The position numbers and the translations under genes were made by a program. The notes under the pieces are model-generated. The model was not told the DNA's origin. It did not search any database and was given only the letters and a program-made list of their open reading frames with translations. Below, piece after piece: positions 1-51,685 of a stretch of 51,685 nucleotides of DNA. Position 1 is the first letter of the stretch; every line of letters starts with the position of its first letter. Source of the DNA: Elusimicrobiota bacterium (GTDB lineage: Bacteria > Elusimicrobiota > Elusimicrobia > UBA1565). The DNA lies in the NCBI GenBank assembly GCA_002401485.1, contig NVTF01000061.1, forward strand, positions 1 through 51,685. The letters are read 5' to 3'.

Positions 1-2
1 GT

Positions 3-1418
3 TCAGCCACCTATCACGGTGATCAGTGGGTCACGCTCGAGCTTGAGGTGCGCGGCGCGGTCACGGACTCTCACCGCGAGCCGGAAGGACCGCCCGTCCA
101 TCACGAGGGTTCCCATCTCGAACAGGGCCCGCTGGTTGATGTCGTAGAGGTCCGGGAAGCTCACGAAATTGTTGACCACAGACAATAGGTAGGCCTGGTA
201 CAGGATGAGCTTCTCCACTAGCAAAGTGTCGTCCATGGCGGACGCCGTGGCTCGGCCCGACGCGATCAGAGCACGGACTCCGCCAGCATAGGCGCCGTTG
301 GAGTAGGCGCTCAGCTTCTCCATCCCCAGTCCCGCGATCGGGCTTGACGTCTTTTTGCCGGCCCAGGCCTCGTGCTTGGAAAAGAAATCCTTTACGACCC
401 CCCAGTCGTTTTCAGAGAGAGTTTCGATCTGGCGTTCCAACGCGGGTTCGAGAACCTCCTTGCGCAGGCGCAGCAGCGCGGACTCAAAACGGGGATTGAG
501 GGCGCCCGTGAAGTGGAGGGTTCTGTCGGGTATCGGCTCAGACACCGGGGACTTTTGCAGCAGATCCTCGATTACCGAACTCTCCGTGAGGTCGAGCTTC
601 TCAGAATCCCGTAGGGGACCGAAGTTCCCAGCCAAGCGTGCGTCGAGCGCCAAGATCCGGCACTGGGCAAAGTATTGGTCCAGTTTCCCGCGTACCGATG
701 CCAGCAAAGAATAGGCCGTCGGCGTATCTGGTCCGAGCGGCATGATCTCTGTACGCTTCTTCCCATTGGTCAGATTCCCCTCGGCGTACCAGATCCGGTA
801 GGCCTCTGCCTCGGCCAGGAACTTGTCCAGCTGTTCCTTACCCACGCCCTGCTTGCCGTCTGGATGCGGGGACCCGCCCACCGTCGCTAGGATGTCGGCC
901 AAGAAGGCCTTGATCCCGTCGTCCTTGGACGCCTCTGCCAGAACGACCCCGTTGGCGCTAACGGGCGATTTCTCCATTTCTGATTTGATGCTGCGGACTT
1001 GTTCGAGGGATATCTCCTCCTCCCCCTTGCGCCCGATGCGTGCCAGCATACCCACAGCCGCGTCCCGGATCCGGCGCCCTTCCTCGGAGCTCACATCGAT
1101 GTCCGTCAGACGCAGGACGGGGCTAGCCGAGAGCGCGCCGGCGGAGTCGCGCAGCAGCGAGAGGAGCCACTCAACCGCCCGCTTGATATCGGCGCAGAGG
1201 AGGCGGCCATCGTCGTCGGCGTCGAGGAGATCGAGGAAGGGTCGGTCGCAGCCGATTCCCTCAGTCGGCGCTCCGGTGGCCATCCAAAGCTCCTCCTCAA
1301 GCGCAAGCATGGAGCGCAGGTCTTCGGCCGACTCGATGACAAGATGCGTCGTCCGACCGTAGCGCCGGAATCTCATGGACGGAGATTGCGCAATTGCTGT
1401 CCGTTGGCTCTTTTCCAT
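3..1418 (-). CDS. EF-hand-containing hypothetical protein
   Basis: This is a complete 471-residue protein whose stop codon lies at the very edge of the window. It has no signal peptide or membrane segment, so it is probably cytoplasmic. Residues 66-77 (DADDDGRLLCAD) form a canonical 12-residue EF-hand loop, with Asp at positions 1, 3, 5 and 12 and Gly at position 6. A second, weaker EF-like segment lies near residues 180-205 (PHPDGKQGVGKEQLDKF). The rest is helical and charged and I recognise no enzyme domain. A calcium-binding or structural role is an inference from the loop alone. It is followed on the same strand by nothing visible and preceded by a 130-base gap, so it is probably its own transcript. 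Confidence 0.75.
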   Translation of the reverse strand: MEKSQRTAIAQSPSMRFRRYGRTTHLVIESAEDLRSMLALEEELWMATGAPTEGIGCDRPFLDLLDADDDGRLLCADIKRAVEWLLSLLRDSAGALSASPVLRLTDIDVSSEEGRRIRDAAVGMLARIGRKGEEEISLEQVRSIKSEMEKSPVSANGVVLAEASKDDGIKAFLADILATVGGSPHPDGKQGVGKEQLDKFLAEAEAYRIWYAEGNLTNGKKRTEIMPLGPDTPTAYSLLASVRGKLDQYFAQCRILALDARLAGNFGPLRDSEKLDLTESSVIEDLLQKSPVSEPIPDRTLHFTGALNPRFESALLRLRKEVLEPALERQIETLSENDWGVVKDFFSKHEAWAGKKTSSPIAGLGMEKLSAYSNGAYAGGVRALIASGRATASAMDDTLLVEKLILYQAYLLSVVNNFVSFPDLYDINQRALFEMGTLVMDGRSFRLAVRVRDRAAHLKLERDPLITVIGG

Positions 1419-1548
1419 GATAGATTCAGGGGGAAGGGATCAGTGACATGGTTGAGTAGAGCGAATATACTACCTCGTCATATTACCAAATCATCCGGTG
1501 AAGCATTAAGGTGCGGATCCTGGTTGGCCGGCGTCGCCAACGGGCCGG

Positions 1549-2208
1549 TTACTCTTTGATGATCAACTGATCCTTCAGTTCATTCATATCATCAGCCTGG
1601 ATGGGGAACTCGGGCGCCAGGATTTCGCCGCATTGGGCGATCGCTTCACTGAATGCCAAGCCCATGTTTCCTTGTTTGATCCCGTCGACCAAAAGATCGC
1701 AGACCTCCTGCCAGGCCTCTTTGGGGACCTTGTCGCTGATGGCTTTATCGGCCAACACCACGGCGCGGCGCTCCATCAGGGACGCAAATAAAAGGATACC
1801 GGTCGAGCCCTTTGTGTTCTTGATGTTCGATTCATAGAACTCGAGCTGCGCGCGCATGTCGACTTGATCCTCTTGATCCAAACGACTGGTCAAGATTCGC
1901 TGTACACAGGCCAGCCGAGAAAAAAACGCGGAAATAGCCGCTAAAAACGCGATATCGCCCAAGTACCAGGCCCAATGTTCCCCCAAATAGGAGGCTTGCC
2001 AGCCGGGGCCGTCCAATGCGAAAAACAAGGCGATCAGCAGGCTCAGGACGATGATGGGGACATGGCCGACGGTAGAGGAGCGCCGAACGATCATGGGGAC
2101 GATCTCGCCGGAGGTCTTTGATTCCGCTTTTTTGATCGCCTCCAGGATGAGCTCTACCCGCTCGGTTTTGAGATAGGCCTTAGCCCAGTCGGGAATATCC
2201 GTTACCAT
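1549..2208 (-). CDS. TPM-domain membrane protein
   Basis: The 219-residue protein matches the second TPM (TLP18.3/Psb32/MOLO-1) protein often found behind LemA and YgcG-type genes. The TPM fold surrounds two hydrophobic segments, at about residues 49-67 and 83-100. The family motifs TSGEIVPMIV near the N-terminus and STGILLFASLMERRAVVLAD in the second half are visible. No signal peptide is seen. The start overlaps the end of the upstream TPM gene by 7 bases, and a run of six G just before the ATG can act as ribosome binding site. The biochemical function of this family is poorly defined; a membrane-protein quality or envelope role is generally assumed. Confidence 0.85.
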   Translation of the reverse strand: MVTDIPDWAKAYLKTERVELILEAIKKAESKTSGEIVPMIVRRSSTVGHVPIIVLSLLIALFFALDGPGWQASYLGEHWAWYLGDIAFLAAISAFFSRLACVQRILTSRLDQEDQVDMRAQLEFYESNIKNTKGSTGILLFASLMERRAVVLADKAISDKVPKEAWQEVCDLLVDGIKQGNMGLAFSEAIAQCGEILAPEFPIQADDMNELKDQLIIKE

Positions 2209-2993
2209 CCCCCCGAGGCGCCGCCGCCGCTAAAGCCGCCGCCTCCACCGAAGCCGCCGCCTCCACCCAAGCCGCCGCCTCCACCGAAGCCGCCGCCGCC
2301 GTAACGCCGGCCGCCCATGCCGCCAAGAAGGAGTCCGGTCATCAGCATTCCCGCGCCGCCGCCGCGTCTGCGTCCGCCGAAAAGCAGCATTAGCATAAAA
2401 AGCAGAGGGATAAGGCCGCCGAAGCTCCGGCGGCGGCGGGGAGCTCTCCGCCAGCGCTGGCTTCCCCCGCCGAAGATTTGTGAGAGGTTTAGATTAGGAT
2501 TGGTGCGTTGCGCGATCTGAACAACACCGAGCAATATCCCTTGTTCCGTATTCCCTGAGCGCAATAGCGGAACGATCGTCTCCGCCACGATCCGTTTGGC
2601 ATGTGCGTCGGGAAGATCGCCCTCCAGCCCTTGGCCTACTTCGATCCTGACCTTGCGCTCTTTTTTGGAAACGAGTAGGAGGACGCCGTTGTCTTTGGCT
2701 TCGCTTCCCAGCTTCCACTTGTCAGCCACTTGGATAGAGGCCTGTTCAATCGTCAAGCCGCCGAGGTCACGCACGGTAAGGATCGCGATCTCGATGCCGC
2801 CTCCTTGACGCTTAAACTCGATGAGGGCAGAGGTGATCTGACGGTTTGCCGCTGAGGATAGGAAGCCGCCCTGATCCACCACCGGGCCACTTAAACGCGG
2901 CACCACGAATCCTTCGGCGGCGAAAACGATGGTCAGAGGACAGAAAAAACCTGCGAGAAGAGCTAGATGTATCGAGGCCTTCCTTAAATACAC
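2202..2993 (-). CDS. YgcG-type TPM-domain protein with Gly-rich tail
   Basis: This is a secreted or membrane-anchored TPM protein of about 263 residues. It has a hydrophobic signal segment, a TPM domain (GGFLSSAANRQITSAL, GGIEIAILTVRDLGG, DNGVLLLVSKKERKVRIEVG), a short membrane segment and a long glycine-rich tail ending in SGGGASGGW, the usual YgcG layout. I choose the GTG at 2993 because its G is also the last base of the lemA stop codon (TAGTG), which puts the signal peptide at the N-terminus. A longer version from an ATG at 3053 would add about 20 polar residues in front of it. LemA, YgcG and the second TPM gene form one coupled operon. The molecular role of the family is unclear. Confidence 0.85.
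   Translation of the reverse strand: MYLRKASIHLALLAGFFCPLTIVFAAEGFVVPRLSGPVVDQGGFLSSAANRQITSALIEFKRQGGGIEIAILTVRDLGGLTIEQASIQVADKWKLGSEAKDNGVLLLVSKKERKVRIEVGQGLEGDLPDAHAKRIVAETIVPLLRSGNTEQGILLGVVQIAQRTNPNLNLSQIFGGGSQRWRRAPRRRRSFGGLIPLLFMLMLLFGGRRRGGGAGMLMTGLLLGGMGGRRYGGGGFGGGGGLGGGGGFGGGGGFSGGGASGGW
2233..2286 (-). repeat. 18-bp tandem repeat encoding GFGGGG units
   Basis: Three consecutive 18-base units (plus strand AAGCCGCCGCCTCCACCG, with one substitution in the middle copy) encode the glycine-rich tail of the YgcG-type protein. Such coding microsatellites can gain or lose whole units without a frameshift. Confidence 0.8.
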
Positions 2994-3595
2994 TAAAATT
3001 TTACTGTGGGCGCAGCTTCGATCTTTTTCGCCTCGACCGCATCTACGCTCCACTGCGGCATTTTCTCAAAATGGTAGAAAAGTCCGTTCGCCCAGCTCTC
3101 GGGCGGGACTATCACTAAGTTGTTGAACTTGTTGATGGCTTGAATGTGGCGGTTGCGGGCGATGGTGATCCGGTTCTCCGTCCCCTCCAACTGGGCCTGG
3201 AGTTCCCGGAAGTTCCGATCCGCCTTCAGATCCGGATATTTTTCTACAACCATCATCAGTCTGCCCAGGGCTTGGGTCAGCCCTCCTTGCGCGGCCTGAA
3301 ACTTCTGGATCTGCTCAGGGCTTAGGTTGCTCGCGTCGATCTTGGCGCTTGTCGCCTTCGCCCGCGCCTCCACCACCGCCTGCAGGGTTGACTTCTCGTG
3401 CTTGGCATATCCCTTCACGGTGTTGACTAAATTGGGGATCAAGTCCGCGCGGCGTTTGTATTGGTTGGTGATCTCCGCTAGTGTGGCTTCTGTGAGGTTC
3501 TTGCCTTGGGGCAGGGAGCGAATTCCGCATCCCGCCGAAGCCGTGACGAGAGTCAAGAATACTATTCTGATGCCGTTGTTTCGTATGGAGCGCAT
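2993..3595 (-). CDS. lemA: LemA family lipoprotein-like protein
   Basis: The protein is 200 residues, typical for LemA. It starts with a signal segment ending in a lipobox-like TASAGC, so it may be lipid-anchored. The family signature YKRRADLIPNLVNTVKGYAKHE follows, then the long helical body and the usual end FNNLVIVPPESWANGLFYHF. The start at 3595 is preferred because AAGGAAGGG lies 8 bases before it and the signal peptide then begins at residue 1; an upstream in-frame ATG at 3739 would add 48 residues unlike the family. It heads the LemA-TPM-TPM operon. LemA function is not well established; the conserved neighbourhood suggests envelope homeostasis. Confidence 0.92.
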   Translation of the reverse strand: MRSIRNNGIRIVFLTLVTASAGCGIRSLPQGKNLTEATLAEITNQYKRRADLIPNLVNTVKGYAKHEKSTLQAVVEARAKATSAKIDASNLSPEQIQKFQAAQGGLTQALGRLMMVVEKYPDLKADRNFRELQAQLEGTENRITIARNRHIQAINKFNNLVIVPPESWANGLFYHFEKMPQWSVDAVEAKKIEAAPTVKF

Positions 3596-3797
3596 GGCGC
3601 ATACCCTTCCTTTTTCGTGTTGAGAATTATCCGTCTCTTTTGATCTTCGACCGAACTTTTCGCACGGTATTAGAGACAGTGCATATCGTAACAAAACCTG
3701 CTTAGCCTGACACGAATAATCTCCCGAAGGATCAGGCAATGCGAATCATGGCGAGAAACGGGCTGATCCTATTTTACGTGGGAACCAACCCCGACGA

Positions 3798-3953
3798 CTG
3801 CTGGACGCGCTCCATTTCTCTGACGCGATCGACGGCCAGTTGGGATCTGGAACCCGGGAAATGATCGCTAATTTCCAAGCGGCCAAGGGATTGAAAAAGA
3901 CTCGCACGATTAACCCCGAAACGTGGACGGAACTTCGCAAACTTTCTCAGTAG
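3798..3953 (+). pseudogene. Remnant of a peptidoglycan-binding domain 1
   Basis: One plus-strand frame reads about 50 residues with the pattern of a PG_binding_1 domain: DGQLGSGTREMIANFQAAKG, then TINPETWTELRKLSQ and a TAG stop. The spacing of FQ, GL and TW fits that fold. The frame is open for only about 27 codons further upstream, with no ATG or ribosome binding site, and no partner catalytic domain is present. I read it as the tail of a decayed hydrolase or L,D-transpeptidase gene. With the tRNA-like fragment at 4008 it fills most of the 475-base stretch between lemA and the next gene. Confidence 0.5.
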
Positions 3954-4007
3954 GGACGTAACTCGATAAAATACATCTGAATATACGGGACTCGTCCTGG
4001 GACTCGC

Positions 4008-4030
4008 CTACCAGGCTGCTCTACCCCGCA
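4008..4030 (-). other. Partial initiator tRNA-like sequence, copy 1
   Basis: On the minus strand these 23 bases (TGCGGGGTAGAGCAGCCTGGTAG) match the acceptor-strand and D-arm start of bacterial tRNA-fMet almost base for base. The match stops there: the anticodon arm and 3' half are absent, so no functional tRNA is encoded. A 20-base core is repeated exactly at 4756-4775. Confidence 0.55.
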
Positions 4031-4070
4031 CTCCTTAGCAGCAAAAACGCGGGATTGGTCTAATACATGG

Positions 4071-4697
4071 CTACAACGTTCCCGGGAGAACCAAGGACAG
4101 TTTCGCAAGATCGGAAATATCGGCGATATTAATGTTTTTCGGCCGATAGGATAGCGCCTTCTTGTCGAGAATCTCCAGATGCAAATCGGCAAATCCTCCG
4201 AGTAACTCCAGAAAAGCATTCGTCGCTGACGATTTTAATAGAGCGTGATCTTTCGAGAGCACATAATTGCGCGAACAAAACTCAGGATGTTCGGGGAAAT
4301 CGACTTCTGTGGGAGAGAAGAACTCGCTAATTTTATCGCCGAGCGATTCCGGCCGGATCAAGACGTGCCCCAAATCGATGAATAAATCGAAAATGACAAC
4401 CGCGAACGTATTGTCTATTGAATTGCGATGGACCTGCCCCTCAGCACCCGTCGAAACCTGCTCATAACGATTACAAACGGCGAGCATGAACGCACTGCGG
4501 CCTTCATAGGTGAGGCGGAAGCCGTCGCAGAAAATCGTTTCCTCGCCTTGCCCGAGGATCGAGAACTTAGAGATTTCGTCGATATAGGAGGTAACCTCCC
4601 GTTGCTCAAGGTCGGTTACATGATATTCCTGACAAAGCCGGGTGCGCGCTTTCGTGAACGTTTCTTTATCTTTGTCGGAGAGATGGAGACGGAACAT
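4071..4697 (-). CDS. Hypothetical protein between tRNA-like fragments
   Basis: I do not recognise this 208-residue protein. It is soluble-looking and acidic, without signal peptide or clear membrane helix. A central segment (FDLFIDLGHVLIRPESLGDK) and the run FPEHPEFCSRNYVLSKDHAL are its most distinctive parts; the latter resembles a pattern I have seen in uncharacterised proteins, but I cannot name a family. Single gene, flanked on both sides by partial initiator-tRNA sequences in the same orientation, which suggests it arrived as a small inserted cassette. Composition is a little more AT-rich than its neighbours, which would fit transfer. Confidence 0.6.
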   Translation of the reverse strand: MFRLHLSDKDKETFTKARTRLCQEYHVTDLEQREVTSYIDEISKFSILGQGEETIFCDGFRLTYEGRSAFMLAVCNRYEQVSTGAEGQVHRNSIDNTFAVVIFDLFIDLGHVLIRPESLGDKISEFFSPTEVDFPEHPEFCSRNYVLSKDHALLKSSATNAFLELLGGFADLHLEILDKKALSYRPKNINIADISDLAKLSLVLPGTL

Positions 4698-4734
4698 TGA
4701 TGAGAATATAGCAAACGTCCAGTGATATGCGCTG

Positions 4735-4775
4735 TTATGAGCCTTGCGGGCTTCTAGGCTGCTCTACCCCGCACT
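4735..4775 (-). other. Partial initiator tRNA-like sequence, copy 2
   Basis: On the minus strand this reads like the 5' half of tRNA-fMet through the anticodon: the acceptor/D-arm start is intact, and GGCTCATAA lies where the CAT anticodon loop is expected, with the spacing of a real tRNA. The 3' half is not recognisable, so it is a pseudo-tRNA. It shares the exact 20-base core with copy 1 at 4013-4032. Confidence 0.5.
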
Positions 4776-4862
4776 TTGGGAGAAACATTGAACTGAATAA
4801 AATTTGCCAGCATGTATACTCTATTTAGTTCGTCCATTACGCAAATTATCAAGAGAGAGCAT

Positions 4863-5366
4863 ATGACAACGGAGTGCCGGAAGAAACGAAATCTTTATAT
4901 TATCGGCGGTCTTATTTTTTCGGCGGTCCTCGCCCTGGTCGGGCATTCTCTGTTCTTCGATCGTCTCCTTCCGGTGACGGGTGTGACGCATCTTGATTTT
5001 GGAACGTTCTCCTTAAATTCCAACCCGAATCAATTTCTCGTCTGTAGTCCGAATCTCTGTACTGAGACTCCGCATATGACAAGCCCCGTGTATTCCTTCC
5101 CGGCAGAGACCTTGGCAGCGGATTGGGATGATATGATCAACCGGCAGTCGAATATCGAACTCTTGTTTGAGGACCAACCCCTTAATCAGCGCGATTACGT
5201 TCAGCGTACTCCGTTGATGCGGTTTCCAGACATAATTACGGTTCGTTTTTACCGGCTCCCAAACGGGATGTCGACGCTCGCAATCTACAGCCGGGCCATT
5301 TATGGGAAATCCGATTTTGGCGTGAATAAGGCGCGCATCGAGTCCTGGCTGCGCGAGATTCCGTAA
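4863..5366 (+). CDS. DUF1499 family membrane-anchored protein
   Basis: This is a 167-residue protein when read from the ATG at 4863, which has a purine-rich GAGAGAG just upstream; an earlier ATG at 4812 would add 17 residues. It has one N-terminal hydrophobic segment (YIIGGLIFSAVLALVGHSLF) and then the DUF1499 pattern: NPNQFLVC, a YSFPAETL strand with a following Trp, and the C-terminal SRAIYGKSDFGVNKARIESW, which is the family's hallmark. The role of DUF1499 proteins is unknown. It probably sits in the membrane facing the periplasm. It may be monocistronic or share a transcript with the TerB-like gene 111 bases downstream. Confidence 0.8.
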   Translation: MTTECRKKRNLYIIGGLIFSAVLALVGHSLFFDRLLPVTGVTHLDFGTFSLNSNPNQFLVCSPNLCTETPHMTSPVYSFPAETLAADWDDMINRQSNIELLFEDQPLNQRDYVQRTPLMRFPDIITVRFYRLPNGMSTLAIYSRAIYGKSDFGVNKARIESWLREIP

Positions 5367-5477
5367 TAAGCGACCTAAAGGGTAAGGTCGATTCAGCTTC
5401 TTTGTAACATACAGGTACAGTGACCGGTAGGAAGCATCCTGCAGTGATTGCCAGAAGACAGTTCAAGGAGAAAATGT

Positions 5478-5972
5478 ATGGCGGGCTTTTTAGATAAATT
5501 TCGAAAGACAGTCGTCGCGTCGGTGTGGAAGGAGGAATCCGACCAGCAAAAGCCGGTGGATATCGATGACAAAATCGCTTTGGGCGTCCTCCTATGGATC
5601 GTCGCGGAAGCCGACAGCCAATTTCTCCCCGAAGAAGAAGAGCAGATCAAGCAAATCCTGCATTCCTTCAGCCATATCTCCAAGACGGAAATCCCGCTGG
5701 TCTTAGCCGCGGTATCGCAGGCGGCGAAGGAACGCGTTGATATGCATGCATTCACGCGCGAGTTGAAAGCGAATCTTCCGTACGACGCCCGCAAGACGAT
5801 CATTGAGGAGCTGTTTCGGGTCGCGTGCGCGGATAAAAATTTGGACGCGCTCGAGATGGAGACGATACGAAAGATCGCCGACTTATTTTTTGTTTCTCAC
5901 AAGGACCTTATCGCCGCCAAACTCAAGGTCAAAGAAGAATTCGGACTCAGAATCGCCGCCGGCGGTAAATGA
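5478..5972 (+). CDS. TerB-like (tellurite-resistance/DjlA N-terminal fold) protein
   Basis: The 164-residue all-helical protein matches the TerB family. Its core runs from about residue 28: DDKIALGVLLWIVAEADSQF, then EEEEQIKQIL, and later the second repeat IIEELFRVACADKNLDALEM with EMETIRKIADLF. Acidic residues in the AEADSQF and ACADKNLD turns are the usual TerB metal-site positions. The start at 5478 follows AAGGAG at a good distance; an upstream in-frame ATG at 5448 has no such site. TerB-fold proteins are linked to stress and membrane-associated processes, and resistance to tellurite need not apply here. Confidence 0.8.
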   Translation: MAGFLDKFRKTVVASVWKEESDQQKPVDIDDKIALGVLLWIVAEADSQFLPEEEEQIKQILHSFSHISKTEIPLVLAAVSQAAKERVDMHAFTRELKANLPYDARKTIIEELFRVACADKNLDALEMETIRKIADLFFVSHKDLIAAKLKVKEEFGLRIAAGGK

Positions 5973-6004
5973 ATTTCGCTGAATTCAAACTCCGCTCCCG
6001 TGTG

Positions 6005-6032
6005 TTGTATTTGTGCTGAAAAATGCTAGACT
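6005..6032 (+). promoter_or_regulatory. Candidate sigma-70-like promoter for the headgroup operon
   Basis: TTGTAT and TAGACT are separated by 16 bases, and TGC directly before the -10 makes it an extended -10. It would give a leader of about 210 bases before the TTG start at 6253. The leader contains a small inverted repeat (AACGAG at 6181 with CTCGTT at 6219, enclosing GACC/GGTC), but I recognise no riboswitch class. The match is by eye only. Confidence 0.35.
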
Positions 6033-6252
6033 ATCGTGTTGGAAGGCGCTTAATTCAGGTTTTGAAATTGAGCCTTTGATGTCCTGCAATTCCCTCGCCT
6101 CGGCCAGAAGACGCCCGACCTTCTAAGAAGGATCTTCCGACCAAAACTTTTCACGTGCGCTTAGACCGCGCCTTGATTGCAACGAGAATCATTGGATATC
6201 GGAGACCATGGTGGGGTCCTCGTTCTAATGATTTAGGCATGGAGGTCATCAC

Positions 6253-7368
6253 TTGCCGTTCAACAGAAAGCCGAATAAGGTCTTTACGCCGGGACCGACT
6301 CCGATACACCCAGCCATCCTGGCGTTAGGCGCGACTCAACCCCCTTACAGCCGGACCCAAGCATTCTCCAAGCTCACATTTGAGATTATTGCCGGGCTCA
6401 AGAATGTTTTTCAAACCTCCGATGATGTGGTCCTGCTAACTGCATCCGGAACGGCAGCCATGGAGGCTTCCGTCATGGGGTTTCTCAAGCCCGATGACAA
6501 GGCGCTGATCGTTAATGGCGGCACATTCGGTCAGCGTTGGGTCGATCTGTGCCAAAGGCATTCGGTCCCTTTTAAAGAGTTAAAACTTGATGCCGGTAAG
6601 ACCCCTTCACCTGAAGCGATCGAAAAATCTCTTCGCGATTTCTCCTGCAACGTTCTTTTAATTAACGCCCACGAAACCTCCACCGGCGTACTTTACGATG
6701 TAGCCAAGATCGGCCAGGTTGCCCGGCGACTTGGAGTCTTTTTCGTGGTCGATGCCATCAGCAGCATATGCGCTGATCCCTTTTTAATGGATGAATGGTC
6801 CGTGGATGTCGCGATCTTGAGCTCTCAAAAGGCCTTGGCCCTCCCGCCAGGATTGTCGTTCATCGCCCTAAACGGGAAGGCTAAAACCCGGCTCTTAGCC
6901 GACCCCGCGAAGACCCTTTATTTCGATCTCTTGGACTATCTGGAAAATCAAAAGCGCGGGCAGGTTCCTTACACTCCGGCCACCGGAGTATTCGTGATGC
7001 TTCACCAGCGTCTGAAGGATATCGCCTCCGTCGGATTGGAGGCGACCCTTTTGCAGCATGAAACGTTGGCGAGATACTTTAGATCGAAACTGACGAAATT
7101 TCCCTTTACGATTCTTCCAGAGCGCTCATCAAGCGCGATGACGGCGCTTCTCTGTGACGAGGCGTTGGACGCGTCCCGACTGGTCGCTTCCCTGGAAAAA
7201 GAACACGGGGTCTTTGTAGCCCCTAGCGGTGGAGAATTAAAAACCAAGGTGTTTCGAGTGAGCCATATGGGTGATCAGACCCAGCAGGATATCGACTTTC
7301 TGATTGAAGCATTAAGGACGGTTCTCTTGAAGTTTGAATATATTAATATGCGAGAGGTAGCAGCATGA
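6253..7368 (+). CDS. Class V aminotransferase (AGXT/PhnW-like)
   Basis: This is a 371-residue PLP-dependent transaminase of the alanine-glyoxylate / 2-aminoethylphosphonate-pyruvate type. The N-terminal FTPGPTPIHP is the family's entry motif, TASGTAAMEA binds the cofactor phosphate, VVDAISSI carries the PLP-pairing Asp, and SSQKAL holds the Schiff-base Lys193. It starts with TTG; a strong GGAGG seven bases upstream supports that choice. Its stop overlaps the start of the next gene (ATGA). Because the next genes activate and transfer a phosphorylated alcohol, a role in making an amino-phosphonate or amino-alcohol headgroup, as PhnW does for phosphonoacetaldehyde, is likely but inferred. Ordinary serine- or alanine-glyoxylate transamination is the alternative. 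Confidence 0.88.
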   Translation: MPFNRKPNKVFTPGPTPIHPAILALGATQPPYSRTQAFSKLTFEIIAGLKNVFQTSDDVVLLTASGTAAMEASVMGFLKPDDKALIVNGGTFGQRWVDLCQRHSVPFKELKLDAGKTPSPEAIEKSLRDFSCNVLLINAHETSTGVLYDVAKIGQVARRLGVFFVVDAISSICADPFLMDEWSVDVAILSSQKALALPPGLSFIALNGKAKTRLLADPAKTLYFDLLDYLENQKRGQVPYTPATGVFVMLHQRLKDIASVGLEATLLQHETLARYFRSKLTKFPFTILPERSSSAMTALLCDEALDASRLVASLEKEHGVFVAPSGGELKTKVFRVSHMGDQTQQDIDFLIEALRTVLLKFEYINMREVAA

Positions 7369-8120
7369 AGGCAATCATCATGGCGGCGGGCGTCGGTTCG
7401 AGGTTATCCGAAATATCGAGCGGGAAACCTAAATGCCTCATCAAGGCTGCTGGCGAAACTCTTATTAAGCGTATCGTGAGGGTTTGCAGTAGCCGGGGAA
7501 TAGACGATGTCACGGTCATCACCGGATATGAAAAAGATCTGATACACGAAGAGCTGGGGCAAGCGGTGGAATTCGCCTACAATCCTTTTTATCCCGTCAC
7601 CAACAGCATTTCCTCTCTATGGCTTACGCGAGAAAAGCTCAAGGGAGATGTTATCTTAATGAACGCCGATTTATTTTTCGAGCCAAGTCTTCTTGACGCG
7701 CTTCTTCGCCAGCGGAAATCTGTCGTCATGCTCTCTGACAGCACTCGAATTAAGACCGCGGATTACCGGTTTTGTTTTAAGGGGGATCAGATCACCCATT
7801 ATGGAAAACATCTATCCAACAGCCAGACCGACGGGGAATACGTCGGTATGGCGCGGATTGATTCGTCTTTTACGGAACGTTTTCTGACCCGACTAGAAAA
7901 TATGATCGAACAAGGCCGGACCAACTCGTGGTGGGAAGAGGTGCTCTATTCCTTCATCCCGCAAGGAGTACCGATATACCATCACGATGTGGCTGGGACA
8001 TTTTGGACGGAGATCGACGATCCCAAGGATTACGACCGGTTGCAGGCATGGTTGCGCGGTAGAACTTCCTCCATCACGTCAAGCGCTATCGGGACTTCCC
8101 CAATGCCCGCCATACGATAA
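7365..8120 (+). CDS. LicC/PntC-like CTP-dependent nucleotidyltransferase
   Basis: The 251-residue protein has the nucleotidyltransferase fold: AAGVGSRLSE near the start is the glycine-rich NTP loop, GKPKCLIKAAGETLI follows, and MNADLFF is the metal-binding segment. The block NPFYPVTNSISSLW and the C-terminal WWEEVLY and FWTEIDDPKDY are typical of phosphocholine cytidylyltransferase (LicC) and the phosphonate-specific PntC group. It should couple CTP to phosphocholine, 2-aminoethylphosphonate or a similar small phospho compound, releasing pyrophosphate. It overlaps the aminotransferase by four bases and shares one base with the next gene (TAATG), so the products are probably made together. The exact substrate cannot be read from the sequence. 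Confidence 0.85.
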   Translation: MKAIIMAAGVGSRLSEISSGKPKCLIKAAGETLIKRIVRVCSSRGIDDVTVITGYEKDLIHEELGQAVEFAYNPFYPVTNSISSLWLTREKLKGDVILMNADLFFEPSLLDALLRQRKSVVMLSDSTRIKTADYRFCFKGDQITHYGKHLSNSQTDGEYVGMARIDSSFTERFLTRLENMIEQGRTNSWWEEVLYSFIPQGVPIYHHDVAGTFWTEIDDPKDYDRLQAWLRGRTSSITSSAIGTSPMPAIR

Positions 8121-8938
8121 TGATCGAGTCCGCCCAAGCAACCCCGGCGACGGCTACAAGGTTCGAACGTCTTTGGGCAACCAAGAACAAGGACGATGAG
8201 TGGTGGTCTTCTTTTGTGACCTCCCCCATCGCCATAGCGTTAAACATGGTCGTTGTGGACTGGCCGATCCTTACACCCAACCGGATTACAGTCCTCTCCA
8301 TGTTGGCGGGGGGCGTCGCTTCATTCTTGATCGTAAAGGGAGGTTTTTACTCTTTTCTCTGGGCTGTGTTCTTCCTGCACCTAAGCCATATTTTTGACTG
8401 CATGGACGGCCAGATGGCCAAATACCGTGGTATTTCATCTCCGTTCGGGTCCTACTTTGACAAGGTCACGGATCAACTGAAAGTTTTTTTGTTTTTTGGG
8501 GCGGCAGCGTACGCGGCCTACAAGCAAACGGGCGAGGTGACGCCGGTTTTTCTGGGGTTTATCGGGGTGTCGTTCTACTTCATTCGGGTCTACGTGAAGT
8601 ACCTAACTATCTTTATAGAAATGGAGAACGATCCGGAATATTTGGCAGATTGTTCGGCAGTAGCCGCAAAGCAAAGAGGAACCCAAAAGGCGCACTCTTC
8701 TTCTCGAATATGGAATGGCCTACTCTGGTTTTTAGGAGAACAGCGCAAGTTCTTCTTGTTTAATGAGACCGTATTTATCTTCCTGATTTCTTTCGGCCTA
8801 CTGTTTGACCGGTTGACTGAAATCCTTTGGGTGTTCGCGGTGAGCCAGGTCTATTATGGATTGCGAAGAAGTTTTCAACGAGGTTCTCAGATCTATAGAT
8901 CCCATCACCTCGATCTTCTGAAACCACTTGAGAAATAG
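8120..8938 (+). CDS. CDP-alcohol phosphotransferase, first copy
   Basis: This is a 272-residue integral membrane enzyme. It has the CDP-alcohol phosphotransferase signature DG-x2-A-x9-11-G-x3-D-x3-D, seen as MDGQMAKYRGISSPFGSYFD followed by KVTD. Several hydrophobic helices surround it. The N-terminal DEWWSSFVTSPIA and DWPILTPNRITVLS segment is shared with the next gene, so the two are paralogues. The family moves a phospho-alcohol from a CDP-alcohol onto a lipid or other acceptor with loss of CMP. Its placement directly after a cytidylyltransferase suggests it uses that enzyme's product. Confidence 0.88.
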   Translation: MIESAQATPATATRFERLWATKNKDDEWWSSFVTSPIAIALNMVVVDWPILTPNRITVLSMLAGGVASFLIVKGGFYSFLWAVFFLHLSHIFDCMDGQMAKYRGISSPFGSYFDKVTDQLKVFLFFGAAAYAAYKQTGEVTPVFLGFIGVSFYFIRVYVKYLTIFIEMENDPEYLADCSAVAAKQRGTQKAHSSSRIWNGLLWFLGEQRKFFLFNETVFIFLISFGLLFDRLTEILWVFAVSQVYYGLRRSFQRGSQIYRSHHLDLLKPLEK

Positions 8939-9670
8939 GTGAGCCAACCCAGTCCCGCCGCACAGAGACGAAAACTCTTGGAGGCGACCTATCAACCCCG
9001 AGAGGAGTGGTGGTCTCGAGTCTTCGCCTCCCCCGTTGCGCACTGGCTTTTATGCCTTGTGGCGGATTGGAAAACAATCACGCCCAATAGGCTGACGGTT
9101 GCATCCTTTCTGCTGGTCCTCATCGTCGCGGCGCTGATTCTCACGGGGTCGCCCGCCGAAATCCGGTTAGCAGCCATTTTATTACAGGTTGCTTATATCT
9201 TTGACTGCATGGATGGACAGCTTGCCCGCTATAGAAAACAGACATCGGATCTCGGCGCATTCCTGGATAAGAGTTTGGATTTTCTTAAGATCGCGTTTCT
9301 GGTATTTGCGCTTTCCATGGAGGCGTTTCATCGCAGTCAGTCCGAAACTCCTCTTATTCTGGGCTTTTTATGCTTCTTACTGACCTGTTTTCTTCCCTAT
9401 TTAAAATTATTGGCCAAGGCCGATTTTGATATTGGTCCTCGAGAAATTTTATTGGGCCGAAACTTTTGGCAGAGAAATATTAGGTTTTTCCTTTTTGAAG
9501 AGGCTCAATGGTATTTCACCATCACGATCTGTCTGTTGTTTCTTCGCGCTGATTGGGCTCTGTGGATTTTATGTCTGGGTCTAGGCCCACAGGCCCTTCT
9601 GGAGATGGTCAGAATCGTAGGCTTATTGCGCAACCCGGGCATCGATAATTCAGAAAACTCGCATTTCTAG
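8939..9670 (+). CDS. CDP-alcohol phosphotransferase, second copy
   Basis: The 243-residue membrane protein carries the same signature (MDGQLARYRKQTSDLGAFLD, then KSLD) with all expected Asp and Gly residues, so it should be active. It starts at a GTG that directly follows the TAG of the first copy, with no base between. The shared N-terminal pattern (EEWWSRVFASPVAHW, DWKTITPNRLTVAS) shows tandem duplication followed by divergence. Two copies could use two acceptors, or one CDP-alcohol with two lipids, or one may synthesise a precursor for the other. It is the last tightly coupled gene of the operon; the broken MscS-like gene begins 12 bases later. Confidence 0.86.
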   Translation: MSQPSPAAQRRKLLEATYQPREEWWSRVFASPVAHWLLCLVADWKTITPNRLTVASFLLVLIVAALILTGSPAEIRLAAILLQVAYIFDCMDGQLARYRKQTSDLGAFLDKSLDFLKIAFLVFALSMEAFHRSQSETPLILGFLCFLLTCFLPYLKLLAKADFDIGPREILLGRNFWQRNIRFFLFEEAQWYFTITICLLFLRADWALWILCLGLGPQALLEMVRIVGLLRNPGIDNSENSHF

Positions 9671-9682
9671 TAAAATAACCCT

Positions 9683-10201
9683 ATGCCTGTATCTCCTAAC
9701 AAAGCCCTAATAGTCGCTACCACATTGATTGCACCATGGGGTCCAAAACTTCTGACGGGGCTAATCCTGTTTATCGCCTTTTGGCTTGCCTCCCGTTGGG
9801 CGCGTCGTATTATCGATGGCTGGGGCAAGAACGCAGAACTAGAGCAGCGCGCGGTATTTGAACTCGCCTCCGAAACTGCGAGCTATTGACTATTGTTTTT
9901 CGGTCTAGTAACGTCGTTAGGAGCGATGGGCATCAACGTTGGGGCTCTCGTAACCGGTCTTGGACTAACCGGGTTCGCGTTGGGTTTCGCGCTCAAGGAT
10001 GCGCTGTCAAATCTGTTGGCCGGGGCAATGATCTTGATCTATCGGCCTTTCCAACACGGCGATCGCATCAAGGTAAAAACCTTTGAAGGGAAGGTCGTCG
10101 AGATCGACCTGCGCTATACCACTTTGAAAGGTGATGCGGCACAATATTTAGTGCCGAATTCGCTCATGTTAAGCAACCCCATCACTATCTTCCCTTCCTG
10201 A
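9683..10201 (+). pseudogene. MscS-like mechanosensitive channel interrupted by in-frame TGA
   Basis: Two adjacent stretches in the same frame form one small MscS-type channel. The first 68 codons hold one membrane helix (LLTGLILFIAFWLASRWARR) and end in TGA at 9887. After it comes the second helix, then the pore helix (VGALVTGLGLTGFALGFALK, DALSNLLAGA) and the start of the beta domain (YRPFQHGDRIKV, EGKVVEIDLRYTTL, LVPNSLML). The C-terminal alpha/beta domain of larger channels is absent. The gap is exactly one codon, so this is a nonsense change, not a frameshift. Other genes here end in TGA, so general recoding is unlikely. A TTG at 9893 could restart translation, but there is no clear ribosome binding site. 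Confidence 0.75.
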
Positions 10202-10297
10202 CGCATGCACCTCATGGCAGCATAGGGGCGAGGAGGAAACAAGTTCCCAGTCGGGGGTGATCCATTTCTTTGCAGGGGGGCGGGCGGCTTCGAGACT

Positions 10298-11524
10298 CTA
10301 TTTCTTGAGATACGGTTTTCCCATGATGTGATTGGGCAGCGAGAAATTGAAGGTGGCACCTTCACCCACAGCCCCCTCGGCCCAAACTTCGCCGCCGTGA
10401 CGCTTCACAATCCGCCCGACAATGGAGAGCCCGATCCCGGTTCCTTTGAAGTCTGATTGGGAGTGGAGGCGCCCTAACTCTCTAAAGAGTTTTTCGGCGT
10501 TTTTCATGTCAAAACCAGCGCCATTATCCTTAACGTAGTAGATGTTTTTGTCTAATTCGCGGCGACCACCGATCGTAATCCAGGGATTTTTCGTTTTGCC
10601 GGTAAATTTCAGCGCGTTGGCGATGAGGTTATGATACACCTGCCGGAGCATCGTGCGCTCTCCGTAGGTATGGGGGAGGTCCTCTATTTGGACCATTGCA
10701 TTATTGTTGGGAACGGCGCTTTCGAGAGCTACGTACACTTCCAGGGCGAGATCGCCCATATCGACATCGGCGCGGGTCAGGGAATGGCGCGCCATAAGGG
10801 AAAATTCAAGAAGATCATTGATTAACTTACTCATGCGAACTGTATTCTCCCGGATGCCGGCCACTTGGCGGTGTCCCTCATCGTCGAGCCGGGATCTGTT
10901 GTCCTCCGCTAGAAGTTCTGCGAAATTCCCGATCGCCCGTAACGGTGCCTTGAGGTCGTGTGAAACGGAATGGGAGAAGGATTCAAGATTTTTGTTCGCT
11001 TCCTCAAGTTCGCTTTTTGAGGAGGCAAGTTTGTCGGCTAAGTGAATGGTCGCCAGATGGGATTCTACCAACGACTTCAATTGCACCATAAAGCGTTGAT
11101 AGATCATTCCGTACGCATTTTCTTTGTTATCGAGGATGCAAATGGATCCGAAAGGAACGCCATCGGGCCAAAGGATCGGGTAGCCGAGATAGGAAATCAT
11201 GCCTAGCTTGATGTCCGGGTTCCTGTTCCATTTGGGATCTTTTAAGGCGTTTGCAACCAGGAGTTTTTTCTTCGTTTTGACGACGGTTTCGCAATAGAGG
11301 GCTGCTATTTTGTCCCGCGCTCCCGCGATGTAGGGGTTGCCTTCCGATTGACTGGCGCTTAATACCTCCATATGGGTGGGGGAGGCCTTTATGATCAGCG
11401 CGGCGGGCACTCCGACGAGCTCGGCAAGTATGTCGACCATTTCCTGCCAGAGGGCAATAGTCTTCACGGGCAAGGCGATATTTCGGGTTTCAATTTCCCC
11501 GACCCATGCCGCTGAGAAAGGCAT
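10298..11524 (-). CDS. GAF-domain sensor histidine kinase
   Basis: This is a cytoplasmic histidine kinase of 408 residues from the ATG at 11524; a longer frame to 11710 would run back into the upstream kinase gene, so I reject it. A GAF domain covers about residues 20-165 (YCETVVKTKK, GYPILWPDGVPFGSICI). The HisKA helix follows with the phosphoacceptor in SVSHDLKAPLRAI, then the HATPase domain: N box HNLIANALKF, G1 box KDNGAGFD and G2 box GTGIGLSIV. There is no membrane segment, so the signal is intracellular. No response regulator lies nearby. It is a paralogue of the next gene, 19 bases upstream, and both should be co-transcribed. Confidence 0.9.
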   Translation of the reverse strand: MPFSAAWVGEIETRNIALPVKTIALWQEMVDILAELVGVPAALIIKASPTHMEVLSASQSEGNPYIAGARDKIAALYCETVVKTKKKLLVANALKDPKWNRNPDIKLGMISYLGYPILWPDGVPFGSICILDNKENAYGMIYQRFMVQLKSLVESHLATIHLADKLASSKSELEEANKNLESFSHSVSHDLKAPLRAIGNFAELLAEDNRSRLDDEGHRQVAGIRENTVRMSKLINDLLEFSLMARHSLTRADVDMGDLALEVYVALESAVPNNNAMVQIEDLPHTYGERTMLRQVYHNLIANALKFTGKTKNPWITIGGRRELDKNIYYVKDNGAGFDMKNAEKLFRELGRLHSQSDFKGTGIGLSIVGRIVKRHGGEVWAEGAVGEGATFNFSLPNHIMGKPYLKK

Positions 11525-11543
11525 CAGTTTCGTCTCATGCGTT

Positions 11544-12749
11544 TTATAGGGCTTCCGTGGTATTGGGTAGAGAGAAATGCATGGTCGCGCCTTTGCCGAC
11601 CTCGCCCTCGGCCCAGGCCTTGCCGCCGTGGCGCTGTACAATACGCCGCACGATGGCAAGTCCGGTGCCTGTGAATTCCCTTTCCTTGTGCAGGCTCTCC
11701 GACTCTCCAAAAAGGTTCTTAGCGTATTTCATGTCAAAGCCCGCGCCATTATCTTGAACGTAATAGACGTTGCTGCATCCTTCCCAACGCCCGCCGATCG
11801 TGATGCGGGGCTCCTTTATTTTACCGGTAAATTTCAGGGCGTTGCCGATGAGGTTCTGGAACACCTGCCGGAGCATCGATTGCACGCCGTAGGTCGGGGG
11901 GAGATGTTCAATCTGCACAATCGCATTCTTATTGAGGGTGTGGTATTTTAGCCCCTCATAAACTTCCCGGGCGAGAGCATTCATATCGACGTCGGTGCGC
12001 AACAGGGAATGACGCGCCATGCGCGAAAATTCAAGGAGGTCGTCGATCAACTCACTCATGTGAATTGTATTATTGCGGATGCGCGCCACCTCCAGTTTTC
12101 CCCCTTCGTCTAGGTGGCTGGCGTGGTCTGCCTCCAGCATGAGCGTGACATTGCCGATCGCCCGCAACGGCTCCTGCAGGTCGTGTGAGACGCAACGCGA
12201 GAAGGCCTCGAGGTCTTTGTTTGTTTCTTCCAGTTCGAATTTGGAGGAGGCGAGTGCACTGGCTAAATGAATGGTGGTGAGATGGGATTCGGCTAATGCC
12301 TTCATTTGCTTCATGAAGCGTTGGTAGACGATTCCGTATTCATTCTCCTTGGGATCGTAGATGCAAATGGTTCCGAAGGGCACGCCATCGGGCCAAAGGA
12401 TCGGGTAGCCCAGGTACGAGATCATGCCCAATTTGATATTCGGATTTTTAACCCCGCGCGGATCTTTTAAGGCATTGGGCACCATTAGTTCCTTCTTGGT
12501 CCGGATGACCGTTTCGCAATAGAGGCCCCCCAGGCTGAGCTTAGTTCCGACCTTGTAGGGGTTGCCTGCCGAATTGCTGGTGGTAAAAATCTCCAGATGC
12601 GTGGGGGAGAGTTTCGTGATCAACGCGGCGGGCACCCCGAGGAGTTCGGCCAGGATATCAACTATTTCCTGCCAGGCCTCGACGGTCTCTTCGGGCAGGG
12701 TAATATCCCGGGTCGTAATCTCTCCGGTTGTTGCCGCTTCGCTGTCCAT
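11544..12749 (-). CDS. GAF-domain sensor histidine kinase with shortened G2 box
   Basis: The 401-residue protein is a paralogue of the downstream kinase: GAF domain (YCETVIRTKKELMV, GYPILWPDGVPFGTICI), HisKA helix with His in CVSHDLQEPLRAI, and an ATPase domain with QNLIGNALKF and QDNGAGFD. Its G2 box reads EFTGTGLAIV where the sister has GTGIGLSIV, so two residues (six bases) are missing in the nucleotide-binding loop and the frame is kept. This may weaken ATP binding. It could be a regulator that depends on its partner, for example as heterodimer; that is inference. It is cytoplasmic, with no cognate regulator in the window. Confidence 0.88.
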   Translation of the reverse strand: MDSEAATTGEITTRDITLPEETVEAWQEIVDILAELLGVPAALITKLSPTHLEIFTTSNSAGNPYKVGTKLSLGGLYCETVIRTKKELMVPNALKDPRGVKNPNIKLGMISYLGYPILWPDGVPFGTICIYDPKENEYGIVYQRFMKQMKALAESHLTTIHLASALASSKFELEETNKDLEAFSRCVSHDLQEPLRAIGNVTLMLEADHASHLDEGGKLEVARIRNNTIHMSELIDDLLEFSRMARHSLLRTDVDMNALAREVYEGLKYHTLNKNAIVQIEHLPPTYGVQSMLRQVFQNLIGNALKFTGKIKEPRITIGGRWEGCSNVYYVQDNGAGFDMKYAKNLFGESESLHKEREFTGTGLAIVRRIVQRHGGKAWAEGEVGKGATMHFSLPNTTEAL

Positions 12750-12815
12750 GACTTAGTATTGGGCGCGGGCTTAAGGAGATTCTCAGGAAGGGATCAAGTA
12801 AATCTCATAGGAAAA

Positions 12816-14153
12816 TTAAGATCCGGGGGGCTTTTGGGGGAGCCACGCACAAATCAATTCGACCGCACGGAGAACCGGTCGGCAGTGTTCTTGAAGAAAT
12901 TCTTTCCCGATTTCTTCATCCATCGGCAAACTGGCGAGGGTTTTCAGCACTCTCGTTCCGTCAAAATCAACAAAGGCCAGACGAGCCGTCAGTTCCTCTG
13001 GCGGTCTTCCAAAGTCGCTGCCCGGCAAAATCGCAACGCCGGTGTCTTCCAGTAATCGTTCACAAAGTTCTGCGCTCGTTGTGATTCCGCGGGCCCGGAG
13101 CGTTTTTTTGTGTACGTGGAAATCAGGGAAGATGTAAAACCCTCCCTGGGGGGATAATACCGTGACATCAGCAGCCCGCAGTTGTTTGACGATCGTGTCG
13201 CCGAGCGCCTTTAGGGTTTTTCTGGAATGCATTAAATACTCATCGATCTCCGGGCCCCCCTGAAAGGCCTTGATCGCTGCATACTGGATTGGGGCGCTCG
13301 TAGAGGTGAAGGTTTCGCTGGCCACCGCGGCCATGGCGTCGAGCAGCCAGCGCAGGCATTCGGGCACAACGAAGACCCCTAAACGCCAGCCTCCGGCACC
13401 GCACCATTTACTGATGCCTCCGCTGAAAATCGTCCCATCGGGATGGAGGGGAACGATCGAGGAATGGTCATTGGCGTAATTGAGTTTTGCGTAAATCTCA
13501 TCGGAGAGGATGATGATTTTGTATTTTTTTGCGACCTCGGTGAGGGCTTTGAGTTCGGTGCGGGTATAGGTCCTCCCGGTGGGGTTGGAGGGGTAATTAA
13601 GAATGAGTAGACGGGGTCGGTCCGGTGCCTCTTTGCATAATGCTTCCAATTGCTCCGGTGTGAGCCGCCATTCGTCCTTGGCATGGGTGGTGAGAGGCAC
13701 CACATTGCGGCCGATGATTTGTGCTTGCGGCTTGTAGGAAACCCAGGAGGGAGCGGGAATTAAGATGTCTCCGTTGTAGACGAGCTGCATAAGAAACATG
13801 AGTTCCTTGGAGCCGGGGCCGATCAGGACGTTTTCGGGGGAACATTCAATGCCGAAGGTTCTTTGATGGTGTTGGGCCACCGCTTGACGCAATTCAGGCA
13901 ACCCCTTCACCGGAAGATACGCTTTCTGGAACGCGTTTTTTCTCAATTCTTCGGTGACGGATTCGGGGACGGGAAAAGGTGATTGGCCCAGGCCGAGTTT
14001 ATAAATATCGCGGCCTTCCAGGCTCATCAAGCGGCAGCGCTCTTGGATCGCGATGGTGGACGATGCAGTCAGTCCCTGTACATTCGGATTTAGTTGGCTT
14101 TGCGGAGCATTGGCGCATAGTTTTTTCATGGGTGCATCATTCTCCCCAGTCAT
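12816..14153 (-). CDS. Class I/II aminotransferase
   Basis: This is a fold-type I PLP aminotransferase of 445 residues, or 437 if translation begins at the ATG at 14129. The family features are all present: LGLGQSPFPVPESV near the N-terminus, GPGSKELMFLM, APSWVSYKPQ, NYPSNPTGRTY, LSDEIYAKLNY with the cofactor Asp and Tyr, and the Schiff-base Lys in GGISKWCGAGGWRLG. It resembles aspartate aminotransferase-like enzymes; the amino acid used cannot be told. It lies between the MFS-GH130 gene and the kinases on the same strand. The start is uncertain because GGGGAG sits 12 bases before the shorter start while the longer start has no clear site. Confidence 0.9.
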   Translation of the reverse strand: MTGENDAPMKKLCANAPQSQLNPNVQGLTASSTIAIQERCRLMSLEGRDIYKLGLGQSPFPVPESVTEELRKNAFQKAYLPVKGLPELRQAVAQHHQRTFGIECSPENVLIGPGSKELMFLMQLVYNGDILIPAPSWVSYKPQAQIIGRNVVPLTTHAKDEWRLTPEQLEALCKEAPDRPRLLILNYPSNPTGRTYTRTELKALTEVAKKYKIIILSDEIYAKLNYANDHSSIVPLHPDGTIFSGGISKWCGAGGWRLGVFVVPECLRWLLDAMAAVASETFTSTSAPIQYAAIKAFQGGPEIDEYLMHSRKTLKALGDTIVKQLRAADVTVLSPQGGFYIFPDFHVHKKTLRARGITTSAELCERLLEDTGVAILPGSDFGRPPEELTARLAFVDFDGTRVLKTLASLPMDEEIGKEFLQEHCRPVLRAVELICAWLPQKPPGS

Positions 14154-14220
14154 AGGTCAGTGCATGCATGGCAGCTTCTGTTACATGGGTTTCAAATGGA
14201 TTTCCTTGGAACAGATTAAC

Positions 14221-17200
14221 TTATCGAACCGGATGCCGCATGACGGCGGCGAGCAGTTCGTTCTCGTCGCTTTGCGACAGCACCACCGCCTTGTCGGCGG
14301 CGCCGTTGATATGGGTAATCTTCCCGTCTAAATAAACATTCCCCGAGTTGAATACAACATTGGAAATATCCCCGTGCCGGTAATAATAGGCGTCGGGGGT
14401 TTCGATCGCGTAGGGCAATCGGTAGCGCGGGCGCCCCGAGGCGTCGAGAATCTCGACCCAAGAAGAATAGGCGTGGTCTTCGCCCGCGCTGGTTTGATGG
14501 TAGAAATGCCAATAGAGACCGGGCCGGCCCGTGACTGGCTTGGGTTGGTCGCTGCTTCCGACGCTGCGATGACCCTTAGAGGGGGATACGATGGTCGAGA
14601 AACATCCGTCACAAGCAACGATTTTTTCCCAATCCTTAAGGCTCATTTCCAGCATGCGTTCCAGGGAATCGAGCGGCACCAATTGGATTCTGCCCTCCAG
14701 CCGCAATCCGACGGCGATGGGATGGGCAGACTGGGGATCGAGCGGGGTCTTCAGCAGGCGGGAGATTTTTCTCATCTGTCGTTTCTGTCTGCGGCTTGGC
14801 GTGATATTTATAACCCAGGTATCCTTGTTTTCCATCGGCCCAAACACCATGGGGTCGGCGAGCCCGTCATCGGTTCGCTCCATCGCGGCCATTCGGTATT
14901 GAGGCGGGGTCGGGCCGCCGATCCGGGGATCGAGATGCGCCGCATGCACCCGGGTGGCAAAAATAAACTTCCGCATCACTCCTTTGGAATCCCGGGCCGA
15001 GTGGAACCGGCCGTCTTCGAGCACAAAGCCCCGGTCAATTGGAATGCCCGGTGCGTCATAGAGGCCGGTCAAGGTGCGTTCGATTGGAGTGATCTGGCTG
15101 TTATGCCAATCCTGCGCCCCTTGGTTGGGGTAGCGCGCCTTATCCTCGCGATGGCCCTGGGCCCTTAATTCCAAACGCGCCGCGAAGGCTTTTTCATTGG
15201 CGCCGGCTACGGCGGCAAGGCCGACGAATTCCCAATCCTTCCCTTCGTTGCTGCTCTTAAACCACCCTAAATCGGAAAGATAGGGCCGCAGCTCCCGCGG
15301 AGCGGTGGGGGAGCGGAAGTAGCCCCCGCGCGCCATGCGAAACACGCCGAGCCATGAACCGTCGGTTTGGACCTCTACGTCCCCGTTAAAAATCGCGGTG
15401 TAGCCGGGCACTTGATCCGGAGCGATGACTTCCGATCCGATGCTGGTCGCCGGGTGTTTGTGCAGGGGCGTCGTTTGGAAGCGGCCTTGCGGATCTGCCG
15501 CGTTGGATGGCGGGGGTGTGGGCCCCTTCGTCTCCGTTGAGTGTTTGATCCGATGAGTAATGAGGAGGAGCACGGCCGCGATTGGAATCAATCCATAGGA
15601 GGCGTAGATAAAGGGCGCGACGCCGGTGAAATTGGTGAAGAGGAACTTCATGAAGAAGAGGGATATCGCCTGCACGATAATCGTTAAGGCGCCCAGAAAG
15701 GCCATCGCGTGCGGCATGTCATCTTGACTCGGAACATGGGATTGGAAGAAGCTGCGAAGCTTCATCCCGGCAACCACCGTGACAAATCCCATCGGGATCA
15801 GCGCGATTGAGGGCAGGGTCAGCGTTGACGCCCAACTTAAGACGGGAGGCAAGGCCGCCAGAGCTCCGAGTGTGGGGAGCGGGACGAGAAAGGACGTCAT
15901 CGCGGCCAACCCGACGATGGCGAATAAGACCCACCGCAGCAGGGAACGCATGAGAAGTTTATCGATGGCCGCCTTGTTTAAGCGTTCTTTCTCAACGCGT
16001 TTCCCCATTTTCTTCTGAGAGCGCATTGTTGTGAGCATGCCCAAGAGCCCGCCGACATTAAAAAGGCCGATGATCCAGCCGTAGATGCCCGTGGCGAGTT
16101 CTTCCATGCCGGGCCCGGCGAGATTTAAGCCGTAGGCGGGGATCATGAGAACAAAAAGCAGGGTTCCGGAAACCGCGAAGGTCGAAAGCATCGCCGCCGC
16201 GTAGCGCAGAGCCGGGGTCTTCCAAACCAAGGAGACGCCCCGGGTGACGGTCAATTTCGAGGAGGCTTTTTTCTCTTCAGGATCGATGTCGTCTAAGCGC
16301 GGTAGAATCTTGACGAATTTCCAGACCAGGAATAGGGTGGCGGCGGTGGCGATCGGGAAAATGAGAAAGGCGGGCAAAAATCCGAAACTCACCACCAAGG
16401 CGCCCGTGCCGATAGGACCGCCAATGCTCATGACGGAGCGAAAGGCTTGTTCCCGCGTTAAATAATGCTCGAGTGCCGCGCGCGAGCGTCCCACGATGGC
16501 CGGCGGGATGCTTTGTTCGACCGTGGCGGTGATGCCCCCCATGAAGGCGCTGGCGAGGATAAAGGCTTGGAGGAGCGGCAAGGTCATCATGCCCGCGCCC
16601 AAAAGTCCGGCCAACGCGCCCATCGATACAAACTTGGCGCCATGGGCGGTGAGAAAGGTTTTCTTAAGCCCTAATTTTTTGATGGTCCAGGGCGCAATTT
16701 GACGTCCGAGAAAATCCACCACGTAGGTCAGGATCACGAGATGGGTGAGTGTCGTTGCGAAATCTCCAAAACTCTTTTCAATTAAGGTCGGCAACGCCGC
16801 GCCCACGGCTTCCGCCCCCATTTGGGCTAACACCAAGGCGGCGATGAAAAAGAGGGCGTTGCGTCCCAATTTCAGAGTCTTCGATTGGGGCGAGGGAATT
16901 TCCTGAGCCGGTGCCGCTGCGTCGCTGGAGGCGGCATTCAGGAGAGTTTGATTTCGGGGCGACTCGGCGCCCAGGGTCGGGCTCGCTTCGGATTTTCGGT
17001 GCGAGAGATCGAAGAGTCCCCGGAGGATTCGCGAGCGATTTGCAGAGGTTGCCTGCTTCTGCTCCAACTGATGCACGGCGGCGGTCACGGTGTTGATGAT
17101 CGGAGCCGTGCGGTTTTTTTGAGCTGCTGGAATCGTCGTGTTTGGTGTCTTCACCACAAGGGATTTTGGGGTATCAATTCCCGCGGCAGACGCCTTGAGT

Positions 17201-17466
17201 GGGAAGGTCTGAGGGAGAATGATCGAATCGAGGTCCGGCAAATTCGACCTCAGCGACAGGTTTTTTCCTAGAGAGAGGCGTGGGCCTTCGCCTGTTTGCA
17301 GGTGGAGCAGTCCGCCGCCGTTCAGGGCCGGCAGTCCGCCGGCACGAATATTGGAAACGGCCCTTCCGCCGGCGGCATAGACACCGGGACCGGGTGCCGC
17401 CAGGACAAGGGCGAATGTCAACCCGGCGGCGATTGCTCGCTTCGTAAGAAACGCTTTTTGCACCAA
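14221..17466 (-). CDS. MFS transporter fused to a GH130-like domain
   Basis: This is an unusual 1081-residue fusion. Residues 1-31 look like a cleavable signal peptide (ending PGVYA), followed by about 170 residues of Ser/Ala/Pro-rich linker. Residues about 205-660 form an MFS permease with around 11-12 hydrophobic helices, including LGRQIAPWTIKKLGLKKT in the usual loop. Residues about 690-1080 look like a five-bladed GH130 (mannoside phosphorylase or mannosidase) propeller: VLEDGRFHS in place of the usual EDPR, NKDTWVINITPS, GLYWHFYHQ, and HGDISNVVFNSGNVY followed by HINGAAD. It follows the sugar ABC genes. Import coupled to processing of an oligosaccharide is the simplest idea. The topology of the fusion is unknown. 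Confidence 0.8.
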   Translation of the reverse strand: MVQKAFLTKRAIAAGLTFALVLAAPGPGVYAAGGRAVSNIRAGGLPALNGGGLLHLQTGEGPRLSLGKNLSLRSNLPDLDSIILPQTFPLKASAAGIDTPKSLVVKTPNTTIPAAQKNRTAPIINTVTAAVHQLEQKQATSANRSRILRGLFDLSHRKSEASPTLGAESPRNQTLLNAASSDAAAPAQEIPSPQSKTLKLGRNALFFIAALVLAQMGAEAVGAALPTLIEKSFGDFATTLTHLVILTYVVDFLGRQIAPWTIKKLGLKKTFLTAHGAKFVSMGALAGLLGAGMMTLPLLQAFILASAFMGGITATVEQSIPPAIVGRSRAALEHYLTREQAFRSVMSIGGPIGTGALVVSFGFLPAFLIFPIATAATLFLVWKFVKILPRLDDIDPEEKKASSKLTVTRGVSLVWKTPALRYAAAMLSTFAVSGTLLFVLMIPAYGLNLAGPGMEELATGIYGWIIGLFNVGGLLGMLTTMRSQKKMGKRVEKERLNKAAIDKLLMRSLLRWVLFAIVGLAAMTSFLVPLPTLGALAALPPVLSWASTLTLPSIALIPMGFVTVVAGMKLRSFFQSHVPSQDDMPHAMAFLGALTIIVQAISLFFMKFLFTNFTGVAPFIYASYGLIPIAAVLLLITHRIKHSTETKGPTPPPSNAADPQGRFQTTPLHKHPATSIGSEVIAPDQVPGYTAIFNGDVEVQTDGSWLGVFRMARGGYFRSPTAPRELRPYLSDLGWFKSSNEGKDWEFVGLAAVAGANEKAFAARLELRAQGHREDKARYPNQGAQDWHNSQITPIERTLTGLYDAPGIPIDRGFVLEDGRFHSARDSKGVMRKFIFATRVHAAHLDPRIGGPTPPQYRMAAMERTDDGLADPMVFGPMENKDTWVINITPSRRQKRQMRKISRLLKTPLDPQSAHPIAVGLRLEGRIQLVPLDSLERMLEMSLKDWEKIVACDGCFSTIVSPSKGHRSVGSSDQPKPVTGRPGLYWHFYHQTSAGEDHAYSSWVEILDASGRPRYRLPYAIETPDAYYYRHGDISNVVFNSGNVYLDGKITHINGAADKAVVLSQSDENELLAAVMRHPVR

Positions 17467-17549
17467 CTTAATCGTAGAACGAAGCTGAAATTCGTCCTAG
17501 GTCCACAGAGGGACCTTTTCCCAAGTAGGGGACCTATCCCGGATTGGGA

Positions 17550-18623
17550 CTATCGAGCAACCAAGCGTTCATTGGTTTCGGAGTCGAAATAATGAAAACG
17601 AGCCAGATTGAAGCGCAGGTGGATATTCTCGCCGGGGGACGGTGCGTCTTCAGGTTCGCACCGGGCCACGATCGACACCCCATCCTGGACGCAATGCAAA
17701 AAGGACTCCGCGCCGCGTTGCTCCACCATGTCGGCGGACATCGCGGCCGTTCCGGCTCCCGCGGCCGCCCGGCTGATATCGTGAGGGCGGCATCCGAGGG
17801 TGAAGTGTTTGGGGAAATCCGTAAATTCTGTCGCGAGGCCATCCGGGATGCGGAGGCTGAATATTTTTGTTTTAAGAGTGAGCCCATCCAGCTCAGCGTC
17901 CAGGAAATTCATTTGCGGTGTGCCGATGAAGCTTGCGACAAAACGGTTTTTGGGATGCCGGTAGAGTTCCATCGGCGGCCCGACCTGCTGAATTTTTCCT
18001 TCGTTCATAACCGCGATGGTATCGGCCAGGGTCATCGCTTCCACCTGATCGTGGGTCACGTAGAAGACGGTCTTTTTCATCCTCCGGTGCAGGCGTGTGA
18101 TTTCTATGCGCAATTGCGCGCGCAGTTTGGCATCCAAATTGCTAAGCGGTTCATCAAAGAGGTAGACCTCCGGCCGTTTGACGATGGCGCGGCCCATGGC
18201 GACGCGCTGCCGCTGGCCGCCGGAGAGTTGACCGGGTTTTTTGGACAGAAACTTTTCGAGTTCCAAGACCTTCGCTGCGGAGGCCACCCGTTCCGTGATT
18301 TCAGCGGGATCGAGTTTGCGCACCTTGAGTCCCAGTGAAATGTTCTCTTCAACGGTGAGGTGGGGATACAAAGCGTAGTCCTGAAATACCATAGCCACCC
18401 CCCGGTCCTTGGGGTGCAGCGCCGTGACGTCCCGGTCCCCGATGTGAATGCTTCCGTCGGTCACGGTTTCGAGTCCGGCGAGCATGCGCAGACTGGTTGA
18501 TTTTCCGCAGCCGGAGGGACCGACGAGCACAACAAATTCGCCCTCCCGGGCTTGGAGGTCCATCTTGTCGACCACGGTCGTGTCGAACGTTTTTGTCACC
18601 GCCTTGAATTGTACCGCCGCCAT
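17550..18623 (-). CDS. Sugar ABC transporter ATP-binding protein (MalK/UgpC type)
   Basis: The 357-residue ATPase has Walker A GPSGCGKST, Q-loop VFQDYALYPH, signature LSGGQRQRVAMGRA, Walker B VYLFDEPLSNLDA and the H-loop His in YVTHDQVEAM. The C-terminal TOBE-like region (about 235-357) makes it the MalK/UgpC kind that powers CUT1 sugar importers. It works on the cytoplasmic side with the two permeases encoded just upstream, from which it is separated by 11 bases. MalK-type ATPases often serve several permease pairs, so it may energise other importers too. An 83-base gap to the MFS-GH130 gene could hold a weak promoter or terminator; none is clear. Confidence 0.94.
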   Translation of the reverse strand: MAAVQFKAVTKTFDTTVVDKMDLQAREGEFVVLVGPSGCGKSTSLRMLAGLETVTDGSIHIGDRDVTALHPKDRGVAMVFQDYALYPHLTVEENISLGLKVRKLDPAEITERVASAAKVLELEKFLSKKPGQLSGGQRQRVAMGRAIVKRPEVYLFDEPLSNLDAKLRAQLRIEITRLHRRMKKTVFYVTHDQVEAMTLADTIAVMNEGKIQQVGPPMELYRHPKNRFVASFIGTPQMNFLDAELDGLTLKTKIFSLRIPDGLATEFTDFPKHFTLGCRPHDISRAAAGAGTAAMSADMVEQRGAESFLHCVQDGVSIVARCEPEDAPSPGENIHLRFNLARFHYFDSETNERLVAR

Positions 18624-18634
18624 AAATCCTCCGC

Positions 18635-19447
18635 CTACTTAATGCCCGTCGTGGATACGCCTTGAATGAAGTAACGCTGAAAAATGATGAAGACCACTAC
18701 CACGGGGGCCGTCACAAACATAGTGCCAGCCATCACCAGATTCCAGAGCGTGTAGTACTGGCCCTGAAAGGAGCTCAACCCAACCGGGAGGGTGTACATC
18801 GCGGGAGTGGACAGCAGCATCGCGGGCCACATAAATCCGTTCCAGCTCCCGAGGAACATGAAAATAGCCTGGGCCGCCATGACGGGTTTTGCCAGTGGCA
18901 GGATGATCCTGAAGAAGGTTTGAAACGGCCCCATGCCGTCGAGCATGGCCGCCTCTTCCAGCGACTTCGGTACCCCGAGAAAGAATTGGCGGTACATAAA
19001 CACCCCGAAGGCGCTGGTCAGAAACGGGATGGTTAACGCGGCGTAGGAATCGATCCAGCCGAGTTTTGAAAGCAGAATAAATACAGGGATGATTACAACC
19101 TGGCCGGGGATCATCATCGTCCCGATAATGATCCAGAAGAGGACCTTGCGGCCGGGAAAGCGCAGCCGGGCTAAGGCGTAGCCTGCCATGGCATTGAGAA
19201 AAACATTGGCGACCGTCACGATGCCCGCGATCACGAGGCTGTTGAACATCCACCGCAGAAACGGGAGTTTCTCCAGTAGATACGTGTAGTTCTCAAGCGT
19301 GAAGGGCCGCGGGATCAGGGTGGGGGGCCAGGCGCTGACGGCCTCCACGGTCTTAAACGAGGCGGACAGCGACCACAAAAACGGACCCAGGGTGAGTGCG
19401 GCGTAGATGCCGAGCAGCAGATACAGCAACCCCCGGCCCCGCGTCAT
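18635..19447 (-). CDS. Sugar ABC transporter permease (MalG type)
   Basis: This is a 270-residue inner-membrane permease with six hydrophobic helices. The EAA loop that docks the ATPase is LEEAAMLDGMGPFQTFF followed by RIILPLAKP. The N-terminal helix and FTLENYTYLL segment, and the end YFIQGVSTTGIK, are typical of CUT1 family MalG-like subunits (the usual ending is GLTAGAVKG). It overlaps the other permease gene by four bases. Together they form the channel of an oligosaccharide importer. Confidence 0.94.
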   Translation of the reverse strand: MTRGRGLLYLLLGIYAALTLGPFLWSLSASFKTVEAVSAWPPTLIPRPFTLENYTYLLEKLPFLRWMFNSLVIAGIVTVANVFLNAMAGYALARLRFPGRKVLFWIIIGTMMIPGQVVIIPVFILLSKLGWIDSYAALTIPFLTSAFGVFMYRQFFLGVPKSLEEAAMLDGMGPFQTFFRIILPLAKPVMAAQAIFMFLGSWNGFMWPAMLLSTPAMYTLPVGLSSFQGQYYTLWNLVMAGTMFVTAPVVVVFIIFQRYFIQGVSTTGIK

Positions 19448-20331
19448 GCTTCCTCCTCACGGCCGAAGAAGAGCCGCTGCGCGATCGACAGTCCGAAAAT
19501 AACGAGAAAAAGCATGAAGGCCATGGCCGAGGCATAGCCCATATCGAAATGTTTGAAGGCCGCTTTGAAAATATAGAGAACAACGGTCATGGTGGAATCG
19601 AGCGGGCCGCCGTCGCCCTTGGTGATGATGTAGAAGGTGTCAAATACCTGGAAGGTTCCGATGGTGGACATGATGAGAACAAAATAGGTGGTGTTCTTCA
19701 GCAGGGGCCAGGTGATAAATCGCAGCCGCTGCCAGGCGTTGAGCCCGTCGAGATCAGCGGCCTCATAAACGGATTTGGGAATTTCCTGAAGCCCGGCGAG
19801 GTAGATGATCATGAAATTTCCGACGGTGGTCCAGACCGCCAGGGCCATGAGTGCGGGCAAGGCGAAATGAATATTGTTGAGCCAGTCTACTGCGGGGATG
19901 CCGAAGAAGGAGAATAAATAATTCACGATCCCGGTTTTTGAGTACATCCACATAAACATCAAAGAGACCGCCACCGATGAGGTCACGGTCGGCAGAAAAA
20001 AAGCGACGCGAAAGAATGTCTTTCCCTTGATGTCGGAGTTTACGCAAACCGCGAGCAAGAATGCGATCGCCATTTGCACGGGGACCACCCCGAGCGAATA
20101 AAACGCCGTGTTTTTTAGAGCGGTAAGGAAGGTGTCGTCCGAGAAGAGGTTGATGTAATTGTCGAGGAAGATAAACTTCGAATTTTTCGGAACCATAAAG
20201 GAAAATTCATGGAAGCTGATATAAAACGCGTAGAGCATGGGCCCGAGCAGGAAAACAACCAGGGTTAAGAGAATCGGCAGGAGAAAGAGGAACGCCGCGA
20301 GTTTCTCGGCGCGCGCGCGGTCTAGATTCAA
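19444..20331 (-). CDS. Sugar ABC transporter permease (MalF/UgpA type)
   Basis: The 295-residue permease has six predicted membrane helices and the EAA loop YEAADLDGLNAWQRLRFITW with PLL following. It begins with a short cytoplasmic tail and a helix (AFLFLLPILLTLVVFLLGPM), as in UgpA/LacF-like subunits. It pairs with the MalG-type permease downstream, and its start overlaps the stop of the binding-protein gene by four bases (ATGA). It is an inner-membrane component of the same importer. Confidence 0.94.
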   Translation of the reverse strand: MNLDRARAEKLAAFLFLLPILLTLVVFLLGPMLYAFYISFHEFSFMVPKNSKFIFLDNYINLFSDDTFLTALKNTAFYSLGVVPVQMAIAFLLAVCVNSDIKGKTFFRVAFFLPTVTSSVAVSLMFMWMYSKTGIVNYLFSFFGIPAVDWLNNIHFALPALMALAVWTTVGNFMIIYLAGLQEIPKSVYEAADLDGLNAWQRLRFITWPLLKNTTYFVLIMSTIGTFQVFDTFYIITKGDGGPLDSTMTVVLYIFKAAFKHFDMGYASAMAFMLFLVIFGLSIAQRLFFGREEEA

Positions 20332-21554
20332 GGACGGTCCTCCACTCGATAAAACCGTTTGAGTTTTCGGGAGGCTCGGGCGAATGCCTTCTCAAGAGGC
20401 AATTGGCCCAGGCGCACCGCTTCGGCCGCCTTGTCCACGTGTTCGAGCATCCGGTTGCTGTGCACGCCGAATCCAAACGGGGATGCGTATTCGTCCGCGG
20501 CGATGAAGGGGGCGCGTTTTGGATAACGCTTTAGGAAACCCGCGTTGACCACGGACTTGCGGGAGGGGACCTCGAGACCCAGCTCGACCATTTTCGCCTG
20601 TCCCTGCCGTCCGGTCAAAAATCGGATCAAGTCGACCGCTTCGCGTTTGTGTTTGGAGCGAGCGCTCGCGACGTAGGCGACGGTGAAAATAATGTTGTGA
20701 CGTTTTTCCATCATGGGCACCGGAGCGATTCCGTATTTAAGATCGGGGGAGCGTGTCGCGAAGTAGGGCTCTACCCACATGCCTTCAATAATCATGGCTG
20801 CGTCGCCGGCGGCGAAGGCGTCGGCCGTCCAGGACTTTCCGAAGTCCGTGTCGGTTCGCGCGATTGCGTTTTCACCTCTAAACAAGGACAAGAGGGTTTT
20901 AATCCCGCTCATGCTCGCCCGGTCCTGAAAGGCAAGGGTGTTGTTTTCTTTCAGCAGCCCCCCGCCGGCCAAACCCGCGAATAAGGCGATCGTTTTCATG
21001 TCGGCTTTAAGGCACATGGGGAAATCGCCTTGGGCGCGGACCGCTTCGGCGGCCCGCAGCAGCGCGGGCCAATCCTCGGGGGGACGCGTGATTCCGGCGG
21101 ACGCGAACATTTCCTTGTTGTAGATCAGGGCCAAGGTTGAAAACCCTTTGGGCAGGCCGTAGAGTTTTCCCTTGGGGCCGCGGAAGGCGGCGAGAATGTT
21201 CTCGTAAAAATCGTCAACGTCTTCACCCGCGCGTTTTAAGTGCTCATCGAGCGGTTCCAAGACTCCGTAATAGATCATGCGGGTGACTTCCTTGGAGTCC
21301 ATGTAAAAAACGTCGGGCTCGGTCCCGGAGGCGAAGAGCACCTGGATCTTCTGCATGTACGGGCCGACAATCGGCTCGTATTGCACCCGAATCCCGGGGT
21401 ACAGGGTTTCAAACTCGGCGATTTGGTCCTTGAGCAGCTGCATCTCCTCGGGCATCGATGACCAGCCTGACAAGCGCAGTACAGTTCGCCCGTCGTCTTT
21501 GCCGGAGCAGGCCGTGCCCAGGGCCAAGAGGAAAACAAGGCACGTCTTTTTCAT
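20328..21554 (-). CDS. Sugar ABC transporter substrate-binding lipoprotein
   Basis: This is a 408-residue extracytoplasmic solute-binding protein of family 1. From the ATG at 21554 it has a lipoprotein signal (KKTCLVFLLALGTAC), so it should be lipid-anchored in the periplasm. The body shows the family pattern: TVLRLSGWSSMPEEMQLLKD, YPGIRVQYEPI, GTEPDVFYMD, a Trp-rich hinge and GDAAMIIEGMWV. An in-frame ATG at 21608 would put 18 polar residues in front of the signal peptide, so I reject it. The chosen start overlaps the previous gene by four bases, like the other junctions of this operon. The sugar it binds is not evident. Confidence 0.92.
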   Translation of the reverse strand: MKKTCLVFLLALGTACSGKDDGRTVLRLSGWSSMPEEMQLLKDQIAEFETLYPGIRVQYEPIVGPYMQKIQVLFASGTEPDVFYMDSKEVTRMIYYGVLEPLDEHLKRAGEDVDDFYENILAAFRGPKGKLYGLPKGFSTLALIYNKEMFASAGITRPPEDWPALLRAAEAVRAQGDFPMCLKADMKTIALFAGLAGGGLLKENNTLAFQDRASMSGIKTLLSLFRGENAIARTDTDFGKSWTADAFAAGDAAMIIEGMWVEPYFATRSPDLKYGIAPVPMMEKRHNIIFTVAYVASARSKHKREAVDLIRFLTGRQGQAKMVELGLEVPSRKSVVNAGFLKRYPKRAPFIAADEYASPFGFGVHSNRMLEHVDKAAEAVRLGQLPLEKAFARASRKLKRFYRVEDRP

Positions 21555-23566
21555 TTCCGGCCCACCCGGTCGATGCTGTAATCGGCGGCCAAGGACGCGA
21601 GATTCCACAATTGAATATCACAGGTGCCGCCGTAACGAAGGGGCCGGAGTTTCTGCTTCTGCACGGTGTAGGTCCAGAGTTCATTGTGCCGCAGTCCCGA
21701 GGCCTTAACGGCTCGATGCAGCCGCCGCAAGGCGGGCTTATACCGGCCGTGCTGCCGTGCCAGACCGACCAGGAGCATGTTCATTTCACGACCCCAGACA
21801 ACCCTCGGGGAATGATAGGGGTCCGCGCGGTATTTCTTCCATGTAGAGGGGGGCGCATAAACGTCGCTCGCGGCGAGCACTCCAAGTCCCTTTACAAATA
21901 ACCCTTGCGGATAGGAGGCCAGGATGCAACCGGACGGGCTGGCATCGCCCAACAATAGCCGCGCGCACGAGTCGGTATGCAGCACCGGAATGGGGCGACC
22001 CTTAACGTCGAGAGCAATGGCTTCGAAGGCGGCCCGGGTCGACTTTTTATGATTCTTCTTCCAAAAGAGACGTTCTTCCTTAGTCAAGGCCGACATCCGG
22101 GCGCTTATTCTTTTGCGGACCTCGGATGCGCTGAGGTTTATCTGGAAATGCCTGGTCGCGCCGCTCCATGTCTCCTGCATTTTTTTGAGATCCTCAGGCG
22201 GATTCGAATTTAGAAAGCGATAAATCTTTTCCGCTGCGGTGAGAGCCGCCGGCACCCACACTGTGTTGACGTCCATTGGGTAGGTGCCTCCGGCATACCC
22301 GAAGGTGCTGTCGCGCCAACTAGCGCTGTGCCCTGAAAATCGGATGAGTCGCGAAAAATGCGGTCGCTGGGCGTAGTTGCGCGCACGGCGGAAAATGAAA
22401 TTGAGGTTGCTGCGCACGCGACCGTTGAGAAGCAGAGACTTTTTACGCGTGAGCGACGCATCGGTGCGAAGTAAAAAACGTCCGAGCAGAACGGGCAGGA
22501 TGAAATCGTCATCCACCATCCCGTAAAACTCCCGGGTGTTGTGCAGCTTGCCCAGAAGGGTTTCGGCGCGGCGGCGATTTTCCGGGCCGCCCCTGAGAAG
22601 CCGGTTGTATTCCTTGACGTTCTCGTACACGGCGAGATAACCGATCGATTCCTCATGGCTGACCCGACCCTCGGGAGAAACCCGTTTAAGAACCCCCCGC
22701 AGAATGAGTTCCATCATCGGCGTGCTCAAAATATCATCCATCATCAAGGCCGTCAGCAGCGTGTCTCTTCCGAAATAGGTCCCGTAGTTTTTGAGCCCGG
22801 CGAGGAGTTTTTTCCGGGTGAAAAGAATTTGCGCGGACCGAAGATCGCGGGCAAGCCGCACACTTTTATGGCGTTTGCACCAGGATAAAAATTCCCGTGT
22901 AAATATTTCCTTCAGCCCCAATCCGATCAGGGGGGGAGTATTGCTGCGGCAGGTGACGCTCACCTGGAGCGGGCTGCCGGTTAAGGAGCGGAGTCGAAGG
23001 CGGCCGCCTGTCATGATCGCTTGGGCCTCGCGGCTGTTGACTTTGAATTCGACGGAGAGGCGCCGTTTCCCGTCGATGGTGGTCCGCGAAGCTCCCCGGG
23101 CGCAATAGGTGATGCCGATTCGCGCGTGCAGCCCGTGCAGGTCGGTTTTTAATGCGGAGAGGTGCCGCTTGCGTAGGGCGGCGGGCAAGGCTTTTATGCG
23201 GCGAATTAATTCGCGGTACGGAGCGTCGCTGCGCAGAGCGGCGTCGCGTTCCTCGCGCACAGATCCGAGCACGAATCCCCCGATTTCGGCTTGGTCGACT
23301 CCCAAGTCGAGTTCGTAGCGCAGCCAGCCTTTGCCTTTGCCCGAGATGCTGCGTGCCCAACGGGGGGAGACGGGTTGCCCGCGCTTTGAAATGCTGAAGG
23401 CTATAGACTCATTGCCGGTGTTGGCCCACGTGTTTTGCACCCGGCCGGGAATTTCGTTCAGGGATATTTGGAAGGACCCGCCCGATGCGTCGCGCAAAAA
23501 CCGCACGGCATGGTCTGTTTTGTCCCGGGGGAGCTCAAGCAGAGGGCGCGCCGCTTGCATGCTCAA
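21551..23566 (-). CDS. (alpha/alpha)6-barrel glycosidase-like protein
   Basis: The 671-residue protein looks like a distant relative of amylo-alpha-1,6-glucosidase / glycogen-debranching C-terminal domains. Residues 1-210 are a beta-rich region and the rest a helical barrel. The visible motifs are NYGTYFGRDTLLTALMM, SHEESIGY, ASWRDSTFGYAGGTYPMDVN with TVWVPAAL, and CDIQLWNLAS near the end. The acidic residues in GRDT, SWRDS and YPMDVN are candidates for catalysis. No signal peptide is present, so it should act in the cytoplasm on an imported sugar. Four-base overlaps on both sides tie it to the peptidase and the sugar-binding protein. The substrate is not known; I am confident in the fold, not the activity. 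Confidence 0.65.
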   Translation of the reverse strand: MSMQAARPLLELPRDKTDHAVRFLRDASGGSFQISLNEIPGRVQNTWANTGNESIAFSISKRGQPVSPRWARSISGKGKGWLRYELDLGVDQAEIGGFVLGSVREERDAALRSDAPYRELIRRIKALPAALRKRHLSALKTDLHGLHARIGITYCARGASRTTIDGKRRLSVEFKVNSREAQAIMTGGRLRLRSLTGSPLQVSVTCRSNTPPLIGLGLKEIFTREFLSWCKRHKSVRLARDLRSAQILFTRKKLLAGLKNYGTYFGRDTLLTALMMDDILSTPMMELILRGVLKRVSPEGRVSHEESIGYLAVYENVKEYNRLLRGGPENRRRAETLLGKLHNTREFYGMVDDDFILPVLLGRFLLRTDASLTRKKSLLLNGRVRSNLNFIFRRARNYAQRPHFSRLIRFSGHSASWRDSTFGYAGGTYPMDVNTVWVPAALTAAEKIYRFLNSNPPEDLKKMQETWSGATRHFQINLSASEVRKRISARMSALTKEERLFWKKNHKKSTRAAFEAIALDVKGRPIPVLHTDSCARLLLGDASPSGCILASYPQGLFVKGLGVLAASDVYAPPSTWKKYRADPYHSPRVVWGREMNMLLVGLARQHGRYKPALRRLHRAVKASGLRHNELWTYTVQKQKLRPLRYGGTCDIQLWNLASLAADYSIDRVGRK

Positions 23567-25959
23567 AGGTGCAGATCAAACCAACGAATCATTTCCCACA
23601 AAACATGATTCACCGTCTCTACGGCTGAATAGCCATGGCTTTCATGCGGCAGCAGGACCAGACGCGAGGTGACCCCGTTGCCCTTGAGCGCCGCGTAATA
23701 CCGTTTGGACTGCATGGTATGGGTCCCGGAGTTGTTGTCGATGGCGCCGTGAATGAGCAGGATCGGTTTTTCGATTTTATCCGCAGAGAAAAACGGCGAC
23801 ACCTTTATATAGGTCTCTTTGGCTTTCCAAAAGGGCCGGCGTTCGCTTTGGAATCCGAAGGGAGTCAGGCTTCGGTTATAGGCACCGCTGCGGGCAATGC
23901 CCGTTTTGAAGACGGGGGAATGCGACAGAACATTGGCCACCATGAAGGCGCCGTAACTGTGGCCGATGATGCCGATGCGGTCGGGGTCGGAAATTCCTTT
24001 TTCCGTGAGAACCTTGCGAATCGACTGTGAATTCATATTCAGCTGTTCGATCAAGGAATCGTTCATCGTCTTCGGGTGGCCGACAATCGGCATTTGAGCG
24101 CGCTTGAGGAGCGCGTACCCCTTCAGGGTGAAGTAGAGGTAATCCGCCTTGTAGGGTTTTGAATACTTGTTCGAAGAACCGCGAACCTGTCCCGCCAATT
24201 TTTTAGAGGTGTATTCGATGGGATAGGCGCTGACAACGGTCGGGTATTTTTGTCCCTTTTTGTAGTCGACCGGGTAATAGAGCATTCCCGACAACTGGGT
24301 ACCATCGCCGCGTTTCCAGGTGATCAACTCTTTTTTGACCTGAGAAAATACCGCTGCCGGATTTTGTTCATGCGTCAGCTGCTGCGAGGATTTGGATTCC
24401 AGATCGACGATAAATAAATCCGGGCTTTGGTTTGCGGTTTCCCGCCGTGTGATTATTCCCCTGTAGGATTTGTCGGCAAAAGAAACGAAGCGTTCGTACG
24501 TGCCTTCGGGGGAGCGGAAGAGCTCTTTTTCTTCTCCGTTATCCAACGCGATTTTTTTGAGGTAAGGAAAGTCTCCCTTAGGGGTCGCTCCCTTGTCATA
24601 GGTAAAGATCCAGCGGCGATTTTCTTCCCGCACAACGGCGCTGACGCGCCGATCAAACTTATTGGGAATGGTCACGATCCTGCCGGGCTTTTTGTAGTCA
24701 TCCTGGTAGCTGTAGCTCCATAACGCAGTTAAAGCAGCTCCGGGCCGGATCTTTCTGTAATCGGCTTTCAACGCGCGCAGCCACTTGCGATCCCGCTCGT
24801 AGTCATACAGGAGAAACTCCGAGCCGTCTTCGAGCCATTTGGTCCCAGAGTATCGGTGAACCAGCTTCTGCAGTTTTCGGGGAGTTCCAACCGCGGCGCC
24901 GTCGATTTTAATCAAGGAGATTTGTTCTCGATGCGAAACGTCGATGTTCCAATCGCCTTGGTCCAGCGCCTCGGCATAGAGGAGCGTCGAGGGTTCATTG
25001 GGAATCCACTGGAAATCCCGCTTCCCGGTCGGCACGCCGTGGATGGGGATTGAATCAAAAACCGGCAGCCGCGCGAGTCTGTGAAAACTCTTGCCGTTGA
25101 GTTCCCACAGTTCAATGTCTTGAGCGAAATGATAATAGGGAACCACATAGGAGTACGGCTCCCGGATGCGGTGCACGCGCAGCATGGTTTTGTCCGGAGA
25201 GAGGGAATACGCCGTGATAATGCCGGCGGGACCGATGGGGCTGATTTTTCCTGAAACAACGTCCACAATGGCCAGCTGGACTGTGGTGTAGAACTTAAAG
25301 AGAGCCTCATCGTTCTTGTCCTCGAGCAGGTCCTGGTAGGTCCGGTTCTGGGCGATTTTCCCGGTCGTTTCGCTGATGGTCGGTCCCTTAGCGATGTAAT
25401 GGGACTGGGGTTTAACGCCGGCATCGCTTCTCATGCGGACCAGTACCCGGCGGTTATCGAGCCATTTGTGGCCGCCTCCCATGACGGTATTGAGACAGAG
25501 TCCGGGAATCCGTTTTACCTTGGAGCGGTTGGTTTTTCCTTGCCATAAGGCGACGCAGTCCTCTGTTTCAACGGCAGCAACAAAGCGTTTGGAATCCGGC
25601 GACCACACGGGGAAACGAGCACGAACGTCTTTGGGGAATTTCAGCGCATGCGTTTTTTTGGTCTTGAGATTGAGGATCTCGAAGCGGGTGTAAAAATAAC
25701 GCGTGTATTTGCTGCGGTTGCGAGGGATGAAGCGCAATCCGGCAAGGCGCAGTTTTTCGCGCGCAACATAGTCGATGGGGGGGATGATATTGTAATACCC
25801 CTTCAAAATGTGGGTTTTTTGATTGCTGATCCTCGTTGTGGGAAACGATTCCGCTTCAACAATTCTTGAAATTTTAGGATCCGGCTTTTGATAGTCGAGG
25901 GCCGCAGCAGGCACGGAGAAAGCGAGAATCAGCGATAGGAGGTTGATCGGTGCATTCAT
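23563..25959 (-). CDS. Prolyl oligopeptidase family (S9) serine peptidase
   Basis: This is a secreted alpha/beta-hydrolase of 798 residues. A signal peptide (LLSLILAFSVPAAA) is followed by a WD/propeller-like N-terminal region and the S9 catalytic domain from about residue 560. The triad is visible: Ser668 in GHSYGAF, Asp741 in HGAIDNN and His775 in HESHGY. It resembles the glutamyl-endopeptidase-like branch with a large propeller. It is the first gene of a carbohydrate-transport operon and overlaps the glycosidase-like gene by four bases, which is an odd partner for a peptidase. It may trim glycopeptides, or be an acyl-esterase-like hydrolase; both are inference. Confidence 0.9.
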   Translation of the reverse strand: MNAPINLLSLILAFSVPAAALDYQKPDPKISRIVEAESFPTTRISNQKTHILKGYYNIIPPIDYVAREKLRLAGLRFIPRNRSKYTRYFYTRFEILNLKTKKTHALKFPKDVRARFPVWSPDSKRFVAAVETEDCVALWQGKTNRSKVKRIPGLCLNTVMGGGHKWLDNRRVLVRMRSDAGVKPQSHYIAKGPTISETTGKIAQNRTYQDLLEDKNDEALFKFYTTVQLAIVDVVSGKISPIGPAGIITAYSLSPDKTMLRVHRIREPYSYVVPYYHFAQDIELWELNGKSFHRLARLPVFDSIPIHGVPTGKRDFQWIPNEPSTLLYAEALDQGDWNIDVSHREQISLIKIDGAAVGTPRKLQKLVHRYSGTKWLEDGSEFLLYDYERDRKWLRALKADYRKIRPGAALTALWSYSYQDDYKKPGRIVTIPNKFDRRVSAVVREENRRWIFTYDKGATPKGDFPYLKKIALDNGEEKELFRSPEGTYERFVSFADKSYRGIITRRETANQSPDLFIVDLESKSSQQLTHEQNPAAVFSQVKKELITWKRGDGTQLSGMLYYPVDYKKGQKYPTVVSAYPIEYTSKKLAGQVRGSSNKYSKPYKADYLYFTLKGYALLKRAQMPIVGHPKTMNDSLIEQLNMNSQSIRKVLTEKGISDPDRIGIIGHSYGAFMVANVLSHSPVFKTGIARSGAYNRSLTPFGFQSERRPFWKAKETYIKVSPFFSADKIEKPILLIHGAIDNNSGTHTMQSKRYYAALKGNGVTSRLVLLPHESHGYSAVETVNHVLWEMIRWFDLHL

Positions 25960-25989
25960 GGACCTACTATATCAACTAAAGATTCATAG

Positions 25990-25995
25990 TATAAT
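25990..25995 (+). promoter_or_regulatory. Candidate -10 element before the GH130 gene
   Basis: A perfect TATAAT ends ten bases before the ATG at 26005. No good -35 is seen at the usual distance. If used, transcription would start at or very near the start codon, giving an almost leaderless message. The 45-base gap is shared with the divergent peptidase operon, whose ATG is at 25959. Confidence 0.35.
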
Positions 25996-26004
25996 CCCGC
26001 CATC

Positions 26005-26976
26005 ATGCATGACAACAATCCCGAGGGTTCAATGCTGGCCCATTCGCTTTTTGCGCGGAGCCCCAAAAACCCCATTCTAACGGCGAAATCCTGGCCGTAC
26101 CCGGTCAATGCCGTTTTTAATCCCGCGGCGGTCATCGTCGAGGGCGAAACCGTTTTAATGGTCCGGGTGGAAGACCGTTCCGGCATCTCTCATTTAACCG
26201 TCGCGCGCAGTCAAGACGGGGTTCATGATTGGAAAATAGACTCGAAACCCACCTTTGTTGCTGATCCCCAACGGTACCCGGAAGAAATCTTCGGTGTTGA
26301 AGATCCCCGCCTGACCTGGCTGGAGGAGCGCGGCGAGTGGGCGATGACCTATACCGCCGTTTCCGACCATGGGACCTATGTATCGCTTGCGACCACCAAG
26401 GATTTTAAGTCGTTTGCGCGTAAAGGAACCATCCTTCGGCCGCCGGATAAAGACGCCGCGTTTTTTCCGCGCCGTATCGGCGATCGATGGGCCATTCTGC
26501 ACCGGCCGATTCTTGATCCCAACCAGGACGCCCACATCTGGCTGTCCTATTCCCCTGATCTGAAGCATTGGGGGGAATCCAAGGCTGTTTTGAAGGCGCG
26601 TTCGGGCACCTGGTGGGACGCGGGTAAAATAGGACTGTGCCCGGGACCTATTGAAACGCCGGAAGGTTGGCTCGTGTTGTATCACGGCGTTAGAAAACAC
26701 TGCTCGGGAAGTATTTACCGCTTGGGCCTGGCCCTCCTGGACCTTAAGGATCCAAGCAAGGTTTTGCGCCGCAGTGACGGTTGGGTGATGACGCCCGACG
26801 CTCCTTATGAAGTGACCGGGGATGTAGGCCAGGTGGTGTTCCCATGCGGTTGGGTTCACGACCAGTCCCGCGACGAGGTGAGGATTTATTACGGCGGCGC
26901 CGACACCTGCGTCGCGGTTGCCTCGGTGCCGATGCAGCAGCTTATGGAGTATGTTCGGAGCTGCCCAAACGATTAA
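26005..26976 (+). CDS. GH130 family glycosidase/phosphorylase
   Basis: The 323-residue protein is a complete GH130 enzyme, a five-bladed propeller that cleaves beta-mannosides by phosphorolysis or hydrolysis. Motifs in order are NPILTAKSWPYPVNAVFNPA, MVRVEDRSG, GVEDPRLTWL with Asp100, KDAAFFPRR, GPIETPEGWLVLYHGV, and VTGDVGQVVFPCGW followed by YYGGADTCVAVA. No signal peptide is present, so it is cytoplasmic. It diverges from the sugar operon and resembles the C-terminal domain of the MFS fusion, so both may handle mannose-containing oligosaccharides. Its last 35 bases overlap the tail of the convergent sulfatase gene. Which linkage it acts on is not decided. Confidence 0.92.
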   Translation: MHDNNPEGSMLAHSLFARSPKNPILTAKSWPYPVNAVFNPAAVIVEGETVLMVRVEDRSGISHLTVARSQDGVHDWKIDSKPTFVADPQRYPEEIFGVEDPRLTWLEERGEWAMTYTAVSDHGTYVSLATTKDFKSFARKGTILRPPDKDAAFFPRRIGDRWAILHRPILDPNQDAHIWLSYSPDLKHWGESKAVLKARSGTWWDAGKIGLCPGPIETPEGWLVLYHGVRKHCSGSIYRLGLALLDLKDPSKVLRRSDGWVMTPDAPYEVTGDVGQVVFPCGWVHDQSRDEVRIYYGGADTCVAVASVPMQQLMEYVRSCPND

Positions 26977-28414
26977 GGTGCTGCGTGCGGGGCACGATTT
27001 GCACCGGGTTGGGCGGCTCCCTTTTGTAAGGCAGCCCCGGGGCATGGGGGCGGGAACTTTCGAAGTGATTGAGAAGTTGAAACGAGAGACGCGATATGAT
27101 GTCCGGTCGCTGCTCGGCGAGGTCCTGGGTCTCCAGCGGGTCCTTGAGGAGATCGTAGAGTTCGAAACGGTCCTTGTATTGGTACCAGTGCAGCTTCCAG
27201 CGCTGATCCCGGACCACCCGCTCATCGATGTCGAGATTCTTCCTTCCCGCGGCCAGGCTTCGTTTGGAGCTGGCGAAGGCGTATTCCCGTAAATTCGCGC
27301 TGGGGTTTTCCAGCAGACTGATGAGGCTTTTTCCCTGCAGCTGGAGATGTTCATAGTCGACCCCCGCCGCCTCATACACAGTGGGCGTGAGGTCGATGCG
27401 CTGCACCAGTCCCCTGACGCGCGTGCCCGCGCGATGGGCATAGTCCGGATGGTGCACCATGAGGGGGACGTGCAGAACCGGCTCGTAGAGGCTTTCCGTA
27501 TGGCCGAGCAAGCCCTGCTCATTGAGCAGTTCGCCGTGATCGGCCGTGACGATGATCAAGGTGTTGTCCCAGAGGCCCAAGTTTTTGACTTGGGACAGAA
27601 AGTCGCTGACCTTTCGATCGACGTGATTGAGCGAGGCGTCGTAGCGGGCGATCAACTGCTGCAAGTGCGCGGGTTCCTCCCGGAACTCCTTGAGAAAACT
27701 CCGCAGGGGATCGGCCAGTTCGATCGGCTCCCCGTTATAGGCCCTGAAAAACCGGACATGGGCTGCCATCGTGGAGATGGGTGATCCCTCGCTGTCGGGG
27801 CTGTACCGATTGGGATTGTCCGATTGATACGGCGCGTGTAAATCGTCGACGGTGGTGTAGAGGAAAAAGGGTTTGGCCGGGTCTTTTTTGAGCCAATCCA
27901 AAGCGCGTGGAGAGTAGTCGGCGAATTTCCTTGGTTCATGGGTGCGCGTCGAAAATAGGGCCTCATAAACATCAAATCCGCGATCCAATCCCCAGGCCTG
28001 CAGCGAGAAGATGCCTCCGCTGAAGGCGGCGGTGCGGTAGCCGGCCTCCTTCATCTTCTCAGCCATGGTGGGCACCGTTTTGTCCGGCTTGAGAAATGGG
28101 GAGACGATGTATTGTCCGTGTACTTCCGGAATATGCCCGGTCAGCAGGCTGGCATAGTTGGGCAGGCACCATGAGGACTGCGCCATGGCGTTTTCAAAGA
28201 GCACGTTCTCGTTCGCGAATTTGTCCATGCCGGGAGTTGTGTCGCGGGAGTAGCCGTAGGTCCCGAAGTGGTCGGCGCGGGCGGAACAGATATCGATGAT
28301 AAGCACGTTGAGCGGGCGTTGCTCCTTGCTGGGGTGAGTGGAGGCCGCTAGGCTGGGAAGGGGCTGTCCGGCAGTCCCGGTGAGTGCGGCAACAAGAAGC
28401 AGAGGAATAAACAT
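26942..28414 (-). CDS. Sulfatase-family protein with CxPNY active site
   Basis: This is a 490-residue alkaline-phosphatase-superfamily protein with an N-terminal signal segment. The fold markers are present (LIIDICSARADHFGTYGY, VTADHGELLNEQGLLGH, VPLMVHHPD, RWKLHWYQYKDRFELYDL). The active-site segment reads WCLPNYASLLTG: Cys83 is where formylglycine forms in sulfatases, but the consensus is CxPSR and here Ser and Arg are Asn and Tyr. One metal-ligand Asp of the usual DD pair is also replaced (IDI). It may be a phosphodiesterase, a transferase, or a sulfatase with altered maturation. Its ATG overlaps the TAA of the upstream sulfatase-like gene by one base. Confidence 0.82.
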   Translation of the reverse strand: MFIPLLLVAALTGTAGQPLPSLAASTHPSKEQRPLNVLIIDICSARADHFGTYGYSRDTTPGMDKFANENVLFENAMAQSSWCLPNYASLLTGHIPEVHGQYIVSPFLKPDKTVPTMAEKMKEAGYRTAAFSGGIFSLQAWGLDRGFDVYEALFSTRTHEPRKFADYSPRALDWLKKDPAKPFFLYTTVDDLHAPYQSDNPNRYSPDSEGSPISTMAAHVRFFRAYNGEPIELADPLRSFLKEFREEPAHLQQLIARYDASLNHVDRKVSDFLSQVKNLGLWDNTLIIVTADHGELLNEQGLLGHTESLYEPVLHVPLMVHHPDYAHRAGTRVRGLVQRIDLTPTVYEAAGVDYEHLQLQGKSLISLLENPSANLREYAFASSKRSLAAGRKNLDIDERVVRDQRWKLHWYQYKDRFELYDLLKDPLETQDLAEQRPDIISRLSFQLLNHFESSRPHAPGLPYKREPPNPVQIVPRTQHLNRLGSSEHTP

Positions 28415-29811
28415 TACGGTAAATACCCTAGAAATTTCAGCTGCTCCACCGTTTCCTCCTCAAGGCTCGAAGGCTTGCCGGTGAGTGGAGGGAGGCTCTT
28501 TTTCACGCGAAGGTTCTCCTGTTCCCACTGGGTGAATTGCAATGTGAGCGACTTGATCAGATCCGGTTCCTCTGCGATACGGTTCACCCGCTCCAGCGGA
28601 TCCTTCTTCAAATCGTAGAGTTCATCCGGCCCGCTATTCATTCGACGAATGTATTTCCACCGGCGGGTTCGAAGCACTCTCACTGCATCTCTCTTGTCGT
28701 CGCTATGGGCTGACTCCGCAAAGGCGGTTCCGGCTTGGCTCGCTGCGCCATAGACCAAGGGCAGCAGGCTCTGGCCCTGCACCGGCTGGGGAGGGGTGAT
28801 TGCTAAAAAATCTAAAATGGTGGGCATGATGTCGATGCTTTCTACCACCTGCGCAATTTGCCTTCCGGTGGCTTGGGCCGGGACGCGAAACAAGAGCGGC
28901 ACCCGGAGCACTTCGTCGTAGGGCGCTAGCCAGCCATGCGACAAATTCCCGTGTTCCATGAACTGCTCCCCGTGATCGGCTGTTAGGACAATCAAGGTTT
29001 TGTCCGCCACATCCAGCTCATCGAGCTTATCAAACAATTGCCCAAGCTGCTCGTCTAGATAGGATATGCCGCCGTCATAAAGGGCGATGAGGTGATGGAG
29101 ATCATCCTTGGAGAGCGTCCTCTTTCCGTTGTTGACCGCAGTCACAATCTCGCGTCGCCCATCGATGTCACCGACATAGTCTGGATCCCAGAGTTGATCG
29201 AAGCGTGGTGAAGTTTTGTATGGATCGTGGGCATCAATCGAATGAATATAGAGGAAAAACTTTTGCGCGTGATTTTTCTCAAGCCAGGGCAGGATGGTGC
29301 GATTAATACCCTGCATCGATTTATAGCCATCAACGTATTGGGAGAAACCCTGGCTAAAGCCGAATGCGGAATTTGTGAAGCCTCCGCTCGCGACGCCGGC
29401 GGTGAGATACCCCCGGTCCTGAAGCACTTCGGCCAATGTCAGCCGGGAATTGTCCAGGATCTTGCCGGCGGGCGGGGTATATCCGTCTTCAACCCACTTC
29501 GCGTCATTGGGGAAGTATATCGCGCCATGGACGGACGGATAAAGTGATGTCATGATGGAGGCCAGCGAAGGCAGCGTCCAGGTGGCCTGAGCGAATGCGT
29601 TTGAAAAGATTGCGCCGCTTTTGAAGAAGCGGTCAATATGGGGGGTTGTATTGCGGGCGTAGGAATAGGTGCCCATATGATCCGCCCGCAGGGCATCGTT
29701 GACAATGAGAATAACATTCCATTCGCCGCGCAGGGCTGAGGTCGCCGCGCGACCCGGCGTGAGCGAGAGGCAGAAAATCATCGCCAGCAACGATAATCGG
29801 AAAACTCTCAT
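28414..29811 (-). CDS. Sulfatase-like hydrolase with Thr active site
   Basis: The 465-residue protein belongs to the same superfamily and has a signal peptide ending near PGRAATSA. Typical blocks are VNDALRADHMGTYSY, LTADHGEQFMEHGNLSHG, VPLLFRVP and RWKYIRRMNSGPDELYDL with KKDPLE. The nucleophile position reads WTLPSLASIMTSLYPSVHG, with Thr79 instead of Cys or Ser, so it cannot make formylglycine. Thr is the nucleophile in phosphoethanolamine transferases and lipoteichoic acid synthases, so transfer or hydrolysis of a phosphodiester is as likely as sulfatase activity. It is coupled to the next gene by TAATG and lies 17 bases after the TPR gene, so the three form one operon. Confidence 0.85.
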   Translation of the reverse strand: MRVFRLSLLAMIFCLSLTPGRAATSALRGEWNVILIVNDALRADHMGTYSYARNTTPHIDRFFKSGAIFSNAFAQATWTLPSLASIMTSLYPSVHGAIYFPNDAKWVEDGYTPPAGKILDNSRLTLAEVLQDRGYLTAGVASGGFTNSAFGFSQGFSQYVDGYKSMQGINRTILPWLEKNHAQKFFLYIHSIDAHDPYKTSPRFDQLWDPDYVGDIDGRREIVTAVNNGKRTLSKDDLHHLIALYDGGISYLDEQLGQLFDKLDELDVADKTLIVLTADHGEQFMEHGNLSHGWLAPYDEVLRVPLLFRVPAQATGRQIAQVVESIDIMPTILDFLAITPPQPVQGQSLLPLVYGAASQAGTAFAESAHSDDKRDAVRVLRTRRWKYIRRMNSGPDELYDLKKDPLERVNRIAEEPDLIKSLTLQFTQWEQENLRVKKSLPPLTGKPSSLEEETVEQLKFLGYLP

Positions 29812-29828
29812 GACTCTACTATGTTAAC

Positions 29829-31025
29829 TTAAGGAACCTGCCGAATGGACCTCGGGCCGTCGGAGAGCAGGGTTTGGATCTCAGAATCTCGGCAGGTTTT
29901 CTCGAGGCATTCCCGTGCGATGGCGTGAGAATCGGCTTTGTTCGGCAGGTTTAAGACTTCAAAATAGTCTTTGACCGCGTCTCTTCGATTTCCGATCACA
30001 TCAAAGGCGACGCCTCGATATAAATGGCACAGGGTCTTCCATCCCGCAACCGCAGCGTCCTTTGCCAATGCCCGGGTGAGCCACTCAATTACCAGAGAAA
30101 GAGTTCCAGGTTGGAGGCATTTTTTCGGGGCGAGACTGCAGAGAGTGCTCATGCGTTTGCCCAACAAAATTTCCGGATCTTTTTCAGCGCGCTTAAAGAG
30201 GGATAACGCCTTATCGTGAGAACTCTCCCAGTCGCCCATTTGATCGAGCAGGAGTATTTCAACAAAACGAAAATAGGGGCTATCGGGATAGTCCGCCAAT
30301 ATTTTTTTCAGGACTTCGAGTGCTTCATCCTTTTTATCCTCGTTGAGAAAATAGAAGCTCAATAGGTTGGAGGCGGCCTGGGTTACCACGAATGGATAAC
30401 GGCCTTTATCCATCGCCATATGCAAATGCCGAAGACCTTCTTGCACATTGCCGCGAACGAATATGTAGATCCCGACCTTCAGCATGCCCGGCAACCGCCC
30501 GGCGAGATATTCGAAGACCCCGATTCCTAAATACGCATCGTAGTATTCGGGATCGAGCGTTAGAAGATAATTTTGATGTTTCTTACCTTTTCTCCCGTCA
30601 AAATAGGCTCTGAGCCAACGGCCGTTGGCTAAATTAAATTGGGCACGTATGCCCAGGGTGAGGCCTGAGGCGAAATAGGCGTGGGCTGTTAATTCGGGAT
30701 TCTTTGATTTTATTTGGATTTTTGAAAACTTCAGGGACTTTTTGATGTCTTCTTCGATCCGGGTCTTTAGGGCAGGTCTGCGTTCAAAGAGGCCAGGTTC
30801 CGCTGAGGACCACCACCAAATCGTTCCCAGCTCGAAAAGATAGCCAAGGGGATCCTCGGGATGGCGTTTGATGTAGCCGGCGATGGAGTCGACGGCTTGG
30901 TCGTAGTCCAGATTGTATAGAAAAGCATTGCTTTCTCGGGCGGTGGTGGCGAGGTCGCTTTCGGCTGCTGCCGGGCCGGCAAAGAGTCCGAAGGCGAACA
31001 ATAAGGAGACCATGACCCGAATCAT
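29829..31025 (-). CDS. Secreted TPR-like repeat protein
   Basis: From the ATG at 31025 the protein has 398 residues and begins with a clean signal peptide (VSLLFAFGLFAGPAAA). The body is helical with tetratricopeptide-like repeats: YDQAVDSIAGYIKRHPEDPL, AYLGIGVFEYLAGRLPGM, NVQEGLRHLHMAMDKGRYPF and KDEALEVLKKILADYPDSPY. The GVFEYLAGRLP and EGLRHLHMA pieces recur in a family of uncharacterised bacterial TPR proteins. An in-frame ATG at 31217 would add 64 residues and bury the signal peptide, so I reject it. It leads the operon with the two sulfatase-like genes and diverges from the Pfa-type genes. It is probably a periplasmic scaffold. Confidence 0.8.
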   Translation of the reverse strand: MIRVMVSLLFAFGLFAGPAAAESDLATTARESNAFLYNLDYDQAVDSIAGYIKRHPEDPLGYLFELGTIWWWSSAEPGLFERRPALKTRIEEDIKKSLKFSKIQIKSKNPELTAHAYFASGLTLGIRAQFNLANGRWLRAYFDGRKGKKHQNYLLTLDPEYYDAYLGIGVFEYLAGRLPGMLKVGIYIFVRGNVQEGLRHLHMAMDKGRYPFVVTQAASNLLSFYFLNEDKKDEALEVLKKILADYPDSPYFRFVEILLLDQMGDWESSHDKALSLFKRAEKDPEILLGKRMSTLCSLAPKKCLQPGTLSLVIEWLTRALAKDAAVAGWKTLCHLYRGVAFDVIGNRRDAVKDYFEVLNLPNKADSHAIARECLEKTCRDSEIQTLLSDGPRSIRQVP

Positions 31026-31106
31026 CAGCTGCACGCTATCAAAAATTAGAAAATTGACAAAGGAATTATGCCGCATTTGACCGCTCATTATCCGCCGGAA
31101 AATGGC

Positions 31107-31112
31107 TATAAT
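31107..31112 (+). promoter_or_regulatory. Candidate -10 element for the Pfa-type operon
   Basis: TATAAT lies 43 bases before the ATG at 31156, in the 130-base gap between divergent genes. The -35 region at the usual spacing (TCATTA) is poor. Two better -35-like hexamers, TTGACA at 31054 and TTGACC near 31077, sit too far upstream to pair with it. Confidence 0.4.
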
Positions 31113-31155
31113 ACACACGTTGCACATCCCCCCCTTAAGAGCCCCCAGAGACTGA

Positions 31156-34100
31156 ATGCCAAAGCAATCCCTTTCTAAAACCCGTGAACCCATTGCCGTA
31201 GTTGGAATCAGCGCCATTTATCCTGGGTCCCTTGATAAGAAGGGTTTTTGGAAGGATATCGCCGCCGGCAAGGATATGATGCGGGAAGTCCCCAGTTCTC
31301 ATTGGCTCATTGAGGATTATTACGATCCGGACCCAAAAGCCCCGGAAAAGACCTATTGCAAACGCGGCGCATTCCTGAGCCCCGTTGATTTTGATGCCTT
31401 GGGCTTCGGTATCCCGCCGAAATTGCTGCCTGCAACCGATACCACCCAATTGCTCGCGCTGCTCGCGGCCAAACGCTGTCTCGATGAAGCCACCATGGGG
31501 AAATTCGATGAGGCGGACAAGGATCGTATCAGCATTATTTTAGGCGTTGTCTCACCGCTGTCGTTGGCCGGAAATATGTGGAGCAAGCTGCAGAAGCCGG
31601 TTTGGCTCAAGGCCCTGCGCGATGCCAAGGTCCCTGAAGATGAAGCTCAGGATATCTGCAAACGAATCGCGAATGAATATCCGGAGTGGGTGGAAAGCAC
31701 CTTCCCGGGTTTGCTCGGAAATGTTGTCGCCGGAAGGGTCGCCAACCGTTTGGATCTCGGCGGGACCAACTGCATCACCGATGCCGCCTGCGCGAGTTCC
31801 TTCTCCGCGCTCACCATGGCTGTCGACCAGCTTTATCTCGGCGACGCCGATATGGTGGTGACCGGCGGCATCGACGCGATGAACGACATTTTGATGTACA
31901 TGTGCTTCAGCAAAACTCCCGCTATTTCTGCCAGCGGCGACTGCCGGCCCTTCTCGGACAAAGGCGACGGCACGATGCTTGGCGAAGGGGCGGGTCTCTT
32001 CGCGCTGAAGCGGCTCGATGACGCCGAACGCGACGGTAATACTGTTTACGCGGTTCTCAAAGGAGTCGGCAGTTCTTCCGACGGGAAATCGAAGAGCGTA
32101 TACGCGCCGGTTGCAGCGGGTCAGGCGAAAGCCGTGCGCCGGGCCTATGAAAAGGCTGCGATCGACCCTTCCACGATTGAACTCGTCGAAGCGCACGGGA
32201 CCGGCACGCTGGCCGGCGACGTCGCGGAGCTCGGCGGCCTCACCTCGGTTTACGAAAACGGGATCCGCAAGGACAAGCAGTGGTGTGCGCTCGGCAGCGT
32301 GAAGTCGCAGATCGGTCACACCAAGGCGGCGGCGGGTGCTGCGGGATTATTTAAGATGGTTATGGCGCTTCATCATAAAACGCTCCCCCCGATTATCAAG
32401 GTGGACCGTCCCCACCCGAAGTTCGACATGCCCAATACTCCGTTTTATCTCAACACCGAGACACGGCCGTGGGTCCGTAATGAGGATCACCCGCGCCGCG
32501 CCGCGGTTAGCGCCTTTGGTTTTGGCGGCGCCAACTACCATATCGCGCTTGAAGAATACACCGGAGCCAACCGCCCGGTTAAGGTGCGCAGTTTCCCGAC
32601 GGAACTCGTGTTGTTGTGCGGCCCGGATCGACCGGCGCTTCTGAAGGCGTGCTCCTCCTTGCGCGCAGAGTTGTCGGAATTGCCGGATCTGCTCGCCTTT
32701 ATCGCCAGCGAGTCTCAGAAACGATTTAATGCGTCCGCGCATGAGCGTTTAGCCGTCACTGCAAAAGATGAAAACGATCTTGTTCAGAAGCTTCAATCCG
32801 TCGAGAAAATTTTGGCGGACGGCGGTTCCAATTTCGCACCCGGTATTCATTACGCCTCCGGAGCCTCTTCGAAAGGCAAGGTCGCTTTCCTCTTTAGCGG
32901 ACAGGGATCTCAGTATGTCGGCATGGGCAAGGATCTTCTGATGGCCTTCGATTCCGCGCGAGAGCCTGTCGATTTCGCCGCCGGGATGCGTTTTGGCGAC
33001 ACCAAGGGCCTGCACGGTAAAATTTATCCGACGCCTGTTTTCACCGATGAAGATCGCTCCAAACAAAATGCGGAATTAACCCAGACGGAATGGTCCCAGC
33101 CTGCGATTGGACTGATTAGCCTGTCTCAATTGGCCCTGCTCGATCGTCTCGGCATCAAGCCGGATTTCTTGGGCGGGCATAGTTTCGGGGAGCTCACGGC
33201 GTTGTACGCTTCGGGCGCCTACGATCGTGAAACGTTCTTGGCAATCGCGCGCAAACGCGGTGAGTTGATGGCGGAGTCCTCCAAGAAGTCCGGCGGCAAA
33301 GGAGCGATGCTGGCTGTCAGCGCTTCGGTGAGTGATGTCGAGACGGTGCTTAAGAAATTGAATCTTAATCTCGTCGCGGCGAATCAGAACAGCCCCAAAC
33401 AAACGGTGCTCTCCGGGGATGCTGCTGAAATTGACCGTGCGCAGGAGGTTCTCGCCTCGGAACACATGACAGCAAAACGCCTGCCTGTTTCTACGGCATT
33501 TCATTCTTCGATGATGAATGGAGCGCGAGACCCGTTCCTCGCCTTCCTCGACAAAGCGAAAATTTCCGCGGTCAATACGCCCGTTTACGCCAACACCACC
33601 GCGAAACCCTACCCAAAAAGCGCAAAGGCTCTGCGCAGTCACTTGGCGGACCAAATAATTTCGCCGGTTCTCTTCGCCTCGCAAGTCCAGGCGATGTATG
33701 AAGCCGGGGTCCGTACCTTCGTGGAGGTTGGGCCTGGCCGCGTTTTGACCTCGCTGCTTCGGGACAATCTCGGAGAGAAGCCGCATCTCGCTGTTTCTCT
33801 AGACAAAAAGAAGTCTCATGGTGTCTCGGCCTTATGGGATAGTTTAGGGGCGCTCGCCGTTGCGGGCATCCCGCTGGATTTTGCCGCCCTCTGCCAAGAG
33901 TATGGAACTCCGGCGGACCCTAGAAAAATTAAGAAATTCCCGTTGACTGTAAAAGTCAGCGGGGTCAATCACGGCCGTCCGTACCCGCCAGAGGGGGGAG
34001 CCGCCGCGTTGCCCAAGCCGCAACCCCCGCGAGCTGCACAAGCAGCCCCCGCAGTCGTTCAACCCAATCCGGAGGCAGAAATGTCCAATTCAAATACCGA

Positions 34101-35037
34101 TCCCCGTTATTCCGCATGGCTCGAAGCGTTCAAGGAAATGGAACGCACCACGTCGGAGGCCCACACCGCCTATCAAAAGTCGATGGCCGACAGTCATATG
34201 CAGTTTTTGCAGATGGCCCAAGCCTCCTTGGCCAACATGACCAGTTTGATCAGCGGACAACCTGTCGCTCCTGCTCCGATCGTCCCGATCGCCGCGCCTG
34301 CGCCTGTTGTCCCGGTTGCTGCTCCGGTCCCGATCGCCGCGCCTGCACCCGTTGTTCCTGTTGCCGCCCCAGTCCCGATCGCCGCGCCTGCCCCCGTTGT
34401 TCCCGTTGCCGCTCCCGCTCCGGTCGTCTCCGCTCCGGCCTCGGTCTCCGGTGGTTTGGACAACCTTGAAGCCGCCCTCATTGAGGTTGTGGCCGACAAG
34501 ACCGGCTATCCGACGGAAGTTCTCAACCCTGAGATGAACTACGAGTCCGACCTTGGTGTTGACTCCATCAAACGCGTCGAGATTCTCGCCGCCTTAAAAG
34601 AAAAAGTTCCCAATCTTCCCGACGTGCCCGCAGAGGAGTTGGCCGCGCTGCAAACGCTCGGTCAGACGGTTGCCTACATCAATGAACGTGCGGGCATCAA
34701 CGCCCCAGCGGCAGCACCCGTTGCGGCCGCGCCGTCCTCGGAAGGCTCTCTCAGTATTCAAGACGCACTGATTAAAGTGGTTGCCGATAAAACCGGTTAT
34801 CCGGTGGAAGTGCTCAATCCCGAGATGAACTATGAGTCGGATCTCGGCGTTGATTCCATCAAACGCGTCGAAATTCTCGCTGCCCTCAAAGAGGAAGTTC
34901 CGAATCTTCCGGAGGTCCCGGCCGAGGAATTGGCCGCCCTTCAGACGCTCGGTGCGACCGTTGCGTATATTGAAAACCGGGGAAACGGGGCGGTGGCGAC
35001 CGCGTCAACGCCAGCGACCAAAAAAAAAACACACTGA
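31156..35037 (+). CDS. pfaA: PfaA-like synthase, KS-AT-ACP-ACP part
   Basis: This 1293-residue part of a multidomain lipid synthase has a ketosynthase (about 9-469) with Cys212 in DAACASSF, His347 in EAHGTGT and His388 in IGHTKAAAG. An acyltransferase (about 576-875) follows, with Ser676 in GHSFGE. Then come a helical linker, a Pro/Ala-rich repeat, and two tandem ACPs whose phosphopantetheine serines are 1137 and 1234 (LGVDSIKRVEIL). Tandem LGVDSIKRVEIL-type ACPs are the hallmark of Pfa polyunsaturated fatty acid synthases. The frame stops (TGA at 35035) right after an A10 tract, and the ketoreductase expected next is in another frame. The product probably elongates an acyl chain on its ACPs from malonyl units. 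Confidence 0.9.
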   Translation: MPKQSLSKTREPIAVVGISAIYPGSLDKKGFWKDIAAGKDMMREVPSSHWLIEDYYDPDPKAPEKTYCKRGAFLSPVDFDALGFGIPPKLLPATDTTQLLALLAAKRCLDEATMGKFDEADKDRISIILGVVSPLSLAGNMWSKLQKPVWLKALRDAKVPEDEAQDICKRIANEYPEWVESTFPGLLGNVVAGRVANRLDLGGTNCITDAACASSFSALTMAVDQLYLGDADMVVTGGIDAMNDILMYMCFSKTPAISASGDCRPFSDKGDGTMLGEGAGLFALKRLDDAERDGNTVYAVLKGVGSSSDGKSKSVYAPVAAGQAKAVRRAYEKAAIDPSTIELVEAHGTGTLAGDVAELGGLTSVYENGIRKDKQWCALGSVKSQIGHTKAAAGAAGLFKMVMALHHKTLPPIIKVDRPHPKFDMPNTPFYLNTETRPWVRNEDHPRRAAVSAFGFGGANYHIALEEYTGANRPVKVRSFPTELVLLCGPDRPALLKACSSLRAELSELPDLLAFIASESQKRFNASAHERLAVTAKDENDLVQKLQSVEKILADGGSNFAPGIHYASGASSKGKVAFLFSGQGSQYVGMGKDLLMAFDSAREPVDFAAGMRFGDTKGLHGKIYPTPVFTDEDRSKQNAELTQTEWSQPAIGLISLSQLALLDRLGIKPDFLGGHSFGELTALYASGAYDRETFLAIARKRGELMAESSKKSGGKGAMLAVSASVSDVETVLKKLNLNLVAANQNSPKQTVLSGDAAEIDRAQEVLASEHMTAKRLPVSTAFHSSMMNGARDPFLAFLDKAKISAVNTPVYANTTAKPYPKSAKALRSHLADQIISPVLFASQVQAMYEAGVRTFVEVGPGRVLTSLLRDNLGEKPHLAVSLDKKKSHGVSALWDSLGALAVAGIPLDFAALCQEYGTPADPRKIKKFPLTVKVSGVNHGRPYPPEGGAAALPKPQPPRAAQAAPAVVQPNPEAEMSNSNTDPRYSAWLEAFKEMERTTSEAHTAYQKSMADSHMQFLQMAQASLANMTSLISGQPVAPAPIVPIAAPAPVVPVAAPVPIAAPAPVVPVAAPVPIAAPAPVVPVAAPAPVVSAPASVSGGLDNLEAALIEVVADKTGYPTEVLNPEMNYESDLGVDSIKRVEILAALKEKVPNLPDVPAEELAALQTLGQTVAYINERAGINAPAAAPVAAAPSSEGSLSIQDALIKVVADKTGYPVEVLNPEMNYESDLGVDSIKRVEILAALKEEVPNLPEVPAEELAALQTLGATVAYIENRGNGAVATASTPATKKKTH
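34282..34416 (+). repeat. Three 45-bp units encoding a VPIAAPAPVVPVAAP linker
   Basis: Three adjacent in-frame 45-base units begin at 34282, 34327 and 34372. They differ by a few mostly silent changes. They code for the flexible Pro/Ala linker before the first ACP of the Pfa-type protein and could expand or shrink by slippage or recombination without breaking the frame. Confidence 0.9.
35020..35029 (+). other. A10 tract at the ACP-KR junction, candidate slippage site
   Basis: Ten consecutive A residues follow the second ACP. In the upstream frame they are read as Lys codons and a TGA comes 8 residues after the tract begins. With one A fewer (or two more) the frame runs straight into the ketoreductase region and stays open to 37279. 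Slippage by RNA polymerase or ribosome, a real mutation, or an assembly error could each explain it. Confidence 0.6.
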
Positions 35038-37279
35038 AGTCAGCCTAGGCCGCTGGGTTCTCGGAAACTCTGAGGTCGCCTCTACCGGCATCGCGCTCCA
35101 GAATATCCTGGATGCGCGCAGCATTGCGATCACCGATGACGGTCGTGGAGTGGCTCAAGAGTTGGCCAAGGCTCTCGGTTCGCATGCGCGTGTGGTCTCT
35201 GAGACCCCGGCCGATGCCGATGCCGTTATTTTTCTAGGCGGACTGAAAAAATTTAAAGACGGTGAGGCGGCGGCGGCGGTGAATCGCGAAGCCTTTCTCG
35301 CCGCAAAGTCCTTTTCGTCTAATCTCCCGGAAGATGGCGGGGTGTTTGTGACGGTACAGGATACTGGTGGAGCTTTTGGTTTAACCTCCGCGCCTGTCGG
35401 CGTCTCGGCCTGGGCTTCAGGTCTGCCCGGCTTGATTAAAACCGCCTATCGCGAATGGCCTCAGACCGCGGTAAAAGCCATCGATATCGAGATGGGAAAA
35501 CGTTCCGCGAAGGCTGTCGCGGCCGCACTCCTGGAGGAGCTTCATTTCGGCGGTTCTGCGCTTGAGGTGGGCCTTGCCCAGGATGGAACACGCCGCGAGC
35601 CCGTTCTCGAAATGCAACAACATCGCGCGGACGGCAAAAAAAGCGCGGGCTTGGCTCCGGGATCCGTCGTTCTGGTTTCCGGCGGCGCCCGCGGGGTTAC
35701 CGCGAGCACGCTGATTGAGTGGAGCCGGGAACTGAAGCTGCGTTTTGTGCTGTTAGGGCGAACCTCCCAAAAGAAGGAGCCCCTTGAAACGCAGGGAGCT
35801 GCGACAGACGCTGAGATTAAAAAGGCGCTTTTGCAGAAAGCCTTGGCCGCCGGTGAGAAGGTCACTCCGAAAGATCTGATGGCAGCCTCCAAGAAAATTC
35901 TTGCAGAACGTGAGATCGCTGCAACCCTTGCGGCGATTGAGGCGAATGGTTCCGATGCCGCGTATTACCCGGTCGATGTTCAGGACGCGGTGTCGGTGAG
36001 CCACGCGCTTGAAACCGTACGCAAAAAATGGGGTCCGGTCGCCGCGATTGTGCACGGTGCGGGTACCTTGGAAGATAAACTCATCGCGGACAAAACGCCG
36101 GAGATGTTTGATTTTGTTTTCAACACGAAGGTTTCAGGCCTGCGCGCTTTATTAACCGCGACCGAGTCGGATCCCATTGAGGCCATTGTGCTGTTTTCTT
36201 CCGTTGCGGGACGATATGGAAACGTCGGTCAGTCCGATTATGCCATGGCGAATGAAGTTCTCAATAAGCTGGCGCGTGAAGAAGCGAAACGGCGAAAAAG
36301 CTGCCTCGTGCGGTCCCTGAATTGGGGCCCGTGGGACGGCGGCATGGTGACGCCCGCACTGCGTGGGCATTTCGAAAAACTCGGCGTCGCCCTGATCGGG
36401 CTCGATGCCGGCGCACGTTTCATGGTCGAAGAATTGAATGAGCGGAGTTTGGATGATATCGAGGTTGTGATCGGCGGCAATACGATCGAACCCGATATGT
36501 CGGCCCGCGAGGGTCAGGCCGAGCGGGTCTACGATATTATTGTGGACCCGGCGAAATACGGGATGTTGGAGAGCCATAAAATTCGCGGGAAGGTCGTCGT
36601 CCCCTTTGTGTTGGCCCTCGATTGGTTTCAGCGCATAGCCGGCCCTGCGGGGTTGAGCGATATTCAGATGTTGAAGGGAATTTCGGGCGACTGCAAACGC
36701 CTCCGCCTTATTGTTCGCGGGGAAACGCTGCAGCTCCAATCGGTCGACGGAACACCGCATTACCGGGCGGTCATGGGACCGGCTGAGACCGATAAGCGTA
36801 TTGCAGCGCCGACGGGTCTCCAGCCCTCCGGCATCAAGGACGCCTATAAAGGCAAGCTGCTTTTTCATGGACCGGCATTTCATGTGATTGCCTCCGAACT
36901 TCAAATTTCCGAAGACGCACTTTCCGCGGAGCTAAAGGCACCCAAACCGGCACATTGGAAGCACTCGAGAGTTGTGACGCCTGCCGCCTTCCTGGATGGC
37001 GGACTGCAAATGGGAATTTTGCTGGGCGCGCATGTGATTGGAAAACGCGTGCTTCCGACCCGGGCCGGTCAGTTCATCCTGTACACGCGGGAGATTCCGG
37101 AACGTGTGACGTGTTCGCTGCGCGTGAACAAGAAAAATGATTCGGGTCTGGTTTATGATGTTTTGTTGTCCTCCAACGACGGAACTCCCGTTGCGGCCGC
37201 CTTGGCTGTGGAGGCCACCGCAGTTCCCAACGAACCGTCGGTGTCCCTGCTCCCACGGGGGAAGGTAGGCGCAAAATGA
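35030..37279 (+). CDS. pfaA: PfaA-like synthase, KR-DH part (frameshifted continuation)
   Basis: This is the C-terminal 749 residues of the PfaA-like protein in a different frame. A pseudo-structural KR region (WASGLPGLIKTAYREWPQT, EMGKRSAKAVAAALLEELHF) leads into the catalytic ketoreductase with the nucleotide loop VSGGARGVTAS and the SDR active site FSSVAGRYGNVGQSDYAMAN (Ser, Tyr at 36239 and Asn). A dehydratase-like domain follows, with HKIRGKVVVP (His at 36575) matching HxxxGxxxxP and FLDGGLQ as partner motif. No plausible start with a ribosome binding site exists at its beginning; an ATG at 34832 lies inside the ACP2 coding sequence. It is best read as part of one 2040-residue protein. 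Its stop overlaps the next start by four bases. Confidence 0.85.
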   Translation, partial: HTEVSLGRWVLGNSEVASTGIALQNILDARSIAITDDGRGVAQELAKALGSHARVVSETPADADAVIFLGGLKKFKDGEAAAAVNREAFLAAKSFSSNLPEDGGVFVTVQDTGGAFGLTSAPVGVSAWASGLPGLIKTAYREWPQTAVKAIDIEMGKRSAKAVAAALLEELHFGGSALEVGLAQDGTRREPVLEMQQHRADGKKSAGLAPGSVVLVSGGARGVTASTLIEWSRELKLRFVLLGRTSQKKEPLETQGAATDAEIKKALLQKALAAGEKVTPKDLMAASKKILAEREIAATLAAIEANGSDAAYYPVDVQDAVSVSHALETVRKKWGPVAAIVHGAGTLEDKLIADKTPEMFDFVFNTKVSGLRALLTATESDPIEAIVLFSSVAGRYGNVGQSDYAMANEVLNKLAREEAKRRKSCLVRSLNWGPWDGGMVTPALRGHFEKLGVALIGLDAGARFMVEELNERSLDDIEVVIGGNTIEPDMSAREGQAERVYDIIVDPAKYGMLESHKIRGKVVVPFVLALDWFQRIAGPAGLSDIQMLKGISGDCKRLRLIVRGETLQLQSVDGTPHYRAVMGPAETDKRIAAPTGLQPSGIKDAYKGKLLFHGPAFHVIASELQISEDALSAELKAPKPAHWKHSRVVTPAAFLDGGLQMGILLGAHVIGKRVLPTRAGQFILYTREIPERVTCSLRVNKKNDSGLVYDVLLSSNDGTPVAAALAVEATAVPNEPSVSLLPRGKVGAK

Positions 37280-40200
37280 AGTTCGAACCGATTGCGATCG
37301 TCTCTACGTCCTGTGTGCTTCCCGGTGCATTGAATCCCGAGGAATTGTGGAAGCTCGTTGTTGAGGGACGTGATCTGATTACAAATTCTCCTGCAAATGC
37401 CTGGGGCATGCCTTTGGAGAACGCAATCGCACGCGACGAGTCGGACTTAAAGGACAAAAGCTGGCATGATAAAGGCGGCTATGTTCGAGGCTTTGATGAA
37501 ATTTTTGACGCTGGCGCCTACGGGCTTGCCTCCGACCAGATAAAAAAGCTGGATCCGATTTTTCGCTGGACCCTGCACTGCATTAGCAAGGGATTGGAGC
37601 CGCTGAAGAAGAAGACCGATCCCCGGCGAACGGGGCTCGTATTTGGCAATCTCGCGTATTATTCGAAGGCCGCCGCGGAGTTTGGGGCCTCCATCTGGGC
37701 GCCGGATCTGCCGGGTCCCGAAACGGATCCCCGCAATCGGTTTATGACCGGTTATCCGGCCTTGTTCGCGGCGAAAACGTTCGGTTTTGAAGCCGGAGCC
37801 TTTTCCGTGGATGCCGCCTGCGCGTCTTCGCTGCATGCGGTGGAAATCGCCTGCCGCAAACTGCAGGATCGGGAGGCGGATTTGATGCTGGCGGGCGGCG
37901 TCTGCGGCCCGGACAATTTGTTGCTGCATACCGGTTTCACCGCCTTAAAAGCGCTGAGCCCAACAGGGGTGTCGCGTCCCTTCGACCGTTCCGGAGACGG
38001 CCTGCTTCCGTCGGAAGGCGCCGCATTCATCACATTAAAACGCCTCGACGATGCGATTGGGGATCAAGAAACTATTTTAGGCGTGATCCGCGGCGTAGGC
38101 CTGGCAAATGACGGGCGTGCCAAGGATTTGTTGTCCCCCGTTCCGGCGGGCCAAATTCGCGCGTTGAATGCCGCGTATGAGATGTCCGGCCTCAGCCCCG
38201 CCGATATCAGTCTAGTGGAATGCCACGCGACGGGTACCCCGGTCGGCGATCCTTTGGAAATCGAAAGCATGAAAGTTGTTTTTACGGGTCTTCAGAATCT
38301 TCCGATTGGCTCGTTAAAGTCGAACATGGGACATTTGATCACCGCCTCTGGAACGGCGGCGATTATTAAGGTGCTGATGGCGATGCGCGCGGGTGTGAGG
38401 CCGCCGACGCTGCATGTCAAGGATCCCATTGAAGCGTTAACGGGTTCCCCCTTTCGTCTCTTGCACGAAGCGGAGCCCTGGGAGAGCAAGGGCCTAAAGC
38501 GCGCCGGCATTAACAATTTCGGTTTTGGCGGCAACAACGCGCACTTGATCCTGGAAGAGTGGAAAGGCCAACGCATCAAGAAGGAAAAGAAGCGTGCTCC
38601 GAAGAATGATCCAATTTGCATTGTCGGCTTGGAGGCGATGGCTGCTGGATGCAGCAATCGTAAGGAATTCGAACGGGCGCTTTTTTCCGCGGCTGCCGAC
38701 GGGGAAACCCCTCCCATTGAGATCGCCTACTCCGAACTTCGTTTTCCTCCCGCGGATCTCCGGAATTCTACCAGCGAACAGGTGGCCGTTTATCGTTTGG
38801 CGCTGTCCGCTCTTAGTGATGTCTATCTGAAGTCCCCTAAGAAGACGGGTGTTTTTATCGGCATGCAGTTCGCCACTGAAAGCGCCCGGGCTAATTTCCG
38901 GGCGAAACTCCCTGAAGCTCTGCAGGATTTGGGCGATGCCGCCTACCCCTGGACTTCCGTCGGGGTTTTGGGGTGTATGCCCAATATCATCACCAACCGC
39001 ATTAATAATCATTTTGATTTCCAAGGCTCCAGCATGAGTGTCTGTGCCGAAGAGCTTTCCGGTGTGATCGCTCTTGAGCTCGGCGCTCGTGCGCTGCGCG
39101 CCGGGGCGTTGGACGCTGCGGTTATTGGCGCGGCCGACATGTCGCGCGAGGCTGCGCATGAAGCCGCCGCGCGAGCGGTGCTTCCTAAGAGCCGGCACAA
39201 GGCGGGGGATGCTGCTGTTGTGTTGGTCCTCAAACGCTTGAGCGATGCAAGGCGGGATGGGGATGTCGTATACGCTCAATTGAGTGAAGCGGTCGGCAAA
39301 AACGCCCCCCAGGAATTTAGTCTCGATTCTCTCACAGGCCGGTTTGCACACGCGCACGCCGCATCAGGGTTGCTTCACGTTGCGGCCGCTGCCTTGTGCC
39401 TCAGCCGCAATACACGTCTGGCTCCTGAAGGTGCCGCACGGCCCTGGCTGCCGAGCGCACATGCGCGTACGGCGAAGATTCGTATTGACGCCCTTGGGGA
39501 CCAGCATGCTGAGGTCGTGTTGGAGGAAACCCAAAAGGCATCTGTCCCTGTGGCCCCGATTGATAATCCGGACCTCGCCGTTTTCTCCGGAAAGTCGCTC
39601 AAGGAGCTGGAAACCAACATTCTTGACGATCTCATGTCGAAGGATGGGCCGATGCGATTGATCTTTGTTTCTAAAGACGGGGAAAGCCGCATTCGTCAGA
39701 AAGAAATCGCCTTAACCTGGCTGGCTAAGGGCACCATCCCGAAAACGCCTGTCACAGAAATAACGCGTAATGTTTTCTTCGGGGACGGCAGCCTCGAGGG
39801 GGAAGTCGCCTTTGTGTATACCGGAGCGGCGTCCGCGTATGTGGGCATGGGGCGGGACCTCTCGTTGGCCTTCCCGGAGGCGATTGACGCTCTGCACGCA
39901 AAAATGAACCGGCTTGAAGAAGCGGCCGGCTGGATTTACCCGGAACAGTCTTCTAACAAGCGTTCCGGTGCCGATGCCTCGGACAAGTTATGGGGAGCGA
40001 CCTATCTGTCGCAGCTTCACACATCGTTTACCCGTGACATCCTGGGATTAAAACCGGCGGCGGCGTTGGGGATTTCCTCCGGAGAAACGAATGCTCTTTA
40101 TGCCCTCGGCGTCTGGCATGACATGGACCGGATGTACGCCGAGATCAATGACTCCGGTCTGTATGCCCGGGAATTGGCCGGTGAATTCCGTGCGGCGCAG

Positions 40201-43200
40201 CGTGCCTGGAAATCGAAACCCGCACCGCGTTGGGAGAATTGGAGCGTTCGGCTCCCGGTCGCTGAAGTGAAAAAAGCTCTCGCAGGTGAGCCGTATGCCT
40301 ATCTAATGATTATCAACGCCCCCAACGACGTCATGGTGGGTGGAGAGGCGAAAGCCCTGGACCGCGTGATTAAAAAACTCGGCCGTGAGCGAGCGTCTTT
40401 AATTCCCTTTGAGTTGGCGATCCATTGCTCCGTGGTCAAAAAATTCGCGGCGGGCTGGCGACGACTGCACGACCGTGTGCCCCATCGCGTTTCCGGCATC
40501 CGTTTTTATACCAATGCGACGAACACCCACTATAATCCGAGCCGCAAGAAGGTTGCCGATGCCTTGACCCAGCAAGCGATGGAAACGGTTGATTTCCCGA
40601 AAACCGTTCTCAACGCATGGGAAGACGGCGTTCGTTTCTTCGTCGAGCAGGGCCCGCGGGACTTTTGTTCGGGATGGATCAATGCCATCCTCGGAGATCG
40701 GCCGCATGCGGCTGTCTCTATAGACGCCGTCGGTCGTTCCTCGCTGCTGCAGGCATGCCGAGCGGCCGCCCAGTTGGCGTGCGCCGGTGCGCCGGTTGAA
40801 TTTTTGAAGTTGGAAGCTCGTTTGGAGGAGTTGAAGATGCATTCTGAAAAAGAGAAGGGCGGCGCGGCCAAGGCTGTTTTTCCTATACACCGACCGCCGA
40901 TTCAAATGCAATCGACGGCGGTGAAAACAGTCGAGATTGTCGATGCGCCTGTTGCCGTTGCGGACGCTGCACCGGTTGCTGTTGCGCCGGCTCCCACCGC
41001 AGCGGCGGCGGTTGTCGCCGCCTCCGGTTCTATTGCCGATGAGATGCTTCGCTACCATCACAAGATTACCGCAATGCATAATCAATTTGTCTCACAGCAA
41101 GCGGTTGTTCATAATCAATTCTTGAACAGAGGTGCTTTAGCCTCAGGAGGCACGATTGCTCTTGTCGAGGCTCCGGTCGCTCCGGCGCCCGTTGCGCCGC
41201 CTGCCCACCCTGCCTTGCCCGGTCCGAAATGGAATTGGGAGCAGATGAATACCCTGGCCTCGGGAAAAATATCCTCGGTGTTCGGGAAAATGTTCGAGCG
41301 CCAAGACGGGTATTTCCGCCAGGTGCGCATGCCCGAACCGCCGTTGCTGCTGACGCATCGTGTAACTGGTATTGACGCCGAGCCCGGCGTGTTGGGCAAG
41401 GGTACGATGTGGACCGAGTCCGATGTCACGTGGGATAGCTGGTTTTTGCACGCCGGCCGTATGCCTGCAGGAATTTTTGTGGAGTCGGGGCAGGCCGATT
41501 TACTGCTTATCTCCTGGATGGGAATTGATTTCTTAAATCAGAGTGACCGCATTTACCGCCTTTTGGGATGCACCCTGCGTTATCACGATAGCCTGCCCAA
41601 GGTCGGTGAGACCCTGGTCTATGACATTCACGTCGACGGCCATGCCGAACATCAAGGCACCCGTCTTTTCTTTTTCCACTACGACTGCAAAATTAACGGG
41701 AAAACCCGTTTGAGCATGCGCCACGGCCAAGCCGGTTTCTTTACCGATAAGGAACTGGATAATTCAGCCGGCATTATTGACCCCATCGAATTGGAAGGCA
41801 CCGACGATCAGCCAAGCGACCCCGCGCGTGTGAATTGCACCAAGAATTCCTTCACTGCAGCCGAACTGGGCGCCTTCTCCGCCGGAGATGCCTACGCCTG
41901 TTTCGGGGAAGGATTTGGCATGACCCAAACGCACACGCGAACCCCGAACATCGCCTCCGGGCGTATGCTCCTGATCGATTCCATCCCCGAGTTGGATCCC
42001 AAGGGGGGACCGTTGGGCCGCGGCTATTTGAAGGCCGCCTATCCGCTTAATCCCGATTCCTGGTTCTTCAACGGTCATTTTAAGAACGATCCCTGCATGC
42101 CGGGGACCTTGATGATTGAAGGCTGCTTCCAAGCGATGGCGGTTTATATGACGGCGATGGGCTATACCACCGATCGCGATGGCTGGCGATTTGAGCCGGT
42201 TCCGGAAGAGGATTATGATCTGAAATGCCGCGGGCAGGCGACGCCGAAATCGAAAGGAGTCATTTACGAGATTTTTGTCAGGGAACTGCATGATGGCAAG
42301 GTTCCGACCTTGTTCGCCGACGTTCTGGCAACCGTTGACGGCCATAAAGTGTTTTTGTGCAAACGTTTGGGCTTGAGGCTGGTCGCGGACTGGCCCATGA
42401 CCAGCATGCGTGAGTTGATGGAGTTGAAGCCCGAGACGCGTCCCGTGCACCATGATGACGGCTTTGAGTTCGGCTATAAAGCCGCGATCGCCTGTGCCTG
42501 GGGCCCGCCGACCATGGCTTTTGGCAAGGTTTACGCCGAGTCCGAAAAAACCGGCCGCCGCGTCCCGCGTCTGCCTGGCCCTCCCTTTCATTTTATCACC
42601 CGCGCCACGCGGGTTTCACACCCGTCGGGTATTGTGCGTCCTGGCGTTGAAGTCGAGATTGAATACGAGATTCCCTCCGATGCCTGGTATTTTTCCGGCA
42701 GCGGCCATCCGGTCATGCCGCATTGCGTATTGGCCGAAGCGGCGCTGCAGACCTGCGGGTGGATCAGTTCCTATCTGGGTATCGGCAACGACCAGGAGGG
42801 TGAATTTTTCTTCCGCAACCTGGACGGCAAGGGCACCATCCTTGCGGAAATTCCTCCGGACGCCGGGATTTTGCGAACCGTCACCACGATTGATTCCATT
42901 TCAAACGCCGGCGGCATGGTGGTGCAGTCCTACACCTCTCGCAGTTTCGTGGGCGAAGTTTGCGTCTATGAATTGAAGTCAGTGTTCGGCCACTTCCCCG
43001 CGGAAGCCTTGGCCAAACAGGTCGGAATCCCGCCCAAGGTTGAAGATCGCAAAGCCCTCGACGCCCCGTCTGATTTCCTCGTTACGATGTCGGATCGGCC
43101 GGCGAAGTATTTTAACGGGACCGCGCATTTGCCGACCTCGCGTCTTTTGGCAATCGATCGAGTCAGCGGTTATTGGCCTGAAGGCGGGGAGAAAGGCCTC

Positions 43201-45702
43201 GGCCGCCTGCGCGCGGAATACGACGTGGATCCCGGCGCTTGGTTTTTTAAGGCTCATTTTTATTCCGACCCGGTTCAGCCCGGCTCGATGGGTTTTGAAA
43301 TGATGCTGCAAATGCTCCAAGTGTTTATGCTTGAGAAAGGCATGCATCATGGCATTGCGGGAGCGCGTTTTGAGCCCGTTGCGATAAATGAAGAAGCCCA
43401 ATGGAAATATCGCGGACAGGTTGTTCCGAAGGATAAAAAAGTAACGGTCACGATTGACATCCTCGAAGAGAAAAATGAAAACGGCGCCCCGACCGTGGTC
43501 GCCAGCGGTTGGATGTGGGTCGATGGACGGCGGATCTACAATGTCGTGCGCATCGGAATGCGTATTGTACCGGGGGAAAAGGATCCCAATGTTCTCGATC
43601 CCGCGACCGAGCAGTGGATCGGTGATCACCGTCCGACCCAGACGCGCCCTGCGCTGCCTATGATGTTCATGGTGGATCGGCTTGCCGCTGCCGCCGCCGC
43701 GCATCGGCCTGAGTTGAAGGTCGTCGGATTGCGAAACGTTAAAGTGATCGGCTGGCTTATTTTGGATGAGGCCAAGCGATTAAGCACCGTCATTAAGGAA
43801 AAAGCCGATGGCGTTTTTATTATCGAACTTTCCGCGGAAGGCGACGGGGGGAAATCCGAGCCGATTTGTTCGGGCGAAGTGTTGATGGCCGGCCACTATT
43901 CGGCGGCCTCCACCCCGGTTTCGCCGCTGGCGGGTCTTAATCGAGTGGAGCCACTGCCGTATGAAACCGGATCCTTGTTCCATGGCCCTTCCTTCCACGT
44001 GTTGGAGTCCCTGCATAACGGATTGGGCGGCGCCAGCGGCACCCTTGCGGCCCATTCTGACGAGGTCCCGTTCGGGTGTCTGAATCAGCTGCTTCTCGAC
44101 GGCGCGTTTCATGTGCTTCCCAATGATGATTTTTCCATCTTCTCTGGCGAACTGCCTGCCGATCACATCGGTTATCCCCTGCGGGTTGAAGAGTTCAAGA
44201 TCTACGGGCCTGCACCCACTGCGGGGTCGGTGCGGTGTGAAGCGCGTTATGAGGGTTTTCACGGCGGGCGCACGTCGGGCATCATCCGCAACCGAATTCA
44301 ATACGTGGTGGACAATAAGGTCTGGGCGGATTTGACGCTTCTTTCCTTGCTGCTGCCCAAAGGTCGTATGGTTCGATTGTCCTCCTCGGCACGAAAGGGA
44401 TTTCTCTCCGGCGGTATGCCGGTTTCCGATACCGTTCTCCTGGAACTCAATGAAGGCGGCGGGCGGGTTCGAGAGTCGGAAGTGAAGCGCCTGGCTTGGT
44501 TCCCCAACATGGTGGAAGACGTGTACGGGGTTTCTGGTTCTGTGGCGGATATGACTGAAGCAATCGCGGTCAAAGAACATGTTGCGTTATTGGCAGGCGC
44601 ACATCCGCGGGATGTTGAGTTCAATAAAAATGATTCCTCAGCACGCTGTCGCCGCACGCCTCTTAATTTGTATCCGATCAGTCTCAAGCGGGTTCGTGGG
44701 GGGACCTCTGTCTCTTCCGCAGGGGCGACGCGTTTGGATCTGGAGTCCGTTTTCTCCTACGCCGAAAATATCTGGGGGGGTCGGCATCCCTTCCTCGAAG
44801 ATTTCTTCACCTCGCTGGCGAATCGATTCGTCGGGCGCGTGGTATTCCCGCAGCCCGATACACACGATGCCTTACGCGGACGGGCGGCGTTGTATTTGTC
44901 CAATTACCAATGCCGTATTGAATCGATCCTGACTCCCTTCTTGTTTACCTATTTGACGGGAAGTCCAACGACGGTCTTGGCTAAGACCGAACATGAACGA
45001 CTCATGATCGGGAAGTTGATCAATTTTATTTCCTCTTGCCCCGGCTACAAAACGCCGACTCCGAATCTGTTCGTGGATAAGGAGGCCCCGATTGATTTTC
45101 TGCGGGTTGTCTCCGACATGGCAAGTCGCTTCCGCGAGGGACATTCGGTGATGGTGCATGTGGAGGGAACACGCCAATTGGATTGCCGAGCGCCTGTTGC
45201 GAACATGAGCTCCGTTTTCTCGGATTTAGCGGTGCGTGAAAATGTTCCGATTGTTCCCGTAAAATACGCGGGGGGGCTGCCGCGCAAGCAGCTCGAAAAA
45301 GGCTTGGTGTATCCCTACGGCTATGCCCGGCAGGATTATTGGATCGGAGCCCCTATCGAAGCCGAAGAACTTACAGAATTGCTTCCGCTGGAGCGCAAAA
45401 AACGTGTTTTGGATGCGATCAACTTTTTGGGTCCCGTCGCCGAAGAAGAACACACGCCGGATCTGAACTTTGATAAACGAGTGCGTGCGTGGACCAAGAA
45501 GACCGGCGCCACCACGTCCTTCACGGTGATTCTGAAGGCCCTTATTGATCTTGAGAGTCCGTGCGACGATACGGTGAAAATTGTCGAAGGCGCGCGGAAA
45601 GGGAAACTTACCCTTCCGGCGACCGAACACGGTCGGTGGCTGGCTGATTTCGCGAAGCTCCTCTACGGACCGCGCGGCCCTGTGATCTCCTCCGGGCGTT
45701 AA
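37276..45702 (+). CDS. pfaC: PfaC-like synthase: KS-CLF-AT-DH-DH-DH-acyltransferase
   Basis: This 2808-residue protein begins with a ketosynthase (Cys182 in DAACASSL). A chain-length-factor-like domain (about 444-750) follows, in which the nucleophile segment reads VCAEELSG. The acyltransferase (about 840-1130) has Ser934 in GISSGE, lacking the usual His before Ser. After an Ala/Pro linker come two double-hotdog dehydratases, with FLHAGRMPAGI, His1601 in NGHFKNDPCMPG and His1994 in KAHFYSDPVQPG. A further PS-DH-like pair (about 2120-2440) has GDHRPTQTRPALP and HGPSFHV. A PlsC-like acyltransferase (about 2470-2700) ends it. Its HxxxxD box is Y2544QCRIE, so the catalytic His is missing, though VEGTR is kept. 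The order matches the large Pfa3 protein of myxobacteria. Confidence 0.9.
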   Translation: MKFEPIAIVSTSCVLPGALNPEELWKLVVEGRDLITNSPANAWGMPLENAIARDESDLKDKSWHDKGGYVRGFDEIFDAGAYGLASDQIKKLDPIFRWTLHCISKGLEPLKKKTDPRRTGLVFGNLAYYSKAAAEFGASIWAPDLPGPETDPRNRFMTGYPALFAAKTFGFEAGAFSVDAACASSLHAVEIACRKLQDREADLMLAGGVCGPDNLLLHTGFTALKALSPTGVSRPFDRSGDGLLPSEGAAFITLKRLDDAIGDQETILGVIRGVGLANDGRAKDLLSPVPAGQIRALNAAYEMSGLSPADISLVECHATGTPVGDPLEIESMKVVFTGLQNLPIGSLKSNMGHLITASGTAAIIKVLMAMRAGVRPPTLHVKDPIEALTGSPFRLLHEAEPWESKGLKRAGINNFGFGGNNAHLILEEWKGQRIKKEKKRAPKNDPICIVGLEAMAAGCSNRKEFERALFSAAADGETPPIEIAYSELRFPPADLRNSTSEQVAVYRLALSALSDVYLKSPKKTGVFIGMQFATESARANFRAKLPEALQDLGDAAYPWTSVGVLGCMPNIITNRINNHFDFQGSSMSVCAEELSGVIALELGARALRAGALDAAVIGAADMSREAAHEAAARAVLPKSRHKAGDAAVVLVLKRLSDARRDGDVVYAQLSEAVGKNAPQEFSLDSLTGRFAHAHAASGLLHVAAAALCLSRNTRLAPEGAARPWLPSAHARTAKIRIDALGDQHAEVVLEETQKASVPVAPIDNPDLAVFSGKSLKELETNILDDLMSKDGPMRLIFVSKDGESRIRQKEIALTWLAKGTIPKTPVTEITRNVFFGDGSLEGEVAFVYTGAASAYVGMGRDLSLAFPEAIDALHAKMNRLEEAAGWIYPEQSSNKRSGADASDKLWGATYLSQLHTSFTRDILGLKPAAALGISSGETNALYALGVWHDMDRMYAEINDSGLYARELAGEFRAAQRAWKSKPAPRWENWSVRLPVAEVKKALAGEPYAYLMIINAPNDVMVGGEAKALDRVIKKLGRERASLIPFELAIHCSVVKKFAAGWRRLHDRVPHRVSGIRFYTNATNTHYNPSRKKVADALTQQAMETVDFPKTVLNAWEDGVRFFVEQGPRDFCSGWINAILGDRPHAAVSIDAVGRSSLLQACRAAAQLACAGAPVEFLKLEARLEELKMHSEKEKGGAAKAVFPIHRPPIQMQSTAVKTVEIVDAPVAVADAAPVAVAPAPTAAAAVVAASGSIADEMLRYHHKITAMHNQFVSQQAVVHNQFLNRGALASGGTIALVEAPVAPAPVAPPAHPALPGPKWNWEQMNTLASGKISSVFGKMFERQDGYFRQVRMPEPPLLLTHRVTGIDAEPGVLGKGTMWTESDVTWDSWFLHAGRMPAGIFVESGQADLLLISWMGIDFLNQSDRIYRLLGCTLRYHDSLPKVGETLVYDIHVDGHAEHQGTRLFFFHYDCKINGKTRLSMRHGQAGFFTDKELDNSAGIIDPIELEGTDDQPSDPARVNCTKNSFTAAELGAFSAGDAYACFGEGFGMTQTHTRTPNIASGRMLLIDSIPELDPKGGPLGRGYLKAAYPLNPDSWFFNGHFKNDPCMPGTLMIEGCFQAMAVYMTAMGYTTDRDGWRFEPVPEEDYDLKCRGQATPKSKGVIYEIFVRELHDGKVPTLFADVLATVDGHKVFLCKRLGLRLVADWPMTSMRELMELKPETRPVHHDDGFEFGYKAAIACAWGPPTMAFGKVYAESEKTGRRVPRLPGPPFHFITRATRVSHPSGIVRPGVEVEIEYEIPSDAWYFSGSGHPVMPHCVLAEAALQTCGWISSYLGIGNDQEGEFFFRNLDGKGTILAEIPPDAGILRTVTTIDSISNAGGMVVQSYTSRSFVGEVCVYELKSVFGHFPAEALAKQVGIPPKVEDRKALDAPSDFLVTMSDRPAKYFNGTAHLPTSRLLAIDRVSGYWPEGGEKGLGRLRAEYDVDPGAWFFKAHFYSDPVQPGSMGFEMMLQMLQVFMLEKGMHHGIAGARFEPVAINEEAQWKYRGQVVPKDKKVTVTIDILEEKNENGAPTVVASGWMWVDGRRIYNVVRIGMRIVPGEKDPNVLDPATEQWIGDHRPTQTRPALPMMFMVDRLAAAAAAHRPELKVVGLRNVKVIGWLILDEAKRLSTVIKEKADGVFIIELSAEGDGGKSEPICSGEVLMAGHYSAASTPVSPLAGLNRVEPLPYETGSLFHGPSFHVLESLHNGLGGASGTLAAHSDEVPFGCLNQLLLDGAFHVLPNDDFSIFSGELPADHIGYPLRVEEFKIYGPAPTAGSVRCEARYEGFHGGRTSGIIRNRIQYVVDNKVWADLTLLSLLLPKGRMVRLSSSARKGFLSGGMPVSDTVLLELNEGGGRVRESEVKRLAWFPNMVEDVYGVSGSVADMTEAIAVKEHVALLAGAHPRDVEFNKNDSSARCRRTPLNLYPISLKRVRGGTSVSSAGATRLDLESVFSYAENIWGGRHPFLEDFFTSLANRFVGRVVFPQPDTHDALRGRAALYLSNYQCRIESILTPFLFTYLTGSPTTVLAKTEHERLMIGKLINFISSCPGYKTPTPNLFVDKEAPIDFLRVVSDMASRFREGHSVMVHVEGTRQLDCRAPVANMSSVFSDLAVRENVPIVPVKYAGGLPRKQLEKGLVYPYGYARQDYWIGAPIEAEELTELLPLERKKRVLDAINFLGPVAEEEHTPDLNFDKRVRAWTKKTGATTSFTVILKALIDLESPCDDTVKIVEGARKGKLTLPATEHGRWLADFAKLLYGPRGPVISSGR

Positions 45703-45707
45703 TCCTA

Positions 45708-46628
45708 ATGGCAGCACGAACCATGCCCGTTTGGCAGTCGATTCCGCTGTGGGTGGGGTTAACCGTGCTGGGTTTTCTCTTTTCTTTTGTGCCGCGCCGT
45801 CTCGAAATGTGGGTTGGGCCGTGGTTCGGTCGATTGGCACTCTGTGTCGCGCCAAAACGACGCCGCACCGCCGAAGAAAACATTCGCCGGTGTTATCCGG
45901 AAAAAACCGCCGAGGAGCAGGCGGACTTGGTTCGCAGAAATTGTGAACATTGGGGACTGATCGGCCTCGAGTTCATGCATCTCTTTTCTCCGGTTCCGGG
46001 TCATTTCGCCCGCTACATCAAAAAGAATTCGGTCATGCATGGATTTGAAAACTGGGAAAAGGCGCATGCCAAAGGAAAGGGCACGATCATCGTGGGCTGC
46101 CACGCGGGGAACTGGGAAATCGCCGCCGGGGCCGGTTGTTTGGCGGGCATGACCTTCATGATAGTCACGCGGCGTTTAACGCCGGAGTGGCTGTTGAAGA
46201 AAATTGAATCCTCCCGGCTGCAGGCCGGCTTAAAAGCCGTCTATCAACCGCGCACGGTCCCGACGATCATGAAAAATCTGCGCAAGGGGGAATGTGTGGG
46301 TTTTGTTATCGACCAATACGCGGGCCCGCCCATGGGCGTCAAAGCGCGTTTCTTCGGCTATAATGTTTACACCCTCGCTGCGGTCGGGCCGCTTGCGCAG
46401 CGAACGGGAGCCGCCATCGTCCCGACCTATAATTACCGGGACGAGAACGGGGTCTTTCAGGTTTTTTTGGAGCCGGAACTCGACTTTGGAGAGGCCGCCG
46501 GGGATGCGGCGCAGACGGCGCAGGTGTTGGCAAACATGGTGGAGAAGCACGTGCGCGATAACGTGACGCAATGGACCTGGGGTCACCGCCGGTTTAAGAA
46601 CGTCGATTTTTCTGATAGGAAAGCCTAA
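45708..46628 (+). CDS. LpxL/HtrB-like lysophospholipid acyltransferase
   Basis: The 306-residue protein belongs to the lipid A lauroyl/myristoyl acyltransferase family. It has one N-terminal membrane anchor (IPLWVGLTVLGFLFSFVPRR), AEENIRRCYPEKT, and the HxxxxE catalytic pair in GCHAGNWEIA (His132, Glu137). Later come GFVIDQYAGPPMGV and FFGYNVYTLAAVGPLAQRTG, also typical. It lies five bases after the Pfa-type gene and is surely co-transcribed. LpxL enzymes take acyl chains from ACP to a lipid acceptor at the inner face of the membrane, so it is a good candidate to transfer the chain made by the synthase. The acceptor need not be lipid A. Confidence 0.9.
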   Translation: MAARTMPVWQSIPLWVGLTVLGFLFSFVPRRLEMWVGPWFGRLALCVAPKRRRTAEENIRRCYPEKTAEEQADLVRRNCEHWGLIGLEFMHLFSPVPGHFARYIKKNSVMHGFENWEKAHAKGKGTIIVGCHAGNWEIAAGAGCLAGMTFMIVTRRLTPEWLLKKIESSRLQAGLKAVYQPRTVPTIMKNLRKGECVGFVIDQYAGPPMGVKARFFGYNVYTLAAVGPLAQRTGAAIVPTYNYRDENGVFQVFLEPELDFGEAAGDAAQTAQVLANMVEKHVRDNVTQWTWGHRRFKNVDFSDRKA

Positions 46629-46645
46629 CTTTTACTATTCTTTTC

Positions 46646-48277
46646 ATGATGAAGCCTTGGTCGTTATTACTCGTCGTATTTTTCGCGCTGCTCGGGGGCT
46701 GCCGTGAGCTGACGCTTGAGGAACAAGCGGAACTCAACATCCCGCCCCAGAACCGCGTCCCCCCCAAATACCTGCGAACCGAAGCTGGCAAACCGTCTAG
46801 CGTTGAGTTGAGTACCACCGATCCGGTGATCCTCAATGCCTTGTTCGAGCTGCTCGAAAAGTCGGATAAAATCGGCGCCAAGGTTTCCAAGCTTGAGGGA
46901 AGCGCCTTTGAAGAGCTGCTGAGTGTCGGGTCCCCCAACGCCTATTTGCTCCGCAATCGTTATCTCAATCCCGGCGTCATGTTGGCGCTCGCCCTCGCTG
47001 AGGATCCGGACCCCGCGCTGCGTTCGCGTCTGGTTGAATACGCCCGATGGGAGCGGTCGATGGATGTCCGTTCGACAGCGCTGACAGCTCTCGCCCGCAT
47101 GCAGAATTTAGAGGATGAACGTTCCCTGCACGAGGCGATGTCTCATCTCAATCCTATTGTTCGATTCGGCGGAATGGAAGCCCTAGGCAATTGGGGAAAG
47201 CCGGAGAAAGCGATTCCGCTGCTCAAATTAGCCGCTGAAAACGACCGCCAACGCGTCCTTCGGGTTTATGCCGCGGGCATGATGGCGCGCCTGGGAAATT
47301 CGGAGGGCCGGGATAAACTCCGTGGCTTCCTCAATGATACCGATTGGGTTGTACATGCCATGGCGGCGCGCTACCTCGGGGATTACGGTGAGGCGGGAGA
47401 TTACGATGTCTTTTTGAGGCGTCTAGACGCTCAGAACACCAACGATTTTGTTTTGGCTGAATATGCGGTCGCTTCGTTGAAATTATTTAAGAAAAAATCC
47501 GCCCCGAAACCGGAACCCCAAAGTGACTCTGACTTCGGGTTGGGTTTTATTTTAGCCCCAATTACGGTGACCGCTCCGCGAGTCGATGCCCCTTTTGGCA
47601 TTAGTTCCAAAATAAACAATGTGCTTCTTCGTTTGCTGGAGTCGCGCAGCGAAGTGCGGCCCGATGACCTGGGCGTGATCAACGACGCCTCGCGCGTATT
47701 CGCCAATTTAACGACGCTCACCGGCCATATGATGCGATTAAGGTATACGGAATTAGGCTTCCTGCTGACGGAAGGTCTTGCGGGGGTCAAGGACTTCTCC
47801 CTTCAGAGTGAACTTCAGACGGTCGCAAGAACCGCGAAAAATCCCCAAATGCGCGCGGCCGCCTTGGTCTCGCTGGGATACACAAAGGAAGAACAATTCG
47901 TGAGTTTGTTCAGGGAAACGATTAACGATCAGAATTTAACGGTGCGTCTCGGGGCGTTTGAGGCCTTGGTGGTCTCCCAGTCGCAGCAAGCATTATTCAT
48001 CGTTGGAGACAAAGCCCAAAATGATCAGTCCTTGTCGGTGCGCGTGATGGCGGCGGCCGCTTACTGGAAAATGGGCAATCCGAGCGGCCGCAATATGCTG
48101 CTGGAATTCGCTGAAAATGAAGATTGGTATGTGCGGGCACATGCGGTCTCGTATTTGGGTGAATTAGGTGACGGTCAGGATTATCGCTACCTATTAGACC
48201 GGCTGAGCCGGGATACGGACGATATTGTGCGTTCAGAGCTGGTCCTTGCTCTGATGCGCCTGAGGGAGAAAAAATGA
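46646..48277 (+). CDS. HEAT-repeat lipoprotein
   Basis: This is a 543-residue protein with a lipoprotein signal ending LLGGC, so it should be lipid-anchored outside the inner membrane. The mature part is built of HEAT/PBS-lyase-like helical repeats: DPALRSRLVEYARWERSMDV, NPIVRFGGMEALGNWGKPEK, WVVHAMAARYLGDYGEAGDY, and near the end WYVRAHAVSYLGELGDGQDY with its following repeat. Such repeats mediate protein contacts and no enzyme motif is seen. It overlaps exbB by four bases (ATGA), so it is probably made with and works beside the ExbB/ExbD/TonB complex. ATG at 46646 and 46649 are both possible starts. Confidence 0.85.
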   Translation: MMKPWSLLLVVFFALLGGCRELTLEEQAELNIPPQNRVPPKYLRTEAGKPSSVELSTTDPVILNALFELLEKSDKIGAKVSKLEGSAFEELLSVGSPNAYLLRNRYLNPGVMLALALAEDPDPALRSRLVEYARWERSMDVRSTALTALARMQNLEDERSLHEAMSHLNPIVRFGGMEALGNWGKPEKAIPLLKLAAENDRQRVLRVYAAGMMARLGNSEGRDKLRGFLNDTDWVVHAMAARYLGDYGEAGDYDVFLRRLDAQNTNDFVLAEYAVASLKLFKKKSAPKPEPQSDSDFGLGFILAPITVTAPRVDAPFGISSKINNVLLRLLESRSEVRPDDLGVINDASRVFANLTTLTGHMMRLRYTELGFLLTEGLAGVKDFSLQSELQTVARTAKNPQMRAAALVSLGYTKEEQFVSLFRETINDQNLTVRLGAFEALVVSQSQQALFIVGDKAQNDQSLSVRVMAAAAYWKMGNPSGRNMLLEFAENEDWYVRAHAVSYLGELGDGQDYRYLLDRLSRDTDDIVRSELVLALMRLREKK

Positions 48278-48882
48278 CCCTACAAACCTTGAAGGTTTTT
48301 GCTCTCTCCGGCGGAGATTGGGTCATTTGGGCGCTGCTGCTTGCCTCGGTGGTTGCGGTTGCGGTGATTGTTGAACGGGCCTTGGTCCTGCGCCGTGAAA
48401 TGGAATCCCTCAATAATTTGAAACAGGCGCTGCAAACGCCGGTCGCTGACGGGGACCACGCAAAAATTGCAGCGGCGCTAAAAAAGTCTGAGGGCGCCTC
48501 GAGCCGAATTCTCGCATCGGCGGTTTCTTCCGGAGGCCGGGCGGCGGTCGAAGACCGAATTGTCGCCTCCGCACTCGATGAAAAACGCTTCCTCGAGACC
48601 CGGTTGCTGATTTTGGGAACCCTCGGCAACAACGCTCCGTTTGTGGGACTCTTTGGAACGGTTCTCGGCGTCATTCGAGCCTTTCACGATTTAGCGGCAC
48701 ATGCGGGTGCGGGTCCGGAAGTGGTGATGCGGGGACTCTCGGAAGCGCTCATCGCGACCGCAGTCGGCCTGTTTGTTGCCATCCCGTGCGTCATCGCGTA
48801 TAACTATTTGCAGAAGCAGGTGCAGGATCTTCTCTCCAGCGTTGAGTCGATGTCCCGTTTGATTCTCGCCGCTGGGAAATAA
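48274..48882 (+). CDS. exbB: ExbB/TolQ-family proton channel protein
   Basis: The 202-residue membrane protein has three hydrophobic helices in the ExbB/TolQ/MotA arrangement: WALLLASVVAVAVIVERALVL near the N-terminus, then APFVGLFGTVLGVIRAF, and ALIATAVGLFVAIPCVIAYN. The GLFGTVxG and LIATAxGLxVAIP motifs are the family signature. With ExbD it forms the inner-membrane motor that uses proton flow to energise TonB. ATGA overlap with the HEAT lipoprotein and a 17-base gap to exbD make this one operon. Confidence 0.94.
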   Translation: MTLQTLKVFALSGGDWVIWALLLASVVAVAVIVERALVLRREMESLNNLKQALQTPVADGDHAKIAAALKKSEGASSRILASAVSSGGRAAVEDRIVASALDEKRFLETRLLILGTLGNNAPFVGLFGTVLGVIRAFHDLAAHAGAGPEVVMRGLSEALIATAVGLFVAIPCVIAYNYLQKQVQDLLSSVESMSRLILAAGK

Positions 48883-48899
48883 CCGCCGCACTCCGCGCC

Positions 48900-49304
48900 A
48901 TGAAGAGCTTGAGCGATCACTCCGGCCCTATTACCGACATCAACGTCACCCCGTTGGTGGACATTATTCTTGTGGTGCTGATCATCTTTATGGCGACCGC
49001 TCCGTTGATCCACCGACGGGAAATCCGCGTGGATGTGCCCAAGGCGAAACACCAATCTCAAGTCGAGCAGAAAGCGCTCACCATTTCTTTTGACAAAGCG
49101 CGCACGCTGCGGTTTCGCGGATCGATTGTCGGGCGTCAAGACCTCACGCGTGCGCTGAGTACGCTGCTAACAAATACTCCGGAGGCCCGCGTCATCCTTT
49201 CCGCGGATGAAGTCCTTCCCTACGGAGACATTGTGGGTGTACTGGATCTCATTCGGGGCGCCGGTCTTAAACGGATCAGTCTCGAGGTCCGCAGTGGCTC
49301 TTAG
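48900..49304 (+). CDS. exbD: ExbD/TolR-family biopolymer transport protein
   Basis: The 134-residue protein has the short cytoplasmic start ITDINVTPLVDIILVVLIIF, with the membrane Asp that takes part in proton transfer (PLVDI). The periplasmic domain ends with the pattern VILSADEVLPYGDIVGVLDL and IRGAGLKRIS, usual for ExbD. It is the partner of the upstream ExbB. Its last 11 bases overlap the likely GTG start of tonB. Confidence 0.94.
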   Translation: MKSLSDHSGPITDINVTPLVDIILVVLIIFMATAPLIHRREIRVDVPKAKHQSQVEQKALTISFDKARTLRFRGSIVGRQDLTRALSTLLTNTPEARVILSADEVLPYGDIVGVLDLIRGAGLKRISLEVRSGS

Positions 49305-50118
49305 TCTTTCACAGGATAATCACGGGGATCTATTCCATCGTTGTCTTGTCGGATCGGCGGTCTTTCATATCGCGCTGCTGCTGATCGGAGGAATGGCGTT
49401 GACCTTTGAGGCGCTCAATCCCTTGGATGGACTTGTCATTGATTTGTCCCTGCCGTTGCGGGATTTTGATTCTAAGGGAGCGGGGCCCAAGGAACTCTCT
49501 CCGACCGCTCCGCCGTTGGCCGTTCCCATTCCGGTAGAACCGGCGCCGCCCGTTGTGGAGCCCGCCCCGGAGCCGGTGGTTGTCCCAGAGCCGGAGCCCG
49601 AACCGATTCCGGTTCCAGCAGCGGAGCCGGAATCGGTACCTGTCCCTGTGGAAGAAATAACGATTGCTCCACCGGTTCAAGAGAAGGCTACACCGGTTCC
49701 TCCCGCGGTGGTTCCGCCGATTGCGGCCTCGCCGCAAGGAGTCGCGGGAGGGGAAGGCACGACAGCGGGCTCGCTTGTGACCGGACCGGAAGGTGGAGGC
49801 GGGACCGGTCCTGCGGGACGGACGATGAACCCGGATGTAATGCCCAAACTTCTCAATCGCGACGAGGTCGTACGGAATTTACGAAGATTTTATCCCGAAG
49901 CCCAACGTTTGGCCGGGCGTGAAGCCAAGGTTATTGTGAAGATTTTTATTGGCATTACCGGGAAGGTCGACAAGGTCGATGTGATGCAAAGCGGGGGGGC
50001 CTCCTTTGACGCAGGAGCCATGGCCGTCGCACAACGCATGCGATTTTCTCCCGCCATGATGGGGGGGCGCCCGGTGGCGGTCGCACTGCCTCAGCTCATT
50101 CTTTTCCGCCTCAATTAA
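49294..50118 (+). CDS. tonB: TonB-family energy transducer
   Basis: From the GTG at 49294, which has GAGG six bases upstream, the protein has 274 residues. One N-terminal membrane helix (VGSAVFHIALLLIGGMALTF) is followed by a long Pro/Glu/Val-rich periplasmic spacer with repeated PEPEPEPIPVP-like runs. The C-terminal TonB domain (about 195-274) reads LAGREAKVIVKIFIGITGKV and ASFDAGAMAVAQRMRFSPAM. It should carry energy from ExbB/ExbD to outer-membrane transporters. An ATG at 49207 in frame would put 29 polar residues before the helix and overlap exbD by 98 bases, so I do not prefer it. No TonB-dependent receptor is in the window. Confidence 0.92.
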   Translation: MALSLSQDNHGDLFHRCLVGSAVFHIALLLIGGMALTFEALNPLDGLVIDLSLPLRDFDSKGAGPKELSPTAPPLAVPIPVEPAPPVVEPAPEPVVVPEPEPEPIPVPAAEPESVPVPVEEITIAPPVQEKATPVPPAVVPPIAASPQGVAGGEGTTAGSLVTGPEGGGGTGPAGRTMNPDVMPKLLNRDEVVRNLRRFYPEAQRLAGREAKVIVKIFIGITGKVDKVDVMQSGGASFDAGAMAVAQRMRFSPAMMGGRPVAVALPQLILFRLN

Positions 50119-50166
50119 AACGCGATTGGCGGAGACCGCTGGAGACAGATCCGCCCGTATTTAGTC

Positions 50167-50195
50167 TTGACTCCCCGTCAGGGACCACTCATACT
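50167..50195 (+). promoter_or_regulatory. Candidate promoter for the GspE/PilB gene
   Basis: TTGACT and CATACT are separated by exactly 17 bases. The -10 ends five bases before the GTG at 50201, so transcription would start at about the start codon. No Shine-Dalgarno sequence is seen before that GTG, which fits leaderless translation. This is an eye match only. Confidence 0.45.
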
Positions 50196-50200
50196 ACGAC

Positions 50201-51685
50201 GTGGGTATTTTCTCCAAACGAAAAGATATCGAGGGGATCATTGTCGAATCCGGTCTGATTAACGAAACCCAACGGAAACAGGCCGTTTTAATGGCCAATC
50301 AGGAAGCGATTTCCTTTGTTGATGCCGCGGTTCGTTTGGGATACGCGGAGGAAGCGGTCATCGCCAAAACCGTCGCAGCCGGCCTAGGCATTCCGCTGGC
50401 GGACCGGGCCAATAAGATGCTCGAGATTGATCTTGAGGCAGGTCTGGAAAAATTAATTCCTGAGGATTTCGCACGATCGAACTTCGTTTTGCCGCTCTTT
50501 GAAGCCGAAGGCGTGCTCACCGTGGCATTTGCCGATCCCACTGAAATGATTGTGCGCGAGAATTTGGAACTGGTTTCCAAGCGCCAGATTCAACCGGTGG
50601 TCGGGACAAAGACTCAAATCCTCAAGGTGATCGATCAGCTGTATCAACACGGGGGGGAAAACCTTATCGCCCGTACGATGGATGCGGCTGAGGCGGAGGG
50701 GGAGGCTTCCGCCAGAGACTTCGTCGACGTGCGCCTGGACCTCGATCAGACGATTAAATCGTCGGAGGGAAATTACTCCGTAAATCTTGTGAACGCAATC
50801 ATCAAGCAGGCGATTGTTGAACGCTGTTCCGATATCCATTTAGAGACATGTGACCGGGAGGTTATGCTGCGCTTTAGAATCGACGGGGCCTTGCACTCTC
50901 GCGTGCCCCCGCCGTTTCAATCCTTCGATTCCGTCGTGTCGCGGGTGAAAATTCTTTCGAAGCTGGATATCGCGGAACGCCGGCTCCCCCAAGATGGGAG
51001 TTTTTCGCTGAAGATGCAAAATCGCGTTATCGATGTTCGCGTATCGCTTTGCCCCGCGGCGTACGGTGAAAAGCTTGTTCTTCGGTTGCTCGACAAAGAT
51101 GCCGTCCCTCTTGATCTCGCAAAGCTGGGATTTGAAGACCAACAGCGGGATGATTTTGTTGCGGCGGCCAACCAGCCCAACGGGCTTATTCTTCTGACAG
51201 GGCCGACGGGATCGGGCAAAACGACCTCGTTGTATTCGATGCTCAACCGCATCAAGACCGGCAAAAAGAATTTTATGTCGATTGAGGATCCGATCGAAAT
51301 TAAGCTCAAAGGCATGACCCAGGTTGCGGTTAAGTCCTCGATCGGGCTCACCTTCTCGTCGGCGCTGCGGTCCTTTCTGCGGCAGGATCCTGATGTAATT
51401 CTCGTCGGCGAGATCCGGGACTTGGAAACGGCGCAGACTTGTTTGCGCGCGGCGCTGACGGGTCACCTGGTTCTTTCGACCCTGCACACCAACGATGCCG
51501 TTTCGGCCGTCGTGCGGCTCATTGATTTAGGGGCCGAACCCCATTTGGTCGCCTCAAGCTTGAGTCTTCTCGCGGCCCAGCGTCTCGCCCGTGTACTTTG
51601 CAAAGCATGCAAGGAGTCTTATGTGCCCCCGCGTGATTTGGTGGAACGTGCTTGCGAGGAAGCCGGACTGCGCGCTCCCGAAAAT
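50201..51685 (+). CDS. pilB: GspE/PilB-family ATPase, partial
   Basis: The gene runs off the window after 495 codons. An N-terminal MshEN-like region (about 1-150: LINETQRKQAVLMANQEAIS, GLGIPLADR, EGVLTVAFADPTE) precedes the secretion ATPase core. It shows CSDIHLETCDREVMLRFRID, Walker A GPTGSGKTTS, the Asp box FMSIEDPIE, Walker B DPDVILVGEIRD and the His box STLHTNDAVSAV. Two Cys of a CxxC zinc site (CKACKE) appear near the end, as in PilB/GspE. It powers assembly of type IV pili or type II secretion pseudopili from the cytoplasm. I start it at GTG 50201; no ATG is available in frame nearby. Which of the two systems it serves needs the genes beyond the window. Confidence 0.92.
   Translation, partial: MGIFSKRKDIEGIIVESGLINETQRKQAVLMANQEAISFVDAAVRLGYAEEAVIAKTVAAGLGIPLADRANKMLEIDLEAGLEKLIPEDFARSNFVLPLFEAEGVLTVAFADPTEMIVRENLELVSKRQIQPVVGTKTQILKVIDQLYQHGGENLIARTMDAAEAEGEASARDFVDVRLDLDQTIKSSEGNYSVNLVNAIIKQAIVERCSDIHLETCDREVMLRFRIDGALHSRVPPPFQSFDSVVSRVKILSKLDIAERRLPQDGSFSLKMQNRVIDVRVSLCPAAYGEKLVLRLLDKDAVPLDLAKLGFEDQQRDDFVAAANQPNGLILLTGPTGSGKTTSLYSMLNRIKTGKKNFMSIEDPIEIKLKGMTQVAVKSSIGLTFSSALRSFLRQDPDVILVGEIRDLETAQTCLRAALTGHLVLSTLHTNDAVSAVVRLIDLGAEPHLVASSLSLLAAQRLARVLCKACKESYVPPRDLVERACEEAGLRAPEN

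Follow-up and report, generated by a model that had tools for sequence, protein, structure and literature searches.

Synthase genes and the A10 tract

The window, by which we mean the whole stretch of 51,685 nucleotides analysed, carries a large lipid-synthase gene that is split into two reading frames at a run of ten A (Table 1). Its domains follow the order of a PfaA subunit, KS-AT-ACP(n)-KR(-DH), followed by a PfaC-like KS-CLF-FabA protein, with KR-DH in a different frame. The start of the PfaC-like gene overlaps the KR-DH stop (ATGA); this gene (2808 aa) is open with recognisable domains, and the gene after it in the cluster is open as well. The CLF and C-terminal acyltransferase of the PfaC-like protein were read from the sequence and had no Pfam match. 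A PfaD-like enoyl reductase or PfaE PPTase was not detected among the scanned neighbours, which cover part of the ORFs on a contig that ends at 51685 in an incomplete genome, and may be encoded elsewhere. The source genome is a single MAG (78% complete, 191 contigs), and its second Pfa-type synthase, a paralogue on contig C50, is fused. The synthases nearest to that of the window are only about 43-50% identical to it, and no close orthologue was found among 147 relatives, nor in the genus, family or order.

Table 1. Features of the split synthase gene and its neighbours (positions within the window).
Feature	Position	Strand	Match or basis
PfaA/Pfa2-like KS-AT-ACP-ACP ORF, 1293 aa, C-terminus ...ATKKKTH, then stop	31156..35037	+	ketoacyl-synt, Ketoacyl-synt_C, Acyl_transf_1, two PP-binding stretches
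ACP1, residues 1107-1175	34474..34680	+	PP-binding
ACP2 (limits approximate), GVDSIKR motif at residue 1231	34762..34965	+	
A10 tract, frame junction, in-frame A_AAA_AAA	35020..35029	+	sequence
ACP-frame stop codon (TGA), shortly 3' of the tract (AAA AAA AAA ACA CAC TGA)	35035..35037	+	
KR-DH downstream frame, 749 aa, via +1/-2 from the ACP frame	35030..37279	+	
First KR-frame start codon 3' of the tract, GTG	35150..35152	+	
KR domain	35870..36337	+	PF08659
DH domain	36806..37237	+	PF14765 PS-DH
PfaC/Pfa3-like KS-CLF-AT-FabA(x3) with C-terminal acyltransferase-like region	37276..45702	+	
Lipid A acyltransferase-like protein, next cluster gene	45708..46628	+	PF03279

The original prediction had placed the break between KS-AT-ACP-ACP and KR-DH at this tract, and its coordinates were confirmed, as was the 2040-residue length of the joined protein (by coordinate arithmetic, 749 residues added to the 1291 that end with the Lys run). 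From the tract to its stop, the KR-DH frame is uninterrupted. It had also been said to have no usable start, which holds in that no credible one was found, although start codons do exist. Upstream, the frame extends without a stop as far as an out-of-frame ATG at 34832, within ACP2, and the start codons first met after the tract, GTG 35150 and TTG 35162, both lie 3' of where the conserved KR region begins (LGRW...), with no SD-like sequence in the 20 nt examined before each.

The register of the break is +1/-2, versus -1 in every clean relative. No SD-like sequence was detected upstream of the A10 tract (duplex -0.2 kcal/mol) and no hairpin downstream of it (fold z -0.15). A cassette for -1 programmed frameshifting would have its downstream frame in the -1 register, and an SD-like sequence upstream or a hairpin downstream; the window has none of these, and -1 programmed ribosomal frameshifting was rejected there because the -1 frame past the A-run soon stops, short of KR. 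The tract does have the marks of a transcriptional slippage site, being a run of at least nine A or T that lies in a frame conflict and is rare in its genome. It is the sole run of at least ten A or T in the 2.9 Mb assembly, which has 11 other A9/T9 runs, several of them within uninterrupted ORFs.

It is possible, at well short of even odds, that the real or prevailing tract has one A fewer and the gene is a single 2040-aa ORF, the tenth A being a strain polymorphism or a length error of sequencing or assembly. Homopolymers are where length errors arise, A9 runs are present inside other intact ORFs of the same genome, and the paralogue is a single ORF, as are most relatives; the uniqueness of the A10 run, however, gives no sign of widespread A-run over-lengthening in the assembly. 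A recent pseudogene, in which the gain of one base in the A-run has put KR-DH out of action with no useful rescue by slippage, seems unlikely. The missing SD-like sequence and hairpin, the unusual register and the second, fused synthase would all fit such decay, but the 749-aa KR-DH frame and the PfaC-like gene remain open with recognisable domains. Moreover, poly-A runs of 9-11 frameshift at tens of percent in E. coli cassettes (PMC3711429), so an A10 tract would be hard to keep fully silent.

The ACP-KR junction in relatives

We traced the junction through about 130 relatives, most of which have a single ORF. A -1 break at the same ACP-KR junction was detected in 17 non-duplicate relatives, and all 17 have an in-frame X_XXY_YYZ slippery heptamer at most 18 nt from the ACP-frame stop, against a heptamer background in fused genes of 0.0035 per codon, or 2% in any 6-codon stretch. 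L029, L030 and L059 were excluded, their breaks, which lack a heptamer beside the stop or contain N runs, being read as gaps or errors. Only the first junction of L067 was used, its second frame break, farther into KR-DH, being probably an assembly error. Common cassettes are shared by five Paenibacillaceae (G(G/A)A AAA AAG TAG), three Acidimicrobiales (CCT TTG RCC, then TAA, TAG or TGA), two Myxococcota (CTG GGA AAG with TGA or TAA) and two relatives with AAA AAG TAA; the site is kept across species in four clades with at least two species each. The KR frames are under purifying selection, with dN well below dS where dS was computable. Homologous breaks in 17 relatives indicate that a break at ACP-KR need not be an error, which counts against a miscalled tract length in the window.

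Relatives whose KR is a stand-alone gene with a start codon of its own would speak against the original prediction; in general, they were not seen. The KR frames of most split relatives lack a plausible start near the junction, and those of L053, L145 and L086 have none there at all; the exception is L074, in which an SD-preceded GTG overlaps the ACP stop. It is very improbable that KR-DH is a separate gene reached by reinitiation or from an internal start (translational coupling). The literature treats split pfaA as a pair of genes (Psychroflexus type D, type H; PMC3098273) and the arrangement in L074 would suit coupling, but the first post-tract GTG of the window lies past the conserved KR start without an SD-like sequence, and the three relatives without any start near the junction also count against it. 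Coupling also fails to explain fused genes with the same heptamer, SD, hairpin and -1 stop.

Such fused genes show the mirror image of the split layout. About ten further single-ORF relatives, from Myxococcota, Persicobacter, Acidimicrobiales and Verrucomicrobia, have a heptamer at the same place, followed by a -1-frame stop within 0-2 codons. A -1 stop at this distance follows 13 of 32 linker heptamers (one genome, L104/L203, probably being entered twice) versus 76 of 624 elsewhere (Fisher p 9e-5); it is absent at the other 19, so not every linker heptamer is a cassette. With nine A, the gene of the window would show this same fused logic, with A_AAA_AAA and a -1 stop TGA two codons on, which favours the shorter-tract account.

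Putative stimulatory elements accompany the cassettes of the relatives. SD-like sequences, called by a published rule, were found upstream of 22 of 27 cassettes, where 4.9 were expected; L071 is counted among the 27. The stems are often strong and begin about 6 nt downstream (combined p 2e-12), and the downstream fold z ranges from -3.3 to -7.1 in eight cassettes, with folding windows counted from the heptamer end because windows from after the stop omit stem bases. L061 has a perfect 9-bp stem, yet an MFE z of -0.33 against GC-rich shuffles, and an alternative structure forms in the 75-nt folding window of L205. No convincing hairpin was detected in the Paenibacillaceae, where the case is made by the heptamer, the SD and the adjacent stop. 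SD-like and/or stem-loop stimulators are absent in L047, L086 and L071; the last, having a heptamer and a -1 stop but neither SD nor hairpin, was rejected as a convincing cassette.

A possible two-product output

From the break and where it lies, together with the cassettes conserved in relatives and the purifying selection on their KR frames, we propose, with a probability of roughly 0.5, that programmed frameshifting recurs at the ACP-KR junction and that the window carries its homopolymer version. The predicted cassettes of the relatives match the -1 programmed frameshifting known from dnaX and come in two mirror-image layouts, suggesting that cells bearing them deliberately make the enzyme in two lengths. 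A Pfa-type gene would give two proteins, a short KS-AT-ACP(n) and a long KS-AT-ACP(n)-KR-DH. In the split relatives, the 0 frame would stop just past the heptamer to give the short form, and a -1 ribosomal slip would give the long one; some fused relatives would make the long form in the 0 frame, and a -1 slip would meet the immediate stop and give the short one. The same two products would be made whichever of them is in the 0 frame, which argues that the two-product output is itself selected.

The window most likely holds a homopolymer version at the same spot, where register could shift on the A10 tract through slippage of RNA polymerase or, less probably, of the ribosome; if the tract is used, slippage during transcription is the best candidate. 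A fraction of the product would then join KR-DH to the ACPs, and the remainder would end at the TGA just 3' of the tract. Slippage itself, the synthesis of both products and a function of the tract are inferences. At family level, the 17 split and about ten fused cassettes lend strong support to the original prediction that frameshifting sets the ratio of truncated to complete synthase; for the A10 tract it stays a hypothesis, given the +1/-2 register, the missing SD-like sequence and hairpin, the lack of a close orthologue in which to test conservation, and a length error or polymorphism of the run as the main rival.

The KR-DH-bearing subunit may be regarded as reducing and the one with KS-AT-ACP only as non-reducing. 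In these terms we advance tentatively, at slightly under even odds, a broader proposal: Pfa-type megasynthases in at least five phyla (Bacillota, Actinomycetota, Myxococcota, Verrucomicrobiota and Bacteroidota) would set the ratio of reducing to non-reducing subunits by dnaX-like frameshifting between ACP and KR, the cassette being kept while the 0 frame flips between long and short, and some lineages, including that of the window, having swapped in poly-A transcriptional slippage. If frameshifting is used, the product programming of secondary lipid synthases would hang on a translational ratio switch, annotation would have been mis-splitting or pseudogenising such genes, and codon-optimised or 'fused' heterologous versions would yield the wrong subunit ratio. 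The cassette-bearing isolates Paenibacillus curdlanolyticus YK9, Cohnella faecalis and Lujinxingia vulgaris make the proposal directly testable.

Comparison with known frameshifting systems

Most known bacterial cases of programmed frameshifting are in IS elements, dnaX and prfB, and we found no report of it in PUFA, polyketide or fatty-acid megasynthases in the open-access literature. Published accounts of Pfa and secondary lipid synthases (PfaA; Shulse and Allen types; hybrid PUFA-PKS-NRPS clusters) describe the same KS-AT-ACP(n)-KR-DH with a PfaC-like KS-CLF-DH; no mention of frameshifting turned up in them, PMC3098273 included, and splits are treated as two genes.

The cassettes of the relatives resemble that of E. 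coli dnaX (tau/gamma, A_AAA_AAG) in the heptamer, the upstream SD-like sequence, the downstream stem-loop, the immediate stop, and the short and long products. In dnaX, both arrangements occur: the E. coli gene is fused and has a -1 stop, and split versions have a poly-A run, most often of 10 A (PMC3711429). Unlike dnaX, the gene here is a multidomain PUFA/secondary-lipid synthase with the site between ACP and KR, and several heptamers occur in the relatives (A_AAA_AAG/C, G_GGA_AAG/A and C_CCT_TTG/T), whereas the window has the A run only. Runs of A9/T9 or longer are used for two products by IS elements (PMC1088944), which differ from the biosynthetic gene here in being mobile. The closest precedent for the window is tssM1 of Citrobacter rodentium, where transcriptional slippage at an A11 run was demonstrated and gives full-length and truncated proteins (PMC4256274). 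Although the two genes are unrelated, the run is A10 rather than A11 in the window and slippage there is a prediction, both have a long A-run shortly 5' of a premature stop, without a nearby SD or structure.

Frame breaks at the ACP-KR junction of related synthases

The ACP and KR regions were out of frame in 17 non-duplicate relatives, and comparison of this junction, the check to which the original prediction had pointed, revealed a -1 shift and an in-frame slippery heptamer in each of them. The heptamer is A_AAA_AAG followed by TAG in Paenibacillaceae (n = 5), A_AAA_AAC with an A9 run in Paenibacillus qinlingensis, C_CCT_TTG followed by one codon and then TAA, TAG or TGA in Acidimicrobiales (n = 3), G_GGA_AAG or A_AAA_AAG in Myxococcota (n = 4), A_AAA_AAC in Pelagicoccus, G_GGA_AAA in Actinomadura and G_GGA_AAG in Persicobacter psychrovividus; Mucilaginibacter has A10. 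All 17 heptamers start within the 18 nt that end with the ACP stop codon, and at the background rate in fused genes (0.0035 heptamers per codon) the chance of one in any given 6-codon stretch is 2%.

The cassettes are common to related species although synonymous sites and stop codons have diverged. In the KR frames of Paenibacillaceae, Acidimicrobiales and one Myxococcota pair dN is well below dS, and from the break to the first ATG in Paenibacillaceae the changes fall mostly at third codon positions as read in the KR frame. Breaks common to several species cannot be sequencing errors; the singleton breaks (loci L047, L058, L080, L086 and L215) could be, if each is taken alone. Besides the conserved -1 junction, Cohnella faecalis (L067) has a second break within KR-DH (about 10234-10510), perhaps an assembly error. 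"Split pfaA" genes have been described (PMC3098273), and a search of open-access papers turned up no frameshift mechanism behind them.

Fused genes and stimulatory elements

In the alignment, fused Myxococcota carry a near-invariant CTG GGA AA(G/A) followed by CATAA, CGTAA, CCTGA or TCTGA, so that a -1 slip terminates within two codons, and exactly at the heptamer-stop site a net indel of one base separates them from their split sisters. The fused gene of Persicobacter JZB09 has the same layout (GGGAAAG CTTAA), and C_CCT_TTT GA, with TGA as the -1 codon, occurs in one fused locus each of Acidimicrobiales, Verrucomicrobia and Myxococcota. A -1 stop lies at most two codons after the linker heptamer in 13 of 32 cases in fused genes (including L104 and L203, probably one genome), versus 76 of 624 heptamers at other places in these genes (p = 9e-5). 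The synthases on two Persicobacter plasmids (L214/L215) are close relatives, yet only one is fused; the other is split by a net difference of one base directly after the GGGAAAG that both have, and the hairpin is kept in both.

SD-like sequences, called by the rule of PMC4066793, were detected 6-17 nt 5' of the heptamer in 22 of 27 cassettes (4.9 expected), and stems start ~6 nt past it (combined p = 2e-12 versus positions in the same genes); as related sequences are non-independent, these p-values somewhat overstate the evidence. Fold z over the 75 nt past the heptamer was -7.1 in L193, -4.8 in L203 and L206, -4.2 in L195, -3.8 in L205, -3.5 in L214 and L188, -3.3 in L145, -2.3 to -2.6 in L081 and L053, and only -0.3 in L061. 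Read by eye, the stem base of L205/L206 shows a compensatory G-C to A-U change, although L205 refolds otherwise over the longer 75-nt stretch. Cassette presence requires at least 11 changes on the KR tree by parsimony, with modest backbone support. At the family level, the sequence evidence strongly suggests that a frameshift cassette at this junction is real (probability about 0.9), and it would yield two functional proteins.

The A10 tract of the window

Features of the window and of the second synthase in its genome
Feature	Position	Strand	Remarks
Two sulfatases (PF00884), side by side	26942-29811	-	upstream of cluster
TPR-like gene	29829-31217		divergent from KS ORF
KS-AT-ACP-ACP ORF	31156-35037	+	ends ...GCG ACC AAA AAA AAA ACA CAC TGA
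ACP1 and ACP2	34474-34965		near-identical protein (194/270 nt over compared stretch)
A10 tract	35020-35029		
KR-DH frame	through A10 tract to 37279	+	open; end overlaps next start in ATGA
PfaC-like gene	starts at 37276, in ATGA overlap	+	2808 aa
Lipid A acyltransferase-like, HEAT-repeat, MotA/TolQ/ExbB and TonB_C proteins	45708-50118		3' of synthase
Second Pfa-type synthase (L217)	G000:C50:17478-19193		single ORF, at least 3 ACPs in frame with KR

The window sequence bears out the predicted break between ACP2 and KR. The KR-DH frame had been held to lack a usable start; this stands for the first candidates past the tract (GTG 35150 and TTG 35162), neither of them preceded by an SD-like sequence within 20 nt and both cutting off the start of the KR region if used, but start codons do exist, including the out-of-frame ATG 34832 inside ACP2, as far as which the frame is open. 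The tract is the only A/T run of at least 10 in the 2.9 Mb assembly (11 A9 runs also occur, several within intact ORFs), and its coincidence with the break ties the two causally, in a way compatible with an error, with a mutation or with a slippage site in use.

Were the tract one A shorter, the gene would be fused and a -1 slip would hit TGA after two codons, as in fused cassettes. The best matches in genus, family or order (~40% identical, none a close orthologue) are all fused where upstream context suffices, and most database relatives (43-50% identity) are single KS-AT-ACP(n)-KR-DH ORFs of about 1900-2400 aa. No slippery heptamer was seen by eye in the L217 linker. The window has the junction position and a slip-prone tract in common with the cassettes, and the -1 register, SD-like sequence and stem are absent. 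We give a used slippage site roughly even odds; a length error or polymorphism is appreciably less probable, and a dead gene, which accounts for most of the rest, is unlikely.

Canonical PfaA has 4-6 ACPs, so the near-identical pair ACP1 and ACP2 is possibly a repeat collapsed in assembly. The starts of the KS ORF and the TPR-like gene overlap by 62 nt (31156-31217), and one of the true starts probably lies further in. Neither PfaD nor a PPTase was found among the scanned neighbours; the proteins 3' of the synthase could be a hint that the lipid is destined for the outer membrane.

Comparison with known frameshift systems

Transcriptional slippage in Citrobacter rodentium tssM1 was recognized by a long A-run without SD or structure (PMC4256274). 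The window fits this description, so transcriptional slippage would be the more likely route if its A10 is used; poly-A cassettes in E. coli reportedly reach efficiencies of 40% with 9 A and 63% with 11 A (PMC3711429). The relatives show every sequence-level feature of a frameshift cassette that was tested, whereas the window does not, and their cassettes would work like dnaX, in both of its layouts.
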